Source of the DNA: Neorhizobium sp. SHOUNA12A
GTDB lineage: Bacteria; Pseudomonadota; Alphaproteobacteria; Rhizobiales; Rhizobiaceae
Assembly: GCF_023006505.1 (NCBI RefSeq)
Contig: NZ_JALBGV010000002.1
Coordinates: 1-64,000 of the forward strand
Direction of reading: 5' to 3'
DNA: 64,000 nt
In this document: in pieces, positions 1 to 64,000 of the stretch
Numbering within the stretch: position 1 is the first letter of the stretch
How the letters are laid out: every line of letters begins with the position of its first letter
Position numbers and translations under genes: made by a program
The notes under the pieces: model-generated
Seen by the model: the letters and a program-made list of their open reading frames with translations, nothing else
Databases searched by the model: none
Told to the model about the DNA's origin: nothing

Positions 1-597
1 CTCACCGAACTCTCTTGCGCCTGGAAGGCGGGCGCCCAGGCAGCCGCGGCGGAAGGCGGCTTCGGGCTGAGTGGCCACTGGGACTTCATCTCGGTCGGCG
101 CCGATCTTTCGGACATGGCGGCGGTGGTGACGCCGGGCGCGCTGATCAAGGCCGATGTCGGGACGCTGGTCGACGGCTATTCCTCGGACGGCGCACGCAC
201 CTTCACCCATGGCCTTGCATCGCCACTGTCGCGCGAAATCTTCAAAGCGCTGGAAAATGCTTTCGCAGCCGGGCTCGATGAACTTCGTCCCGGCAATACG
301 TTCGGCGCGGTGCATGCGGCCATGCTCGCCTCGATGCGCAAGGACGGCTTCGCAGACTATGATCGTGGCCATTTCGGCCATTCGGTCGGCGGCAGTGTCG
401 GCATCGAGGAATGGCCGTTCTTCTCCGCCGGCAATCCGGAAGTCATCCAGCCGGACATGGTGGTGGCGCTGGAGACGCCGTTCTACGGGCAGGGCATCGG
501 CGCGCTGATGATCGAGGATCAGTTCCTGATCACCGAAACGGGAGCCGAATGCATGAACACGCTGCCGCGGACATTGCGCGATCTTTCGGCAGAATAG
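1..597 (+). CDS. M24-family metallopeptidase (Xaa-Pro aminopeptidase-like), 5' end missing
   Basis: The frame is open from base 1, so the N-terminal part lies outside the window. The visible 198 residues match the C-terminal pita-bread catalytic domain of M24 peptidases. Metal-ligand positions can be seen: an Asp in ADVGTLVDGYSSDGAR, a second Asp in the same segment, a His in GHFGHSVGG, a Glu in VVALETPFY, and a Glu in MIEDQFLI. Family members cleave Xaa-Pro bonds or act as creatinase-type hydrolases. The substrate cannot be told from this fragment. A 109-base gap separates it from the Rrf2 gene on the same strand. An internal ATG at 115 lies inside the domain and is not the real start. Confidence 0.85.
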   Translation, partial: LTELSCAWKAGAQAAAAEGGFGLSGHWDFISVGADLSDMAAVVTPGALIKADVGTLVDGYSSDGARTFTHGLASPLSREIFKALENAFAAGLDELRPGNTFGAVHAAMLASMRKDGFADYDRGHFGHSVGGSVGIEEWPFFSAGNPEVIQPDMVVALETPFYGQGIGALMIEDQFLITETGAECMNTLPRTLRDLSAE

Positions 598-706
598 AGC
601 AGACGAGTAAACCGACGTTGAACCTTTGGCACTGGTCCTGTATCGGTGTCACACCTTCGGCGATCTCGCCGGGAAGGGCACCAGACAGGCGGAATTTTGA
701 TCTTCG

Positions 707-1162
707 ATGCTGACGAAAAAGGGAAAATACGGACTGAAGGCGCTTGTCCACCTTGCGCAGCTTGAACCCGGCAAGACCGCCTTCGTCAGCGACATCGCCC
801 AACAGAACAATATTTCCAAGAAATTCCTCGATGCGATCCTGCTCGAACTGCGCAAGGGCGGCATGCTGCGTTCGAAAAAAGGGCCTGGCGGCGGTTATGC
901 GCTGTCCAAGCCCGCTTCGCAGATCTATGTCGGCCAGGCGGTCCGCATCCTGGACGGTCCGCTGGCGCCGATCCGCTGCGCCAGCAAGACGGCGTTCGAG
1001 CCCTGCGACGATTGCGACCACCCGGAAGACTGTCAGATCCGCCATTCGATGACGGAAGTGCGCGACGCGATCGCTGCGGTCCTCGACAACATGACGCTGG
1101 AACAGATGGTCGCCAAACGCTCGAGCGGCGTTCTCGACGACGCGCAGGCCGGCAGCAAATAG
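707..1162 (+). CDS. Rrf2-family transcriptional regulator
   Basis: The protein has 151 residues, the usual Rrf2 length. The N-terminal winged helix (about residues 1-80) begins MLTKKGKYGLKALVHLA and carries the wing motif KKGPGGGYAL. The middle region has four cysteines in about 20 residues (CASKTAFEPCDDCDHPEDC), which in IscR/NsrR-type relatives can hold an Fe-S cluster. CymR-type Rrf2 proteins control cysteine and sulfur genes without a cluster. The neighbours (SfnB-like and DszA/NtaA-like enzymes) make a sulfur-related role plausible, but this is inferred from position only. It is convergent with the SfnB-like gene across a hairpin. Confidence 0.85.
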   Translation: MLTKKGKYGLKALVHLAQLEPGKTAFVSDIAQQNNISKKFLDAILLELRKGGMLRSKKGPGGGYALSKPASQIYVGQAVRILDGPLAPIRCASKTAFEPCDDCDHPEDCQIRHSMTEVRDAIAAVLDNMTLEQMVAKRSSGVLDDAQAGSK

Positions 1163-1193
1163 AATTCAACCGGTTCGCGTGACGCCGCCGCAA

Positions 1194-1219
1194 ACTGCTG
1201 CGCCTTTTTGCGCAGCAGT
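1194..1219. terminator. Hairpin between convergent genes
   Basis: ACTGCTGCGC and its exact reverse complement GCGCAGCAGT form a 10-bp stem around a six-base CTTTTT loop. It lies between the stop of the Rrf2 gene and the stop of the convergent SfnB-like gene. There is no long T tract after the stem, so termination is likely but not certain. Confidence 0.5.
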
Positions 1220-1222
1220 CCT

Positions 1223-2440
1223 TCAGAACTGTCCGTTCGGCCGCGGGACGTTGCCGTTCAGGTGAAAATCGCCGATCGCGTGATGTTTCCAGCGTACCGG
1301 ATCGTGCACCGTATGGGTGCGGGCATTGCGCCAGTGGCGGTCGAGGTTCAGGTCCTCCTTGGTCGCAGAAGTTCCGGCAAGTTCGAACAGACCGTTGGTC
1401 GCGTCGAGTGCTGCCTCCGTCGTCAGGATCTTTGCGGCAGCGACGGAAAGCGAGGCCTCGATCGCGGTCTCCGAGGACGGGTTAATCTGGGCGACGTCGA
1501 CCTTGCGGCCGGCTCGTTCCAGAACCGCGCTCGCGGCTTCCAGTTTGACGGCGATCGAGCCGGTCCGCGCAATGGTCAGTGGATCGGCACTTGCCGTCTC
1601 GATGCCGACGTTGCGGATGCCTCGGGATTTGCTGCGCACGAAGCCGACCATGTCGGCAAAGGCGGCGCGTGCAATCCCCAGGTCGACGGCGGCATGCAGC
1701 AGCTGGCCAAGCGAGCCGAGTGGCGCGTGCCGTTCGAAACTCCGATAGTAGCTGATGACTGAATCCGGAGAAACGTAGACGTTGTCGATCAGCACGGTGC
1801 CGCTGGCCGTGGTGCGCTGGCCGAACCCGTCCCAATCGTCGACGATCGTCAGCCCTTCCGCATCGCGCGGCACGATCGCCATGACCGCTTTGCTTTCGGG
1901 ATCGAGACCGAAGATGGCCACCCAGTCGGCAAACAGCGCGCCCGTCGAATAATATTTGCGGCCGGTAATACGATAGCCGACGCCTTCCGGCACAAGCCGG
2001 GTTTCGATATCGCCCGCAGCCTTCGTTCCGGACTCGGCAAGGGCATTGCCGAAATGCTCGCCGGCGAGCGCCCGCCCGAAGAAGTATTTCTTCTGCTCCT
2101 CGCTGCCGGAAAGTCGCAGGGCTTCGAGAATCGAGAAGTGGTTCTGCGGGATCTGCCCGACCGATGCGTCGGCCTCCGACAGAATGGCGATCACCTCCGC
2201 CAGGAAGGCATTGGAAATGTCGGCGCCGCCGTATTCGGCGGGCACGGTTATCCCCAGCAGGCCTGACTGGGCGACCAGTTCCATCTCGTCATGCGGAAGC
2301 AGTCGCTGCCGGTCGCGGTGGCTCGATCCTTCGGCAATCCGCGCCGAAAGCCCGTTGGCTACGTCGATCGCCTGGTCCTCTGTCGCGAGGTACGGAGCCA
2401 CTGCTCTGATCTTTCCTGCCAAATGGAAAACCCTGCTCAT
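1223..2440 (-). CDS. sfnB: SfnB-type acyl-CoA dehydrogenase-fold oxidoreductase
   Basis: This 405-residue flavoprotein resembles the SfnB/DszC-type branch of the acyl-CoA dehydrogenase superfamily. It has an N-terminal helical domain, a middle beta domain (GRKYYSTGALFADW) and a C-terminal four-helix bundle ending near NARTHTVHDPVRWK. SfnB proteins take part in use of dimethyl sulfone and other organosulfur compounds with reduced flavin. The start at 2440 is preferred because GGGAGG lies just upstream; an in-frame ATG at 2467 lacks a Shine-Dalgarno sequence. It is divergent from the LLM monooxygenase gene. A desulfurising or N-oxygenating dehydrogenase of the same family cannot be excluded. 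Confidence 0.8.
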   Translation of the reverse strand: MSRVFHLAGKIRAVAPYLATEDQAIDVANGLSARIAEGSSHRDRQRLLPHDEMELVAQSGLLGITVPAEYGGADISNAFLAEVIAILSEADASVGQIPQNHFSILEALRLSGSEEQKKYFFGRALAGEHFGNALAESGTKAAGDIETRLVPEGVGYRITGRKYYSTGALFADWVAIFGLDPESKAVMAIVPRDAEGLTIVDDWDGFGQRTTASGTVLIDNVYVSPDSVISYYRSFERHAPLGSLGQLLHAAVDLGIARAAFADMVGFVRSKSRGIRNVGIETASADPLTIARTGSIAVKLEAASAVLERAGRKVDVAQINPSSETAIEASLSVAAAKILTTEAALDATNGLFELAGTSATKEDLNLDRHWRNARTHTVHDPVRWKHHAIGDFHLNGNVPRPNGQF

Positions 2441-2709
2441 GCGCGCCTCCCGGATCAAGTCTGTCATTGAGCCACGCCACGGAGGCGGGGAGAAGGAATA
2501 AAGCTTTAATTGCACGCGTCGAACGAAGCGAATTTTCTCTTTTGGTGGCCGGATAGAGAGATTTGCGGATTGTCACGCCAAGTTGAGCGGAAGGAGAGAG
2601 AATTTCTCCGGGACGATGCAATCGGCGCAACAACGTTGCTTAGCATGTGAAACGGGAATGCCTACTTTAAGCCGATCAGCCGTTTCTCACCCCACAAGAG
2701 CGTCGTCCC

Positions 2710-4029
2710 ATGGCAAGATCACTCCACCTTACCGCCTTCATGCGTCCCGTCAGCCTGCATACCGGCGCGTGGCGATATCCCGGCGCCTATCCGGATGCCA
2801 ATTTCAATTTCGGGCATATCAAGTCCTTCATCCAGAAACTGGAGGCTGCCAAGTTCGACGCCTTCTTCATGGCCGATCATCTGGCGGTGCTGAACATGCC
2901 GGTCGAAGCGCTGAAGCGCAGCCATACGGTGACGTCGTTCGAGCCGTTCACGCTGCTCTCGGCGCTGGCGGCCGTCACCGAGAAGATCGGCCTTGCGGCG
3001 ACCGCCTCGACCACGTTCGACGAGCCCTATCACGTCGCCCGCCGGTTCGCCTCGCTCGACCATATCAGCAACGGCCGCGCCGCCTGGAATATCGTCACCA
3101 CGTCCAACCCGGATTCCGCCCGTAATTTCGGTCTCGACGAACATGTGGAGCACGGCGAGCGCTACAAGCGGGCGCGCGAGTTCTACGACGTCGTCACCGG
3201 ACTTTGGGACAGTTTTGCGGACGACGCCTTCATCCGCGATCAGCAAAGCGGTATCTTCTTCGATCCGGAGAAGATGCATGTGCTGGACCACAAGGGTGAG
3301 GAACTCAGCGTGCGCGGGCCGCTCAATATCGCCCGGCCGGTGCAAGGCTGGCCGGTGATCGTGCAGGCCGGGCAATCGGAACCGGGACGCCAGCTCGCGG
3401 CCGAGACTGCCGAACTGGTCTTCTGTTCGCCACGCGATCTCTCCGCTGCCAAGGCGCTTTATGGGGATATCAAGGGCCGCATGGTCGCTGCCTCGCGCAA
3501 CCCTGACCACCTGAAGATCCTGCCGGCCGCCTTCATCGTCGTCGGCGATACGATCGAGGAAGCGAAGGCGAAGCGGGCGAAACTCGACGGCCTGGTGCAT
3601 TACGATAGCGCCATCGCCTCGCTGTCGATCGCGCTTGGCCACGACGCCTCCGGTTTCGATCCGGACGGTCCACTGCCGGAAATTCCGGAGACCAACGCCA
3701 GCAAGTCCGGCCGCGCCCAGGTCCTCAAACTCGCCGAACAGGAAAAGCTGACGGTGCGCCAGCTCGCCCAGCGTTACGGCGGTTATTCAGGCCTCGCTTT
3801 TGTCGGCACGCCTCAAACCATTGCCGACGAGATGCAGACCTGGCTTTCGGAAGAGGCAAGCGACGGCTTTACGGTCGTTTTCCCCTACCTGCCGCAGGGC
3901 CTGGACGACGTGACGCAGCGGCTTATTCCGGAACTTCAGCGCCGCGGCATCTTCCGCACCGACTACGAGGGATCGACGCTTCGCGACCATCTCGGCCTGC
4001 CGCGGCCGGCCAACCGTTTCTTCGCCTGA
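2710..4029 (+). CDS. LLM-class flavin-dependent monooxygenase, NtaA/SnaA/DszA family
   Basis: The 439-residue protein has the bacterial luciferase-like TIM barrel. Typical NtaA/DszA segments are MADHLAVL near residue 55, DHISNGRAAWNIVTT near 116, and WPVIVQAGQSEPGRQLAAE near 216. Family members use FMNH2 from a separate reductase to oxidise nitrilotriacetate, dibenzothiophene sulfone, alkyl sulfones and similar compounds. No reductase gene is nearby. The divergent SfnB-like gene suggests both enzymes act on one substrate class, probably organosulfur, with a shared 270-base control region. The substrate itself is unknown. Confidence 0.85.
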   Translation: MARSLHLTAFMRPVSLHTGAWRYPGAYPDANFNFGHIKSFIQKLEAAKFDAFFMADHLAVLNMPVEALKRSHTVTSFEPFTLLSALAAVTEKIGLAATASTTFDEPYHVARRFASLDHISNGRAAWNIVTTSNPDSARNFGLDEHVEHGERYKRAREFYDVVTGLWDSFADDAFIRDQQSGIFFDPEKMHVLDHKGEELSVRGPLNIARPVQGWPVIVQAGQSEPGRQLAAETAELVFCSPRDLSAAKALYGDIKGRMVAASRNPDHLKILPAAFIVVGDTIEEAKAKRAKLDGLVHYDSAIASLSIALGHDASGFDPDGPLPEIPETNASKSGRAQVLKLAEQEKLTVRQLAQRYGGYSGLAFVGTPQTIADEMQTWLSEEASDGFTVVFPYLPQGLDDVTQRLIPELQRRGIFRTDYEGSTLRDHLGLPRPANRFFA

Positions 4030-4203
4030 AGGGGACGCAAGGGCTCTTGCAAAGATCGGCATTTCGCCAACTGCCACATTTCGGACATAATAGTTTCCAT
4101 CCCGTTGACGAATTAGTATAGGGTTTTGATAGACTACATTGACCCGAGCAGGGTTTGGCCCGAAAGTGAGTGGGCATGATGTTCAACCGACCGGAGGCTG
4201 ACG

Positions 4204-4395
4204 ATGATCGCTGGTGGCTTATCCCTGTTTGGGTTTGATCTGTTCGGACTGAGCCGGCGGGCGCCGGGTAGGGCAGACACAGAAAGCACCGAGCGCACGC
4301 CGCTTGAAAAGGTGCGCGAGGATGGTGACAAAAACCGCGATCCCGATCGCGAACATTCGGAAAGCTTTTTCTGGGGCATGTATCCCGTCTATTGA
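4204..4395 (+). CDS. Small hypothetical protein
   Basis: This is a possible 63-residue protein. Its ATG is preceded by GGAGG with a six-base spacer, a good Shine-Dalgarno site. The N terminus is short and hydrophobic (MIAGGLSLFGFDLFGL). The middle is highly charged, with many Arg, Asp and Glu. The C terminus is aromatic (SFFWGMYPVY). It is not a clear transmembrane protein and I recognise no family. A terminator follows 45 bases after the stop. The ribosome site and terminator favour a real gene, but no homology supports it. Confidence 0.4.
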   Translation: MIAGGLSLFGFDLFGLSRRAPGRADTESTERTPLEKVREDGDKNRDPDREHSESFFWGMYPVY

Positions 4396-4439
4396 GACGG
4401 CTCGTCCCGCACCGGGTGTTTTACCTGGAACACATCGAA

Positions 4440-4474
4440 AGGCCGGCGAAGCGATCCGCTCCGCCGGCCTTTTT
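4440..4474 (+). terminator. Rho-independent terminator
   Basis: AGGCCGGCG (4440-4448) pairs with CGCCGGCCT (4462-4470), and five T residues follow from 4470. It ends the plus-strand transcript of the monooxygenase and small ORF, and lies just past the 3' end of the convergent peroxiredoxin gene. Confidence 0.8.
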
Positions 4475-4491
4475 GTCTGGATGAAACGATA

Positions 4492-5151
4492 TCAGGCCGT
4501 GGGCTGCTTGGTCTTGCGCAGATAGGGCAGGACCGTATCGAACGAACCGAAGCGAGTGATCGCATCCTCGTTGGAAACGGCGGCGGTGATGATCACGTCC
4601 TCACCCTGCTGCCAATTGGCCGGCGTCGCCACCTGGTGTTTGGCGGTGAGCTGGATCGAGTCGATCGCCCGCAGGATTTCGTTGAAGTTACGGCCTGTGG
4701 TCATCGGATAGGTGAGGATCAGCTTGATCTTCTTGTCCGGGCCGATGACGTAAACCGAGCGCACCGTCGCATTGTCGGCGGGCGTGCGGCCTTCCGAGCT
4801 TTCGCCCGCACCGGCCGGCAGCATGTCATAGAGCTTGGCGATCTTGAGATCGCGGTCGCCGATCAGCGGATATTCAACGTCGAAACCGGTAGCAGTCTTG
4901 ATGTCGTTCTTCCACTTGCCGTGGCTTTCGACCGGATCGACGGAGATGCCGATGATCTTGACGCCGCGCTTTTTAAATTCTCCCTCAAGGCCGGCCATGG
5001 CGCCGAGTTCGGTTGTGCAGACCGGCGTAAAGTTCTTCGGATGGGAAAACAGCACGGCCCAGCCGCTGCCGATCCAGTCATGGAAATGGATCGTGCCCTG
5101 GGTGGTTTCGGCGGTGAAATCCGGTGCGATGTCGTTGATACGAAGGCTCAT
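4492..5151 (-). CDS. Peroxiredoxin, 1-Cys (Prx6-like) type
   Basis: The 219-residue protein has the AhpC/TSA fold and the peroxidatic cysteine motif FTPVCTTE near residue 45. Its length, the segment GISVDPVESHGKW, and the long C-terminal domain fit the Prx6 (1-Cys) subfamily. These enzymes reduce hydrogen peroxide and alkyl hydroperoxides in the cytoplasm, often with a glutathione-linked reductant. The next gene upstream in the same direction is a YfcG-like glutathione transferase. The pair could therefore act together in peroxide defence, though the gap of about 70 bases leaves the operon unproven. Confidence 0.92.
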   Translation of the reverse strand: MSLRINDIAPDFTAETTQGTIHFHDWIGSGWAVLFSHPKNFTPVCTTELGAMAGLEGEFKKRGVKIIGISVDPVESHGKWKNDIKTATGFDVEYPLIGDRDLKIAKLYDMLPAGAGESSEGRTPADNATVRSVYVIGPDKKIKLILTYPMTTGRNFNEILRAIDSIQLTAKHQVATPANWQQGEDVIITAAVSNEDAITRFGSFDTVLPYLRKTKQPTA

Positions 5152-5222
5152 GTCTTGGCTCCCTTGAATTGTTTCTATCGATTGCGCATTTTTGGATGGC
5201 CGGGACTCTAGCAGCCGGCCGA

Positions 5223-5945
5223 CTAATCGGCGACCGGTATTGCCCGTTGATTATAGAGGATCTTGCGGATTCGCTCCTGCTCCTCCGGCGGCAGTTTAGT
5301 ATTGTCGACGGCGAGGTCCGCGCCGACAGCAAGCCCCCGCTGGACGCCGGGCCGTGCGCTCAGGTCGTCGAACCAGCGCTTGAAATGCTTGAACTCGTTG
5401 ATGTCCTGGCCCTGCGCCTGCCAGCCGACCGTCCACGGATAGCTGATGATGTCGGCGATCGTAAACTGGTCGCCGGCGAGATAGGGACGGTCGCGCAGCC
5501 GCATATTCAGCACGCCATAGAGACGGTTGGCCTCGTCGGTGAAGCGGCGCACCGCGTAGGACTGGTCGCCCTCGCGATCACCCAAACGGCGGAAATGCCC
5601 GGCTTCGCCGAGCTTCGGTCCCTGGTTGGCCATCTGCCAGATGACCCATTGGGCCACTTCGTATTTAGCACGCAAATCCTGCGGCCAGAGCTTGCCGGTC
5701 TTTTCGGCGAGGTAGAACAGGATCGCACCGGATTCGAACACGCTGATCGGCGCTCCGCCGTCGGCCGGCTGGTGATCGACGATTGCTGGCATGCGATGAT
5801 TGGGATTGATCTTCAGGAACTCCGGCTTGAACTGGTCGCCGCGAGAAATCTGCACCGGGATCAGCTTATAGGGCGTGCCGGTTTCCTCCAGGAAAATCGA
5901 GACCTTCTTGCCGTTGGGCGTCGGCCAATAATAAAGATCGATCAT
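5223..5945 (-). CDS. Glutathione transferase family protein (YfcG/YghU-like)
   Basis: The protein has 240 residues when started at the ATG at 5945, which has GGGGAG five bases upstream. An N-terminal thioredoxin-like domain begins MIDLYYWPTPNGKKVSIFLE and includes NPNHRMPAIVD and the glutathione-binding segment FESGAILFYLAE. A helical C-terminal domain contains FTIADIISYPW. The WPTPNGKK segment is typical of Nu-class enzymes such as YfcG and YghU, which reduce disulfides and organic peroxides with glutathione. The longer frame reaching 6131 adds a low-complexity leader unlike the family and is rejected. Confidence 0.88.
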   Translation of the reverse strand: MIDLYYWPTPNGKKVSIFLEETGTPYKLIPVQISRGDQFKPEFLKINPNHRMPAIVDHQPADGGAPISVFESGAILFYLAEKTGKLWPQDLRAKYEVAQWVIWQMANQGPKLGEAGHFRRLGDREGDQSYAVRRFTDEANRLYGVLNMRLRDRPYLAGDQFTIADIISYPWTVGWQAQGQDINEFKHFKRWFDDLSARPGVQRGLAVGADLAVDNTKLPPEEQERIRKILYNQRAIPVAD

Positions 5946-6141
5946 TCGAGCTCCCCAGCATTTCCAATCGCGATGACAGGATACTATCCGCTTCCAAAGC
6001 CGAGGCCGACCCCGTTTGTTCCAAAATGCCGGTGCGAGAGAGTGTAGCTTTCCAAAGCAGGTGGAATTTTTGGCGAGTTCCATCATCCGCGAGATCGAAG
6101 GCGTCGACAACGGTCGCCGGGGCGAAAACATTCCCTCGGCG

Positions 6142-7740
6142 TTAACCCGCAGTCATCAGCGCCGGCATCAGCTCGTCTCCGGCGATCCGCCAGGTGTTGC
6201 GCCCGCTCGACTTTGCCCGATAAAGTGCACGGTCCGCGGTCTGAACAAGCGTTTCACGATCGCCGCCGGCGACACTTGCGGCGGCGATGCCGATGCTGAC
6301 GCCGATACCGATCGAAAAACCCTTGATCTGGAAAGGTGCGCTGAAGGCCGATATGCACCGTTCCGCAAGGTCGGTATCTGCCTGGCCCGTGGTCTTCACG
6401 AGGATGGCAAATTCGTCGCCACCAAGGCGGGCCACCAGATGTCCGGCTGCGGCCGAAAGCAGCCGCTCACCGGCCATCTTTAAAACCTCGTCGCCGGCGG
6501 CATGGCCGAACGTGTCGTTGACCGGCTTGAATCCGTCGAGATCGAGGCAGTAGACGACGACAACGCCCTCGTCCGCCTCGGGTTTGAGTGCCTCGTCGAG
6601 AGCCTTGTAGAATTGCATCCGGTTCGGAAGGCCGGTCAGAACATCATGATGCGCCAACCGGTTAGCCTCGGCCTCCGCCAGCACCCGGTCGCTGACGTCG
6701 GCGATCGTCAGCAGCAGCCGCCGGTCGCCACCCTCGTGGAGCAGCCTGACATAGATGAGGACATGGTGTTCCCGGCCCTTCGCCGTTCGCTGGCGCCAGA
6801 CGGTGCGGGCTTCGCAGTCCCCGTCGAGATTACGAAGCCTGGCGGCGAACTCCTCACCCTGGCCTTCGGCATGCATGTCGCAAACGGCTTTGGCCAGAAG
6901 GACCGATCTCTCGTAGCCGTAGAATTGAAGCGCCGCGTGATTGGCTTCAAGGATCGCAAGGCTGTCGCCGTCGCAGAGCAGCATCGGCATCGGGTTTGCC
7001 TCGAACAATTGCCGAAGCCATTCCTCGCGCTGCTTGAGACTGGTGATGTCTATGCGCATTCCAATGGCACCGCCATCCGGCGTGCGGCGATCGTCGTAGC
7101 GCAACCATCGGCCATCCTTCATTTGCCGCTCTTCCTGGGATGCGACCTGACGAAACTTGGCCATGCGTTCGCTAAGCCAGGCGTTCTGGTCCAGCACGAC
7201 TTCCTGGATGCTGCCGCCTGCAAGGCTGATCTTCAAAATCTCCTCGAACGGAATCCCCGGCGTCAGGTATTCGGCGATATCCGCATAGAGTTCGGCGTAT
7301 TTCTGATTCCAAAGAACGTATCGGTCCTTGGCGTCGAAGACGCAGACGGCCTGCGGCAACATCTCGATGACATATCGCAGACGAAGATTGGCTTCCCGAA
7401 CGGCAAACCCGGCGGATTTTTCCGACCCGCCGACTTCTATCCAGACCACGGTGATCGGTTCACTCGAACCGGAACATGACGAAACCCTGATGTTGCAGCT
7501 TCGTGTTTCTCCCGTCCTGCTGCGCAAGAGAACCGGTGAACCATCGGGCTTGTCGAGTGGCCATCCGGCCAAAAGGTCGGCAACGTTCGCGCCATTCAGC
7601 GTGTCTGCACCGTCAAAGAGTGCGCAGGCCTCGGCATTCGCAAACATGACAAAACCCGCTGCGTTCACGACGAGCGCGGCGAGTGGACAGGATTCCAGCA
7701 AGACCATTACTTCCGCACCAAGCATAGCTTCCTCAAGCAC
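6142..7740 (-). CDS. PAS-domain diguanylate cyclase
   Basis: This 532-residue protein has no transmembrane segment, so it is probably cytoplasmic. Two or three PAS-type regions come first: about 10-105, about 118-240 (ending GMRIDITSLKQRE) and about 243-360 (ending LLTIADVSDRVLAEAE). A C-terminal GGDEF domain follows (HHDVLTGLPNRMQFYKALDE; active-site RLGGDEF near 438-444). The intact motif predicts synthesis of cyclic di-GMP. The usual RxxD inhibitory site just before GGDEF is absent: the sequence there is AAAGHLVARLGGDEF. Product inhibition may therefore be weak. No EAL domain is present. It is an isolated gene. Confidence 0.9.
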   Translation of the reverse strand: MLEEAMLGAEVMVLLESCPLAALVVNAAGFVMFANAEACALFDGADTLNGANVADLLAGWPLDKPDGSPVLLRSRTGETRSCNIRVSSCSGSSEPITVVWIEVGGSEKSAGFAVREANLRLRYVIEMLPQAVCVFDAKDRYVLWNQKYAELYADIAEYLTPGIPFEEILKISLAGGSIQEVVLDQNAWLSERMAKFRQVASQEERQMKDGRWLRYDDRRTPDGGAIGMRIDITSLKQREEWLRQLFEANPMPMLLCDGDSLAILEANHAALQFYGYERSVLLAKAVCDMHAEGQGEEFAARLRNLDGDCEARTVWRQRTAKGREHHVLIYVRLLHEGGDRRLLLTIADVSDRVLAEAEANRLAHHDVLTGLPNRMQFYKALDEALKPEADEGVVVVYCLDLDGFKPVNDTFGHAAGDEVLKMAGERLLSAAAGHLVARLGGDEFAILVKTTGQADTDLAERCISAFSAPFQIKGFSIGIGVSIGIAAASVAGGDRETLVQTADRALYRAKSSGRNTWRIAGDELMPALMTAG

Positions 7741-8010
7741 TGCCTTTTCGACCGGAACAATTTCAGATGGGAGGTTAGCGGGAAGGATAAAATAAATCGC
7801 TAAAGTTCAATTGCTGCATATAGGCGCCTATAAATAACAGGCACCCCGCTCGGAGGACCTGTTGCGGGGTCGTGAAAGCGATCTTCTACGTCAAGATATC
7901 CAGACCGTACGTATTTTAGTTAATATTAAATTATCAATCTAGTGCGACATTTTGTTCTGACCGCAATCAGGTCACCACCCCCCAAGAGCCTCTGATCGGA
8001 GAGCCGCAGC

Positions 8011-9885
8011 ATGAAACGCCCAAGCATTAAGCAAGCCCTCGTCCTAAAGCTTTCGATCATCAGTATCTTCATGGTAGGTTTATCCTACGTCTCGCTCAGC
8101 ACGATCTCGACACTCAGCGCCAACGCTGAACAGATCGGGACATTCTGGATGCAGCGGTTGATGACGGCTCGTGAGATCAAAGGCAGTTTTCTCGATCTCA
8201 AACTCGTTTATAGCCAGTATATTCTCGACGATACGGCAGAGGAACTGGGCGTCGGGAAGCGAAAAATCGATGCTGCTGCTGCCGCGGTCGAAAAGGTGGT
8301 TGCCGAATATGAAAACGGCGTTCGCACGGAACGCGGGCGGGAACTGATCAATCAGATCAAGCCGGAGCTCAGCAAATATCGCCGCTTGGCGGAGCAGATG
8401 ATCGCGCTTGATGACGCCGGAAAAACACCTGAGGCGGTCAGGTTATTCAAGACGGATATGGAATCGCAGGCCGAGCTGGTGAACAAGGGAATAACAAACC
8501 TGGTCACCTTCATTCTCAGCCAGGCTGAAGGTTTCGTGGCGGCCAGCGATGCCTCCGCGAAGTCCGCTTTCACATTGACCGCGGCAATCGCCGTGCTCGC
8601 GGTGCTGATCGTTCTGGCCGGCATCGTATTTGCAATCTCCGGCGTAGCCAATCCGATCCGGAGGATCACATCTGCCATGAAACAACTGTCGGATGGAGAC
8701 CTCGAAAACGATATTCCCTATGCCGGTCGCGCCGACGAAGTTGGTGAGATGGCTGGTGCCGTTGAAATCTTCCGGCAGAATGCCCTCAATGTCGTGAGGC
8801 TCGAGAACGAAGCGGCAGCATCGCGCAGCGAGATGGAAGCATCACGCGCTGCAGCCCAGCAGCGCGCCGAACGGGAGGCTGAACAGTTACGCTTCGCGAC
8901 CACGACATTGGGTGGAGGTCTCCAGCGCCTCGCAGCGGGAGACATCTCATTCCAGCTTTCGGAGCAATTTGCGGCCGAATACGAGACATTGCGCGAAGAC
9001 TTCAACGCTTCCCTTCGGCAATTGGGGACGACGATAGGCGCGGTGCTGCAGACGGTACACAGCATAGACAATGGCACCGGCGAGATTGCATCCGGCGCCC
9101 ACGACCTTTCCAAACGCACGGAACAACAGGCAGCCTCGCTCGAGGAGACGGCCGCCGCATTGGACGAGATCACATCCAATGTCGCAATGTCGACGAAACG
9201 GACGGACGAGGCACGCAACGTGGCTCTGGAAGCCAATGTCAGTGCCCAGCGGTCAGCAGCGGTCGTATCGGAAGCCGAAAAAGCCATGCGACGCATCGAA
9301 GACAGTTCGCAGCAGATCTCGAACATCATCGGTGTAATCGACGAGATTGCCTTCCAGACGAACCTTTTGGCACTCAACGCCGGCGTTGAAGCCGCCCGTG
9401 CGGGTGAAGCGGGCAAAGGTTTCGCGGTGGTCGCACAGGAAGTCCGCGAGCTTGCCCAGCGCGCCGCTCAAGCGGCCAAGGAAATCAAAGGGCTTATCCA
9501 GAAGTCCTCGACCGAGGTGGAGAACGGCGTGAAACTGGTTCTCGAAACCGGGATTTCGCTGAAGTCGATCGGCGAATACGTGGTCCAGATTAATCAGGTC
9601 ATGGACGCGATTGCCACGTCGGCGCGCGAGCAGTCGACCGGGCTTGCTGAGATCAATACCGCGGTTAATCACATGGACCAGGCGACGCAACAGAACGCGG
9701 CAATGGTCGAACAGTCGACAGCGGCCGTCGCTTCCTTGTCGTCCGAGGCGAGCCGTCTGCGAAACCTGGTCAATCAGTTTCAGCTGGACAGCAACAAGGG
9801 TACAGACACCCAATCGCGCGCTCGTTCCTTGCAGAACAACTGGGCAGTCGAGGTCATCGCTCCGCGCCGTGTCGCGCAAAGATGA
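8011..9885 (+). CDS. Methyl-accepting chemotaxis protein
   Basis: The protein has 624 residues. TM1 is near 12-32. A periplasmic region of about 150 residues, probably a four-helix bundle, follows. TM2 is near 186-208 ([19 protein letters not shown]), and a HAMP domain follows at about 210-262 with a further HAMP-like stretch near 290-335. The signalling domain holds the conserved hairpin tip [20 protein letters not shown] near residue 447. It senses an unknown ligand and controls CheA through CheW. No che genes are in the window, so it must use a chemotaxis system encoded elsewhere. The C terminus ([12 protein letters not shown]) lacks a recognisable CheR-docking pentapeptide. Confidence 0.93.
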
Positions 9886-9966
9886 CACGGGCCGCGTCAG
9901 ATCGATCGCGCGCGAATGCGCAGTCGGCCGGCTAACGATTTCCTGCATGGATTTACCGGTCATTGC

Positions 9967-9997
9967 CCGCTCATCCTTAACCCGCGTGAGCGGTTTT
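9967..9997 (+). terminator. Possible terminator after the chemoreceptor gene
   Basis: CCGCTCA (9967-9973) pairs with TGAGCGG (9987-9993), followed by TTTT. The loop is 13 bases. It lies between the chemoreceptor stop and the 3' end of the convergent repC gene. Confidence 0.45.
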
Positions 9998-10087
9998 GGC
10001 TCAATATCTCAGTGTAACCGCACATGATGTCGGCCAAAAGTTGCGACGAGTTTGGAGGACGTCGTGTTCCCAGATGCCGGTATGACC

Positions 10088-11362
10088 TCATCCAGCCAGC
10101 CGCCCACCGGAGACGCCCGCGCGTGCAAGCGCCATCAGCATTGGACCAACCGCAAACTCGCCTCTTTCGGTTCGTCGGGTCAGATCGCGCAGATAGCCAC
10201 CTGCCGAATTGATCTGCTCTCCCCTCTCGAGAATGCAGGCAAGGACAGTCGCTGCATTTTCCCGTCCCATCGCCGTGCACGCCTCTTCGTAGGCCGAAGA
10301 CGTGATCCCCAGCATCGTTCGAACAACGACAGCGGCAGCCATCAGGTCGCGCCAGTTGTCGATCCTGCCGCCTGGTCCATAGTCGGCGATCTGCGGGCAG
10401 GACTGCAGCACGAGCCCAAGCGGGAAGGATTGCAGGGATTTGGCTGCTGCGACCTCCGTATGGGTCGACGTTTGCCTGTTTTGCTTGCCCCCGGCTAGTT
10501 CACTCAGCGGTTCGGGATCATCCGACGACGGCACGGCACGTTTCGTCTCGAAGCGAGGTTCAGATTCATAATTGTATTTAAGATTGGAATTCTGTTTGTG
10601 GCGCTCAATTTGAGACTCACTGGCGTCGATTTTTTCCGTTTTTAACCGCATTTCCAGAAGGTTGACGATCTTCGAGCGCAGGGTCGCCATGTCATCCAGA
10701 ATGGGGGAAAGGTTTTTGACTGTGGCGACACGTGGAATCCGCGCGACCAGCGTTCGGAAGATATCCAGGATCGCCCCCCAGTCACCCGGGACGCCGTCTT
10801 GGGTGGCCGCTGTGATCAGCTTTGCGACATCGCGACGGCAGACAGTCAACCGGTCCCGGGTAATCCGCAACAGCTCCCGTTCGGCAATCACCTGGGCGGC
10901 AAGGCTCTCGATCTCGACAGCACGCGCCAGAAGCGGAGCGAGGCTGAAGCCGAACGCCTCATTGATCTCTCCGGCCCTGCTGCGACGCGCATAACGTTTC
11001 CCGTTGGGGCTATCCTTTCGCAGGATCAGGCCGGCCTCGATGAGAACGGCAAGGTGTCGCCTGAGGGTCGCAGCGGTCATGCCGCGGGCTCGGAGGGAAA
11101 GCTGCGCGTTTGAGGGAAAGACCACCAGGCCTCTCGCCTCGCAGAGCTCGTCGTCCGGGTAAAAGGTCAAGAGCGCGTCGAGCACCGTCAACGCGCGATC
11201 GGTCACGCCCAGTGATGGTCTCGCTTCGCAGACCGCCCTGAACAGTTTCCATTTGTTACGGCTAATTCCGGGTTCAATCCTCTCAGCGAGCTGCTGACTT
11301 GCCAGCATGCCAAGCGACATCGCCCGCCGCCCAAAGGGCGTCGTTACATACCTGTTCTCCAT
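10088..11362 (-). CDS. repC: Replication initiator RepC
   Basis: The 424-residue protein matches the RepC family of repABC replicons. It starts MENRYVTTPFGRRAMSLGML. The N-terminal DNA-binding winged-helix region carries WKLFRAVCEARPSLGVTDRAL and the strongly conserved VFPSNAQLSLRARGM. The C-terminal domain carries the typical GPGGRIDNWRDLMAAA and GGYLRDLTRR. RepC binds the origin inside its own gene and is limiting for initiation. It is the last gene of the operon, separated from repB by the antisense RNA region. The low-GC segment in its middle is the expected origin. Confidence 0.97.
   Translation of the reverse strand: MENRYVTTPFGRRAMSLGMLASQQLAERIEPGISRNKWKLFRAVCEARPSLGVTDRALTVLDALLTFYPDDELCEARGLVVFPSNAQLSLRARGMTAATLRRHLAVLIEAGLILRKDSPNGKRYARRSRAGEINEAFGFSLAPLLARAVEIESLAAQVIAERELLRITRDRLTVCRRDVAKLITAATQDGVPGDWGAILDIFRTLVARIPRVATVKNLSPILDDMATLRSKIVNLLEMRLKTEKIDASESQIERHKQNSNLKYNYESEPRFETKRAVPSSDDPEPLSELAGGKQNRQTSTHTEVAAAKSLQSFPLGLVLQSCPQIADYGPGGRIDNWRDLMAAAVVVRTMLGITSSAYEEACTAMGRENAATVLACILERGEQINSAGGYLRDLTRRTERGEFAVGPMLMALARAGVSGGRLAG
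10555..10645. other. oriV: Predicted oriV inside repC
   Basis: This stretch is clearly more A+T-rich than the rest of repC, with runs such as AATTGTATTTAAG and GATTTTTTCCGTTTTT. In studied repABC plasmids the origin is an A+T-rich segment in the middle of repC. The placement is by analogy; no iterons were seen. Confidence 0.55.
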
Positions 11363-11420
11363 CTGCCTTCACTTTCGCTAAGGCAAAAGAAATCCACTCG
11401 CCCAAACGGCGCCTAAACTC

Positions 11421-11449
11421 TTGACAGTGATTCGAGGAAATGCGATTCT
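11421..11449 (+). promoter_or_regulatory. Predicted promoter of the repABC antisense RNA
   Basis: A perfect -35 box TTGACA (11421-11426) is followed after 17 bases by a weak -10 match GATTCT (11444-11449). It points against the rep operon, as expected for the counter-transcribed RNA promoter in the repB-repC gap. Confidence 0.6.
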
Positions 11450-11455
11450 TGATTT

Positions 11456-11510
11456 GCTAAGATCTGAGAAGGGCTTCCACGACTTTGTCGCTTGGGGGCC
11501 TTTTTCTTTT
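11456..11510 (+). ncRNA. repABC counter-transcribed antisense RNA (ctRNA)
   Basis: The RNA is predicted on the strand opposite repABC, in the 153-base repB-repC gap. It starts about seven bases after the predicted -10 box. It ends in a strong hairpin: inner stem CGAC/GTCG (11480-11483 with 11487-11490) and outer stem GGCTTCCA/TGGGGGCC (11472-11479 with 11493-11500, two G-U pairs). A T-rich tract TTTTTCTTTT follows. The length of about 55 nt, the location and the terminator match known ctRNAs. These bind the repC leader, reduce repC expression and set copy number and incompatibility. The exact ends are inferred. Confidence 0.75.
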
Positions 11511-11515
11511 GCGGT

Positions 11516-12517
11516 TTACGCTCCTTTGTTTTGTTGGAATTCTGCAAAGAGGGTTACGAGCCTCTCCTGCACGAATTGGTCGAACCCAGGCGCCGCCTTG
11601 TTATCGAAGACAAAGGTCGCGCTCGATGCGGTCTTCTTGAACTGGACCGGTACTCCGGAAATTTGCGCCTTGGCAGCAAGGGCTGTTGTCAGTGCCGGCC
11701 TTTTCGAGGCAAGGGCTAGAGCCCGATGGAAACGCTCGTCGCTTGACAGCTGTCCAGAGTTGTCCGCGGACAACTGCGCCAGAACGACATCAGGCTCCAC
11801 AGTCTCAAGCCGCTCGCCCAACTCCAGCCAGCGCCTGCGGCCGATTTCCGGCGCAGCTCCGATGGCTGTAATCAGGGCGATCGGCACCTGCCGCGTCACG
11901 ATCAACATCTTGGAGAGTGCCGCCTTATCCACTCCGAGCGCCGCCATGATAATATCGCGGGTAAAACCTCGTTGTTCGAGCCGCAAGGCAAAAAGAGCCC
12001 GCTCGATATAGGATAAATTCGTCCGGGCGCTGTTTTCCTGCCCCTGGCTGACCACCAGCTGGTCATCCGTGAGATCGCGGACCACCGCCCGCACACTGAG
12101 GCCGAGTTTCTTCGCCGCCGCCAGCCTGCGATGGCCGTAGGCGACCTGATAACGGCCTTTTGCCTGCGGATGCGGCCGCACAAGGATGGGTACCTGCTGA
12201 CCATGCTCGCGGATCTGCTCCACCAGCTCATTCAGCTGAACGGGGTCTATCTCCAGTCGATCCTCGACGAAGGAAGCGTCAATCAGGACGGGATCGATCT
12301 CGACGACGATCTGGCCTTTGGCCAGCTGCCGCTCAAGATCGTTCGCCCGTTCGACCTTTTCGGTGATATTGCCAAGCGTCCTGGTAATCCCGCCTACAGG
12401 CGCGGAATTGCGGGCTTGTGGCACAAAACCGGCAATAGGTCGGTTGTCCCTCGGAGCGACCGGTTCGGGGCGCGCCGCGCTGGAAGAGGAAATCTCGATG
12501 AGGTTCTTTCTGGCCAT
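11516..12517 (-). CDS. repB: Plasmid partition protein RepB (ParB family)
   Basis: The 333-residue protein starts MARKNLIEISS. A ParB N-terminal nuclease-like domain contains VRPHPQAKGRYQVAYGHRRL, a typical GERRxxA-type region. A central helix-turn-helix contains TRDIIMAALGVDKAALSKML. RepB binds parS and, with RepA, separates plasmid copies. RepB also helps RepA repress the operon. The gene starts four bases after the repA stop, with an AAGGAAG ribosome site overlapping the end of repA. A perfect parS palindrome lies within the coding sequence. Confidence 0.97.
   Translation of the reverse strand: MARKNLIEISSSSAARPEPVAPRDNRPIAGFVPQARNSAPVGGITRTLGNITEKVERANDLERQLAKGQIVVEIDPVLIDASFVEDRLEIDPVQLNELVEQIREHGQQVPILVRPHPQAKGRYQVAYGHRRLAAAKKLGLSVRAVVRDLTDDQLVVSQGQENSARTNLSYIERALFALRLEQRGFTRDIIMAALGVDKAALSKMLIVTRQVPIALITAIGAAPEIGRRRWLELGERLETVEPDVVLAQLSADNSGQLSSDERFHRALALASKRPALTTALAAKAQISGVPVQFKKTASSATFVFDNKAAPGFDQFVQERLVTLFAEFQQNKGA
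11759..11774. promoter_or_regulatory. parS: parS site within repB
   Basis: GTTGTCCGCGGACAAC is a perfect 16-bp palindrome fitting the repABC parS pattern GTT-N10-AAC with a central GC. It is inside the repB coding sequence. It is the only one of the three sites here with complete symmetry. Confidence 0.85.
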
Positions 12518-12521
12518 CTAG

Positions 12522-13715
12522 CTACTTCCTTCCCCATGTGGCTCGGATATGGGCCTCGATCTCTGAATTGACGAGATTGAGCGACTCCCAGGCCCGGTCG
12601 TAGGTGCCGCGCACGAATAGCGACCGTTCCACTTCGTAAAGCGTTTGCTTCGTCACTCCGGCATCGGCGATGGCGGTCGATTTCAGCATCGCGTTTTGAA
12701 GCATGCGGTTTCCGAAAATAGCACGCATGAAGCCGGTCATCTGGCTTTGCGGGCCGTCATTGGGTTCGAATCTCGTGACGAGATAGCGCATCCAGTCATA
12801 ACTCGTCCTGCCTCCGGCCCTTTCGACCACGGACATGAGCTCGCTCGTCATGGTCAGGAACTGGGACATCGACATGACGTCGAGCATTTGCGGGTGCACG
12901 GTGATCAACACGGATGTCGCCGCGCAGAGCGCCGACATCGTCAGAAACCCGAGCTGCGGCGGGCAATCGACGACCACGACATCGTAGAGGCTTTCGATCT
13001 CGGTCAGGGCCTCGCCTATCCGCGCGAAAAACATCGTCTCCGCCGTGCCGGATGCCATTGCCTTGGGCGTCTCATGTTCGAACTCCATGAGTTCGAGATT
13101 TCCAGGGATCAGATGCAGATTGGGCGTATAAGTGGCGCGCACGATATCGGCGATCGGCCGCGGATCTTCATAACGGATCGCGCCGTAGAGCGTTTCAGCT
13201 TCTCCGACATCCAATTCCGGCTGATGGCCGAACAAGGCGGAAAGAGAAGCCTGCGGATCGAGATCGACGGCCAGCACCCGGTAGCCTCTCAGGGCCAGAT
13301 ATTGCGCCAGATGCGCAGCCGTGGTCGTTTTCCCCGAACCGCCCTTGAAGTTCATGACCGATACGATTTGAAGCTTGTCGGCGCCCTTCCGGGCCGGGAC
13401 ATATTTCGGAGTCCCGTTTCTCTCATCAAGAACCCGGCGGATCCGGTCCATATCATCCGCGCCATAGAGACGGCGCCCGTTGGCGAGAGGACTTGGGCCA
13501 TGGCCTTCGGCAGCGACCTGCCGGAGATAACCTTCGCCGATGCCTATGAAGCCCGCGGCTTCGGCAGGAGAGAAGAACCGCATCGTCTTTTGGGAAAGAG
13601 GCGGAAAGATCTTCGCTTGATGCTGTTGGAGCTGATAGGACAGCTCCTGCGCATCTGTTGCCAGAAGTGAAGGAAGATGCTCTTGATCGTCCTGGATAAC
13701 AAGACTCGGTTGCAT
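12522..13715 (-). CDS. repA: Plasmid partition ATPase RepA (ParA family)
   Basis: The 397-residue protein has a RepA-specific N-terminal DNA-binding part (FSPAEAAGFIGIGEGYLRQV, NGRRLYGADDMDRIR) that allows repression of its own promoter. A deviant Walker A motif NFKGGSGKTTT is near residue 121, and VDLDPQASLS and VVVDCPPQLGFLT follow. As a ParA-type ATPase it positions RepB-parS complexes; with RepB it is also the operon repressor. It is the first gene of the repABC operon, with a well-formed promoter and palindromic operator just upstream. Confidence 0.97.
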   Translation of the reverse strand: MQPSLVIQDDQEHLPSLLATDAQELSYQLQQHQAKIFPPLSQKTMRFFSPAEAAGFIGIGEGYLRQVAAEGHGPSPLANGRRLYGADDMDRIRRVLDERNGTPKYVPARKGADKLQIVSVMNFKGGSGKTTTAAHLAQYLALRGYRVLAVDLDPQASLSALFGHQPELDVGEAETLYGAIRYEDPRPIADIVRATYTPNLHLIPGNLELMEFEHETPKAMASGTAETMFFARIGEALTEIESLYDVVVVDCPPQLGFLTMSALCAATSVLITVHPQMLDVMSMSQFLTMTSELMSVVERAGGRTSYDWMRYLVTRFEPNDGPQSQMTGFMRAIFGNRMLQNAMLKSTAIADAGVTKQTLYEVERSLFVRGTYDRAWESLNLVNSEIEAHIRATWGRK

Positions 13716-13729
13716 GTGGTTTTCCCAAA

Positions 13730-13772
13730 TAACTGCGCAATTTTTACCGAAAGCGCTCTAACTGCGCAGTTA
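13730..13772. promoter_or_regulatory. Probable RepA/RepB operator upstream of repA
   Basis: TAACTGCGCAGTTA (13759-13772) is a perfect 14-bp palindrome just after the predicted repA -10 box. A second copy of its first ten bases, TAACTGCGCA, starts at 13730. The copies are 29 bp apart, near three helical turns. The position at the transcription start and in the leader suits autorepression by RepA. The protein assignment is inferred. Confidence 0.65.
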
Positions 13773-13773
13773 T

Positions 13774-13803
13774 ATTATGCGCCGATTCGTTACCGATTTA
13801 CAA
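13774..13803 (-). promoter_or_regulatory. Predicted repABC promoter
   Basis: On the minus strand, TTGTAA (-35, 13798-13803) and CATAAT (-10, 13774-13779) are separated by 18 bases. Transcription would start within the perfect palindrome at 13759-13772, about 50 bases before the repA ATG. Confidence 0.65.
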
Positions 13804-13919
13804 ACGCTTAACCAAGCTGTCATTTTCCGCTGTTTTGCTGGCCAAATTGGCATTCGTGGGCACTTGAGGCCGGTCGGATTTCGGGCGAGGTGGCATCGCG
13901 CCTCGGCTCTTTGAAACGA

Positions 13920-13935
13920 GTTGTCCGCGGACTAC
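13920..13935. promoter_or_regulatory. parS: parS-like site upstream of repA, left copy
   Basis: GTTGTCCGCGGACTAC differs from the perfect site in repB at a single base in the right arm. The core GTCCGCGGAC is intact. Confidence 0.75.
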
Positions 13936-14009
13936 TACTCTTGGAGGTTTGTTTGCGATGGTATGCCGAGCAGAGGAATTCCGCCCCTGGAGGACGTTTC
14001 CGTGGTGAA

Positions 14010-14025
14010 GTAGTCCGCGGACAAC
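14010..14025. promoter_or_regulatory. parS: parS-like site upstream of repA, right copy
   Basis: GTAGTCCGCGGACAAC is the exact reverse complement of the site at 13920-13935, placed 90 bp away. The two imperfect sites therefore form an inverted pair, each with its perfect half-arm facing outward. Confidence 0.75.
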
Positions 14026-15253
14026 TGCGACGCCTCCGGCAAATCGAACCGTGCGACCCCCGGAAGAAGACGTCTTTTCACCGAACGACACTCTCCCGCG
14101 TTTGGCTGCTTGTATGCCACGAGAGTGAGTGCTGCGACTGGAGCAACGTATTAGCTCACGGTCGGTAAGGCTGGCGCGGGTTGGATCCAGTCATCCGCTG
14201 TTCTCCGCCTTTGCGAGAATATCCTCGACGGCTGTTTTATCCTGTGGTCGATCTTCTTCGTATCCGGCTTGGATTTCTTGTCCGGCGGTCTTCGGATTGG
14301 TGGGGCCGGCCAACATGGCGCGCCGACGGAGGCCGCGAAGCAGCAGATCTTTCGACGAGACACACGAACCGAGGTCATGGCCGGTATGGCCATTGCTGTC
14401 GACGACCGCATGCGTGGCTTCAACTGTTGCGCATGACGGCGAGTTGATGAGCGGCAACATCACTGCTCTCGTGGATAGGTCGCCCCAATTGGAGATCTAT
14501 CGGAAGACATTCCCGGTCATCGCGCGCATAAAGTACTCCCGCGATCACTCTGTCCGGCTCGGCTGCATACTGTCCTGGTCCAGCCCATAAAAACGCACTC
14601 AGCTTCCCCTGCTGCTGCCGCGGAGGGACTTTGCTCGGCAACAACAGAAAACCTCGGCGGACGCTCGATCGATGCCGCACGATTCCTCGCTTGCTTTGCC
14701 GCGTGATTTCCTTTCGTCGAAGACGCGAACGGGCGATCCGCTGCCTGTTCTGCTCTCAGGGCAGTCATGAGCTTCAAGAAGAGACTGATCTGGCAAGCCG
14801 CTTGGCTCCAAATCACTGAGGCAGGTATTCGCTCCATGATCGCCGGATGTGCTTTGCGGCATGTTTCCGGGCTCGCTTTCAATTCTATTCCTGCGGCGGA
14901 AGGCAGGCGAGGGAGCTCGCTGGATATTGGTCAGAATGACAAAATATCGGCGCTCTCGCGGCTTTTGACTTTACCTCTCGTGCCATCTGAAGGTAACAAA
15001 ACGTCGGATGGATAGGTCGACGAATCCGCATCTCTCGGGTAGAGTGGTACAAATGCCGAGGGTTCTCTTCATGCGACGAGTTTCCCTTGGAAACAGATGA
15101 AATTGCTCGCCGACGGGCCGTGCGGTTTTAATCGGAATCTGGCCACAAACCGCACTCATGATCTGAGCTTGGGCGAAATTATCTCCTGAACAGAAGTTCA
15201 AGGAGCTTCTCCGATGCTGCGCCCGCGCGAACGTTCGCCCTGGAACAGAGCGC

Positions 15254-16015
15254 TTAGATATGCGCTGTCTGCGCCGCGTTGATCGATGAGATGAAGCTCT
15301 TGGTGCGTTCCTGCCTCGGATTACCGAAGATAGCTTCCGCCCTGCCGGACTCGACCACTTTCCCGCTCTCTAGGAAAACCACGTGATTAGCGATCCGCGA
15401 GGCAAGGCGCAGGTCGTGCGTCGCCATCACCATCGTCGTTCCTTCGGCAGCAAGCCGGCCGAGCACGTCGATGACCTCGGCGGAAAGTTCAGGATCGAGG
15501 GCCGAGGTCGGTTCGTCACAAAGAAGAACCCGCGGCGAAGGCGCAAGCGCCCGGGCGATCGCCACCCTTTGTTGTTGCCCACCGGAAAGCTCTGACGGCC
15601 ACGCATCGGTCTTATGCGCCATTCCCACCTTGGTGAGCAGTTCGCTGGCGCGGTCATGGGCCTTTTGGCGCGGCCATTTCAGAACCGTCGTCAGTCCCTC
15701 CATGACGTTCTCGATCGCCGTTCGATGCGGAAAGAGCTGGAAGTTCTGGAAGACCATGCCGGTCTGGCGGCGGATCTTCTGGATCGACTTCCAGCCGATC
15801 TTCAGGCCGGGCTCGAAGTCGAGCTTTTCCTCGCCGATGCGGACGGAGCCGGCGGTCGGAATTTCCAGCAGGTTGATGCAGCGGAGCAGCGTGCTCTTGC
15901 CACCGCCCGAAGGGCCGATGAGCGCAGTCACGCTTCCCTCGGGAATGCCGAGGCTGATGTCCTTCAGGATGACCGCGTCGCCGAACCGCTTTTCGATGTT
16001 GGAAAGCTCGATCAT
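15254..16015 (-). CDS. tcyN: Amino acid (cystine-type) ABC transporter ATP-binding protein
   Basis: The 253-residue ABC ATPase has Walker A GPSGGGKST, Q-loop region MVFQNFQLFPH, signature LSGGQQQRVAIARAL, Walker B VLLCDEPTSALDP and the switch His in MATHDL. It belongs to the polar amino acid (PAAT) group. It powers the permease encoded just upstream. Its ATG overlaps the permease stop by four bases (ATGA), which fixes the start and shows translational coupling. The cystine assignment comes from the partner binding protein and permease. Confidence 0.88.
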   Translation of the reverse strand: MIELSNIEKRFGDAVILKDISLGIPEGSVTALIGPSGGGKSTLLRCINLLEIPTAGSVRIGEEKLDFEPGLKIGWKSIQKIRRQTGMVFQNFQLFPHRTAIENVMEGLTTVLKWPRQKAHDRASELLTKVGMAHKTDAWPSELSGGQQQRVAIARALAPSPRVLLCDEPTSALDPELSAEVIDVLGRLAAEGTTMVMATHDLRLASRIANHVVFLESGKVVESGRAEAIFGNPRQERTKSFISSINAAQTAHI

Positions 16016-16692
16016 CGGTTTGACTCCATCATGCCGCCATAACGGGCGAAACGCTTTTCAAGCCTGTTCTGCAGGGATGACAGCACCGAGCTCAAGACCA
16101 GGTAGATCAAGGCCGCCTCGATATAGAGGATCAGTGGCTCATAGGTCGTCGCGACGATTCGCTGGGCGGCCTGAAAGAGTTCCGGCACCGTGATCGCCGC
16201 GGCAAGCGAGGTATCCTTGACCAGCGAGATGAAGGTATTGGAAAGCGGTGGCACGGCGACGCGCGCCGCCTGCGGCAGGATGGTGCGGCTCATCGCCTGG
16301 CGCCATGACATGCCGATCGAATAGGCCGCTTCCCACTGCCCCTTCGGCACCGAGGAAATGACCGCGCGGATAATTTCGGAACTGTAGGCACCGATATTCA
16401 GGGTAAAGCCGATCAGTGCCGCGGGAAAGGCGTCGAGCAGGATGCCGACGCTCGGCAGGCCGTAGAAGATGACGAAGAGCTGCACGAGAAGCGGGGTACC
16501 GCGGATCACCCAGACGTAAAACCGTGCGATCAGCGCAAGCGACGCCGGGCCGAACAGCCGCGTCACCGCCGTGATCAGGCCGAGGATGAGCCCGAGCAGG
16601 AAGGACAGCAATGTCAGCGGAACCGTAAAACGGACGCCCGCCCATAGGAGGGTCGGAAGTGAATCCGACATCAATTGAAGCCAGTGCGGCAC
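16012..16692 (-). CDS. tcyL: Amino acid (cystine-type) ABC transporter permease
   Basis: The 226-residue protein is a HisM/YecS-type permease with about five membrane segments. It resembles E. coli YecS (TcyL) closely in SVPKGQWEAAYSIGMSW, ILPQAARVAVPPLSNTFISL and LVKDTSLAAAITVPELF. The EAA loop (QWEAAYSIGMS) contacts the ATPase. Only one permease gene is present, so a homodimer is expected, as in E. coli TcyL. It imports cystine or a related polar amino acid, which fits the sulfur-related genes at the left end of the window. Confidence 0.88.
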   Translation of the reverse strand: MPHWLQLMSDSLPTLLWAGVRFTVPLTLLSFLLGLILGLITAVTRLFGPASLALIARFYVWVIRGTPLLVQLFVIFYGLPSVGILLDAFPAALIGFTLNIGAYSSEIIRAVISSVPKGQWEAAYSIGMSWRQAMSRTILPQAARVAVPPLSNTFISLVKDTSLAAAITVPELFQAAQRIVATTYEPLILYIEAALIYLVLSSVLSSLQNRLEKRFARYGGMMESNR

Positions 16693-16713
16693 GACGTGAT
16701 CCTCAAAAAATGA

Positions 16714-16735
16714 CGTCCGGCGCGGGCGCCGGACG
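16714..16735 (-). other. Intercistronic hairpin between binding-protein and permease genes
   Basis: CGTCCGGCG (16714-16722) pairs exactly with CGCCGGACG (16727-16735) around a four-base loop. No T tract follows in the direction of transcription. It probably protects the upstream binding-protein message from 3' decay rather than terminating transcription. Confidence 0.7.
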
Positions 16736-16772
16736 CTCTAACTATGTAGGTCAGGAATGGGAACTCGGCAGC

Positions 16773-17546
16773 CTATTTGGAGACGTCCTGCCCGAAATAC
16801 TTGTCGGAGATCTTCTGATAGGTGCCGTCAGCCTTGATGTCCGCCAATGCCTTGTTGATGGCACCGAGCAATTCCGGCTCGCCCTTGCGGATGATGATGC
16901 CGGAATAATCGGCATTGTCCTGCTGCGCGGCGATCTTTACCGGCGCGTCAGGTTTCTGCTTCTTGAAATCGAGGAACGAGAGGCTGTCATTGATGGTCGC
17001 GTCGGCGCGGCGTGTCAGCACGAGCTGGATCGACTGGTCGAAGCCATCCGTGCCCACGAGTTCGGCGCCTGCTTGTTCGGCGATCTTGCCGAAATTGCTG
17101 GTCAGAGACTGAGCGGATTTCTTACCCTTGAGGTCTGCGAAACCCTTGATGTCGCTGTTGTCCTGGCGGACGATCAGCACCGCCTTGGACGCGATGTAGG
17201 GATCGGAGAAATCATATTTCTGCTTGCGGGCTTCGGTTATGCCCACCTGGTTGATGACGGTATCGTAACGCTTGGCATCGAGCCCTGCGATGAGGCCGTC
17301 CCACTTGCCTTCGACGAACTCAGCCTTGACGCCAAGTTTTGCGGCAACGGCTTGGCCGATCTCCACGTCGAAACCGACCAGTTTGCCGCTTGCGTCATGG
17401 AAGGTGAACGGCGCGTAGGTCCCCTCGGTGCCGATCTTGAAGACGCCCGCAGACTTGACGGCGGCGAGATTTTCGCCGGCGAGGGAAGGCGTAAGGGCTG
17501 CCGCATGAATAAGGGCCGCCGCGACAATGGTTTTCAACCGAAACAT
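16773..17546 (-). CDS. tcyJ: Cystine-type ABC transporter substrate-binding protein
   Basis: The 257-residue precursor has a Sec signal peptide (about residues 1-23, ending PSLAGE) and a type II periplasmic binding fold. It closely follows E. coli FliY/TcyJ: EGTYAPFTFHD, KWDGLIAGLDAKRYD, INQVGITEARKQKYDFSDPY, and the ending FGQDVSK. FliY binds L-cystine, so cystine or a similar sulfur amino acid is the likely ligand. It is the first gene of the minus-strand operon. The 364-base region upstream is shared with the divergent IclR gene, so control by that IclR protein is possible but unproven. Confidence 0.88.
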   Translation of the reverse strand: MFRLKTIVAAALIHAAALTPSLAGENLAAVKSAGVFKIGTEGTYAPFTFHDASGKLVGFDVEIGQAVAAKLGVKAEFVEGKWDGLIAGLDAKRYDTVINQVGITEARKQKYDFSDPYIASKAVLIVRQDNSDIKGFADLKGKKSAQSLTSNFGKIAEQAGAELVGTDGFDQSIQLVLTRRADATINDSLSFLDFKKQKPDAPVKIAAQQDNADYSGIIIRKGEPELLGAINKALADIKADGTYQKISDKYFGQDVSK

Positions 17547-17910
17547 TTAGGTCATCCTTTCAGCAGTGCTTGCTGGCGACTAGATGACAGAAAATAGGAC
17601 GTCGGGATTGAAAGAAAACCGCAAAAAAAGCCGGCAAATGCGAATATTTTACTCAGCCGCAGTCATGCCCCAATTCGCGGACGGCTTGTAGCCAAACAAG
17701 CCTGGGTCTCACGTGCCGTGGCCCGCATCGATGCAAGGTAAGGCTGTAGATTGAAAGTTTTCGCTCGCAGGTCCGACGGTGACGCAGCGAAATCCAGCGT
17801 AAAAAAATTCTGAACGCCTTGAGCGCCTTAGCCAGGTGAGGGCCAAATTTGCGCGCAAGCACGCTCCCGCGCGGTTGACATAAATCAATGACGGCGACAT
17901 CATATTCAAC
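17547..17910. other. Divergent intergenic region between tcyJ-like and iclR genes
   Basis: No gene is seen in these 364 bases. At the right end TTGACA (17875-17880) is followed after 17 bases by CATCAT (17898-17903), a plausible promoter for the IclR gene. Its start point would fall almost on the ATG. Nothing else stood out apart from an A-rich stretch near 17610-17650 that may hold the tcyJ promoter. Confidence 0.5.
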
Positions 17911-17937
17911 ATGGATACGACATATTCAAATAGAATA
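17903..17937. promoter_or_regulatory. Tandem palindromes over the IclR start codon
   Basis: TATTC-N5-GGATA (17903-17917) and TATTC-N5-GAATA (17923-17937) are two inverted repeats spaced 20 bp apart, two helical turns. The iclR ATG (17911) lies within the first. This is a good candidate for an autoregulatory IclR operator; the assignment is inferred. Confidence 0.5.
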
Positions 17938-18669
17938 CAAGAGGAAAGCGGTGGCGTCCGCCCGCTCTCGACGGTCCTGAAGACCATGGCGGTGCTCGAC
18001 GTGCTGGCCTCCAGCGCTCGCGGCATGAAACTGCCGGAGATCGCGTCGGCGATGGAGCTCTCTCGCCCCACCGCTTATCAGCGGCTGTTGACGTTGATCG
18101 AAGCTGGCTGGGTCGAGCAGGATCACGAGATGCGCTATCGGCTCACGATGCACGCCTGTCGGCTTGCCGCGGCGGCCATGGAGCAGGCCAATCTTGGAGC
18201 GCGGGTTCAGCCGATCATCGAAATGCTGGTCCACCGGGTGAAGGAGACGGCTTCGCTGGCGGTGCTCGATCGCGGACTACCGTGCATCGTCTCGCGTGTC
18301 GAGTCCCAGAGCGTGCTGCGTGCGGAACAGAAGATCGGCACGACCATGTCGCTCGAGGGTTCCGCATCCGGCCGCATCCTGACCGCTTTCGCAGACGAAG
18401 TGACGCTCGCCCGCCTGGAGGAAAGCGGCGAGCAACTGGCCTCGGAAGAGCTCCTGGGCGAGGCGCGCGCCAACGGCTACGCGCTGTCGAGCGGCTATAC
18501 CCATAGCGGCGTCGTCGCCATCGCCGCGCCGATCTTCGATCTCCACGGCAAATGCACGTCGACGATCTCGCTGGTCATGCCGGAGATGCGCTTCGACCTC
18601 GAAAGCTTCCGCGAGCCGCTTCTCGAAACCGCCCGTACCATCACAAAAATGCAGCAGGGAGAACGTTGA
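17911..18669 (+). CDS. IclR-family transcriptional regulator
   Basis: The 252-residue protein has an N-terminal winged helix (about 18-80: PLSTVLKTMAVLDVLASSA, KLPEIASAMELSRPTAYQRL). A C-terminal effector domain contains GLPCIVSRVESQSVL, SLEGSASGRILTAF and GVVAIAAPIFD. No Shine-Dalgarno sequence precedes the ATG, and the predicted promoter would start transcription at or beside it, so a leaderless message is likely. A later ATG (17986) would cut into the DNA-binding domain. It is the first gene before the unknown pair, the dipeptidase homologue and the ABC genes, and probably controls them. The effector is unknown. Confidence 0.87.
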   Translation: MDTTYSNRIQEESGGVRPLSTVLKTMAVLDVLASSARGMKLPEIASAMELSRPTAYQRLLTLIEAGWVEQDHEMRYRLTMHACRLAAAAMEQANLGARVQPIIEMLVHRVKETASLAVLDRGLPCIVSRVESQSVLRAEQKIGTTMSLEGSASGRILTAFADEVTLARLEESGEQLASEELLGEARANGYALSSGYTHSGVVAIAAPIFDLHGKCTSTISLVMPEMRFDLESFREPLLETARTITKMQQGER

Positions 18670-18674
18670 CGGTC

Positions 18675-20384
18675 ATGACCGCGACTTCCGAACAGGTGGC
18701 AACGCCCCGACCGCGCCCAAGCCAAGAGGTGATGAAGACCTCACGGCTGGCGGCAATCCAGCCAAGCCGGCTCAGCGGCACCCGCGCCTTCATGAACAAA
18801 ATGATCCGCGAGCGCTGGGACATCTCCAATGTCCTTTTCGACGTGGATGAAAACGCGGAAGGAACCGTCGTTTATTCCATCAAGGCGCCTGACCAGGAGT
18901 TCTCGTTCATCGGCTTTTCCCGTCCGCCGAGCCGGACGGCTCGTACCGGCCGTATCATCGGCCAGGCCTGGGACATGATGGGCGCGCTGATCGAAGGGCC
19001 GGCGACCGAAATCGAGATCGAAACGGCGCGGCGGGAAATCCCCAAGCTCTATACGGGCCGGGCGACCGCCGGCACGCTGATCTGGTGCCGGTCGAACCGC
19101 TCGATGCGGGTTTTCGATCAGACGCTCGAAGCGCTTGCCGAAGGTCGCCAGCCGTCCGTCGCCGATCTTTCGAAGGTCTGCTACCTGATGCGCAATACCG
19201 GCCTTGACGGCAACGGCACGTTCGGGACGCGTTCCTTCCCGTCGCTCGGCGCCCGCCATGCACTCGGCGGTGTCCTGCAGGCGCAGTTGCTGACCGCCTA
19301 CCTGATGCGGGAATTTTCCTGCGACCTCGTCGAGCATCTGGCGGCCAAGAAATCGGCAACCGCCGTGCGCCTCGACCCCCAGCTTCGCCGCTATATCGGC
19401 GTCGGCAATGGTTCGGCGCTTGGCCTTATCTTCTTCGTCCACAAACATCCGCGCCTGATCGATGGACTTCTGTCCGCCCGCGAAGGCGCGATTGCGATGG
19501 CCCGCGCGCTGAAGCTCGACGCGTCGGATCCCCGCATCGCCAGATTGCTCGAACTTCTCCGCCAGGCAATCGTGTTCCGCAAACAGGACCAGATGGTCTA
19601 CGAGACATTTGCCTCCAGCGCCGACGTGGCAGCCGATATCGACAAGGTGGTGGCGGCGCTCGAAGAATTCCGGCGAAGCGGCACGGTGTTTGGTCGTACG
19701 ACCGATTTGCCGTTTGATGTGCTTACTGCCGAGTTCGAGCCCGACCTCCTGCCGGAAGCTTTCGAGACGTTCCTTTCGTTGCTGATCGAATTGGTGCCGG
19801 AAGAAGCCGACAGGCTGTTGGCGGCCATTGATGCTCCCGACGAATTCAGCGTCGCGCCAGCCGAGACGGTCGAACAGCTGATGGCGCTCGTCCATGACGA
19901 ATATCGGTGGGCGCTCGATACCGACATGGCCGGCCCCGAGGCCTATAAATATGTCTGGTACAAGTCGGAGACGGCGGAGGAGCCGCGCCGCGGCGCCCGC
20001 GAGGAAGTCCCCGACGCACTTGACCTCGGCCTCGATGTCTGCGGCGGCATCCAATCCCTTTTTGCCGATCTCGGCAGGGCCGAAGGTTCGCTCAGCATCG
20101 CCCGCTTCCTGATGAAACATCCTGAACACCGCTACATGGTGGCGCGCATTCAGAGCCTGCGCGGGCGGGACTATCACACGCCTCGCGCCAACATCAACGC
20201 CGAGGCTTTTGTGCCGATCGATCTCGTGCGGCTGATGAACGTAGGGGTCCACGGCATCGACAAGACCCGTGACTTCCTGAACCGCAACCTGCGCGGCGTG
20301 CTCTATCACGGTGCACCGACCGCCGACGATCTGCGCGCCGGCTACACCGGCACCTGGTATTACCCGGCGGAGCCTGTTCTATGA
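18675..20384 (+). CDS. Conserved-looking protein of unknown family
   Basis: The 569-residue protein is probably soluble: there is no signal peptide and no clear membrane helix. I recognise no domain. It is rich in charged residues and has conserved-looking segments such as MRNTGLDGNGTFGTRSF, RRYIGVGNGSALGLIFF and DVCGGIQSLFADLG. Start choice: ATG at 18675, 12 bases after AGGGAGA; a TTG at 18666 overlaps the iclR stop but is too close to that site. Its stop overlaps the next ATG by four bases, so it is translationally coupled to a second unknown gene and to the M19 homologue. A role with those proteins on one substrate is inferred from this coupling only. Confidence 0.8.
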   Translation: MTATSEQVATPRPRPSQEVMKTSRLAAIQPSRLSGTRAFMNKMIRERWDISNVLFDVDENAEGTVVYSIKAPDQEFSFIGFSRPPSRTARTGRIIGQAWDMMGALIEGPATEIEIETARREIPKLYTGRATAGTLIWCRSNRSMRVFDQTLEALAEGRQPSVADLSKVCYLMRNTGLDGNGTFGTRSFPSLGARHALGGVLQAQLLTAYLMREFSCDLVEHLAAKKSATAVRLDPQLRRYIGVGNGSALGLIFFVHKHPRLIDGLLSAREGAIAMARALKLDASDPRIARLLELLRQAIVFRKQDQMVYETFASSADVAADIDKVVAALEEFRRSGTVFGRTTDLPFDVLTAEFEPDLLPEAFETFLSLLIELVPEEADRLLAAIDAPDEFSVAPAETVEQLMALVHDEYRWALDTDMAGPEAYKYVWYKSETAEEPRRGAREEVPDALDLGLDVCGGIQSLFADLGRAEGSLSIARFLMKHPEHRYMVARIQSLRGRDYHTPRANINAEAFVPIDLVRLMNVGVHGIDKTRDFLNRNLRGVLYHGAPTADDLRAGYTGTWYYPAEPVL

Positions 20385-21103
20385 CATCCTTGCATTCATC
20401 TCCCTCCATGCGCGTCATGCCCCGCGAAATGCGGCTGATGTCCGAGCGGATCTTCTCGCTGAGCAGCCTGCCCAAGGGCTTTTTCCTGACGGTCGGCGAC
20501 GTCCCGATGTATTCGCAAAAGCTCGGACTTGGCGGTTTCAAGCTGTTCGAGCAACGGTTCGAGAGCTTTAAGTCGGCGGCTCCCGCCCGTATCGCGATTG
20601 CCTCCGAAGCCGACAACCGCATGACGCTCGATGCTTGCGGCGAACACGCGTGGTTCGTGCTGCCGACGGCGATCGATCTTCTCGGTGAGTTGACGGCCCG
20701 GTTCGGGTCGGCGGAACTGACCGTCACAGGGGCCACGGATGCCGAGGAACTTGCGCTTGCCACGCGTTTCGGTGGTCGGTCGGGGCTTTCGATCTCCGTG
20801 ACCGGCAGTGTGCTGAAGGCTGTTCCGGCAGCGGTCGCCGGCGACGTTCAAAAAGACGATCCTCTTCTCTGGTCGCTTCTGGAAAACGGCGCCGAGATCG
20901 AGAGCGATCTATGGTGGCGCATCTATCACCTGGCAAAGCAGGCACTTGCGACCGACAGCATCGTCTCGCGCCGCCATGCCGGCCCGATGATCGTCAACGA
21001 GGACGGCACGGTCATCGGCCGCAAGGACAATGACGACGAGACGGACGTCTCCTTCCTGTCGTCCAGCATCTCCGAACGTATGAAAGAGGGCGCGAGATCA
21101 TGA
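20381..21103 (+). CDS. Small protein of unknown family, coupled to M19 homologue
   Basis: The 240-residue soluble protein has no signal peptide and no domain I recognise. Notable segments are MPREMRLMSERIFSLSSLPKGF at the N terminus (residues 13-34), then a centre with many alternating beta and helix predictions. The C terminus is strongly acidic and polar (RKDNDDETDVSFLSS). Its ATG overlaps the preceding stop, and its stop overlaps the dipeptidase ATG (both ATGA). This gives a three-gene translationally coupled block. That spacing implies fixed stoichiometry, perhaps a complex of the two unknown proteins with the M19 protein. Function is unknown. Confidence 0.8.
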   Translation: MTSLHSSPSMRVMPREMRLMSERIFSLSSLPKGFFLTVGDVPMYSQKLGLGGFKLFEQRFESFKSAAPARIAIASEADNRMTLDACGEHAWFVLPTAIDLLGELTARFGSAELTVTGATDAEELALATRFGGRSGLSISVTGSVLKAVPAAVAGDVQKDDPLLWSLLENGAEIESDLWWRIYHLAKQALATDSIVSRRHAGPMIVNEDGTVIGRKDNDDETDVSFLSSSISERMKEGARS

Positions 21104-22071
21104 TCATCGACGGTTTGCAATGCGGGCATTTCGATCGCGCCGCCTTTCAATCCTTGAGGGCAGGGAATGTCGGCGGGGTCGTCAACACCTGCGGATTCTG
21201 GGAGGGCACCGTCGAGTCGATGGATTCCATCGGCCGCTGGCGCGATCTGGTGCGCGAAAACTCCGATCTCGCCGAGATCGCCCTTACCGCAGACGACATC
21301 AGCCGCATTTCAGACGCAGGCAAGCTCGCTGTCATCATGGGTTTCCAGAACGCCAATCTCTTCGAAGGACGGATCCGTTTCGTGGAGATGTTTGCCGAAC
21401 TCGGCGTGCGCGTCGTGCAACTCACCTACAACAACCAGAACGAACTCGGTGGCTCCTGCTACGAGGCCGAGGATTCGGGCCTTGCCCGCTTCGGCAAGGA
21501 AGTGGTGCGCGAGATGAATGCCGCCGGCATTCTGGTCGATTGCAGCCATGTCGGCGACCGCACGACGCTCGATGCGATCAAGGTTTCCGAAAAGCCGATC
21601 GCCGTCACTCACGCCAACGCCCAGTCGCTTTTCATGCACAAGCGCAACAAGTCGGACGACGTCATTCGGGCGCTGAAGGAGACCGGCGGCGTGATCGGCT
21701 GCGCCGCCTATCGCAACATCACCGGCGACGAGTTCTGCGCCTCGATCAAAGCCTGGTGCACGATGGTTGCCCGCACGGTGGATATTGCCGGCATCGACTC
21801 CGTCGCGATCGGCACCGACAAGAGCCACAATTTCACCGCTCCCGATTACGCCTGGATGCGCAAGGGCCGTTGGACCCGTGGCGAGGACTATGGCGCCAGC
21901 GCCGCCGGCAAGCCGCTCAAGGCCGCGCCGCCGGAATGGTTCCAGAAGGTCGAGGACATCAGGGTGATCCCGGACGGTCTCAGCGCCGTGGGCTTCTCGG
22001 AAGAGGAAGTCGCGAAGATCACCCACAAGAACTGGCTGCGGCTCTACGAAGCCACCTTCAGAAAATCATAA
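21100..22071 (+). CDS. M19 (membrane dipeptidase) family protein with altered metal site
   Basis: The 323-residue protein is clearly an M19/renal-dipeptidase homologue by fold: ILVDCSHVGDRTTLDAI, IAVTHANAQS, HKRNKSDD and AIGTDKSHN keep the second-half His, His, Arg and Asp positions. The N-terminal ligand motif, normally DGHxD, reads DGLQC (residues 4-8), so both the His and Asp are replaced. The bridging Glu of the usual GxEG motif is Gln83 in MGFQNANLFEG. An H-x-D does occur at 10-12, but shifted. The binuclear zinc centre is therefore unlikely to form in the usual way. It may hold one metal or have another activity. No signal peptide is present, so it acts in the cytoplasm. Confidence 0.85.
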   Translation: MIIDGLQCGHFDRAAFQSLRAGNVGGVVNTCGFWEGTVESMDSIGRWRDLVRENSDLAEIALTADDISRISDAGKLAVIMGFQNANLFEGRIRFVEMFAELGVRVVQLTYNNQNELGGSCYEAEDSGLARFGKEVVREMNAAGILVDCSHVGDRTTLDAIKVSEKPIAVTHANAQSLFMHKRNKSDDVIRALKETGGVIGCAAYRNITGDEFCASIKAWCTMVARTVDIAGIDSVAIGTDKSHNFTAPDYAWMRKGRWTRGEDYGASAAGKPLKAAPPEWFQKVEDIRVIPDGLSAVGFSEEEVAKITHKNWLRLYEATFRKS

Positions 22072-22086
22072 AAGAGGAGAACTGCA

Positions 22087-23127
22087 ATGACTGGAATGAA
22101 GACATTTCTCATGCCTGACCGCCGCCGTTTCCTGAAGACGGCCGGCGCTGCGGTGACCGCTTCGCTCGCCGCTCCCTATCTCGTTCGCGCGCAGGAGAAG
22201 GTCCTCTACGTGAACACTTGGGGCGGTCCCTGGGAGGCTGCCGCAAAGACGCATCTCATCGATCCGTTCACCGCCGAAACGGGCATCCAGGTGAAGACGG
22301 TTTCCCCCGTTTCCTTCGCCAAGCTCGCCCAGCAGGTGAAGACCGGCACCTACGAATTCGACGTCACCACCCTCGGCGGCGGCGAACTGGTTCGTGCGAA
22401 CCAGGCCGGCATCATCGAAAAGCTCACCGAGCCCTACAAAGGCGGCCTCTTCGAAAACGGCGTCGCTTCACATGCGTTCGCCACCGTGATGGCCTGGCGC
22501 AAGGATAAATATAAGGACACTCCGAAGACCTGGGCCGATTTCTGGAACGTCGAGAAATTCCCCGGCGGGCGGTCGCTGCAGCGTTATGCGTCGCGCGTCA
22601 TCCCGATCGCGCTTCTCGCCGATGGCGTCGCGGTCAAGGATCTCTATCCTCTCGATGTGGACCGGGCCTTCAAGTCGCTCGACAAGATCAAGCCGCATAT
22701 CCGCGTCTGGTGGACTGCCGGCGCCCAGTCGACGCAGATCCTGCGTGACGGGGAGATTGACATGATCGGCATCTGGCACGGCCGTTATTTCGAGGCCGAG
22801 AAGGCCGGCGCTCCGGTTGCCATGACCTGGAACCAGGGCGAGATCGAACGCGCCTACTGGGTTGTCGCCAAAAAGAGCCCGAACCTTGAGAACGCCAAGA
22901 AATTCGTCGAATTCGCGACCAGTGCAAAGCCGCTTGCCGGCTTTTCCAAGGCTGCGGACTACGGTGCGCTGAACCCGGCCTCCAACCAGTTCGTCGACGC
23001 GGCGGATGCCAAACGCATGCCGACCTCGCCAGACAACTACAAGCTAACCTTCGAGCAGGACATGTCGAATTTCGGCATCGACCCGGCGGAACTCGCCGAA
23101 CGTTTCGAGGAGTGGGTCGCGAGCTGA
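22087..23127 (+). CDS. Tat-exported polyamine-type ABC substrate-binding protein
   Basis: The 346-residue precursor has a twin-arginine signal: DRRRFLKTAGAAVTASLAAP near residues 11-30, cleaved near VRAQE. The mature part is a PotD/PotF-type binding protein (VNTWGGPWEAAAK, YEFDVTTLGGGEL, IGIWHGRYFEAEKAG). This group binds spermidine, putrescine, opines and other cationic or peptide-like compounds. A strong AGAGGAGA ribosome site lies upstream, 15 bases after the M19 stop. The ligand is presumably what the upstream enzymes process. Export in folded form by Tat is typical of this subgroup in rhizobia. Confidence 0.9.
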   Translation: MTGMKTFLMPDRRRFLKTAGAAVTASLAAPYLVRAQEKVLYVNTWGGPWEAAAKTHLIDPFTAETGIQVKTVSPVSFAKLAQQVKTGTYEFDVTTLGGGELVRANQAGIIEKLTEPYKGGLFENGVASHAFATVMAWRKDKYKDTPKTWADFWNVEKFPGGRSLQRYASRVIPIALLADGVAVKDLYPLDVDRAFKSLDKIKPHIRVWWTAGAQSTQILRDGEIDMIGIWHGRYFEAEKAGAPVAMTWNQGEIERAYWVVAKKSPNLENAKKFVEFATSAKPLAGFSKAADYGALNPASNQFVDAADAKRMPTSPDNYKLTFEQDMSNFGIDPAELAERFEEWVAS

Positions 23128-23160
23128 TCCGCTCTCCTGGATCAACCCGACCCGCTGGCC

Positions 23161-23189
23161 GGCATCGCGCGGAACGACCGCGCGATGCC
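23161..23189 (+). other. Intercistronic hairpin between binding-protein and permease genes
   Basis: GGCATCGCGCGG (23161-23172) pairs perfectly with CCGCGCGATGCC (23178-23189) around a five-base loop. No T tract follows. It sits 33 bases after the binding-protein stop and 35 before the permease ATG, so it probably stabilises the upstream message. Confidence 0.75.
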
Positions 23190-23224
23190 GCAGCGACCCT
23201 GCCTGCCATAAAAAGGGAACGGCA

Positions 23225-24073
23225 ATGGGCATCAGCCTTTCAAAACTGACGGAAAAGACGAATATATGGCCCTGGCTGCTGCTGGCGCCGCTCGGCATCT
23301 ACATGCTCATCTTTTTCGTCGTGCCGCTCGCCGAAGTGGCGATCATGAGCTTTACGGAACCGAAGGTCTCGCTGGCGAACTACCAGAAGGTCCTGACCGG
23401 AGCGCTTTACCAGCGCGTCTTTCTGAACACGTTTGTGACGGCCGCTTTCGTGACGCTCTGCTGCCTTCTGGTCGGTTATCCGCTGGCCTATCTGATGGCG
23501 CATTCCAAGCCACGCACGGCAATGCTGATCCTGCTGCTCGTCACCATGAGCTTCTGGACGAGCTTCCTCGTCCGCACCTATTCCTGGATGGTTCTGCTCG
23601 GCAATAATGGCCCGCTGATTGCTTTGCTGCAGATGATCGGCGTCGACAAGCCGCCGCAGCTTCTCTTCACCCGTTTTTCCTCGACGCTCGCCATGGTGCA
23701 CATCCTGGCACCCTACATGATCATGAACATCTATTCGGTGATGAAGAAGATCGACCCGGCGCTGATCCGCTCGGCGGAAAGCCTCGGCGCCAAAGGCTGG
23801 TCGCTGTTTAGGCATGTCTACCTGCCGCTGACGGCACCGGGCATCGCCAACGGTTCCGTCCTGGTCTTCGTCATCTGCCTCGGTTTCTACGTGACGCCGG
23901 TTCTGCTCGGCAGTCCGCGCGAGCAGATGGTTGCCGGCCTGATCGGTCACCAGATCGAGGAGTTCCTCGCCTTCGGACTGGGCTCCGCCATGGCGATGAT
24001 ATTGCTCGTGGTGACACTCATCATCCTCACCATCTATCATCGCCGCTTTGGCCTCGACAAACTCTGGGGGTGA
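23225..24073 (+). CDS. Polyamine-type ABC transporter permease (PotB-like)
   Basis: The 282-residue protein has about six membrane segments (for example WLLLAPLGIYMLIFFVVPLA at 16-35 and LLLVTMSFWTSFLVRTYSWM near 100). The EAA-type loop is SAESLGAKGWSLFRHVYLPL, near residue 179. It belongs to the spermidine/putrescine permease group and forms a heterodimer with the next gene product. A clear AAGGGAAC ribosome site precedes the ATG. It is six bases from the second permease gene. Confidence 0.9.
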   Translation: MGISLSKLTEKTNIWPWLLLAPLGIYMLIFFVVPLAEVAIMSFTEPKVSLANYQKVLTGALYQRVFLNTFVTAAFVTLCCLLVGYPLAYLMAHSKPRTAMLILLLVTMSFWTSFLVRTYSWMVLLGNNGPLIALLQMIGVDKPPQLLFTRFSSTLAMVHILAPYMIMNIYSVMKKIDPALIRSAESLGAKGWSLFRHVYLPLTAPGIANGSVLVFVICLGFYVTPVLLGSPREQMVAGLIGHQIEEFLAFGLGSAMAMILLVVTLIILTIYHRRFGLDKLWG

Positions 24074-24079
24074 CCGAAC

Positions 24080-24883
24080 ATGAACACGTTCATGCGCTGG
24101 GCCGGTTTTATCGTCGTGCTCTTCATTGCGGCACCGCTCGTCATCGTCGTGCCGATGTCGTTTTCGAATGCGAACTCCCTGCAATTCCCGCCGCCGGGTT
24201 ACTGGCTCGGGTATTATCGCGCTTATTTTACCAGCATGGATTGGCTGATACCGACCTGGAACAGCATCCTGATCGCGACCGCAACGACCATCCTCACCAT
24301 GGCCCTGGTGGTGCCCGCGACTTTCGCCCTGGTGCGCCACAAGTTTCGCGGCAAGGGTTTTGCCGACCTGATGATGCTGATGCCGATGGCTGTGCCGCAT
24401 ATCGTCATGGCGGTCGGCTATTATTCCTATTTCGGCGATCTCGGGCTGGTGCACAGCCATCTCGGCGTCATCCTGGCACATACCTGCCTGTCGGTTCCGA
24501 TCGCCTTCCTTGTCCTTTCGGCCAACCTCAAGGGTTTCGACCGGAACCTTGAACGGGCCGCGCAGAGCCTCGGCGCCAGTCCGGCAAAGACCTTCCTGCA
24601 CGTCACGCTGCCGATCCTGCGACCGGGGCTTGTCATCAGCTCGCTCTTCGCCTTCATCCAGTCCTTCGATGAGACCGTCGTGGCGATCTTCATTTCGGGT
24701 CGCGATGCCGAGACCCTGCCGCGCAAGATGTTCGACAGCATCCGCCAGGAGGCCGATCCGGTGATTGCCGTCATCTCGACGCTGCTCTTCGTCGTCGTGC
24801 TGGTCGGCATCGCGGCTCCTTATTTCGCCAGCGCGCTGCGCAGCCGCGCTCCCAAGCCGAGCCGGCCGGCCGGCGCACACTGA
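24080..24883 (+). CDS. Polyamine-type ABC transporter permease (PotC-like)
   Basis: The 267-residue protein has about six membrane segments, starting MRWAGFIVVLFIAAPLVIVV. It carries the PotC-type segment SFSNANSLQFPPPGYWLGYY and the EAA loop ERAAQSLGASPAKTFLHVTL. It pairs with the upstream PotB-like subunit in the inner membrane. The last segment (SSLFAFIQSFDETVVAIFIS) is typical of the family. It is directly followed by the ATPase gene. Confidence 0.9.
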   Translation: MNTFMRWAGFIVVLFIAAPLVIVVPMSFSNANSLQFPPPGYWLGYYRAYFTSMDWLIPTWNSILIATATTILTMALVVPATFALVRHKFRGKGFADLMMLMPMAVPHIVMAVGYYSYFGDLGLVHSHLGVILAHTCLSVPIAFLVLSANLKGFDRNLERAAQSLGASPAKTFLHVTLPILRPGLVISSLFAFIQSFDETVVAIFISGRDAETLPRKMFDSIRQEADPVIAVISTLLFVVVLVGIAAPYFASALRSRAPKPSRPAGAH

Positions 24884-24914
24884 TCCTCCCAAGGACTCCC
24901 TCCAAGGATTTCCA

Positions 24915-25979
24915 ATGACGAACTACCTGCAACTCTCCAACATCACCAAGACCTACGGACATTTCACGGCGCTCGACGACGTGAGCCTGTCGGTCGAAAA
25001 AGGGGAGTTCGTGACCTTCCTGGGGCCGAGCGGCTCGGGCAAGACGACGACCCTGATGATCATTGCCGGTTTCGAAAAGGCGAGTGGCGGCAAGGTGGAA
25101 GTCGGCGGCCAGTCGATTTCCGAGCTTGCGCCGCATGAGCGCAATATCGGCATCGTGTTCCAGAACTATGCCTTGTTTCCGCACAAGACAGCGGTCGAAA
25201 ATGTCTATTTTCCATTGCAGATGCGTGGGGTCAGCCGCTCGCAGGGCTTGAGACAGGCAGAGGACATGCTGTCGCTCGTCGGCCTCAAGGGTTTTGGCCA
25301 TCGCCATCCGAAGGAATTGTCCGGCGGGCAGCAGCAGCGGGTTGCACTTGCCCGCGCGCTGGTTTTCGAGCCTTCGCTGCTTCTGCTCGACGAGCCGCTC
25401 GGCGCGCTCGACAAGAACCTGCGTGAGCAGATGCAGATCGAGATCAAGCGTATCCAGCGCAGCCTTGGCGTGACGACCATCTTCGTGACCCACGACCAGT
25501 CGGAAGCCATGTCGATGTCCGATCGCATCGTGGTGTTCGAGAAGGGACGTATCGAGCAGGTCGCAGCACCCCTGGATATCTACCATCGCCCGCAGACCTC
25601 CTTCGTCGCCGCCTTCATCGGCGAAAGCAACCTGATCCCGGCAATCATTACCAGCGGGGCCGTCAGAACGGCCGAGAACCCGACGCTTGGAGCCTTCCAA
25701 TACGCTGGCGAAGATGCTCTTGCGGACGGCCAGAAGGTGACGCTTCTGATCCGCCCGGAGCACATCAAGCTGTCGCGCAACCCGATCGAGGGCCGCAAGA
25801 ACGCCCGCATGATCGTCGAGACGATCGTCAACTACGGCGACAACGCCCTCGTGATTGGACGGGCAGGGGATATTCCCATGCGCGTCAGGGTGCTCGGCGC
25901 CGATGTGGTGATCATCAGGGAAGGCGAGGAATGCTGCATCAGCTGGGCGCCGGACGCGGTCTTCGTGATCACCAAATAG
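24915..25979 (+). CDS. Polyamine-type ABC transporter ATP-binding protein (PotA-like)
   Basis: The protein has 354 residues from the ATG at 24915; the frame is open further upstream but only inside the permease gene. It has Walker A GPSGSGKTTT, signature LSGGQQQRVALARAL, Walker B LLLLDEPLGALD, switch HDQSEA, and a C-terminal TOBE domain from about residue 270 (LLIRPEHIKLSRNP). It drives the adjacent permeases. It is the last gene of the IclR-headed operon and is convergent with the DapA-family gene 41 bases away. Confidence 0.92.
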   Translation: MTNYLQLSNITKTYGHFTALDDVSLSVEKGEFVTFLGPSGSGKTTTLMIIAGFEKASGGKVEVGGQSISELAPHERNIGIVFQNYALFPHKTAVENVYFPLQMRGVSRSQGLRQAEDMLSLVGLKGFGHRHPKELSGGQQQRVALARALVFEPSLLLLDEPLGALDKNLREQMQIEIKRIQRSLGVTTIFVTHDQSEAMSMSDRIVVFEKGRIEQVAAPLDIYHRPQTSFVAAFIGESNLIPAIITSGAVRTAENPTLGAFQYAGEDALADGQKVTLLIRPEHIKLSRNPIEGRKNARMIVETIVNYGDNALVIGRAGDIPMRVRVLGADVVIIREGEECCISWAPDAVFVITK

Positions 25980-26020
25980 ATTGCACTCGAACCGTCTCGT
26001 AAACCTTAGATCAGCGAACC

Positions 26021-26902
26021 CTACAGCAGCTCGTATTTTTTCAGGATTTCTCTTATTTCCTCGTCCTGAGCCTCGTCTGGAAGCAGGGCAGGCTGCCTGC
26101 TCGCGCCGACTGATTTGTCCTGGAGGTAAAGCGAGCGCTTAACCATGGCGGGCGCAAACCCCAGCGCATAAAGGTCGGTGCGGAAGGCGGTATAGATCGC
26201 CTGCTGACGCTCCGCTTCCGCAATGTCGCCTGAGTTGAAGGCCGTAACGATGCCGGCGAGCACGTGCGGCAGGGCGTTTCCGAGCCCTGATATGCAGCCG
26301 GCCGCACCGTTCTGCAGCGACCACAGGACAAGATGGTCGGGGCCGGAATAGACCTCGAAGCCGGGGTTGTCTTTCGAGACCTGGAGGTAGGCCGCCAGGG
26401 TTTCCTGGGCGCCGCCGGAATCCTTGATGCCGGCGATATTGCCGTGCCCGGCAAGCTTTGCAGCCGTTGCCGGCTCGATATGGTTCTGGGTCCGGGCCGG
26501 TATGTCATAGAGATAGACCGGCGTCTTGACCGCATCCGCGACCGTCGAGAAGTGGCGGACCAGCCCGTCCTGAGTGCAGGCGATGAAGAAGGGAGTGATG
26601 ACGGCGATGCCGTCGACGCCGATCCGGTCAAACTCTTTGGCCAGTTGCACCGTCTCGAATGTGGCTGGCATCCCGGCATTGACGATGACTTTCGCGCGCC
26701 CCGCCACCTCGTCGACCACGTGTTCTGTCAGCTGGATCTTCTCTTCGTGGGTGAGAGCAGTGAAATCACCATTGGTGCCGGCGCACATGATGTTGTTGCC
26801 CGCTGCCACCTGCCGGCGCACCTGGGCGCGGGTCGCCTCGAAATTGATCGTCTCGTCCTCGTTGAAGCAGGTCACGAGTGCGACAAAGGCATTTCTGGTC
26901 AT
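26021..26902 (-). CDS. DapA-family (dihydrodipicolinate synthase/N-acetylneuraminate lyase) aldolase
   Basis: The 293-residue class I aldolase has a TIM barrel. The Schiff-base lysine is in NIAGIKDSGG near residue 165 and the catalytic tyrosine in VYLYDIPART near 136. The conserved GTNGDFTAL replaces the GTTGE motif of true DapA. Relatives include N-acetylneuraminate lyase and several 2-keto-3-deoxy-sugar-acid aldolases or dehydratases. It starts five bases after the transporter ATPase gene, so it is in the peptide-type ABC operon. Lysine synthesis is unlikely; cleavage of a keto-acid from the imported substrate fits better. Confidence 0.88.
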   Translation of the reverse strand: MTRNAFVALVTCFNEDETINFEATRAQVRRQVAAGNNIMCAGTNGDFTALTHEEKIQLTEHVVDEVAGRAKVIVNAGMPATFETVQLAKEFDRIGVDGIAVITPFFIACTQDGLVRHFSTVADAVKTPVYLYDIPARTQNHIEPATAAKLAGHGNIAGIKDSGGAQETLAAYLQVSKDNPGFEVYSGPDHLVLWSLQNGAAGCISGLGNALPHVLAGIVTAFNSGDIAEAERQQAIYTAFRTDLYALGFAPAMVKRSLYLQDKSVGASRQPALLPDEAQDEEIREILKKYELL

Positions 26903-26906
26903 TCAA

Positions 26907-28556
26907 TCAACTCCGCTTATCCGCCGCTCGGCGGTTTGTCATGCACGTTTGAGACGGGCTGCCCGGTGTTCGGCCTGAACCATCCGGGTCCGGATCGAGG
27001 CTCGCCGCCAGGAGCGCTCTTGTATAGGCTTCACGGGGCGTCTCGAAGATCTCCCGGACTGTTCCCATTTCCACCACCTCGCCCTTCTGCATGACCATGA
27101 CGTAGTCCGCGAAGTCGCGAACGACGGGCAGGTCGTGGGCGATGAAGATGAAGGAGATGCCCATGTCCCGTCGCAGCTTGTCGAGAAGCGCGATGACCTG
27201 GGCCTGCACCGATACGTCGAGCGCCGACACCGCCTCGTCGCAGACGATCAGCTGTGGTTCGAGCGCAAGTGCGCGGGCAATTGCGATCCTCTGCCGCTGG
27301 CCGCCCGAGAACTGGTGCGGATAACGGCTCATGTGTTCGGCCGAGAGGCCCACCTGCACCAGCAGTTCCGCGACCCGTTCCCGCCATTGGCGTTTCGGCA
27401 GGATATCGGGATGGATGGCCCAGGCTTCGGATACGAGCTGGAACACCGTCATGCGGGGATTGAGCGACTGGGTGGGGTCCTGAAACACCATCTGAAGGTC
27501 GCGCCGGAGCTTGTAGAGTTCCGATGGCGAAAGCTGAAAAAGATCACGCCCCTTCCACTGCGCCGTGCCGGCGTCCGGCTCGTCCAGTCTCAAAAGAACG
27601 CGGGCGAGCGTCGATTTGCCCGAGCCGCTTTCGCCGACGATCGCCATGGTCTCGCCCGCCCTGAGGTCGAACGAGACACCCTTCAACGCATCGAAGGAGC
27701 CGTAGCGTTTGCGCACGTCCCGGACGCTGAGCAGCGGCTGGCCCGAAAGCTGTGCGACGTGCATCTCGCCCTTCCCGGGGGCGGCGCCGATCAGTTTTTT
27801 GGTATAGGGATGCGTCGGGTTCTTGTAGACGTCGCGGACGGTGCCGGTCTCGACCAGCTCGCCCTTTTCCATGACGACCACCCGATCGGCGATTTCGGCC
27901 ACAACACCGAGGTCATGGGTGATGATCAGCACGCCCATGCCGGTTTCCCGCTGCAACTCCTTCAACAGCGCCAGCACCTCGGCCTGGACCGTTACGTCGA
28001 GTGCGGTGGTCGGCTCATCGGCGATCAGCAGATCGGGACGCAGCGCAAGCGCCATCGCAATCATCACGCGCTGGCGCTGGCCGCCAGAAAATTCGTGCGG
28101 ATATTTGCCCATGGCGCCTTCCGGGTCCGGAATTCCAACGCGCGTCAACAGGCGCAGGGCTTCGCTTTTGGCCTGTCCGGTCGGCATGCCGTGGGTCGTC
28201 ATCGCTTCGCGAATCTGCCATCCGACGGTATAGACCGGGTTCAGATGGCTGAGCGGGTCCTGAAAGATCATCGCGATCCGCCGTCCGTTTGCCTCGCGGC
28301 GCGCCTGGGGCGGCATGGTCAGCAGGTCTTTGCCGTCGAGCAGGATCTGCCCGGCACTGATCCGCCCGGGCGGCATGTCGATGAGGTTCATGATCGCCGC
28401 CGACGAAACCGACTTGCCCGATCCGCTTTCGCCGAGGATCGCCAGCGTCTCGCCGCGGTCGAGATGGTAGGAGATGTTGCGCACGGCATGCACGACGCCG
28501 GCGGCCGTGTGGAACTCGACCGAGAGGTTGCGGACTTCCAGCAGGTGCTCAGCCAT
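26907..28556 (-). CDS. Fused double ATPase of peptide/nickel-type ABC transporter (DppD-DppF fusion)
   Basis: The 549-residue protein has two complete ABC domains. The first (about 1-260) has GESGSGKS, FSGGQRQRVMIAMAL and LLIADEPTTALDV. The second (about 275-525) has GESGSGKST, FSGGQRQRIAIARAL and LIVCDEAVSALDV. Each is followed by the oligopeptide-type C-terminal segment (TKKLIGAAP; TRALLAASLDPD). It replaces the separate DppD and DppF subunits, as in GsiA. In the second Walker B motif the usual Pro is Ala (DEAVSAL). The start overlaps the permease end by eight bases. Confidence 0.92.
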   Translation of the reverse strand: MAEHLLEVRNLSVEFHTAAGVVHAVRNISYHLDRGETLAILGESGSGKSVSSAAIMNLIDMPPGRISAGQILLDGKDLLTMPPQARREANGRRIAMIFQDPLSHLNPVYTVGWQIREAMTTHGMPTGQAKSEALRLLTRVGIPDPEGAMGKYPHEFSGGQRQRVMIAMALALRPDLLIADEPTTALDVTVQAEVLALLKELQRETGMGVLIITHDLGVVAEIADRVVVMEKGELVETGTVRDVYKNPTHPYTKKLIGAAPGKGEMHVAQLSGQPLLSVRDVRKRYGSFDALKGVSFDLRAGETMAIVGESGSGKSTLARVLLRLDEPDAGTAQWKGRDLFQLSPSELYKLRRDLQMVFQDPTQSLNPRMTVFQLVSEAWAIHPDILPKRQWRERVAELLVQVGLSAEHMSRYPHQFSGGQRQRIAIARALALEPQLIVCDEAVSALDVSVQAQVIALLDKLRRDMGISFIFIAHDLPVVRDFADYVMVMQKGEVVEMGTVREIFETPREAYTRALLAASLDPDPDGSGRTPGSPSQTCMTNRRAADKRS

Positions 28557-29472
28557 TCTTTCGGCCTTTCATTTCCAGGCGCCAACGCTGGACGGGATCG
28601 AGCGCGATGCGCAGCCAGTTCGACAAAAGGTTGAGCGACAAGGTGGTCATGATGATGGCCAACCCGGGCCAGAACGAGAGCCACCAGGCGTTGGTTAGAT
28701 ACTGGCGCCCTTGCGAAATCATCAGCCCCCAGGTGATCGCGGGCGGCTGGATGCCGATGCCGAGAAAGGACAGCGCGCTTTCGGCAAGCATGACATAGGC
28801 GAAGTCCAGCGTCGCCAGCGTGGTGAGCGTCGGGAAAACGACCGGCAGGATGTGACGGAACAGGATGCGGTTCTGCGAAGCGCCCATCACCCGCGCCGCC
28901 TGCACGAACATCCGCTCGCGGATCTCCAGCACCTCGGCGCGGGTGGTGCGCAGATAAACTGGGATGCGGGTGATCGACAGGACGGCGACCAGGTTCAGGA
29001 TCGAGGAGCCCAGGAGATAAAGGACGATCACCGCGATCAGCAGCGAGGGAAAGGACATGATCACGTCTGCCAGGCGCATGATCACCTGTCCGACGCGGGG
29101 CGAGGAAAAGCCGGCGACGAGGCCGAGCAGTGTGCCGATGACCGATGACAGGATCACTGCGCCGGCGGCGACCATGAGGGTGTTTTGCGTCGCGACGATG
29201 ATGCGGGCGAGCAATGGCCGGCCGAGAGCATCGGCCCCCATCCACCACACCCACTCACGGCTCCAGTCGAAGGGCGCGAGGTTGCGGCCGCGGAGATTCT
29301 GCTTGGTGGCAAGTTCGCCGAGCCAGGACGGCCCGATCAGAGCAAGCACGATGACGACGAGCAGGAAGATCACCGCGCAAAGCGCGAATTTGTCGGCCCA
29401 GAGCATTCGTGCCATGCGGATCGGGAAGGAGGGCTCGTGCGCGATCGTCGTATCGGAGGTGGAAACACTCAT
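28549..29472 (-). CDS. Peptide/nickel-type ABC transporter permease (DppC-like)
   Basis: The 307-residue permease has a cytoplasmic N terminus, TM1 (FALCAVIFLLVVIVLALIGP) and about five further segments. The EAA-type loop includes VQAARVMGASQNRILFRHILP. DppC features include ADALGRPLLARIIVATQNTL. The ATG at 29472 is chosen because GAGGAG lies seven bases upstream; the frame also runs to a TTG at 29487 that overlaps the dppB stop. It forms the channel with the DppB-like subunit. Confidence 0.9.
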   Translation of the reverse strand: MSVSTSDTTIAHEPSFPIRMARMLWADKFALCAVIFLLVVIVLALIGPSWLGELATKQNLRGRNLAPFDWSREWVWWMGADALGRPLLARIIVATQNTLMVAAGAVILSSVIGTLLGLVAGFSSPRVGQVIMRLADVIMSFPSLLIAVIVLYLLGSSILNLVAVLSITRIPVYLRTTRAEVLEIRERMFVQAARVMGASQNRILFRHILPVVFPTLTTLATLDFAYVMLAESALSFLGIGIQPPAITWGLMISQGRQYLTNAWWLSFWPGLAIIMTTLSLNLLSNWLRIALDPVQRWRLEMKGRKNG

Positions 29473-29483
29473 CGTTGCGCTCC

Positions 29484-30398
29484 TCAATGACGGATGCGCG
29501 GATCGAGAAGCGCATAGGCGAGATCGATCAGCAGGTTCATGAGGAAGATCGCCAGCGCGGTCACCAGGATCGCGGCCAGGACGACGTTGAAATCCCGCTG
29601 CAGGATCGAGTCGATCATCAGCTTACCGACACCGGGGAAACCAAAGATCGTCTCGACCACGACGGCGCCGTTCAGGAGGCTCGCTGCCTGGTCGCCGATG
29701 ACGGTGATGACCGGCAGCATGGCGTTGCGCAGGGCATGGATGAAGATGATCGGACCGGCCTTGACGCCTTTTGCGCGGGCCGTCTTCACATAGGCGGACG
29801 ATAAGGCGCCGATCATCGAGCCGCGCACGACCTGGACGATGATGCCGAAGGGACGGACGAACAGGACGCCGATCGGCAGGATCCAGTGCAGGATCGACCC
29901 AGTGCCGGATGTCGGCAGCCATGCGAGGTTTACCGAGAACACGACGATCGCGACGATGGCTAGCCAGAAGTCCGGCACAGATGCGCCCACCAGCGAAATC
30001 ATCGAGGAGAGCCGGTCGAAGAAGCCGCCAGAGCGAAAAGCGGCGAGCGAGCCGACGACGATGGCGGCGGCCGTCACGAGCGACATGGTGATCACCGCAA
30101 GCCAGAGCGTCCACACGAACGCTTCCGTGACCACGTCCAGCGCCGGCCGCGCCTTGCGCAGCGATTCACCGAGATTTCCGGTCAGCACGTCGCCGACATA
30201 ACGTCCGAACTGCACCATCAGCGGGTCGTTCAGTCCGTGGAGTTCGCGGAACTGCTGCTTCATTTCGGCCGAAGCTTCGACGGGCAGGAAAAGAGCGGCC
30301 GGATCGCCCGTCAGGCGGGACAGGAAGAACACCAGCACAAGCAGCCCGACCAGTGAAATCAAGCTCGCCACGGAGCGCTTACGAATGAAACTGAGCAT
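29484..30398 (-). CDS. Peptide/nickel-type ABC transporter permease (DppB-like)
   Basis: The 304-residue protein has TM1 near residues 10-28 (VASLISLVGLLVLVFFLSRL), a large periplasmic loop (LPVEASAEMKQQFRELHGLN) and the DppB-type EAA loop YVKTARAKGVKAGPIIFIHA. It ends in the typical LDPRIRH. With the DppC-like protein it forms the membrane pore for the substrate delivered by the binding protein upstream. Confidence 0.9.
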   Translation of the reverse strand: MLSFIRKRSVASLISLVGLLVLVFFLSRLTGDPAALFLPVEASAEMKQQFRELHGLNDPLMVQFGRYVGDVLTGNLGESLRKARPALDVVTEAFVWTLWLAVITMSLVTAAAIVVGSLAAFRSGGFFDRLSSMISLVGASVPDFWLAIVAIVVFSVNLAWLPTSGTGSILHWILPIGVLFVRPFGIIVQVVRGSMIGALSSAYVKTARAKGVKAGPIIFIHALRNAMLPVITVIGDQAASLLNGAVVVETIFGFPGVGKLMIDSILQRDFNVVLAAILVTALAIFLMNLLIDLAYALLDPRIRH

Positions 30399-30416
30399 GT
30401 CGCCCTCGACTATTAT

Positions 30417-30440
30417 GGCGGCGGATGGGTACCCGCCGCC
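30417..30440 (-). other. Intercistronic hairpin between binding-protein and permease genes
   Basis: GGCGGCGG (30417-30424) pairs exactly with CCGCCGCC (30433-30440) around an eight-base loop. There is no T tract in the minus-strand direction. It lies between the dppA-like stop and the dppB-like start. Confidence 0.7.
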
Positions 30441-30481
30441 TTTGGGTCGTGATTGGAAATCCGGGAGCCGGTTTCCGCTGA

Positions 30482-31978
30482 CTATTTGATGCCGATTTCC
30501 GACAATTGCAGCATCGAATTTGTGGCGATGGTCGGTTTGAAGTCGATACGCGGCGAAACGCGCGAGAAGCCCACCATGTGGAAGAGAAGAGCGTCGGCAA
30601 CCACGTCGTCATGCAGGTAGGCGATCAGCTGTGACCAGAGCTTTACACGTTCGTCACCGACTGCCGCCGAAGCGCGCTTGATCAGGTCGTCGACCTTCGG
30701 ATCGGAGAAGCCCGACTGCGTGCCCTGCGAGGCATATTTGAAGAACATGGTGAAGGACGGGTCGCCCTTGGAGTTGTCGTGCATGGCGGCGACGATGATC
30801 GGGCCACGACCTTCCTTGAAGGGCTTGGAATAGTAGCTCTCGTGCTCGGCCACTTCGACGAACTTCAGATCCACCTTGAAGCCGACTTCCTGGAGCTGCG
30901 ACTGAACCGCTTCCATGATTTCGGTGACGTTCGGGAAGTTCGCCGTGCGGGCGATCAGCGTGATCGGCGTATCGACCTTTACGCCGGCGGCCTTTGCCTC
31001 GGCGAGAAGCTTCTTGGCGCCTTCGGGATCATAGGGGAACACCTTGACGTCCGGGTTCCAGCCTTGCGTGGTCGGCGGCACCAGCGCCGTCGCAAGCACG
31101 GCTCCTTGGGGCACCAGCGTGCCGATGAACGCCTGGCGATCGATGGCCAGATTGAGCGCCTTGCGAACCCGCACGTCGTTCAGCGGCTGAATGTTGTGGT
31201 CGAGGCGCAGATAGACCGTCTCGCTGTCGAGATAGGAGAAGTCAGTCTTGGGGTCGGTCGCATCGAGCTGCGAGATCGACGGAGAAAGGTCCGCCTCACC
31301 AGCCTTCACCATCGCCGCACGTACGGACGGATCGGCGCGAAACAGGTAGGTGGCCTCGGTCACCTGGGGTTTGGCACCCCAGTAATCGCTGCGGGCGGCA
31401 AGCACGATCTGCTGGCCCGGCGTCCAGTTCTTCAGCGCATAGGGACCGGTGCCGATCGGCTCGCGAATGAATGCGAGCGGGGTTTCTTCCGGGACGATCG
31501 TGACCAGCGACATCAGCAGCGGCAGGATCGGCTGGGCGGGGTCGGCCTTGAAGTCGATCGTGTAGGGGTCGACGACATTGGCGCTGATTTTCATTCCACC
31601 GAAATAGCGGCGGGATTCGCAGGCGTTCTTGTCGCTCATCACGCGGTCGAAGCTGTGCTTCACATCCTTGGCGTCGAACGTCGTCCCGTTGGAGAACTTT
31701 ACGCCTTGGCGGAGATGGAACCGCCAGCTGCCGTCCTGGGTCTGCTCCCATTTTTCGGCCAGGCGCGGCATGACGCCCTTCTTGCCGCGAACATCGAGCT
31801 CGGTCAGCGTTTCGCTGACGTTCTCCATGATGATACGGCCGATATTGGAACGGGTCGCCATGCACGGCTCCAGCAGATCGGCTTCTTCAGGCAGCACGAT
31901 CTTGATAGGGCCGGACCCTGCGTAAGCCGGGGCAAGCGCAGATCCGAGGATCAGCGCGGTCATCAGCATCTTCTTCAT
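30482..31978 (-). CDS. Peptide/nickel-type ABC substrate-binding protein (DppA-like)
   Basis: The 498-residue precursor has a Sec signal peptide (KKMLMTALILGSALAPAYAG) and a large SBP family 5 fold (FHLRQGVKFSNGTTFDAKDV, EPIGTGPYALKNW, VRKALNLAIDRQAF). Family 5 proteins bind peptides, but also nickel chelates, opines and plant sugars or sugar acids. Context (DapA-family aldolase, PdxA2, DUF1537 kinase) suggests a non-peptide ligand here. The ATG at 31978 has GGGAGG eight bases upstream; a longer frame to 32017 has no such site. It is the first gene of a five-gene operon. Confidence 0.9.
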   Translation of the reverse strand: MKKMLMTALILGSALAPAYAGSGPIKIVLPEEADLLEPCMATRSNIGRIIMENVSETLTELDVRGKKGVMPRLAEKWEQTQDGSWRFHLRQGVKFSNGTTFDAKDVKHSFDRVMSDKNACESRRYFGGMKISANVVDPYTIDFKADPAQPILPLLMSLVTIVPEETPLAFIREPIGTGPYALKNWTPGQQIVLAARSDYWGAKPQVTEATYLFRADPSVRAAMVKAGEADLSPSISQLDATDPKTDFSYLDSETVYLRLDHNIQPLNDVRVRKALNLAIDRQAFIGTLVPQGAVLATALVPPTTQGWNPDVKVFPYDPEGAKKLLAEAKAAGVKVDTPITLIARTANFPNVTEIMEAVQSQLQEVGFKVDLKFVEVAEHESYYSKPFKEGRGPIIVAAMHDNSKGDPSFTMFFKYASQGTQSGFSDPKVDDLIKRASAAVGDERVKLWSQLIAYLHDDVVADALLFHMVGFSRVSPRIDFKPTIATNSMLQLSEIGIK

Positions 31979-32412
31979 GTGGTTCACCTCCCAAGTGAAT
32001 ATAAATTGATCAGACACCGTTCCGATCGACCTGCCGTGGCCCGGTGGATGAACGGCTGATTTGGTGATTGGCGAGCCGACCCGTGAAGGAAGACCGATGG
32101 CGATTTAGAGGCTCTATCGTGGAGCATTCGGACCTTGGACCGAAAATTTCTCCCGACGGCAGGGCCACATATTTCGCTGCACCGCGATCGCCTACTCCTC
32201 CTGTGCTATTCTCCTCCAAACCATGTTCTGTCCCGCACACTTTGTCAAATTGTTTTGCGATGTAATTTTTCGAGAAAAATTCATTCGTAAAAATACCGTT
32301 ATTTTCCAGATTGTTATGTTGAGTCCGATGCTAGAAACCTGCGGCTGATGCATATTATAAAACTTGACAACTTTGTGTTTCTGGCAATTCTCAGTGCCGA
32401 GAGGAGAGCTTT
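31979..32412. other. Divergent control region between dppA-like and sialidase-fold genes
   Basis: No gene is seen in these 434 bases. The right half is very A+T-rich for this replicon. It carries an 18-bp palindrome (32264-32281), an ATTTGACAAA motif on the minus strand (32241-32250), and TTGACA at 32364-32369 as a likely -35 box for the plus-strand operon. Confidence 0.6.
32241..32281. promoter_or_regulatory. Candidate operators for the acid-sugar locus
   Basis: ATTTGACAAA (minus, 32241-32250) recurs upstream of the DUF1537 kinase gene (37538-37547, plus). Fourteen bases further on, AATTTTTC-GA-GAAAAATT (32264-32281) is a perfect palindrome. Binding by the GntR/FCD regulator encoded at 35729-36433 is a plausible inference for the first motif; the second could serve the same or another protein. 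Confidence 0.45.
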
Positions 32413-33606
32413 ATGAGCCCTGATGAAATAGCGGCAGCAATGACCGGCACGGTACGGATGGTGACTGCCGGAAGGCATGAAGCCTTCCTGCCTTCCCCCA
32501 TGGTTCAGAACCATGCAAGCTTCCTGCATCTCCTGACCGACGGCGCGTTGATCTGCGCCTGGTTCGGTGGCTCGCTGGAAGGAAAGTCCGACATATCCAT
32601 TTTCGCGTCCGGCCTCGTGCCGGGCTCGGACGTCTGGGGTCCGCCGCAGAGGCTGAGCTTCGATGACGCACATTCCGAGCAGAACCCGGTTCTGTTTACC
32701 GCGCCCGATGGCCGGCTCTGGCTTTTCCACACGTCGCAGCCTTCCGGCAACCAGGACGAATGCCGTATCCGCATGGCGGAAATCCGGCGAGATCAAAGCG
32801 ATACGACAAGACTGACGGCGGAAGCCGGCGGTTATCTCGATCTGCCGAAAGGATGTTTCATCCGGGCCCCGCTGACGGTGCGCGATGACGGCGCATGGCT
32901 TCTGCCGATCTTCCGTTGCGTTCAGCGACCGGGCCAGAAGTGGAACGGAAGCCATGATACGGCGGCGGTCGGGATATCGACAGATGCCGGGAAAACCTGG
33001 CGCCTCGAAGAATTGCCGCAATCGACCGGCTGCGTCCACATGAGTCCCGTCGCCTTGCCGGCAGGCGGCCATGCGGCGTTTTTCCGCCGGAGGCAGGCGG
33101 ATTTCGTCTACCGGAGCGAAAGCGCCGATGGCGGCCGATCCTGGTCGGCGCCGGAGGCAACGGATGTGCCGAACAACAATTCCTCGATCGCAGTTATTCG
33201 CCTGACCGATGGCCGGCTGGCGATGATCTGCAATCCGGCAAGCGCGGCTCAGTCCGGCGATCGCCGTGCTTCGCTTTACGATGAACTCGGCGAGAGTGAC
33301 GAAAGGCCGGATGCGGATCCCACAGGTGGTTGCGTGCCCGTCTGGGGCGTGCCGCGCGCGCCGGTCTGTGTCTGTATTTCGAATGATGGTGGGCTTAGTT
33401 TTCCAGTCCGTATCCTGATCGAAGACGGGCCGGGTACCTGCTTGTCCAACGATTCCACCGATGGCCGCAATAAGGAAATGTCCTATCCATGGCTGCTGGA
33501 AGCGCCGGACGGGACATTGCATATCGCCTATACCTATCACAGGCGGGCAATCAAATACGTGAGCCTGGCTTCGGGCTGGGCAGACGCGACTGACGGGAGA
33601 GTTTGA
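32413..33606 (+). CDS. Sialidase-fold (BNR/Asp-box) protein
   Basis: The 397-residue beta-propeller protein has three Asp-box motifs: STDAGKTW near residue 189, SADGGRSW near 237 and SNDGGLSF near 324. It also has [13 protein letters not shown] near residue 48. Family members include exo-sialidases and sugar hydrolases or isomerases. There is no signal peptide, so it should act in the cytoplasm on an imported compound, not on host glycans. A GAGGAGAG ribosome site fixes the start. Its stop shares a base with the pdxA2-like start (TGATG). Whether it cleaves sialic acid is unknown; the linked genes point to another acid sugar. Confidence 0.82.
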
Positions 33607-34553
33607 TGAGCAATATCATTGGTATCACCATGGGAGACCCCTGTGGCGTCGGTCCGGAAGTAACAGTCAAGGCGCTGGCCGAGATGTCCGACGCCGATCG
33701 CTCCGCAACGCGGGTCTACGGCAATCTTGCGACGCTGGAGGCGGCGCGCGATGCGGTCGGGGTCACGATCGATCTCACCCCTTATGTAGTCGACCTTCCG
33801 GTGGAGGGAGCGCCTCTGCCGTGGGGGCAGTTGTCGGCGGTCGCCGGCGATGCGGCGTTCCGCTTCATCGAGCGCGCCGTGCGCGATGCCGAGGCCGGTT
33901 CGATCGGCTGCATCGTCACCGCGCCGATCAACAAGGAAGCGCTCAACCTTGCAGGTCATCATTACGATGGCCACACTGGCATGTTGCGCAGCCTCACCGG
34001 TTCGGCAGCGGCATACATGCTGCTGGCGTCCGATCGTCTGAAGGTGATCCATGTCTCCACGCATGTTTCTCTGCAGGAGGCCATCCGGCGCGCCACGACG
34101 GAACGGGTTCTGGCGACGATCCGCGCCGGTGACGCGCATCTGAAGCGCATCGGTTATGAGCGTCCGCGCATTGCGGTTGCCGGCATCAATCCCCATTGCG
34201 GCGAAAACGGTCTCTTCGGCACGGAAGATGACGATCAGATCGCGCCGGCCGTTGCAACCGCCCGCGCCGAAGGCATCGAGGTTCATGGTCCGATCTCCGC
34301 CGATACGGTTTTCCACCGCGCCTATTCCGGCGCCTTCGATCTGGTCGTCGCGCAGTATCACGATCAGGGCCATATCCCGATCAAGCTCGTGGCCTTCGAT
34401 ACGGCCGTCAACGTCTCCGTCGATCTGCCGATCGATCGCACCTCCGTCGATCACGGCACCGCGTTCGATATCGCCGGCAAGGGGATCGCCAATCACGGCA
34501 ACATGAATTCTGCCATCGCCTACGCGCGCAAGCTCGTGGCGGGGGTCCGGTAA
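33606..34553 (+). CDS. pdxA2: PdxA2-type 4-phospho-acid-sugar dehydrogenase
   Basis: The 315-residue protein belongs to the PdxA family: [14 protein letters not shown] at the N terminus, [23 protein letters not shown], a metal His in [25 protein letters not shown] and [11 protein letters not shown]. The vitamin B6 enzyme PdxA and the catabolic PdxA2 group share this fold. Linkage to a DUF1537 kinase gene identifies the catabolic role: oxidation and decarboxylation of 4-phospho-threonate or -erythronate to dihydroxyacetone phosphate. It starts at the ATG at 33606, overlapping the preceding stop, with GGGAGAG upstream. Confidence 0.88.
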
Positions 34554-34563
34554 GGAACGCGTC

Positions 34564-35682
34564 ATGGCCATTGCACCCATCACACTCCACCAGCCGCTGC
34601 GCCTCGCCGTCGGTGCCGGCACGATCAGCCAGGTTGGCGTCTGGGCTGGCGACGTCGTCTCGACCCTGGTCATTGCCACGCCGATTACGGCTGGTTTTGC
34701 CGACCGTCTGCAGTTGCCCGGCCGATTTTCGGTATTCGACGCCATTCCAGGCGAGCCGGATACCGCAACGCTGAATGCTGCGCTGGAGGCCGCCCGAAAG
34801 GCCCGCCCGCAAATGATCGTCGGACTTGGTGGTGGATCGGTATTGGATGTCGCCAAGCTGGTTGCGGCGCTGTGGGATTCCGAGCAGACGCTTGAGGACG
34901 TTGCCGGTCCCAATCGCGTCGCCGGTCGCCGCACACGGCTTGTCCAGGTCGCGACCACCGCGGGCACTGGCTCGGAGGCGGGTATCCGCTCGCTCATCAC
35001 CGATCCGGTCAAGCGGACCAAGATCGCGGTGGAAAGCCCGCACATGATCGCGGATTTCGCGGTGCTCGATCCTGAATTGACCTATTCGGTGCCTCCGGCT
35101 GTGACGGCTGCTACGGGTGTCGATGCCATGGCGCATTGCGTCGAGGCCTTCACCAACCGCCGTGCCCATCCGATGATAGACGGCTTTGCCCGCATGGGGT
35201 TCGGGCTGGTCGGCCGGTATCTAGCGCGGGCGGTGAAGGACGGGCACGATACGGAGGCCCGCGAAGGGCTGATGCTTGCTTCCTATTACGGCGGCATTTG
35301 CCTCGGTCCGGTCAATACGGCGGCCGGCCACGCGATCGCCTATCCGCTGGGCACGCGTCTCAACCTGCCGCACGGCCTGGCCAATGCCATCGTTTTCCCG
35401 CATGTCCTGGCTTTCAATCAGCCCGTCGTTGCCGCGAAGACTGCGGAAGTGGCTGCAGCATTGGGCCTTGGTGATCACCTTTCCTCGGATGAATTGCGCT
35501 CTTCAGCCTACGACTTCTGCGGAGGGCTTGGCATTGAGATGTCGCTGGCGGCTCACGGCGCCAGGCAGGAGGAGCTTTACCTCTACGCTTCGGAGGCGCA
35601 TGCCATCCGCCGGCTGATGGATAACAACCCGGCCGAAATGAGTGTCCGCGATGTGCTGGGTATCTACGAGGCGGCATTTTGA
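34564..35682 (+). CDS. Iron-containing alcohol dehydrogenase
   Basis: The 372-residue protein is a group III Fe-dependent dehydrogenase. It has the NAD(P) motif GLGGGSVLDVAK near residue 91, TTAGTGSEAG near 137, and metal-binding segments GVDAMAHCVEAF and AAGHAIAYPLGTRLNLPHG. It is the third gene of the plus-strand operon, ten bases after pdxA2, with AAGGAA as ribosome site. It probably oxidises or reduces a hydroxyl or aldehyde group of the acid sugar or a product. Maleylacetate reductases have the same fold, so the substrate is open. Confidence 0.88.
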   Translation: MAIAPITLHQPLRLAVGAGTISQVGVWAGDVVSTLVIATPITAGFADRLQLPGRFSVFDAIPGEPDTATLNAALEAARKARPQMIVGLGGGSVLDVAKLVAALWDSEQTLEDVAGPNRVAGRRTRLVQVATTAGTGSEAGIRSLITDPVKRTKIAVESPHMIADFAVLDPELTYSVPPAVTAATGVDAMAHCVEAFTNRRAHPMIDGFARMGFGLVGRYLARAVKDGHDTEAREGLMLASYYGGICLGPVNTAAGHAIAYPLGTRLNLPHGLANAIVFPHVLAFNQPVVAAKTAEVAAALGLGDHLSSDELRSSAYDFCGGLGIEMSLAAHGARQEELYLYASEAHAIRRLMDNNPAEMSVRDVLGIYEAAF

Positions 35683-35690
35683 AGCGACGA

Positions 35691-35716
35691 TCATCCGGCT
35701 ATGGGTTGCCGGATGA
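35691..35716. terminator. Hairpin between convergent operons
   Basis: TCATCCGGC (35691-35699) pairs with GCCGGATGA (35708-35716) around an eight-base loop. It lies in the 46-base gap between the dehydrogenase and GntR-type gene stops. It lacks a T tract, so it may act with Rho or as a weak bidirectional terminator. Confidence 0.45.
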
Positions 35717-35728
35717 CATCTACAGGTT

Positions 35729-36433
35729 TCACCGGTGCGAGGACTGAAACAGTCGTTCGCGTGAACCTTTCAAGTGGTCCAGCATCAGTTGCCGCGACGC
35801 TTCTTGGTCACCGCGAGTGATCGCATCGGCGATTGCCTCGTGCTCGCCGAACACTTTCGCAAGTCCGGTGGCTTCTCTTTTCACGGAGGCGCCGTGGAAT
35901 TTCATCCCCACGGCAATGTGATCCTTCAGAGCCTCCATCGCCGTCGAGAAGTAGCTGTTCTGAGCCGCCCGCGCGATAGCCAGATGGAACTGGTAGTCGG
36001 CGTCTTCACGATGGGCCTGGCGGTTCGTGGCGTCGCGCAGCAATTCCAGGGCCCGCTTTATGGCCGCCAGGCTCTCCTTATCGTGACGCACCGCCGCCGC
36101 TGCGGCCGCCGCAGGTTCAAGCGTCATGCGAAACTCATAACAGTTGAGGAGATCGGCGACGTTTTCCAGCTGGCCGAACCCGAGCGGCTCGCGTAGGCCG
36201 AGCGCACGCACGAAGCTGCCGGCGCCGCGTCTCGAATAGATCAGTCCCTGCTCGCGCAACCGTCTCAGCGCTTCCCGGATGATCGGCCGCGACACCTCGA
36301 ATTCGTTGGCTAGCTCATGTTCGGTCGGCAACCGTTCGTCCGGCCGGTATGCCCCCGACTTGATCGCGCGCAACATCCGCTCAAAGACGATATCAGGAAG
36401 GCCCTTGCGGGCAGTGCCGCTCTCAAGCCCCAT
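35729..36433 (-). CDS. GntR/FadR-type (FCD) transcriptional regulator
   Basis: The 234-residue protein has an N-terminal winged helix (RLPTEHELANEFEVSRPIIREALRRL at about 36-61; RRGAGSFV in the wing) and an all-helical FCD effector domain (YEFRMTLEPAAAAAAA, DYQFHLAIARAAQN, EHEAIADAI) with the expected metal-binding Asp and His positions. FCD regulators often respond to sugar acids. It starts three bases after the DUF1537 kinase stop. It most likely represses the kinase, pdxA2 and transporter operons around it. Confidence 0.9.
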   Translation of the reverse strand: MGLESGTARKGLPDIVFERMLRAIKSGAYRPDERLPTEHELANEFEVSRPIIREALRRLREQGLIYSRRGAGSFVRALGLREPLGFGQLENVADLLNCYEFRMTLEPAAAAAAAVRHDKESLAAIKRALELLRDATNRQAHREDADYQFHLAIARAAQNSYFSTAMEALKDHIAVGMKFHGASVKREATGLAKVFGEHEAIADAITRGDQEASRQLMLDHLKGSRERLFQSSHR

Positions 36434-36436
36434 CGT

Positions 36437-37477
36437 TCAACCCTTCTCGCCCATGGCCATTCTTGCTATCTCGCACAATGTGCCCGGCGTGCCGAATCCG
36501 CCGGATTTGGCGATGATGCATTGGCCATCGATATAAGCCAAGCCAAGGCCTGGCAGACATTCGCCGAGAAGCTGGAATCTCGAGACATTCATTGCCTTCA
36601 AGACGGCTTCGGCAGTCGCGCCGCCCGACAGAAGCAGAGTGGCGGCCGGCGCCGTCATGTCCGGGACTATGCCCGCCGCCATCCTGTCCGATACCAGAAG
36701 CGGCGGATCGTCCCTTCCATCCGGCGTGGCCTGAACCAGCGTCACGCAATGCTGGGGCGGCGCGATCTTCTCCGGGCGTCCGTTCGGCGCGGCAATATAG
36801 TCAAGCACGACCGCCCGCCGCAGTTCCTCGACTTGCGCAAGCGTGATTGGATCTCTCGAGCCGATGACAAAAAGGGCAGGGCCCGGTTTGGGGAGGGCCG
36901 GTTCGGCGGTCTGACGGCCGGTCATATGACATGCCAGCGCCTCGGCGAGACCCCTGGCGCCGACAAAAAGATCGGTCCCGGCCTCGCGGCCAATTGCCAG
37001 AGCCGCGGACATGTCTTCCTGCGAAAGGGTATCGGGAATGATGGCCCGTTCGGCATGAACGCCAAGCGCATCGGCGACATTCAGCGGCTTGTCCAGGCCG
37101 AAACCTTCGACATGTCCGGTTCGGACATTCCGCCCGAAATCGGGTATCGCCGGAGCGACCAGCGCCAGGTGAAAAGGCGTGACGTCAAGCTCGGCGGCGA
37201 TATTGCCCTTGAGGCGGGAATCGGTCTTCTTGAACAGAACGATGTCCGATGGCAGGACCGACAGGGCCGCCGCAGTCGCCTGCCGCGCAGCCTCCGCCCC
37301 GACTTCACGAGATCCCAGGTTGATTGAAAGAACCGCGGGCTTCATTTGCAAGGCCCACTCGATAGCCTCGGCGCTCAGCGCGATTTCAGTATGCAAACCC
37401 CTGCCGGCAAACGGCGCTGCGCAATCAAGCGCGCCAGTCAGGTCGTCGGCGAGAATAACCAGCATATTAGACCACAT
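36437..37477 (-). CDS. dtnK: DUF1537 four-carbon acid-sugar kinase (OtnK/DtnK family)
   Basis: The 346-residue protein has the family N-terminal motif LVILADDLTGALD, the substrate segment LFKKTDSRLKGN near residue 91, the nucleotide-binding LLLSGGATAEAV near 279 and the C-terminal KSGGFGTPGT. These kinases phosphorylate D-threonate, D- or L-erythronate and related acids, giving the substrate for PdxA2. At 346 residues it is shorter than most members (about 400-430), with a compact linker between domains. The ATG at 37477 has only a weak ribosome site. It is the first gene of the operon with the GntR gene. Confidence 0.85.
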   Translation of the reverse strand: MWSNMLVILADDLTGALDCAAPFAGRGLHTEIALSAEAIEWALQMKPAVLSINLGSREVGAEAARQATAAALSVLPSDIVLFKKTDSRLKGNIAAELDVTPFHLALVAPAIPDFGRNVRTGHVEGFGLDKPLNVADALGVHAERAIIPDTLSQEDMSAALAIGREAGTDLFVGARGLAEALACHMTGRQTAEPALPKPGPALFVIGSRDPITLAQVEELRRAVVLDYIAAPNGRPEKIAPPQHCVTLVQATPDGRDDPPLLVSDRMAAGIVPDMTAPAATLLLSGGATAEAVLKAMNVSRFQLLGECLPGLGLAYIDGQCIIAKSGGFGTPGTLCEIARMAMGEKG

Positions 37478-37515
37478 GATCTGTTGTTATCTTTTTTGAG
37501 CGAAATATGCTCGTA

Positions 37516-37548
37516 TTGTCAATCGTATAACTGCAGTATTTGACAAAT
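37516..37548. promoter_or_regulatory. Inverted TTGTCAA/TTGACAA pair upstream of dtnK-like gene
   Basis: TTGTCAA (37516-37522) and TTGACAA (37540-37546) face each other across 17 bases. The right copy lies in ATTTGACAAAT (37538-37548), matching the motif in the dppA/sialidase-fold control region. The left copy read on the minus strand also gives TTGACA as a possible -35 box for the kinase gene. Confidence 0.45.
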
Positions 37549-37736
37549 TCAGCCGCGGCTCGTGTGCCGGATCGACCGGCCGGGCCGTATTTTTCCGGGC
37601 CTTCACTTGCCGCAATTAGCGTCCCTAAGCCGAGCGGAATTTGCTTGTCTGACGCGGGAGGTGGAGTGCGCCCGGCCAGTAGTCTTTTTGAAATCCTGCG
37701 CTAGATTAAAATGGCACTCTAAGGCAGGGGGCTTCG

Positions 37737-44036
<6,300 letters not shown>

Positions 44037-44047
44037 GGGATATGGCC

Positions 44048-45724
44048 ATGGACCCTGTCAACATCCTTCTCGTGGACGATCAGCCGGCAAAACTTCTAAG
44101 TTATGAGGTCGTGCTCCAGGAGCTTGGTGAAAATCTGATCAAGGCCCAGTCCGGTCGAGAGGCTTTGGAGCACCTCCTGCGCAACGATATTGCCGTCATT
44201 CTGGTGGATGTCTGCATGCCGGAGCAGGATGGTTTCGAGCTCGTCAGCATGATCCGGGAGCATCCCCGCTACCAGCATACGGCAATCATATTTGTATCGG
44301 CCGTCATGATGGCCGAACCGGACCGGCTGCGCGGTTATGCGGCGGGAGCCGTCGATTACGTCTCGGTACCCATCGTTCCCGAAGTTCTGCGGGCCAAGGT
44401 GCGAGTGTTCGCTGACTTGTACCGAAAGACGAGGGAACTTGAGCGGTTGAACGCTGACCTCGAGGATAGGGTTCGCGAACGTACCGCCGAGCTGGAAGCT
44501 TCCTCCAATCAATTGCGCCAGCTTAACGAAGAACTCGAGGAACGGATTGACCAGAGGACGCGCGAGCGGGAAGAGGCGATTGCTCAACTGTTCGAGGCGC
44601 AGAAGCTGGACACGATCGGCCAACTGACCGGCGGCGTCGCCCATGATTTCAACAATCTGCTGATGGCGGTGCTGGGAAGCCTGAACCTCCTGAAGAAGCG
44701 ACTTCCCACCGATGAGAAGAGCGAGCGGCTGGTCGCCAATGCGATACAGGCGGCCGAGCGTGGCGCGGCTTTAACCCAAAGGTTGCTGGCATTCGCGCGC
44801 CGCCAGGAATTGAAGCCGCACGCGGTCGATTTCGCCGAGCTCTTCGAAAACATTCAGGACCTCCTGAGCAAGGCGCTCGGACCTGGGGTGGATATCAGGA
44901 AAGATATTCCGCCACGGCTGCCGCAGTTGCTGGTCGACAGCAATCAGCTCGAACTTGCCCTCCTCAACCTGTTCGTCAACGCCCGGGATGCGATGACCGG
45001 GGGCGGCACGATCATGGTGTCCGCAGAGGAAAAAGATGTCACGCGGGCCAGCAGCCTGACCGCCGGCCGTTACGTGCGGATTTCGGTTTCCGACACCGGA
45101 GAGGGCATGGACGAAGCTACGGTGACGCGTGCGGCCGAGCCCTTTTTCACGACGAAAGGACCTGGAAAGGGAACCGGTCTGGGTCTTTCGATGGTGCACG
45201 GTCTGGCGGCCCAATCGGGCGGTATTCTGGACCTGTCGAGCGTCAAGGGAGAGGGGACGACCGTGTCCCTGTGGTTGCCGATCGCCGAAGATATTGGTGG
45301 GACGGCTCCATCGCCGGAGGCCGCACCCCAGGATGCTGCTCCCAATATGCCGAACGCGCTGACGGTACTTGTGGTCGATGACGACGCGCTCGTCAGCATG
45401 GGAACCTCGGCCATGCTGGAAGATCTTGGCCATGTCACCACGGAGGCGCCTTCAGCCGCTGCCGCACTGGAAATCCTCAACTCCGGCCGGAGGTTCGACC
45501 TCGTCATCACGGACCATGCCATGCCCGGGATGACCGGGGCGGAGCTCGCGCGCCTGATCATCGGGTCCTATCCGGGTTTGCCGGTGATCCTGGCCTCCGG
45601 ATATGTCGAACTACACGAAGATCACGGGCTTTCAGATCTCTTGCGCATGACCAAACCGTTCACTCAAGAGCAACTTCAGACGGCAGTCCATCGCGCGGTG
45701 GCCGAGCGGGCGTCGGCCGCCTGA
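44048..45724 (+). CDS. Soluble hybrid histidine kinase (REC-coiled coil-HisKA-HATPase-REC)
   Basis: The 558-residue protein has no membrane segment. An N-terminal receiver (ILLVDDQPAKLL; phospho-Asp54 in LVDVCMPEQDG) is followed by a coiled coil (about 125-185), HisKA with His199 in GGVAHDFNNLL, ATPase motifs DTGEGM and GTGLGLSM, and a C-terminal receiver (Asp489 in VITDHAMPGMTG). ATG 44048 is preferred: the AGGGGA site is seven bases upstream, whereas ATG 44042 is too close. The N-terminal receiver could take phosphate from the poly-HAMP kinase encoded just upstream. No DNA-binding output domain is present. Confidence 0.92.
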   Translation: MDPVNILLVDDQPAKLLSYEVVLQELGENLIKAQSGREALEHLLRNDIAVILVDVCMPEQDGFELVSMIREHPRYQHTAIIFVSAVMMAEPDRLRGYAAGAVDYVSVPIVPEVLRAKVRVFADLYRKTRELERLNADLEDRVRERTAELEASSNQLRQLNEELEERIDQRTREREEAIAQLFEAQKLDTIGQLTGGVAHDFNNLLMAVLGSLNLLKKRLPTDEKSERLVANAIQAAERGAALTQRLLAFARRQELKPHAVDFAELFENIQDLLSKALGPGVDIRKDIPPRLPQLLVDSNQLELALLNLFVNARDAMTGGGTIMVSAEEKDVTRASSLTAGRYVRISVSDTGEGMDEATVTRAAEPFFTTKGPGKGTGLGLSMVHGLAAQSGGILDLSSVKGEGTTVSLWLPIAEDIGGTAPSPEAAPQDAAPNMPNALTVLVVDDDALVSMGTSAMLEDLGHVTTEAPSAAAALEILNSGRRFDLVITDHAMPGMTGAELARLIIGSYPGLPVILASGYVELHEDHGLSDLLRMTKPFTQEQLQTAVHRAVAERASAA

Positions 45725-45773
45725 GCGCCCCTTCCGGCTCTGTGATTTTTCGCAACCCGGATATCTGCCTTGT

Positions 45774-46844
45774 TCAGACCGGCAGCCAACCCGCGGCGAG
45801 GGGGTGATCTGTAGCAAGCGGCAGGCGTACGATCAGGCCTTCCCTTGCCGATGCGTAGATTGCCGTAACAAGCTCGATCGAGTGATAGCTTTCCTGAAGC
45901 GATGGCAGATAGAGGTCCGGCTTCCCGGTGAGACGCGCATGGACATCCACGAATAGTCCCGGAAACCGTGGAAGGACGTCGGGTATTTCTCGGGTTGCCG
46001 CATCGATCTCGGGCTGCCGCGACGGGTCGGTGGCTTCGAATTTCCACGGTCCCGCCCCTATCTGATAGGCCTCTGCGCCTGACGTGACCGTGACGTGCTC
46101 GAAACACATCCTTAACCGCGAACTGTTTCCGGCCGCACCCAAGGTGACCGACGACGTGATCAGCGCGCCCTGCGCGGTGCGCATGGAAAGCACCGCGCAA
46201 TCCTCGGTCTCGATCGGATTGACGCGGGTATCGAGGAAGGCGGCGACCTCCACGACATCTCCGACGAGATGAGTCATGAGATTGTGGATATGGCATGCAT
46301 GGCTGACAAGTACGCCGCCGAGTTCGCCTTTCCATGTGCCCCGCCAGCGCTCTGCGTAATAATCGGGTCCCCGCTGCCAATGTGTCTCCAAGGCCACCAC
46401 GTAAGGCCGACCCAAAAGTCCCCGGTGCTTCAATTCGTGTGCCGCCCGGTAGCCGGCGCCATAACGATACTGAAATACGGGAAAGACCTGCCGCCCCGTT
46501 CGTTCGGAAAGCTCGGCAATCCGGCGCACTTCGGTTATCGAACCGGCAAGCGGTTTCTCGCAGACGACGTGCTTTCCTGCTTCCAGGGCTGCAAGCGTCA
46601 TCGGCGCGTGCAGTTGTGGCGGCAGGCAGATGTCGACCAGATCCACGAGAGGATCGGCGAAGACCTGGTTGATGTCGGGGACAGCCTGGCTGCCCGGCGC
46701 CTGTCGCGCCGCGTCCTCGGCGCGAGACAGGTTGAGATCGCAGACGTAACGGACGTCGAACAGATCAGCCAATTCGGCATAAGCGGCGATGTGCGCCTTG
46801 CCTATACCCGCGCCGATGACGGCGACCCGGACACGCTCCGTCAT
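45774..46844 (-). CDS. Gfo/Idh/MocA-family oxidoreductase, copy 1
   Basis: The 356-residue protein has an N-terminal Rossmann fold (VAVIGAGIGKAHIAAY) and the catalytic EKP motif in HVVCEKPLAGS near residue 93. The C-terminal alpha/beta domain contains GGVLVSHACHIHNLMTHLVG. It is NAD(P)-dependent and probably oxidises a sugar or sugar acid hydroxyl. Its ATG overlaps the stop of copy 2 by four bases, which fixes the start. It is the last gene of an eight-gene operon starting with the GH105 hydrolase. Confidence 0.9.
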   Translation of the reverse strand: MTERVRVAVIGAGIGKAHIAAYAELADLFDVRYVCDLNLSRAEDAARQAPGSQAVPDINQVFADPLVDLVDICLPPQLHAPMTLAALEAGKHVVCEKPLAGSITEVRRIAELSERTGRQVFPVFQYRYGAGYRAAHELKHRGLLGRPYVVALETHWQRGPDYYAERWRGTWKGELGGVLVSHACHIHNLMTHLVGDVVEVAAFLDTRVNPIETEDCAVLSMRTAQGALITSSVTLGAAGNSSRLRMCFEHVTVTSGAEAYQIGAGPWKFEATDPSRQPEIDAATREIPDVLPRFPGLFVDVHARLTGKPDLYLPSLQESYHSIELVTAIYASAREGLIVRLPLATDHPLAAGWLPV

Positions 46845-47863
46845 CGGTCTGTTTTCTCTTCTGCGACAAGTTGCGCCTGCAGTCCCAACCGCGTCGCGAG
46901 GAACGCATGAGACTGGCGCATTGCCGTCTCGGTTCGCCTTTCCACGTCGGCGGCCAGGCGGGCGAAAAACGGCTTTCCGGCGCAGCTCGCCTCGAACCGC
47001 TGTACACCCGACTTGTCGACCAGGAAGACGTGGTCCTGGCCGTCCCGGCCGGCGATGTCGATATATTTGCGCAGCTCGATATAACCTTCCGTCCCCAGAA
47101 TGGTCATCCTGCCGTCGCCCCAGACGGGAAGACCGTCGGGCGTCAGCCAATCGACACGGGCATAACCCCGGCCGCCGTTACCCTCTAGCAGCACCTCGCC
47201 GAAATCCTGGAATGCAGGCCGATCCGGATTTGCGACATTGGTCACATGGGCGGAAACAACCCGTGCTTCGGTCGACCCGGTATAATGGAGGAACTGATCG
47301 AACTGATGGGCGCAGATATCGGCGAGAATTCCGCCGCAGCGAGCTCTGTCCCAGAACCAATCCGGCCTCAGATGTGCATTCAAGCGATGCGGTCCGAGAC
47401 CGACCGTCTGAACCACCTTGCCGATCCGACCTTGGCCAATCAGCTGGTCCGCCAGGGTGGCGCTCTCGACGGAGACACGTTCGGAAAAGGACACGGTCCA
47501 GCGTCGCCCGGTCTCCGCGACGGTGCGTTGGATGTCTGCCAGCTGTTCCAGGCTGGTGCAGCCGGGCTTGTCGACCAGAACGTCCTTGCCGTGCACCATT
47601 GCCGCCACCGCGATATCGGCGCGCTCGCTGTTGATCCCGGACGACAGGACAAGGACAATGCTTTCATCGTCGAGGATGGCCTGCATCGACCGGGCCGGCA
47701 GATCCGGATAGGTTTCCTGGAATGTCTTGCGGGCCGCCTCTGGGGTCTCCTCGCCCGTTGTCCACGCTACGAGCGTGGCGCCGGCATCCAACATGCCGTT
47801 GATCATGCCGTAGATATGTCCATGGTCTATGCCGATGACGCCGATACGAAGGTTAAAAGCCAT
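46841..47863 (-). CDS. Gfo/Idh/MocA-family oxidoreductase, copy 2 (atypical)
   Basis: The 340-residue protein is a divergent family member. The nucleotide-binding loop reads GVIGIDHGHIYGM in place of GxGxxG. The EKP motif is DKP (VLVDKPGCT near residue 96). The C-terminal domain has GGILADICAHQFDQFLHYTG, with the usual Asp-x3-His arrangement. Such forms occur among uncharacterised sugar dehydrogenases, so it may still be active with a different cofactor fit. It is coupled to copy 1 by ATGA and lies five bases after copy 3. Confidence 0.85.
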   Translation of the reverse strand: MAFNLRIGVIGIDHGHIYGMINGMLDAGATLVAWTTGEETPEAARKTFQETYPDLPARSMQAILDDESIVLVLSSGINSERADIAVAAMVHGKDVLVDKPGCTSLEQLADIQRTVAETGRRWTVSFSERVSVESATLADQLIGQGRIGKVVQTVGLGPHRLNAHLRPDWFWDRARCGGILADICAHQFDQFLHYTGSTEARVVSAHVTNVANPDRPAFQDFGEVLLEGNGGRGYARVDWLTPDGLPVWGDGRMTILGTEGYIELRKYIDIAGRDGQDHVFLVDKSGVQRFEASCAGKPFFARLAADVERRTETAMRQSHAFLATRLGLQAQLVAEEKTDR

Positions 47864-47868
47864 GGGAA

Positions 47869-49164
47869 CTACCTGTTCAGGTGGATGCCGCGAGCGCGGA
47901 GCATGGATTGTATGTTGACCAACGAGCCCGTTTCTATGGAAGCGTTGGCAGCGATGCCGGTGAGGATGGACCAGGCGCCGGCAACATGATCGGAGGCACG
48001 GCCATAAGGATCGGGCTGCATGCTTTCCGGATCAAAGATATAACCCAGCATGACCGGATCCGCGCCGCCGTGATCCCCCGTCGCCTTCGGAACGGTGAGC
48101 TGGCGCGGAGGCTCGCCGGCCAGGTGGAGTTCGGTGGTGATCGCATCTTCGTCCGCATGGGCGCGTTTGCCGCCGAAAACCCCATGAACCTCGACATGGC
48201 GATGGGTAATGTCGCCTTTGGTACCCCGGAACTTGATCTCCAGCCCTTCCCAGGGCGAATAGGCAGTCAGGGTGTAATTGGCGGTGACGCCCGAGGCGTA
48301 GCGGATATGCGCCTGCATCGTATCTTCGATGCCGATCTCTTCGTCGAATACGCAGAGATCGCGGAAATAACCGTCTTCCTGCTCAGCTTCCACATAGAGC
48401 TTGCGCAGGTTTTCGTCGGCTGCAAGGTCGAGGCGGAAATCGCACTTATAGGCGACGGGACAGTCGCTGCAGCGTGTCCCGCGGCCCGCGAGGCCAAGCT
48501 CCACCGCCATTTCCGGGCGATAAAAGACGCGCCGGCCGGAGGCGAGGACCTCCGTCGGCGCGGTCCCCAGCCACCAGTTGAGAAGATCGAAATGGTGGGT
48601 CGATTTGTGGACCAGGAGCCCGCCGGAATTCTCCTTCTGGCGGTGCCAGCGGCGAAAATAATCGGCGCCATGAACCCGATCGAGGTGCCAGCGGAAATCG
48701 ACCGCAGTCACGGTGCCGATCGCGCCCGAGGAAATCAGCTCCTTGATCTGGGTGCGTGCCGGTGAATAGCGGTAGTTGAAGGTGACTGTGACCTTTCGGC
48801 CCGTGCGCGCCTGGGCATCGACGATCTGCTTGAGACGGCTGAGATCGATCGTCAGCGGCTTTTCGCAAATGACGTCGCAGCCGGCCTCGAAGGCACGAAC
48901 GATGTAATCGGCATGCAGGAAATCCGGCGTTGCGACAACGACCGTATCCGGCCTCTGTTCGGCGATCAGGCGGTCGAAATCGGCGGCAAGATAAGTCGCG
49001 ACGCCGTTCGTCCCGGGTTTTGAGGCCGCTTGCGCCGCTTCGCCGAGGCGATGGGCGTTGCTGTCGCAAAGGGCAACGATCTCATGTTTATCGGCATAAT
49101 CTTCAACGACGGAATTGCGGAACATCTGATGGCGTGAACCGCATCCAACAATGGCGATCTTCAC
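47869..49164 (-). CDS. Gfo/Idh/MocA-family oxidoreductase, copy 3 (with Cys cluster)
   Basis: The 431-residue protein has a Rossmann N terminus (IAIVGCGSRHQMF), the catalytic motif CEKPLTID near residue 99 and a substrate-domain segment GGLLVHKSTHHFDLLNWWLG. An insertion carries TRCSDCPVAYKCDF (C-x2-C-x5-C), as in a subgroup of this family, possibly structural metal binding. Its length is greater than copies 1 and 2. The ATG overlaps the ATPase stop by four bases. Three different members in one operon suggest stepwise oxidation and reduction at neighbouring carbons of one sugar. Confidence 0.9.
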   Translation of the reverse strand: MKIAIVGCGSRHQMFRNSVVEDYADKHEIVALCDSNAHRLGEAAQAASKPGTNGVATYLAADFDRLIAEQRPDTVVVATPDFLHADYIVRAFEAGCDVICEKPLTIDLSRLKQIVDAQARTGRKVTVTFNYRYSPARTQIKELISSGAIGTVTAVDFRWHLDRVHGADYFRRWHRQKENSGGLLVHKSTHHFDLLNWWLGTAPTEVLASGRRVFYRPEMAVELGLAGRGTRCSDCPVAYKCDFRLDLAADENLRKLYVEAEQEDGYFRDLCVFDEEIGIEDTMQAHIRYASGVTANYTLTAYSPWEGLEIKFRGTKGDITHRHVEVHGVFGGKRAHADEDAITTELHLAGEPPRQLTVPKATGDHGGADPVMLGYIFDPESMQPDPYGRASDHVAGAWSILTGIAANASIETGSLVNIQSMLRARGIHLNR

Positions 49165-50255
49165 TGTACCTGGCTTTCTTTCTGGGTGGGTTCGATGCGT
49201 TTTCCTGCGCTATCGAAATAGTGGAGTTCGGAGAGGTCGAATCCGACGGTGACCGGATCGCCCATCCGGTAGGGCGTCCGTCCGTTGTCGCTGGCCAGCA
49301 GCACCTGGCCTGAAGACAGCGCGATATGCAGCAAGGTCTCGCTGCCGAGATATTCCACCAGCCGGATCGTGCCTTCGCCCGTGACATCGCCATTGCCGAC
49401 ACGCAGAGACGAAGGCCGCACGCATAACGTCAGCGCCGGATCCTCGGTCGGAAGCTCGGCAATCGAAAAGTCGGGCATGCCGGCCACCGACACAGTGGTC
49501 TTTCCTGACCCGCGGGTTGCTCTGGCCTGCAGCATGTTGATCTTCGGAGAGCCGATGAAGCCCGCCACAAAGAGGTTCTGCGGCCGGGTATAGAGTTCCT
49601 GGGGCGTGCCGAGCTGCTCGATCTTGCCACCGCGCAGGACCACGATCCGGCTTGCCATGGTCATCGCTTCGACCTGGTCATGGGTCACGTAGATCATGGT
49701 GGTGCCGAGGCGGGCGTAGAGCGAGGCCAGTTCCGCGCGCATCTGCACGCGCAGTTCCGCGTCCAGATTGGAAAGCGGCTCGTCGAACAGGAAAAGCTGC
49801 GGCTCGCGCACGATCGACCTGCCGATGGCGACACGTTGCTTCTGGCCGCCCGAAAGCTGGCGCGGCTTGCGGTCCATAAGCTGCTCGATCTGCAGGATGC
49901 GCGCGGCGTCCGCCACCCGCCGCTCCACCTCGGCGCGAGACACCTTGAAGTTCTGAAGGCCAAAAGCCAGGTTCTTTCGCACGCTCATATGCGGATAGAG
50001 AGCGTAGCTTTGAAAGACCATGGAAAGTTCGCGCTTGGAGGCGGGCAAGTCGTTGACGACCTTTCCGCCGATCGAGATCGTTCCTTCGCTAATGTCTTCG
50101 AGGCCTGCGATCATGCGCAGGAGCGTCGACTTTCCGCAGCCCGATGGACCGACGAGAACAAGAAACTCGCCGTCGTGGATGTCCAGATTCAGCCCCTGGA
50201 TGATGGACAGCGCCCCATAGCGCTTGCCGACGTTTCGAAGCGTCAATCCTGCCAT
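49161..50255 (-). CDS. Sugar ABC transporter ATP-binding protein (UgpC/MalK-type)
   Basis: The 364-residue protein has Walker A GPSGCGKST, Q-loop MVFQSYALYPHM, signature LSGGQKQRVAIGRSI, Walker B LFLFDEPLSNLD, switch HDQVEA, and a C-terminal OB/TOBE regulatory region (LTLCVRPSSLRVG). It drives the two CUT1 permeases encoded upstream. MalK-type ATPases of this length can serve several permease pairs. A 12-base gap separates it from the MalG-like gene. Confidence 0.92.
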   Translation of the reverse strand: MAGLTLRNVGKRYGALSIIQGLNLDIHDGEFLVLVGPSGCGKSTLLRMIAGLEDISEGTISIGGKVVNDLPASKRELSMVFQSYALYPHMSVRKNLAFGLQNFKVSRAEVERRVADAARILQIEQLMDRKPRQLSGGQKQRVAIGRSIVREPQLFLFDEPLSNLDAELRVQMRAELASLYARLGTTMIYVTHDQVEAMTMASRIVVLRGGKIEQLGTPQELYTRPQNLFVAGFIGSPKINMLQARATRGSGKTTVSVAGMPDFSIAELPTEDPALTLCVRPSSLRVGNGDVTGEGTIRLVEYLGSETLLHIALSSGQVLLASDNGRTPYRMGDPVTVGFDLSELHYFDSAGKRIEPTQKESQVQ

Positions 50256-50267
50256 GCGTCTTGTTCC

Positions 50268-51185
50268 CTATTTCATTCCGGAGGTGGCGATGCCGCGCAC
50301 GATGAGTCTCTGGAACAGGACGAAGAAGATGACGACCGGGACCAGCGAAAGGACCGACATCGCAAACATCTGGCCATAGGCGGACTGCCCTTCCTGATCG
50401 AGGAAGAGGCGAAGCGCCAGCGGCACGGTGTAGCTCTTGATGTCGTTGAGGTAGATGAGCGGGGCAAGGAAATCCTCCCAGACCCAGATCAGTGAAAAGA
50501 TCGCCGCCGTGCCCATGGCCGGCAGCGAAAGCGGCAATATGATTGCCCAATAGATCTTGAAGGGCGAACAGCCGTCGATCATCGCAGCTTCGTCCAGCTC
50601 GCGGGGCAGTTGCCGAAAGAACTGCACCATCAGAAAGATGAAAAAGGCATCGGAGGCGAGGAAGCGCGGCACCACAAGGGGCAGATAGGTGTCGACCCAG
50701 CCGAGGTTCAGGAACTGAACATATTGGGGGATGAGAACCACGTGATAGGGGATCATCAGTGTCATCATCATCAGCGCGAAGAAGAAGCTGCGCCCGGTGA
50801 AACTCAGCCGTGCAAAGGCATAGGCCGCGAACGAGCAGGAGACCAGATTGCCGATCACCGACAGGCTCGTGACGATCGCCGAGTTCACGTAGAAGACCGT
50901 GAAGGATATCGGCAGCGCGTACCAGCCCTTCGTGTAGTTCTCGAACCGAAATTCGGAAGGCCAAAGCGTCAGGCTGCCGAAGATCTCGTTTTCCGGCTTC
51001 AACGAGGAAGCGAGCAGCCAGAACAGCGGATAGAGCATCACGCATGACACGGTGATCAGAAAGATGTGCTTGAGGATCCGGCCGTTGCGATCGCGTTTGT
51101 CCCGCTTCAGCCGAAGCTCGTGAGCGACACGCGCGGCCTCATCCACCTGGATGGCGATTTCCAGATCAGTCGCGCTCGTTTTCAT
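50268..51185 (-). CDS. CUT1 sugar ABC transporter permease (MalG-like)
   Basis: The 305-residue protein has a charged cytoplasmic N terminus (about 45 residues), TM1 (IFLITVSCVMLYPLFWLLAS) and about five more segments. The EAA loop reads LDEAAMIDGCSPFKIYWAIILPL. It forms a heterodimer with the MalF-like subunit. Its start overlaps the end of that gene by 20 bases, a larger overlap than usual, so coupling is likely. Confidence 0.9.
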   Translation of the reverse strand: MKTSATDLEIAIQVDEAARVAHELRLKRDKRDRNGRILKHIFLITVSCVMLYPLFWLLASSLKPENEIFGSLTLWPSEFRFENYTKGWYALPISFTVFYVNSAIVTSLSVIGNLVSCSFAAYAFARLSFTGRSFFFALMMMTLMIPYHVVLIPQYVQFLNLGWVDTYLPLVVPRFLASDAFFIFLMVQFFRQLPRELDEAAMIDGCSPFKIYWAIILPLSLPAMGTAAIFSLIWVWEDFLAPLIYLNDIKSYTVPLALRLFLDQEGQSAYGQMFAMSVLSLVPVVIFFVLFQRLIVRGIATSGMK

Positions 51186-52059
51186 AGTGCACCCAATATT
51201 TGGAAGTGAAGAAAGCGATCGCGGTGAAGGTCGCTATGATGACCAGCAGGAACCAGGCAAGCGCCGATGCATAACCCATGCGGAAGAACTTGAAGGCCTC
51301 GTTGAACAGGTAGACCGTATAAAACAGGAGGCTGTCCGCCGGCGCGCCGGTGCCGTTGGAGATGATGAAGGCGCTGGAAAAGGTCTTGAAGGAATCGATG
51401 GTCTGCAGCACCAGATTGAAGAAGATCACCGGAGCAAGGAGCGGCAAAGTGATGCGGGTGAATTGCCGCCAGCGCGGCGTGCCGTCGATTTCCGCCGCCT
51501 CGTACAGATCCCGCGGAATGCCGCGAAGGCCAGCCAGAAAGATCAGCATCGGCGAGCCGAACTGCCACATGGCGAGCACGACAATCGTGAAGAGCGAAGT
51601 GTCGGGATCGGTGATCCAGGAGGCTCCCTGGATTCCGACCATCGCCAGAACCTGATTGACGACACCGTCGGCCGCGAAAAGTTGACGCCACAATATCGCG
51701 ATTGCAATCGAAGAGCCGAGCAGGGACGGCAGGTAGAAGATGGCTCGATACAGGCCGATCGTCCGCAAGCCCTTGTCGAGCAACATGGCGACACCGAGGG
51801 CCATGATCAGGCGGGCGGGCACAGCCAGCGCAACATAGGTAAAAGTGACCTGCAGCGCTTTCCAGAAGCGCCGATCCCGTGTGAACATGTATTCGTAATT
51901 GCCCCAACCGATCCATCGGGGCGCGCTCACCATGTCATAGCGGGTGAAGGATAGATAAAGCGACGCAAGAATCGGCCCCAGGGCGAGCAGAAAAAATCCG
52001 ATCAGCCATGGAAGAAGAAACACATAGGCCGGTGCATTGCGGGCAAAAAAACGTCTCAT
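51166..52059 (-). CDS. CUT1 sugar ABC transporter permease (MalF-like)
   Basis: The protein has 297 residues from the ATG at 52059; the frame is open to 52128, but that start would sit beside the previous stop without a ribosome site. TM1 is AYVFLLPWLIGFFLLALGPI. The EAA loop is YEAAEIDGTPRWRQFTRITLPL. It is the first permease gene after the binding-protein gene, separated by a strong hairpin. The role is import of a sugar or oligosaccharide with the MalG-like partner. Confidence 0.9.
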   Translation of the reverse strand: MRRFFARNAPAYVFLLPWLIGFFLLALGPILASLYLSFTRYDMVSAPRWIGWGNYEYMFTRDRRFWKALQVTFTYVALAVPARLIMALGVAMLLDKGLRTIGLYRAIFYLPSLLGSSIAIAILWRQLFAADGVVNQVLAMVGIQGASWITDPDTSLFTIVVLAMWQFGSPMLIFLAGLRGIPRDLYEAAEIDGTPRWRQFTRITLPLLAPVIFFNLVLQTIDSFKTFSSAFIISNGTGAPADSLLFYTVYLFNEAFKFFRMGYASALAWFLLVIIATFTAIAFFTSKYWVHYENERD

Positions 52060-52083
52060 CGAAACGACCTTGTTGTCGGAAGA

Positions 52084-52111
52084 GAGGCCCCGGCGGCAGG
52101 AATTGCCGGGG
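52084..52111 (-). other. Intercistronic hairpin between binding-protein and permease genes
   Basis: GGCCCCGGC (52084-52092) pairs exactly with GCCGGGGCC (52103-52111) around a ten-base loop, 20 bases after the binding-protein stop. No T tract follows, so message stabilisation is more likely than termination. Confidence 0.75.
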
Positions 52112-52131
52112 CCCTGATATTCCCGCACCGA

Positions 52132-53415
52132 TTACTGGGCGCGCTCAACGATCGACTGGGCGTCTTCGATGAAGGTGCCAGCGGCTTTCGCAATTTCCAC
52201 CTTGCCAAGCACGACGTCGGTGCCGGCACGCATGAAGGCGTCTCGCACCTCTCCAGCTCCCTTGGGGGCAGGCAGCGGCAGCGGGCCGACCTTGCTCTGA
52301 ATCGCTGCGAAGTAGTCGACCGAGAGTTTTTCGACCTCGGTGAGCTTCGGGGTCAGCGCTGCACGGATTTTTGGCGAACAGGGAATACCGCGTTCGAGAC
52401 CGAGAATGCCGGTGATCTCGGGATCGTTGACCCAGGCATTCATATAGGCAATTGCGGCCTCCGTGTCCTTGGCGTCCCGGCTGAGGGACAGGAACATCGA
52501 GGGCTTGATGAACTGGCCGGGCTTGCCGCCCGCCTTGTGGGGCACCATGGCCGCGCCGATCTTGTCTTTTGCCACGGACTGGATGCCGACCAGCTGGTTG
52601 GACCAGTAGTGGGACATGGCGGTGTCGCCGACGGCGACGCCCGATTCGGCAATCGGCGGATCGAGAATAACGGTCTTGTTCTTGTCGCGAACGACCCCTG
52701 CCTTGCGCAGGTCGGCCCACATCTGCCACCAGCTTGCAACATCCCCGGCTGTCGCCGTGACCTTGCCGTCGGGGCTGTAGAATTCGCGACCGTTCTGGCG
52801 AACCCAGGATTCGAAGGTTTCGATCATCAGGGACAGGTCGTCCGAGCCCTTCATCTTGCCCCCGGACTTGGCGGTAATCTTTTCGCATGCCTTGGCGAAA
52901 TCGTCCCAGGTCCAGTTGATCAGGTCTGCGTCGATGCCCGCTTCCTGGAAGGCGCGCGTATTGTAGACCATGACCTGGCTGTTCGAGCCGATGTTGAGGG
53001 CATAAAGCTTTCCGTCGACCCTGCCGCCATCGAGGGGGCCCTTGTCGAAGTCGGCGATCATCAGGCTCTTGCCGGCGAATTCATCGAGAGGCTTCAGCGC
53101 CCCGCGATTGACATATTCAAACAGGAACCGGTAATCCATCTGCACTAGGTCGGCCATGTTCCGGCCTGCGGTCTGGGTCGCCATCTTGGTCCAGTAGTCA
53201 CCCCAGCCGATCGTTTCGCCGGAGACGGAGATGCCGGCGTTTTTCTTCTGGAATGCGTCGATAACGGCAAAGGTGCGCTTGTCGCGCTCCGGATTGCCCC
53301 ACCAATAGTGGCGGATGGTGCGTGTGGCAGCAAGCGCCGGCATAGCCGGAAGCGCAGAAGCGGCTGCCGCCGCTCCTATCGTGCCCAATAAAGTTCGCCT
53401 TGTCAGTTTGGTCAT
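52132..53415 (-). CDS. Tat-exported sugar ABC substrate-binding protein
   Basis: The 427-residue precursor has a twin-arginine signal (LTRRTLLGTIGAAAAASALP), cleaved near PALAATR. The mature protein is an SBP family 1 sugar-binding protein (HYWWGNPERDKRTFAVIDAF, YALNIGSNSQVMVYNT, VGDTAMSHYWSNQLVG). CUT1 binding proteins of this type take oligosaccharides, including pectin fragments. It lies between the GH105 hydrolase and the permease genes, so a product or substrate of the hydrolase is the likely ligand. Confidence 0.9.
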   Translation of the reverse strand: MTKLTRRTLLGTIGAAAAASALPAMPALAATRTIRHYWWGNPERDKRTFAVIDAFQKKNAGISVSGETIGWGDYWTKMATQTAGRNMADLVQMDYRFLFEYVNRGALKPLDEFAGKSLMIADFDKGPLDGGRVDGKLYALNIGSNSQVMVYNTRAFQEAGIDADLINWTWDDFAKACEKITAKSGGKMKGSDDLSLMIETFESWVRQNGREFYSPDGKVTATAGDVASWWQMWADLRKAGVVRDKNKTVILDPPIAESGVAVGDTAMSHYWSNQLVGIQSVAKDKIGAAMVPHKAGGKPGQFIKPSMFLSLSRDAKDTEAAIAYMNAWVNDPEITGILGLERGIPCSPKIRAALTPKLTEVEKLSVDYFAAIQSKVGPLPLPAPKGAGEVRDAFMRAGTDVVLGKVEIAKAAGTFIEDAQSIVERAQ

Positions 53416-53538
53416 TTTGTCCTCCTCCTTCTAACTCCGGAGCGTCTCGTCGGCGCCGGATGCGTTGCGGTCGTTCCATGGTTTGCCGCGCGCCGGCTCC
53501 TCCTGCCGGATACGCAGCATTCTTCTCGGCGCAGTTCG

Positions 53539-54657
53539 CTACACGAAGCTGCGCAAAAGTTCAGTCAGGCAGAGCATCGCCATCGCCTGCCCGTAAGGCA
53601 TGGATGTCAGCTTGATCTGCCGATAGAAATCGAGATCGCCACCCATCGCCGTGCCGAAAGAAACCTGCCGGAGTTCTCCCTCAGGGCTGATGTTGTCGAT
53701 CACGCCTTTCATGGCTTTCTCGGCGGTCTCCAGATACTCGATGCCCAGATACCGCTTGCGCACACCCTTCATTAGGCCGTAGGCAAAGCCGGCGGTCGCC
53801 GAGGCTTCCAGATAGCTCGACGTATCGTCGATCAGCGTGTGCCACAGGCCCGATGGATGTTGGTGGAGTTTCAGCGCTGCCGCCTGCCGGCCGAGCAGGG
53901 ACACGAGATGGCGGCGGACGGGATCGTTCTCAGCCAGGTCCAGGAGCTCGATGAATTCCGGAATGGCGATGGTGATCCAGCTATTGCCGCGTGCCCAGCG
54001 AGCGCGGGCAAAATTGTGATTGCCGTCGAACGTCCAGCCGTGGAACCAGAGGCCGGTTTGCGTATCGCAAAGATATTGGGCGTGCACCAGGAATTGGTAT
54101 TTTGCCTCCTCCACGAATTCCGGGCGCTTGAGCACGAGGCCGATCTTGGCAAGCGGCAGCACGCTCATCATCAGCGTGTCGTCCCACATCTGCTGATCAT
54201 TGACGCTGTTATAGACGATATGCTGCAGCCCACCTTCGCGGGTGCGCGGCATTTCATGCATCACCCATTCGGCCCACGTTTCCAGGTAGGGCCGCCAACG
54301 GGGATCTCCCGTCAGTTCGTAGAGATGGGCAAGCGTCAGGAACGGTGCGACGGTGTTGATGTTCTTTGTGGGGGTCCCTTCAGCAAGCCGGGCTTCAAAC
54401 CAATCGACGATGATATCCATCACCTTCTGGTTGCCGGTCAGCTGCCAATATTTGAGAAGGCCAAAGAGTGCGACGCCATGGGTCCATTCCCAGCCCGCCC
54501 AGCCCTTGGTGTCGATAACCCGGCCGTCGTCGAGGCGCAGGAGGAATTCGCCGGTGCGATCCTCGATATGGACAAGGTTGTCGATCAGCCGATCGATGAG
54601 GCCGCACACATCGTGGCGCTCGATAAGATGTTGCTTTTGCCGCAGCAGCGGATGCAT
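53539..54657 (-). CDS. Glycoside hydrolase family 105/88 (unsaturated uronyl hydrolase, YteR-like)
   Basis: The 372-residue protein has an (alpha/alpha)6-barrel with WAGWEWTHGVALFGLL, the probable catalytic Asp in QQMWDDTLMMSVLPLAK and RARWARGNSWITIAIPEF. GH105 enzymes remove the 4,5-unsaturated uronic acid left by pectin or rhamnogalacturonan lyases. There is no signal peptide, so it works in the cytoplasm on imported disaccharides. ATG 54657 is used; the upstream ATG at 54675 overlaps its own GGAGGA site. It is the first gene of the operon, divergent from an IclR gene. Confidence 0.87.
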   Translation of the reverse strand: MHPLLRQKQHLIERHDVCGLIDRLIDNLVHIEDRTGEFLLRLDDGRVIDTKGWAGWEWTHGVALFGLLKYWQLTGNQKVMDIIVDWFEARLAEGTPTKNINTVAPFLTLAHLYELTGDPRWRPYLETWAEWVMHEMPRTREGGLQHIVYNSVNDQQMWDDTLMMSVLPLAKIGLVLKRPEFVEEAKYQFLVHAQYLCDTQTGLWFHGWTFDGNHNFARARWARGNSWITIAIPEFIELLDLAENDPVRRHLVSLLGRQAAALKLHQHPSGLWHTLIDDTSSYLEASATAGFAYGLMKGVRKRYLGIEYLETAEKAMKGVIDNISPEGELRQVSFGTAMGGDLDFYRQIKLTSMPYGQAMAMLCLTELLRSFV

Positions 54658-54680
54658 GCCGGACGTCCTCCACAAATATT

Positions 54681-54695
54681 CGGAACGATATTCCG
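54681..54695. promoter_or_regulatory. Candidate IclR operator before the GH105 operon
   Basis: CGGAA-CGATA-TTCCG is a 15-bp inverted repeat about 25 bases upstream of the GH105 ATG. GGAA/TTCC inverted repeats are common in IclR-type operators. Binding by the divergent IclR protein is inferred. Confidence 0.45.
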
Positions 54696-54780
54696 GATTT
54701 TAAGAAATCATACTCTCCATGGCTTTTCAACCGTGTTTTTCTGTTGCACTCTGCGCCTGTTCCGCATGCTCACCTGTATC

Positions 54781-54809
54781 TTGACACAGGTTTTTTCAAA
54801 TTCCAGAAT
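54781..54809 (+). promoter_or_regulatory. Predicted promoter of the second IclR gene
   Basis: TTGACA (54781-54786) and CAGAAT (54804-54809) are separated by 17 bases, about 28 bases before the ATG at 54837. Confidence 0.6.
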
Positions 54810-54836
54810 AAGATTTCGAAAAAAATAGAACGCGCT

Positions 54837-55631
54837 ATGTCAGAGTTGAACCCAAAAACCGAAAATGTCGCCGCCGTCCTCAAGGTTTTCGCCGTGATGG
54901 AGGCCTTGGTCGAGGGAAAGAAGGTGAGCCTTGCCGATCTCGCTCAACGAGCCATGACGTCGAAGACCACAGCGCATCGCCTGCTGCAGACCATGGTGGA
55001 ACTCGGTTATGTAGAGCAGGATGCTGAGACGGAAAAATACGGCCTGACGCTGAAACTCTTCAGCCTGGGCGCTCGCTCGCTGACCGAGCAGACGGATCTG
55101 CTGCGTGTTGCGGACCAGGCGATGGGAAAGCTCTCTCGGGTAACCGGCGAGTCCGTCAATCTCGGTATTCTCGATGACCGCGACCAGAAGGTCGTCTACA
55201 TCCACAAATACGATTCCGCCTACAGTCTCTCGATGAAATCGACGCTCGGGCTCCGCAACCCGCTGCACAGCACCTCGCTTGGCAAGGCTCTTCTTGCGTG
55301 GCGCGACGACGACGAGATCCGGGAGCGGATCAACAAGATGGAATTGACGAAGCTCGCGCCGCGCACCATCACCGATCCGCAGGAATTGTTTGCCCAATTG
55401 CAGGCGGCCCGCAGCCGCGGCTTTGCCGAGGAGGTGGAGGAGAGCGAAGCGGGTGTGCGATGCATGGCGGCACCGATCTTCAACTATCTCGGAAAACCGA
55501 TCGCCGCGGTCTCGATTTCCTTTCCGATGTTCCGCTTCGACGAAAGCCGGAAATCCGAATATGCCGACCTTTTGCGCACGGCGGGGCTCACCGCCTCCGC
55601 AGGGCTCGGTTACCAGGCGGCAAAGAACTAA
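54837..55631 (+). CDS. IclR-family transcriptional regulator (KdgR-like)
   Basis: The protein has 264 residues from ATG 54837. The winged helix (about 8-70) has VAAVLKVFAVMEALVEGKKVS and RAMTSKTTAHRLLQTMVELGYVEQ. The effector domain includes GESVNLGILDDRDQKVVYIH, LRNPLHSTSLGKALLA and VRCMAAPIFNYLGKPIAAVS. KdgR-like IclR proteins repress pectin-catabolic genes and release on 2-keto-3-deoxygluconate-type inducers, which fits the divergent GH105 operon. The frame is open upstream to 54744, but the promoter lies there. Confidence 0.9.
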   Translation: MSELNPKTENVAAVLKVFAVMEALVEGKKVSLADLAQRAMTSKTTAHRLLQTMVELGYVEQDAETEKYGLTLKLFSLGARSLTEQTDLLRVADQAMGKLSRVTGESVNLGILDDRDQKVVYIHKYDSAYSLSMKSTLGLRNPLHSTSLGKALLAWRDDDEIRERINKMELTKLAPRTITDPQELFAQLQAARSRGFAEEVEESEAGVRCMAAPIFNYLGKPIAAVSISFPMFRFDESRKSEYADLLRTAGLTASAGLGYQAAKN

Positions 55632-55678
55632 CGTCTGGCGCTTTCAACGCCGATAGGACATTGCGGAAGCGAAGCGGC

Positions 55679-56440
55679 TCAAAGAGCCGCCAGAATGCCG
55701 CCATCGACATAGAGCACCTGGCCGTTGACGAAATCCGATGCCGGAGAGGCCAGAAAGATCGCTGCACCGGAAAGTTCCTCCGGCTGACCCCAGCGGGCGG
55801 CGGGCGTGCGGTTCGTCACGAAGGCGTCGAATACCGGATCGTCCATCAGTGCGCGGTTCATCTCGGTCGCGAAATAGCCCGGACCGATGCCGTTGACCTG
55901 AATGTTGTGATGGGCCAGTTCCGTCGCCATGCCGCGGGTCAGCATTTTCAGCGCGCCTTTCATCGTCGTGTAAGGCACGACGGTTTTGCGGCCGACCTCG
56001 CTCATCAGCGAGCAGATGTTGATGATCTTGCCGCCACCGCGTTCGATCATCCCAGGCAGCACGGCTTGCGAGGGAAGTACCGCGCCCATCACGTGGGTGT
56101 CGAACATCCGCCGCCAAGTTTCGGCGCTGTGCTCAAGGAATGGCGCACGGATCTGAATGCCGGCATTGTTGACGAGGATATCGACCGCGCCGATGCCGGC
56201 GAACGCGGCCTCCGTTTCGTCGGCCTTGGTGATGTCGCAGACCATCCCCGAGGCCTCGTAGCCCTCCGTCTTCAATTGGTTCACTGCTGCCGAAAGCGTC
56301 GCCTCATCGCGCCCGTTCAGCGTGACCCGCGCTCCGGCGGAGGCGAGTCCGCGTGCCATGGCAAGGCCGAGGCCGCGGCTCGAACCGGTGAGGACGGCAT
56401 GGCGTCCCCGCAGATCGAAAAGTGGATGTTGGACGTTCAT
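55679..56440 (-). CDS. Short-chain dehydrogenase/reductase (gluconate 5-dehydrogenase-like)
   Basis: The 253-residue classical SDR has the cofactor motif TGSSRGLGLAMARG near residue 18, NNAGI near 92, the catalytic Ser in INICSLMSEVG, and YTTMK (Tyr-x3-Lys) near 157. The C terminus has GIGPGYFATEMNRAL and VDGG. Close types are gluconate 5-dehydrogenase and KduD, which act on keto-sugar acids from pectin. The start at 56440 has AGGAG eight bases upstream. It is convergent with the IclR gene and divergent from the AraC-type gene. The substrate is inferred. Confidence 0.88.
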   Translation of the reverse strand: MNVQHPLFDLRGRHAVLTGSSRGLGLAMARGLASAGARVTLNGRDEATLSAAVNQLKTEGYEASGMVCDITKADETEAAFAGIGAVDILVNNAGIQIRAPFLEHSAETWRRMFDTHVMGAVLPSQAVLPGMIERGGGKIINICSLMSEVGRKTVVPYTTMKGALKMLTRGMATELAHHNIQVNGIGPGYFATEMNRALMDDPVFDAFVTNRTPAARWGQPEELSGAAIFLASPASDFVNGQVLYVDGGILAAL

Positions 56441-56641
56441 CGAAATTTCTCCTGCATGGCCTGAATACCGAGAAAGGCATCCATAAGATAATCGTGACGA
56501 GGTCAAGGTGCTGGATCAGACCGCGGCAATATCCTTTGTCAAGAAGCAAGGTGTCGCCGGGGCGGGTCGGGTAGGCATCGAAGATGCGGACCTTTACTAT
56601 CCGCCCGGAGGTTTTATATAGATGACTAGAATTATCATGTT

Positions 56642-57550
56642 ATGAGGCGAAGGATCCCGGTGTTGAGTTATTGGCATTCCATGGCTTGGCATACGGAGGG
56701 GATAAGGGTTGTCGCTCCGGTCAAGTGGCGTCGTTTCGACGGATTGGTGAGTGTCTTCTGGGAAGCCGAAAGCCAGTCGGGTGCCACAGGCTACTATTTG
56801 GCGGATGACCCGCGCATCATGATTTTCTTCAACGACGTGTCGTCTCGAATTCGCGTGTCGAACCGAGACGGCTCGCAGGGCTACCGCCCGATGACCCGCG
56901 CCGTTTATGTCCCGGCCGGCGTTCCCATGTGGACCAGCAGCGAAACCAAGCACCGATTTTCCCACCTTAACCTGCACATGCACCGGGATCGGTTGCTGCG
57001 GTTCCTGTCGCCCTCGGTTGGGGCCTCCGCCGCCTTGGCCGCGGTGCGCCGGCCGGTGGAGCTTCAGGACGTCGGCGCCATAGAGACGCTGGCGGGCCTG
57101 CTCGTCGACGAGATATCGAGCCCGGCAAAACACGCCGTCTATGCCGAAAGCCTGGTGGGCAGCATCGTCGCCGGCCTTCTCGACATACCCGACCGTGAAG
57201 CCGAAAAGGCCAATGGCAGGCTTACTCAAGCGCAGATGAACAAGCTGGTGTCGCGCTTTGACCGCTCCAGCGACTGCCGCTTGACCGTTGCCGAGATGGC
57301 CGCGACCGTCGGTCTGTCCGAAAGCTGGTTCTCCAACGTCTTCAAGCAGACGACAGGCAAGACGCCACTGCAGTGGCAGCTCGCCAGGCGCATCGATCTG
57401 GCCAAAAAACTGCTGGTCGATAGCGATCTGGCCGTCGCGGAGGTCGCGGCCCACCTGGGTTTCACCGACCAGGCACATCTGACCAAGGCGTTCAGGCAGA
57501 TTGCCGGCGATACGCCGGCTGCCTGGCGCCGGATGCGACAGATCTGCTGA
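56642..57550 (+). CDS. AraC-family transcriptional regulator
   Basis: The 302-residue protein has an N-terminal cupin-like effector region (about 20-130: RAVYVPAGVPMWTSSETKHRF). A C-terminal double helix-turn-helix spans about 205-300: LTVAEMAATVGLSESWFSNVF, GKTPLQWQLARRID, VAEVAAHLGFTDQAHLTKAF. The ATG at 56642 has no ribosome site; a GTG at 56660 preceded by GAAGGA is an alternative start that would remove six residues. Divergent from the SDR gene, it probably activates that gene or others nearby in response to a sugar-derived ligand. Confidence 0.88.
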   Translation: MRRRIPVLSYWHSMAWHTEGIRVVAPVKWRRFDGLVSVFWEAESQSGATGYYLADDPRIMIFFNDVSSRIRVSNRDGSQGYRPMTRAVYVPAGVPMWTSSETKHRFSHLNLHMHRDRLLRFLSPSVGASAALAAVRRPVELQDVGAIETLAGLLVDEISSPAKHAVYAESLVGSIVAGLLDIPDREAEKANGRLTQAQMNKLVSRFDRSSDCRLTVAEMAATVGLSESWFSNVFKQTTGKTPLQWQLARRIDLAKKLLVDSDLAVAEVAAHLGFTDQAHLTKAFRQIAGDTPAAWRRMRQIC

Positions 57551-57590
57551 TCTTCAGGCAAAGACCCATCAGACCTGCCAACCTCTTCGG

Positions 57591-58670
57591 TTACGCGACT
57601 ATCGCCGACGCGTCGAAAGACCGGTGCTCGACATGGCGGGAATTGACCATAGCCCCTGCCAGCTGCCGGAAGCTCACGGTTCCGACCGGTTTGCCTGATG
57701 GATCGACAACGGTCACGTCGCCGTCAGGGGCAGAGACGAGCGCGCGTATCGCTTCCTCGATCGTGACATTTGCCGGAATGGTGGGCTGCTCACCCCCGGT
57801 CCGGGAACGTAAGGGAGCCATCACCGCTTCGACCTGCACGACCCGTCCGCGGTTCACTTCTTTGACGAAATTGGCCACATATTGATCCGCCGGCCTCAGG
57901 ACGATGTCCTGGCTTGTACCTTGCTGTATGACCTCGCCGTCGCGCAGGATGGCGATCTGGTCTCCCAGCCGGAGAGCCTCATCGAGATCATGTGTGATGA
58001 ACACGATCGTTTTCTTGATCTCGTTCTGAATATCGAGAAGAACGGACTGCATGTCCATGCGGATCAGCGGGTCGAGTGCGGAATAGGCTTCGTCCATCAG
58101 GAGGACAGGCGCATCGTTCGACAAGGCGCGGGCAAGTCCGACGCGCTGCTGCATTCCTCCAGACAGCTGGTTGGGGTACTTGTGCTCGAACCCCTTCAGG
58201 CCAACGCGCTCTAGCCATCTCATGGCGACGTCGGTCGCTTTGGAACGGCCGATGCCCTGAACCTCAAGGCCGAAGACGGTGTTGTCGACCACGCTCCGGT
58301 GCGGCAGCAAGGCGAATTTCTGAAAGACCATTGCCGTCTGATGACGGCGAAAGTTTCGCAGTTCGTCCTTGTTCATCTTTACGACATCCACCCCGTCGAC
58401 CAGCACCTCACCCGCGGTCGGATCGATCAAGCGGTTGATATGGCGGATGAGCGTGGACTTGCCGGAACCCGACAGGCCCATAATGACCTGAATACAGCCC
58501 GACTTGATGTCCAAATTGATATCGCACAGCCCCAGCACATGGCCATGTGCATCGTTAAGCTCTGTCTTCGTTAGACCGTTGCGGACGGCATCGACATAGG
58601 CGGCGGGGTTGGCGCCGAAGATTTTGTAGAGATTGCGGATTGCGATGCCGCCCAAACCTTGCTCAGCCAT
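57591..58670 (-). CDS. Betaine/proline-betaine-type ABC transporter ATP-binding protein (ProV/OpuAA-like)
   Basis: The 359-residue protein has the ProV-type N-terminal extension (NLYKIFGANPAAYVDAVRNG), Walker A GLSGSGKST, signature LSGGMQQRVGLARAL, Walker B VLLMDEAYSALDP, switch HDLDEA and a C-terminal CBS-type region from about residue 270. CBS modules in OpuA-type importers sense ionic strength. The start at 58670 overlaps the permease end by eight bases. Together with the StcD-like demethylase it suggests uptake for catabolism rather than only osmoprotection. Confidence 0.9.
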   Translation of the reverse strand: MAEQGLGGIAIRNLYKIFGANPAAYVDAVRNGLTKTELNDAHGHVLGLCDINLDIKSGCIQVIMGLSGSGKSTLIRHINRLIDPTAGEVLVDGVDVVKMNKDELRNFRRHQTAMVFQKFALLPHRSVVDNTVFGLEVQGIGRSKATDVAMRWLERVGLKGFEHKYPNQLSGGMQQRVGLARALSNDAPVLLMDEAYSALDPLIRMDMQSVLLDIQNEIKKTIVFITHDLDEALRLGDQIAILRDGEVIQQGTSQDIVLRPADQYVANFVKEVNRGRVVQVEAVMAPLRSRTGGEQPTIPANVTIEEAIRALVSAPDGDVTVVDPSGKPVGTVSFRQLAGAMVNSRHVEHRSFDASAIVA

Positions 58671-59550
58671 GAACGATCTCCCGATGCTTCTGGAGCCGCT
58701 TGCCATAGGCCTGGCTGACCCGATCGAAGATTATGGCGATTCCAACGATTGCGAGGCCGTTGAACACGCCGAGGGTGAAATACTGGTTGGCGATTGCCTT
58801 CAGCACCGGTTGGCCAAGCCCCTGAACGCCGATCATCGAGGCGACCACCACCATCGCCAGCGCCATCATGATTGTCTGGTTGATCCCCGCCATGATGGTT
58901 GGCAGAGCAAGCGGTAGTTGCACCTTGAAAAGCTTCTGGGTCTCCGAGGTGCCGAAGGCGTCGGCGGCCTCCAGAACATCCTTGTCGACGAGGCGGATAC
59001 CGAGATCGGTCAGCCGGATCATTGGCGGTATGGCGTAGATCACCACGGCGATGAGCCCCGGGACGCGGCCGATGCCCAGCAGCATGACGACCGGAATGAG
59101 ATAAACGAAACTCGGCATGGTCTGCATCACGTCGAGGATCGGGTTGACGACCCGTTTGACGCCATTCGAACGCGCCATGAGTATGCCTATCGGCAGGCCG
59201 ACGGCAATCGACAGGACGGTGCAGACAAAGATCATTGCGACCGTACGCATCGTATCGGTCCACATGTCGAAATAGCCGATCAGCAGGAGCGTGATCAGAC
59301 AGCTCAGCACGATTTTGACACTTCGGCTCGCAAACCATGCAATAGTGAGGATGATCGCCGTGATGATCGGCCACGGCGTCTGCGTCATGAAGTGATCGGC
59401 CGCCAGCAGAAAGCTCTGCAGAGGCGAAAACATGCTTTCGATCATATCGCCATAGGCGCGGGTGAAAGCGCGAAATCCCTCGTCGATCGCTTTCTTCAAG
59501 TTGCGAAGCGCGTCGTCATCCATATGTGGAAATTTATAAAACCATTCCAT
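58663..59550 (-). CDS. Betaine-type ABC transporter permease (ProW/OpuAB-like)
   Basis: The 295-residue protein has an N-terminal soluble segment, then about six membrane helices (TPWPIITAIILTIAWFAS, TVAMIFVCTVLSIAVGLPIG, VYLIPVVMLLGIGRVPGLIA). The EAA-like loop is VLEAADAFGTSETQKLFKVQLP. The start MEWFYKFP at 59550 has AAGGGAAC just upstream; the frame open to 59634 is not used. It imports a quaternary ammonium compound with its partner subunits. Confidence 0.9.
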   Translation of the reverse strand: MEWFYKFPHMDDDALRNLKKAIDEGFRAFTRAYGDMIESMFSPLQSFLLAADHFMTQTPWPIITAIILTIAWFASRSVKIVLSCLITLLLIGYFDMWTDTMRTVAMIFVCTVLSIAVGLPIGILMARSNGVKRVVNPILDVMQTMPSFVYLIPVVMLLGIGRVPGLIAVVIYAIPPMIRLTDLGIRLVDKDVLEAADAFGTSETQKLFKVQLPLALPTIMAGINQTIMMALAMVVVASMIGVQGLGQPVLKAIANQYFTLGVFNGLAIVGIAIIFDRVSQAYGKRLQKHREIVHG

Positions 59551-59613
59551 TCGGTTCCCTTTCTCTGGAAAGAGCCGTGTGAGGTCTTTTTCTTCTTTTG
59601 ACGGCAAGCGGAA

Positions 59614-59640
59614 GGGGCGATGTGTTCGGCACATCGCCCC
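59614..59640 (-). other. Intercistronic hairpin between binding-protein and permease genes
   Basis: GGGGCGATGTG (59614-59624) pairs perfectly with CACATCGCCCC (59630-59640) around a five-base loop, nine bases after the binding-protein stop in the minus direction. A T-run on the plus strand (59587-59599) becomes A-rich in the transcript, so this is not a standard terminator for this operon. Confidence 0.75.
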
Positions 59641-59649
59641 AAGGGCTTA

Positions 59650-60651
59650 TTACAGCGCTGCCTCGATCTTCTTGGCGGCGTCCGTTGAAACCCACTTGGT
59701 CCAGATGTCCTTATTTTCCTTCAGAAAATGCTTGGCGCCATCCGCACCGCTGGCCTGATTGTCCGTCATCCATGCCATGAGCTTGCCGATGGTCTGGTTG
59801 CTCCAGGACCGCTTTTCGAGATAGGTCATCACCTCGGGTCCTGCTTTCTCCGAAAAGGGCTTGGCGACCAGGGTGACGATCGTGTCGATCGGCCAAGAAT
59901 TCGGCTTCGGATCCGGGCAATCGGCAACCGTGTTGCAACGCTTCCATTCAGCCGGGTCGTTTTTCACGCCGGCCTCAAGTTTCACCATCGGGTATTTGCC
60001 GAGCAGCGCCGTCGGCGCCCAGTAGTAAGTGGCAAAACTCTTCTTCCGCTCATATGCCTTTGCGATAGCCCCGTCCAAACCGGCTGCCGATCCCGTGTCG
60101 ATTAGTGTGAACTTGGCCTTTTCCCCGCCGAACGCCTTGAACAGCTGGGTTGTCACGACGGTGCCACCCCACCCCTGAGGACCGTTGAGGATTGCGCCCT
60201 TGCTTGGGTCTTCCTCACCCGGGAAGAGTTCGGGATGCTTCAGCAAATCCGGAATGGTCTTGATGTCCGGATGTGCGTCCGAGACATATTTCGGGATCCA
60301 CCAGCCTTGATTGCCGCCGTCCGGCAATGGAGATCCAACCTTCACGATCCGGCCCTCCTGCGTGCCTTTCGCGACCACGTCGGGAAGCAGGTCGATCCAG
60401 GCCTCGGGAGCGATATCAGGCTGGCCTTTTTCCGCCATGGAGGTGATGGTCGGCACGGTGTCTCCAACCGTGATCTCCGCCTGGCAGCCGTAACCTTCGT
60501 TTAAAATGAACTTGTCCAGATTGGAGATGACCTCCGCGCTTTGCCAGTTCATGCTCGCGATCGTGACGCGGCCGCACCCGGCGGCATTTGCCGCCGATGC
60601 GCCGGCGAACACTCCGACTAGCACGCAACCCGAAGCCAAAAGCTTATTCAT
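59650..60651 (-). CDS. Betaine-type ABC substrate-binding protein (ProX/OpuAC-like)
   Basis: The 333-residue precursor has a Sec signal peptide (about 1-23, ending ASAANAAG) and an OpuAC-type fold (VTIASMNWQSAEVISNLDKF, ILNEGYGCQAEITVGDTVPT, YYWAPTALLGKYPMVKLE). Aromatic residues in these segments usually form the box for a quaternary ammonium group. The mature protein also has Cys pairs (CNTVADCPD). The likely ligand is proline betaine or a related N-methylated compound given the StcD-like gene. The 60-base gap to the ProC-like gene suggests one operon. Confidence 0.9.
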   Translation of the reverse strand: MNKLLASGCVLVGVFAGASAANAAGCGRVTIASMNWQSAEVISNLDKFILNEGYGCQAEITVGDTVPTITSMAEKGQPDIAPEAWIDLLPDVVAKGTQEGRIVKVGSPLPDGGNQGWWIPKYVSDAHPDIKTIPDLLKHPELFPGEEDPSKGAILNGPQGWGGTVVTTQLFKAFGGEKAKFTLIDTGSAAGLDGAIAKAYERKKSFATYYWAPTALLGKYPMVKLEAGVKNDPAEWKRCNTVADCPDPKPNSWPIDTIVTLVAKPFSEKAGPEVMTYLEKRSWSNQTIGKLMAWMTDNQASGADGAKHFLKENKDIWTKWVSTDAAKKIEAAL

Positions 60652-60711
60652 AGCACTGTTCCCTTTTTTTAGCGGCTTGACGTAGAATGCGGGACGCCGC
60701 GGATACCCGAT

Positions 60712-61521
60712 TCACAAGTGCTTGGGAGCGTCTCCCAAACTCATCGATTTCTCGAACGCTGCCGTCAGTCCGCAAGCAATCGCTCTCTCGAAACCCGCAG
60801 CGCGCATTGTCTCGATTGCGACGGCCGTGGTACCGCGGTAATCGAGGAAGGTCTGCACGATTTCAGTAGGACAGATCTCACGCATTTCCATGAGACGCCC
60901 TGCGCCAATGATAAGCGTGTTAACGGCACGCCTGGCCATCGCGACGGGGATGCCCCGGGAGATGGCATCTCGCATCATTGCGTCGGCAAGAAGCGCCGGA
61001 AAAGCGGGGCCGGATCCGGACAGGCCGGTGAAATAGTCCATATCGGTCTCGCTGTGCACCTCATCCTGAACACCGCAGGTTTCGAACAGGGCTCGGACAA
61101 ATGTGCGTTCTTCTTCACTGACCTCCGGGGTTGCGATCCATGGCGTGTAGGACCGGCGGATCTCGACCGCTGCATTCGGCAACGAACGAACGACACAGGC
61201 GGTCTGATGATGGTCGCTCAGCGAGTCCAACGAAACGCCTGCCATGGCGGAAATTAGCAGCTTGCCTTTCGCATCGACGTTAAGGTCACGCCAGTCAGCG
61301 GGGCGGACGCAGAGAATGATGACATCCGAGCGGTCGGCGAGGGCCTGATTGTCCAATGTCCAGAAAGCCTCTTCGAAACGATCCGGCCGCTTGTTGTGAT
61401 AAGAGAGCGACAGGTCCCGAGGCTTGACGAAGCCGGCGTCCTGCACCGCGCCGGCAAGGGCGCTGCCCAGCCAGCCGTTGCCGCCGATCACGCCAATTTT
61501 CCAGCCCCTGCCAGCGTCCAC
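60712..61521 (-). CDS. Pyrroline-5-carboxylate reductase-like protein
   Basis: The 269-residue protein follows the ProC fold: nucleotide-binding IGVIGGNGWLGSALAGAV, central VVRSLPNAAVEIRRSYTPWI and the ProC dimer-domain motif GLSGSGPAFPALLADAMM. True ProC makes proline from pyrroline-5-carboxylate. Position between a TetR gene and a betaine transporter, opposite an N-methylproline-type demethylase, suggests a role with proline-like imines or proline formed by demethylation. It starts seven bases after the TetR stop. Whether it makes proline or acts on another cyclic imine is open. Confidence 0.85.
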   Translation of the reverse strand: MDAGRGWKIGVIGGNGWLGSALAGAVQDAGFVKPRDLSLSYHNKRPDRFEEAFWTLDNQALADRSDVIILCVRPADWRDLNVDAKGKLLISAMAGVSLDSLSDHHQTACVVRSLPNAAVEIRRSYTPWIATPEVSEEERTFVRALFETCGVQDEVHSETDMDYFTGLSGSGPAFPALLADAMMRDAISRGIPVAMARRAVNTLIIGAGRLMEMREICPTEIVQTFLDYRGTTAVAIETMRAAGFERAIACGLTAAFEKSMSLGDAPKHL

Positions 61522-61528
61522 CTTGCTC

Positions 61529-62164
61529 TCACCCTTGTTTATAGCCGTGCCGCGCGTAGAAGCGATCGAGTTCCCGCTGTTGCGGGACCTGACCGGTGTA
61601 GATTGCGATGTATTCGGGAATGCGCTTCATACGCAGTCCGATGTCCTCGGTGGACTGCATGGAGATGTAGCCGATCTGGACCAAATAAGTTGTTCTCGCG
61701 CGAACGTCCGCAGGCTCTTCGTCAAAGCCGAACCGCACGAACATACGGCTCAAAGCGTCTATTCGGGCCAGATCAGCCTGCTGCACTTCAACCTGAATTT
61801 CCGGAGATTGCAGCGCCCAACTGCGAATTGCAAACTCGAACTGGGAGTCGAAGAGATCTTTGTTGAGCCAGCAATCGAAGACATTCAGCATCGCTTCCGC
61901 AAGAGATTCCGCGTATGCCTCGGACTGCTTCACTAGGTTGCCTGTGTTCTTGTCCCTCCAGCGCAGTATCAGCGCGCTCAGCAGTTCCTCCCGATCCTTG
62001 AAGAACCAATAGAAGCTTGTCCGCGATAGACCCAGCTTCTTGGCAAGCGGCAGGATCTTCACCGAATCTACGCCGGATTCGAGCAGCGCTTCGTAGGCGG
62101 CTTCAAGCCAACCCTCCTGAGAACCACGCCAGCCGCTGTCATTTACCGCCTGTTCCATAGGCAC
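61529..62164 (-). CDS. TetR-family transcriptional regulator
   Basis: The 211-residue protein has an N-terminal helix-turn-helix (about 17-63: GWLEAAYEALLESGVDSVKI, LAKKLGLSRTSFYWFFKDRE) and a helical ligand domain. It is the first gene of the minus-strand operon with the ProC-like and transporter genes. The divergent region to the StcD-like gene has a 20-bp inverted repeat carrying both -35 boxes, so it likely represses both directions. The inducer may be the betaine or a product. Confidence 0.9.
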   Translation of the reverse strand: MPMEQAVNDSGWRGSQEGWLEAAYEALLESGVDSVKILPLAKKLGLSRTSFYWFFKDREELLSALILRWRDKNTGNLVKQSEAYAESLAEAMLNVFDCWLNKDLFDSQFEFAIRSWALQSPEIQVEVQQADLARIDALSRMFVRFGFDEEPADVRARTTYLVQIGYISMQSTEDIGLRMKRIPEYIAIYTGQVPQQRELDRFYARHGYKQG

Positions 62165-62195
62165 TTCCTAACAAATTCATAACCGCACTTCAAGT

Positions 62196-62261
62196 GGAAT
62201 GTACATGAATGTCAACTGTAGGTACGGCGATGTTTTCAATATTGACATAACTGTACATTCC
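62196..62261. promoter_or_regulatory. Divergent promoter/operator with a 20-bp inverted repeat
   Basis: On the minus strand TTGACATTCATGTACATTCC (62215 to 62196) and on the plus strand TTGACATAACTGTACATTCC (62242-62261) match at 17 of 20 positions, separated by 26 bases. Each begins with a perfect -35 TTGACA pointing to its own gene (tetR-like; stcD-like). The -10 boxes are weak. It fits a two-site operator for the TetR protein. Confidence 0.65.
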
Positions 62262-62303
62262 TGTTTAGCCTTATGCGCAAAGGCCAAAACCGGAGCCCGT
62301 CGC

Positions 62304-64000
62304 ATGTCGAACGATCCCCTCCTTCAGCCCTACACACTGAAGCATCTGACTCTACGCAACCGTATCATCGTTACATCGCATGAGCCCGCCTACCCTGAGG
62401 ATGGCATGCCGAAGGAGCGTTACCGAGCCTATACCCTCGAGCGGGCGAGGGGCGGCGTGGCCCTGACAATGACGGCGGGGTCGGCAGCGGTGTCGAAAGA
62501 CAGTCCACCGGTCTTCAATAACCTGCTCGCTTACAAGGACGAGATCGTTCCGTGGATCCGGGAAATGACCGATGCCGTGCACGAAGAGGGCGCGGCTATC
62601 ATGATCCAGCTGACCCATCTCGGCCGGCGCACCCGTTGGGACAAGGGCGATTGGCTGCCGGTGGTCGCGCCGTCCCATCATCGTGAAGCGTCGCACCGCT
62701 CCTTCCCGAAGAAGATGGAGGATTGGGACATCGAGCGCATCATTAGAGACTTCGCAGACGCAGCCGAGCGCATGAAGGCGGGCGGCATGGACGGTGTCGA
62801 GCTTGAAGCCTACGGTCACCTGATCGATCAGTTCAATTCGCCGCTCACCAATGAACTGGACGGGCCATATGGGGGCTCGCTCGAAAATCGCATGCGGTTC
62901 TGTTTCGACGTCTTCAAGGCGATGCGCGAGCGCGTCGGAGACGACTTCATCCTCGGCGTTCGCTATACGGCCGACGAATGTCTCCCCGGAGGCACTGGAA
63001 AAGCTGACGGTATCGAGATTTCGCGACGGCTGCGCGACAGCGGTCTGATCGACTATCTGAACGTGATCCGAGGTCACATCGATACGGATGCCGGCCTGAC
63101 GGACGTCATTCCGATCCAGGGCATGGCGAACTCGCCACATCTCGATTTTGCCGGTGAAATCCGCGCCGCAACCCAATTTCCGACCTTTCATGCGGCAAAA
63201 ATCCCGGATGTGGCGACGGCACGGCACGCCATTGCCGCGGGCAAAGTGGACATGGTCGGAATGACGCGCGCCCACATGACGGATCCGCACATCGTTCGCA
63301 AGATTATCGAAAAGCGCGAGGAGGACATACGCCCTTGCGTCGGCGCGAATTACTGTCTCGACCGCATCTACCAGGGCGGGATGGCTTTTTGCATCCACAA
63401 TGCCGCAACCGGTCGCGAACAGACCATGCCGCATACCATTGCAAAAGCCGACACCCGCAAGAAGGTGGTCATTGTCGGAGCCGGGCCGGCTGGCCTCGAA
63501 GCGGCGCGCGTGGCCGCCGAGCGGGGTCATGCGGTCGTGGTCTTCGAGGCGGCCAACAATCCCGGCGGGCAGATCCGCCTCACCGCGCAGAACGAACGCC
63601 GCCGTGAGATGATCAGCATCATCGACTGGCGGATGAGCCAATGCGAGAAGCTTGGTGTCACGTTCCATTTCAACAACTGGGCGGATGCTGACATGATCGC
63701 AGCGGAAGAGCCCGACGTGGTCATCATCGCAACAGGTGGACTACCGCATACCGAGGTTCTGTCGAAGGGAAATGAGCTTGTCGTCTCCTCCTGGGATATC
63801 ATTTCGGGCGACGTCAAGCCGGGCACCAATGTGCTGATCTTCGACGATGCCGGCGACCATGCCGGCTTGCAAGCCGCGGAATTCATCGCCAAGACAGGGG
63901 CCAAGGTCGAGATCATGACGCCCGACCGCTCCTTCGCGCCGGAGGTCATGGCGATGAACCTTGTTCCCTACATGCGCTCGCTGCAGAAACTCGACGTCAC
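62304..64000 (+). CDS. stcD: StcD-like NADH:flavin oxidoreductase / N-methylproline demethylase, 3' end missing
   Basis: The frame is open from ATG 62304 to the window end (565 codons; relatives are about 680). An N-terminal OYE-type TIM barrel binds FMN (HLTLRNRIIVTSHEPAY, IMIQLTHLGRR, SPLTNELDGPYGGSLENR). A Cys segment near residues 346-366 (CVGANYCLDRIYQGGMAFC) probably holds an Fe-S cluster. An NAD(P)/FAD-binding half follows (VVIVGAGPAGLEAARVAAE). The layout matches trimethylamine/dimethylglycine dehydrogenase relatives and rhizobial StcD, which demethylates N-methylproline in stachydrine catabolism. Hydroxyproline-betaine or other N-methyl substrates are possible. Confidence 0.85.
   Translation, partial: MSNDPLLQPYTLKHLTLRNRIIVTSHEPAYPEDGMPKERYRAYTLERARGGVALTMTAGSAAVSKDSPPVFNNLLAYKDEIVPWIREMTDAVHEEGAAIMIQLTHLGRRTRWDKGDWLPVVAPSHHREASHRSFPKKMEDWDIERIIRDFADAAERMKAGGMDGVELEAYGHLIDQFNSPLTNELDGPYGGSLENRMRFCFDVFKAMRERVGDDFILGVRYTADECLPGGTGKADGIEISRRLRDSGLIDYLNVIRGHIDTDAGLTDVIPIQGMANSPHLDFAGEIRAATQFPTFHAAKIPDVATARHAIAAGKVDMVGMTRAHMTDPHIVRKIIEKREEDIRPCVGANYCLDRIYQGGMAFCIHNAATGREQTMPHTIAKADTRKKVVIVGAGPAGLEAARVAAERGHAVVVFEAANNPGGQIRLTAQNERRREMISIIDWRMSQCEKLGVTFHFNNWADADMIAAEEPDVVIIATGGLPHTEVLSKGNELVVSSWDIISGDVKPGTNVLIFDDAGDHAGLQAAEFIAKTGAKVEIMTPDRSFAPEVMAMNLVPYMRSLQKLDV

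Follow-up and report, generated by a model that had tools for sequence, protein, structure and literature searches.

A widespread three-protein core in a Neorhizobium gene unit predicted to take up and break down a small charged nitrogen compound

The M19 membrane dipeptidases carry a canonical two-metal site made up of an N-terminal His-x-Asp (HxD) motif, a bridging glutamate, two histidines and an aspartate. Among importers, PotABCD systems transport polyamines, and Pot-type substrate-binding proteins (SBPs) as a class bind varied ligands. For homarine (N-methylpicolinate), the published operon is reportedly named homABCDER, with N-methylglutamate as its product. According to PMC13390433, homarine catabolism involves N-methylglutamate dehydrogenase (Mgd), whose genes mgdABCD are located next to the AraC-type tmaR; Ferrer-Gonzalez et al. 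2026, Nat Microbiol 11:1531 is cited there for this catabolism. Here we compare these systems with a locus in a 64,000-nucleotide stretch of DNA from Neorhizobium sp. SHOUNA12A (the window), in which an M19 homologue follows two proteins, A and B, that the original prediction regarded as unknowns.

An eight-gene unit with an ABC importer

The unit in the window comprises eight genes in the order IclR-A-B-M19-SBP-permease-permease-ATPase, and all eight frames are open:

17875–17903, + strand: possible promoter 5′ of the IclR gene, TTGACA-17-CATCAT, from a consensus scan only (3 found against 1.8 expected in the region)
17911–18669, + strand: IclR-family regulator, 252 aa (PF01614, 4.5e-24; PF09339, 8.7e-14)
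18675–20384, + strand: protein A, 569 aa, family and fold unassigned, part of the conserved core (ATG at 18675, TGA at 20384)
20381–21103, + strand: protein B, 240 aa, divergent DUF3726 protein with a predicted Ldh_2-like fold lacking the NAD domain (ATG, TGA)
21100–22071, + strand: M19 (membrane dipeptidase) homologue, 323 aa, altered metal site, conserved core member (ATG, TAA; PF01244, 1.2e-74)
22087–23127, + strand: ABC SBP with a Tat-type signal (PF13416, 2.1e-38; TIGR01409 over cut-off)
23225–24073, + strand: ABC permease, PotB/PotH-like (NF007044, 163.3 bits, cut-off 348)
24080–24883, + strand: ABC permease, PotC/PotI-like (NF007047, 122.5 bits, cut-off 326)
24915–25979, + strand: ABC ATPase, PhnT2/PotA-like (TIGR03265, 363.4 bits, cut-off 457.7; TIGR01187, 336.8, cut-off 355.6)

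Read from the DNA, ATGA forms both the A/B and the B/M19 junction, which confirms the coupled cassette of a 569-residue protein, a 240-residue protein and an M19 homologue that had been described here. The cassette was also said to lie under an IclR gene; this gene is indeed 5′ of A, but only 5 nt separate its end from the A start, so that it opens the unit and does not stand apart from it. Between M19 and the SBP gene lie 15 nt, with GAGGAG just 5′ of the SBP start. In the four genes checked, GC3 clearly exceeds GC2 (A 0.77 vs 0.46, B 0.76 vs 0.48, M19 0.81 vs 0.44, SBP 0.79 vs 0.45).

The importer is related to PotABCD in its SBP, permeases and ATPase, but all components fall below the Pot NCBIfam cut-offs (PotD 45 vs 582, PotB 163.3 vs 348, PotC 122.5 vs 326, potA 336.8 vs 355.6), and the earlier label "polyamine-type" is thus apt for the superfamily and not for the Pot models themselves. 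Its description as Tat-dependent is likewise upheld in part: the SBP contains RRRFLKT and passes TIGR01409 (18.6 bits vs cut-off 16.7), but it remains below the cut-off of Pfam TAT_signal (PF10518, 18.1 vs 22.7).

Directly behind the unit, on the opposite strand, lies a peptide-type ABC importer (26907–32017). We left the DHDPS and peptide-type ABC genes of this stretch (26021–32017, minus strand) out of the unit, the DHDPS gene because its occurrence is patchy: it is found behind the unit in N. galegae, together with ABC genes, and upstream of it in N. petrolearium, and none is annotated in the incomplete gene tables for the stretches of S. meliloti, Ensifer, Alloyangia, Aminobacter and Bosea.

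Three core proteins, one with an altered metal site

The M19 homologue has its best PDB relative in the amidohydrolase 2i5g (4.8e-52). Although it keeps its match to PF01244 and belongs to the same fold family as the membrane dipeptidases, their canonical two-metal site is not preserved. Alignment to 3id7 places Gln83 at the bridging glutamate and Tyr110 at a site histidine; both replacements are invariant in 18 of 18 aligned M19 members and are shared with 2i5g, which bears out the prediction of an altered homologue. His150, His171 and Asp240 are kept, as is an Arg. The N-terminal HxD is presumably gone as well, judged against the canonical motif. The M19 protein thus has no bridging glutamate and has probably lost other metal ligands too.

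Protein B is not an orphan, as had been supposed. PF12525 (DUF3726) matches 25 of 29 aligned B homologues at E ≤ 0.1, and these homologues share the C-terminal consensus VPxSExSRxxGAGAG, but window B itself has a longer, altered tail and no match to PF12525. Against a profile of 27 other DUF3726 members from which its own branch was left out, window B scores E 0.016 (best of 2000 shuffles, 0.89) and four further members of its branch score E 2.2e-5 to 0.067, identifying B at the profile level as a divergent DUF3726 protein. Residues 6–189 of the predicted B model superpose on the Ldh_2 / delta1-piperideine-2-carboxylate reductase fold (1wtj and 1z2i, Z 13.8–15.6), with the best agreement to 1z2i (VIA Z 15.6, 179 aligned; Foldseek E 1.8e-5), and the B profile aligns to Ldh_2 in hhalign (P 0.00036, probability 36.7%). 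B has 240 aa, compared with 312–361 aa in the matched Ldh_2 chains and about 335 aa for the 1wtj/1z2i fold, and the matched model range 9–189 covers nearly all of 1z2i; from length and range, the predicted B model lacks the NAD-binding domain. In the profile alignment B also has a gap over DGIRS and a Leu opposite the following His. Because the NAD domain is missing and the gap and the Leu stand at these positions, B is probably a non-redox subunit. Searches of the literature found no paper on DUF3726 and none on PA5396 with a dipeptidase.

Protein A, by contrast with B, stays unmatched in the profile and fold searches applied to both. It has no significant Pfam or NCBIfam match and no match among PDB sequences (best E 1.1 alone, 0.071 with a profile), and its predicted model (pLDDT 88.6, pTM 0.90) has no match among PDB folds (best Foldseek E 0.2, best VIA Z 5.5). 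Weak fold matches to ornithine cyclodeaminase and to SbnB are at noise level. A may possibly adopt a new fold, although a missing fold match is no proof of one. Duplication of A and B from each other was rejected (profile comparison, P 0.27), as was a phage origin: a viral-contig scan returned 37 pattern matches and no relative, and a viral structure library gave no match below E 0.25.

Conservation of the core and its marine relatives

Beyond its genus pair, window A shares 28–36% identity with the 23 A proteins aligned, and the family is spread over alpha- and gammaproteobacteria, Bacillales and actinobacterial MAGs, tying an unnamed family and a DUF to an apparent single catabolic role across these groups. 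Of 297 genomes surveyed at the order level, 40 have A, 40 have the M19 type that goes with it and 39 have both, and among 388 genomes at the phylum level the two occur in the same 27; the genomes in these tests are related, the M19 profile came from A-linked members, and the bit-score split was picked after the gap was visible. DUF3726 matches lie within 2.5 kb of A in 38 of 40. In a collection of 121 A-bearing loci, redundant and in part cut by contig ends, a recognisable B start lies −30 to +60 nt from the A stop in 108, with a possible 4-nt overlap start in 69 of these, as scanned with a profile of 29 B proteins from these same loci. The linkage of A, B and M19 is nearly obligate, wide and beyond chance. 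The original proposal of a coupled cassette is therefore supported: the cassette is conserved, looks catabolic and comes with an altered M19 protein and an importer for cationic or zwitterionic compounds, and the lack of linkage in other genomes that would have refuted it is not borne out. The core is present in Sinorhizobium meliloti 1021, a model symbiont, and in the genera Phaeobacter, Ruegeria and Vibrio, where its function is open to knock-outs.

Within 9.5 kb of A, the 121 loci contain M19 (102), aldehyde dehydrogenase (ALDH, 62), LysR (42), Ldh_2 (31), BCCT (29), RidA (25), Pot-type permease (23), Pot-type SBP (21) and OpuAC (10) genes. As a distance control, we compared loci with a gene nearer than 4.75 kb and at 4.75–9.5 kb: M19 (97/5), Ldh_2 (29/2), IclR (16/0), ALDH (51/15), BCCT (26/4) and Pot SBP (20/3) are concentrated near A, whereas LysR (20/22) and RidA (8/17) are not. 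The latter two are found distally in longer operons, though LysR may instead be background. Enzymes that handle aldehydes, imines or amines are thus often near the core, and roughly half of the loci have a nearby importer of a class known to take up small charged nitrogen compounds (BCCT, Pot-type or OpuAC in 59 of 121; none within 9.5 kb in 62, some of them cut, or in 26 of the 73 with both flanks complete).

Marine relatives variously add ALDH, Ldh_2, RidA, a BCCT importer and LysR. Vibrio, Photobacterium, Aliivibrio, Enterovibrio and Psychrobacter have the order LysR / RidA-ALDH-M19-BCCT-A-B, and Ruegeria TM1040, Phaeobacter inhibens and Aliiroseovarius have LysR / ALDH-M19-(BCCT)-A-DUF3726-Ldh; in TM1040, A, DUF3726 and M19 correspond to TM1040_RS02335, RS02340 and RS02325. 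In these three roseobacter records, sarcosine-oxidase-type alpha and gamma genes adjoin (in TM1040 also beta and delta), and an HTH regulator, of AraC type in the two tested, lies beside the core. The core is thus found next to an operon of N-methyl-amino-acid-dehydrogenase type in all three, a class in which Mgd and sarcosine oxidase are not separated; the genes could be true sarcosine oxidases. SoxA and SoxB markers occur near A in only 5 and 6 of the 121 loci. A SAR116 locus (L129) has genes of both types, and locus L133 has a SoxA-type gene.

We take the five enzymes and one regulator of the roseobacter form to fit the gene number of homABCDER. Because this operon, the neighbour set and the cited role of Mgd agree, the marine form of the core is probably the homarine pathway published in 2026, by analogy of gene content. 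For the marine version, the earlier statement that the set belongs to no known pathway is accordingly probably outdated. Should the marine form indeed be this pathway, homarine catabolism gains structural hypotheses (an Ldh_2-derived B, a one-metal M19 and possibly a new-fold A) and a largely terrestrial branch that differs in regulation and uptake and probably in substrate. The available part of PMC10130141 does not mention homarine, and no fitting title was among the matches listed for BCCT/membrane dipeptidase operons.

The branch of the window and its predicted substrate

The window unit falls into a separate, mostly plant and soil branch of 14 loci (support 1.00), in which IclR (within 9.5 kb), M19 and a Pot-type SBP and permease occur in 14 of 14. 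In contrast to the roseobacter form, it has IclR and an ABC importer, with no ALDH, Ldh_2 or Mgd-type gene among the genes tested in or beside the unit and no marker for them within 9.5 kb; a single Ldh_2 match in the genome reaches E ≤ 1e-10, with 40% identity, and it lies on another contig. Some members add RidA, an aminotransferase, a TPP enzyme or succinate-semialdehyde dehydrogenase (SSADH). Beside the unit lie aminotransferase-SSADH-RidA in S. meliloti, where we take SMb20383 to be the importer gene, RidA, a TPP enzyme and gabT in Neorhizobium petrolearium, and Rid, an FAD oxidase, a TPP enzyme, gabT and SSADH in Alloyangia. We regard this branch as a separate variant of the same core, with other regulation and uptake and probably another substrate than the marine form.

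As the gene set stays together across distant bacteria, often beside betaine or polyamine importers, A, B and M19 most likely work together on an imported charged nitrogen compound. The best explanation overall, in which we have moderate confidence, is that the eight-gene unit takes up and breaks down a small cationic or zwitterionic nitrogen compound, predicted to be most likely an N-methylated or ring-nitrogen betaine. The ABC importer would bring the compound in and IclR would sense it or a product. A and B would form one complex that acts on the substrate itself by ring opening or activation, with B probably as its non-redox subunit, and M19 would serve as a one-metal amidohydrolase that cleaves an amide-type C–N bond in an intermediate. 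Finishing steps could fall to RidA, the aminotransferase, and aldehyde dehydrogenases or an N-methyl-amino-acid dehydrogenase, encoded nearby in relatives. A bolder joint reading is tentative: A would be a new enzyme fold with B, a dehydrogenase fold that has lost its cofactor domain, as obligate partner, opening or activating a stable N-ring or betaine without a recognisable cofactor-binding domain, M19 a one-metal amidase for the product, and the IclR/ABC branch in legume symbionts an undescribed plant-betaine pathway.

Two readings differ in the betaine. Another plant N-heterocyclic or N-methyl betaine (e.g., trigonelline, pyrrolidine or pipecolate betaine), degraded to a 4-carbon semialdehyde or omega-amino acid, is possible if doubtful; it would account for the aminotransferase and SSADH that the annotations of S. 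meliloti, Ensifer and Alloyangia place next to the unit, for gabT and the TPP enzyme in N. petrolearium and for the many Sinorhizobium plasmid records in the branch, in a collection biased to sequenced symbionts. Against this, the neighbours vary, none is annotated in the incomplete gene table of Bosea, and the gabT-TPP-cupin set and RidA of the window's genome are on other contigs. Degradation of homarine itself with other downstream enzymes seems rather unlikely for this branch: it shares the three-protein core, and Vreelandella neptunia and Alloyangia pacifica have the window-type unit, but a deep split with a long branch separates it from the marine form, regulator, importer and downstream genes differ, ALDH, Ldh_2 and Mgd are absent from the unit, and the listed hosts of close plasmid relatives are mostly soil or nodule isolates, with one from sea water.

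A role in handling opines or peptide-like amides, in which M19 would be a true dipeptidase, is improbable. The case for the peptide-like compound originally suggested rests on the M19 name and Pfam match and on the adjoining peptide-type importer, to which the DHDPS-family gene behind the unit and the DHDPS and ABC genes of N. galegae could be added; we do not favour this system, since peptide-type importers seldom accompany the core (5 of 121 loci have a peptide-type SBP within 9.5 kb, compared with the 59 above) and the M19 site is altered throughout the aligned members. Polyamines or their conjugates are equally improbable: the importer is Pot-like and SMb20383 is annotated as spermidine/putrescine transport in the available part of PMC4960864, but the window importer misses the Pot cut-offs and other branches of the core have BCCT or OpuAC importers.

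The A–B–M19 cassette and its conservation

The coordinates confirm the three-gene coupled layout of the original prediction, with ATGA at both the A/B and the B/M19 joint.

18675–20384, plus strand: A, ATGA overlap with B
20381–21103, plus strand: B, ATGA overlap at each end
21100–22071, plus strand: M19, ATGA overlap with B

The 569-aa start of A agrees with that of its close relative at locus L034, and an alternative longer frame, from 18552, runs into the IclR gene. With 5 nt between IclR and A, and 15 nt between M19 and the importer, we take eight genes (17911–25979) as the working unit; IclR, the SBP, the two permeases, the ATPase and M19 have clear Pfam family assignments. A polar amino acid (cystine/lysine-type) ABC importer (15254–17546, minus strand; SBP, permease, ATPase) diverges from the unit, and in N. 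galegae the ATPase and SBP of such an importer also lie upstream. Directly behind the unit, the opposite strand (26021–32017, minus) carries a DHDPS-family gene together with an ABC importer of the peptide type, made up of an SBP_bac_5 protein, two permeases and a double ATPase. A very long open frame (37737–44036, plus strand) encodes 2099 aa.

The linkage of A, B and M19 is real, nearly obligate and functionally coherent, and it is wide and poorly annotated. A profile built from A-linked M19 members yields two score groups, 354–583 bits (upper) and 216–331 bits (lower). Conservation of the neighbourhood, on which the predicted cassette depended, was found in both samples: A occurs in 40 of 297 genomes of the order and upper-group M19 in 40, of which 39 also carry A, and among 388 genomes of the phylum both occur in the same 27, counts that come from related genomes (three A-bearing ones shared between samples), a profile of linked members and a score split chosen after seeing it. 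The exceptions are G078, an incomplete genome with only a fragment of A and no upper-group M19, and G207, with upper-group M19 and no A. Within 12 kb of A lie 37/44 upper-group hits versus 1/19 lower-group hits in the order sample, and all 29 M19 hits in the phylum sample. DUF3726 hits fall within 2.5 kb of A in 38 of 40 cases (order sample), and B stands at the A stop in 108 of 121 A loci, a set that includes cut contigs and same or near-same pairs (L034/L071, L037/L081, L044/L103, L161/L162); the other 13 include three Bacillales loci ordered A-M19-B.

The lower group is a second M19 subfamily, mostly unlinked to A, found in many genomes and present in the window's own genome (G000:C144:51855–52814). 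PDB entry 2i5g, whose gene presumably neighbours those for dimethylglycine demethylase in P. aeruginosa, may belong to this subfamily.

Features of the three proteins

Neither A nor B of the window has a useful match in Pfam or NCBIfam. Among 25 A homologues scanned, no Pfam hit falls below E 0.04. The A model (pLDDT 88.6, pTM 0.90) has no match in the PDB (top Foldseek E 0.2; top VIA Z 5.5 over 91 residues), in a search where a single-domain match can be missed with a 569-residue model. A is among the strangest parts of the unit, having neither a known relative nor a fold match; the model leaves a new fold possible. Divergent A paralogues on a long branch (L062, L065, L066) have no M19 marker nearby and may have another role.

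Most aligned homologues of B (25 of 29) match DUF3726 at E ≤ 0.1, the best value being 8.5e-26. With a profile of 27 members from outside the window's genus pair, window B reaches E 0.016, compared with 0.89 for the best of 2000 shuffles of its sequence; four more proteins from its branch, at 2.2e-5 to 0.067, also outscore all 2000. The B model (pLDDT 80.4) resembles Ldh_2 enzymes, including 1z2i (Foldseek E 1.8e-5; VIA Z 15.6 with 179 residues aligned at rmsd 4.1) and 1wtj, a delta1-piperideine-2-carboxylate reductase (VIA Z 13.8). The original prediction of two unknowns stands for A, with no PDB match, and gives way for B to DUF3726 relatives and an Ldh_2-like model. Whereas the matched range spans nearly the whole chain of the Ldh_2 enzymes, the 240 residues of B have no room for an NAD domain. 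Against a profile of eight Ldh_2 proteins from the same neighbourhoods, B gives P 0.00036 with an HH probability of only 36.7%; the N-terminus is in register, a five-residue gap lies over DGIRS, and a leucine stands opposite the next histidine of Ldh_2, which we take to be catalytic. On its model, B is also among the strangest parts, a predicted cofactor-less dehydrogenase fold.

The closest PDB relative of M19 is 2i5g, an 'amidohydrolase' (4.8e-52). Compared with 3id7, M19 has Gln83 in place of a glutamate and Tyr110 in place of a site histidine, but keeps His150, His171, Arg182 and Asp240 (the last aligned in a sub-threshold piece); all six are invariant in 18/18 A-linked members. The N-terminal His-x-Asp motif of M19 proteins is not seen where expected; residues 10–12 of the window protein read HFD, but S. 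meliloti has HFN there and the marine members shown lack it. Judging from the altered site residues and the missing motif, M19 likely binds at most one metal.

Neighbourhoods of A in relatives

A genome scan of named species gave at least 590 stretches and at least 587 relatives, the best 80 of which span alpha- and gammaproteobacteria, Bacillales, and a number of MAGs, actinobacterial and other. The gene order LysR | RidA-ALDH-M19-BCCT-A-B is shared by Vibrio, Photobacterium, Aliivibrio, Enterovibrio and Psychrobacter, and LysR | ALDH-M19-(BCCT)-A-DUF3726-Ldh by Ruegeria TM1040, Phaeobacter inhibens and Aliiroseovarius. Upstream of the latter three sets lie genes for sarcosine-oxidase-type subunits and for an HTH regulator, of AraC type in both cases tested. 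Near A, L129 has SoxA- and SoxB-type genes and L133 a SoxA-type one; overall these markers occur in 5/121 and 6/121 loci.

When genes less than 4.75 kb from A are counted against those at 4.75–9.5 kb, M19 (97/5), Ldh_2 (29/2), IclR (16/0), ALDH (51/15), BCCT (26/4) and Pot SBP (20/3) cluster close to A, and LysR (20/22) and RidA (8/17) do not. Of the 121 A loci, 59 have a BCCT, Pot or OpuAC importer within 9.5 kb (47 of the 73 with full flanks) and 5 have a peptide-type SBP.

In a tree of 121 A sequences, the window falls within a 14-member branch (support 1.00) whose loci all have IclR, M19, and Pot-type SBP and permease, and which includes Neorhizobium, Rhizobium, Brucella tritici, Vreelandella, Aminobacter, Alloyangia, Ensifer and S. 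meliloti pSymB. To this unit S. meliloti and Ensifer add an aminotransferase, SSADH and RidA; Aminobacter adds RidA and a TPP enzyme; and Alloyangia adds Rid, an FAD oxidase, a TPP enzyme, gabT, SSADH and a cupin. Outside the tree, an N. petrolearium plasmid has a window-type unit with RidA, TPP enzyme, gabT and cupin adjoining, and a Bosea plasmid has one with no RidA, TPP enzyme, gabT or cupin annotated in the stretch shown. The window unit itself lacks added RidA, TPP enzyme, gabT and cupin in place; its genome carries a TPP-gabT-cupin set, 85–90% identical, on contig C192 (L176:6484–10095) and a RidA, 83–84% identical, on contig C217 (L177:6896–7264).

Proposed substrate and relation to homarine catabolism

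The presence of BCCT, OpuAC and Pot-type importers, along with the companion enzymes, suggests that the substrate is a betaine-like or N-methyl nitrogen compound. A homarine operon, homABCDER, reportedly yields N-methylglutamate and is said in a preprint to occur in Rhodobacterales, SAR11 and SAR116; such an operon would fit the five enzymes and regulator of the roseobacters. To turn homarine into N-methylglutamate, the ring would have to be opened and one of its carbons lost. M19 could cut an N-formyl or similar amide, an aldehyde would pass to ALDH and an imine to Ldh_2 or RidA, which would explain the companion genes, and the ring step would be left to A and B. Since the window unit shares the core of the marine sets but differs in the rest, we do not class it with homarine operons; it is probably a divergent branch of a pathway type published recently. 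N-methylglutamate dehydrogenase, encoded by mgdABCD next to the AraC-type tmaR in R. pomeroyi, is reported to take part in homarine catabolism (PMC13390433, citing a 2026 Nature Microbiology paper). This species takes up homarine, and the mean lifetime is 2 h or less (PMC12817926).

Two other gene types occur near A. A creatinase-type protein like DddP directly precedes M19 in L083 (7660–8910), the one copy scored (NF043017, 430 bits, below the 600 cut-off), and the same cluster recurs in L082, L125, L139 and others. SABATH-type carboxyl methyltransferase genes (PF03492), to our knowledge unusual in bacteria, are found at L055:6627–7748 and L054:13086–14204, both on the minus strand.
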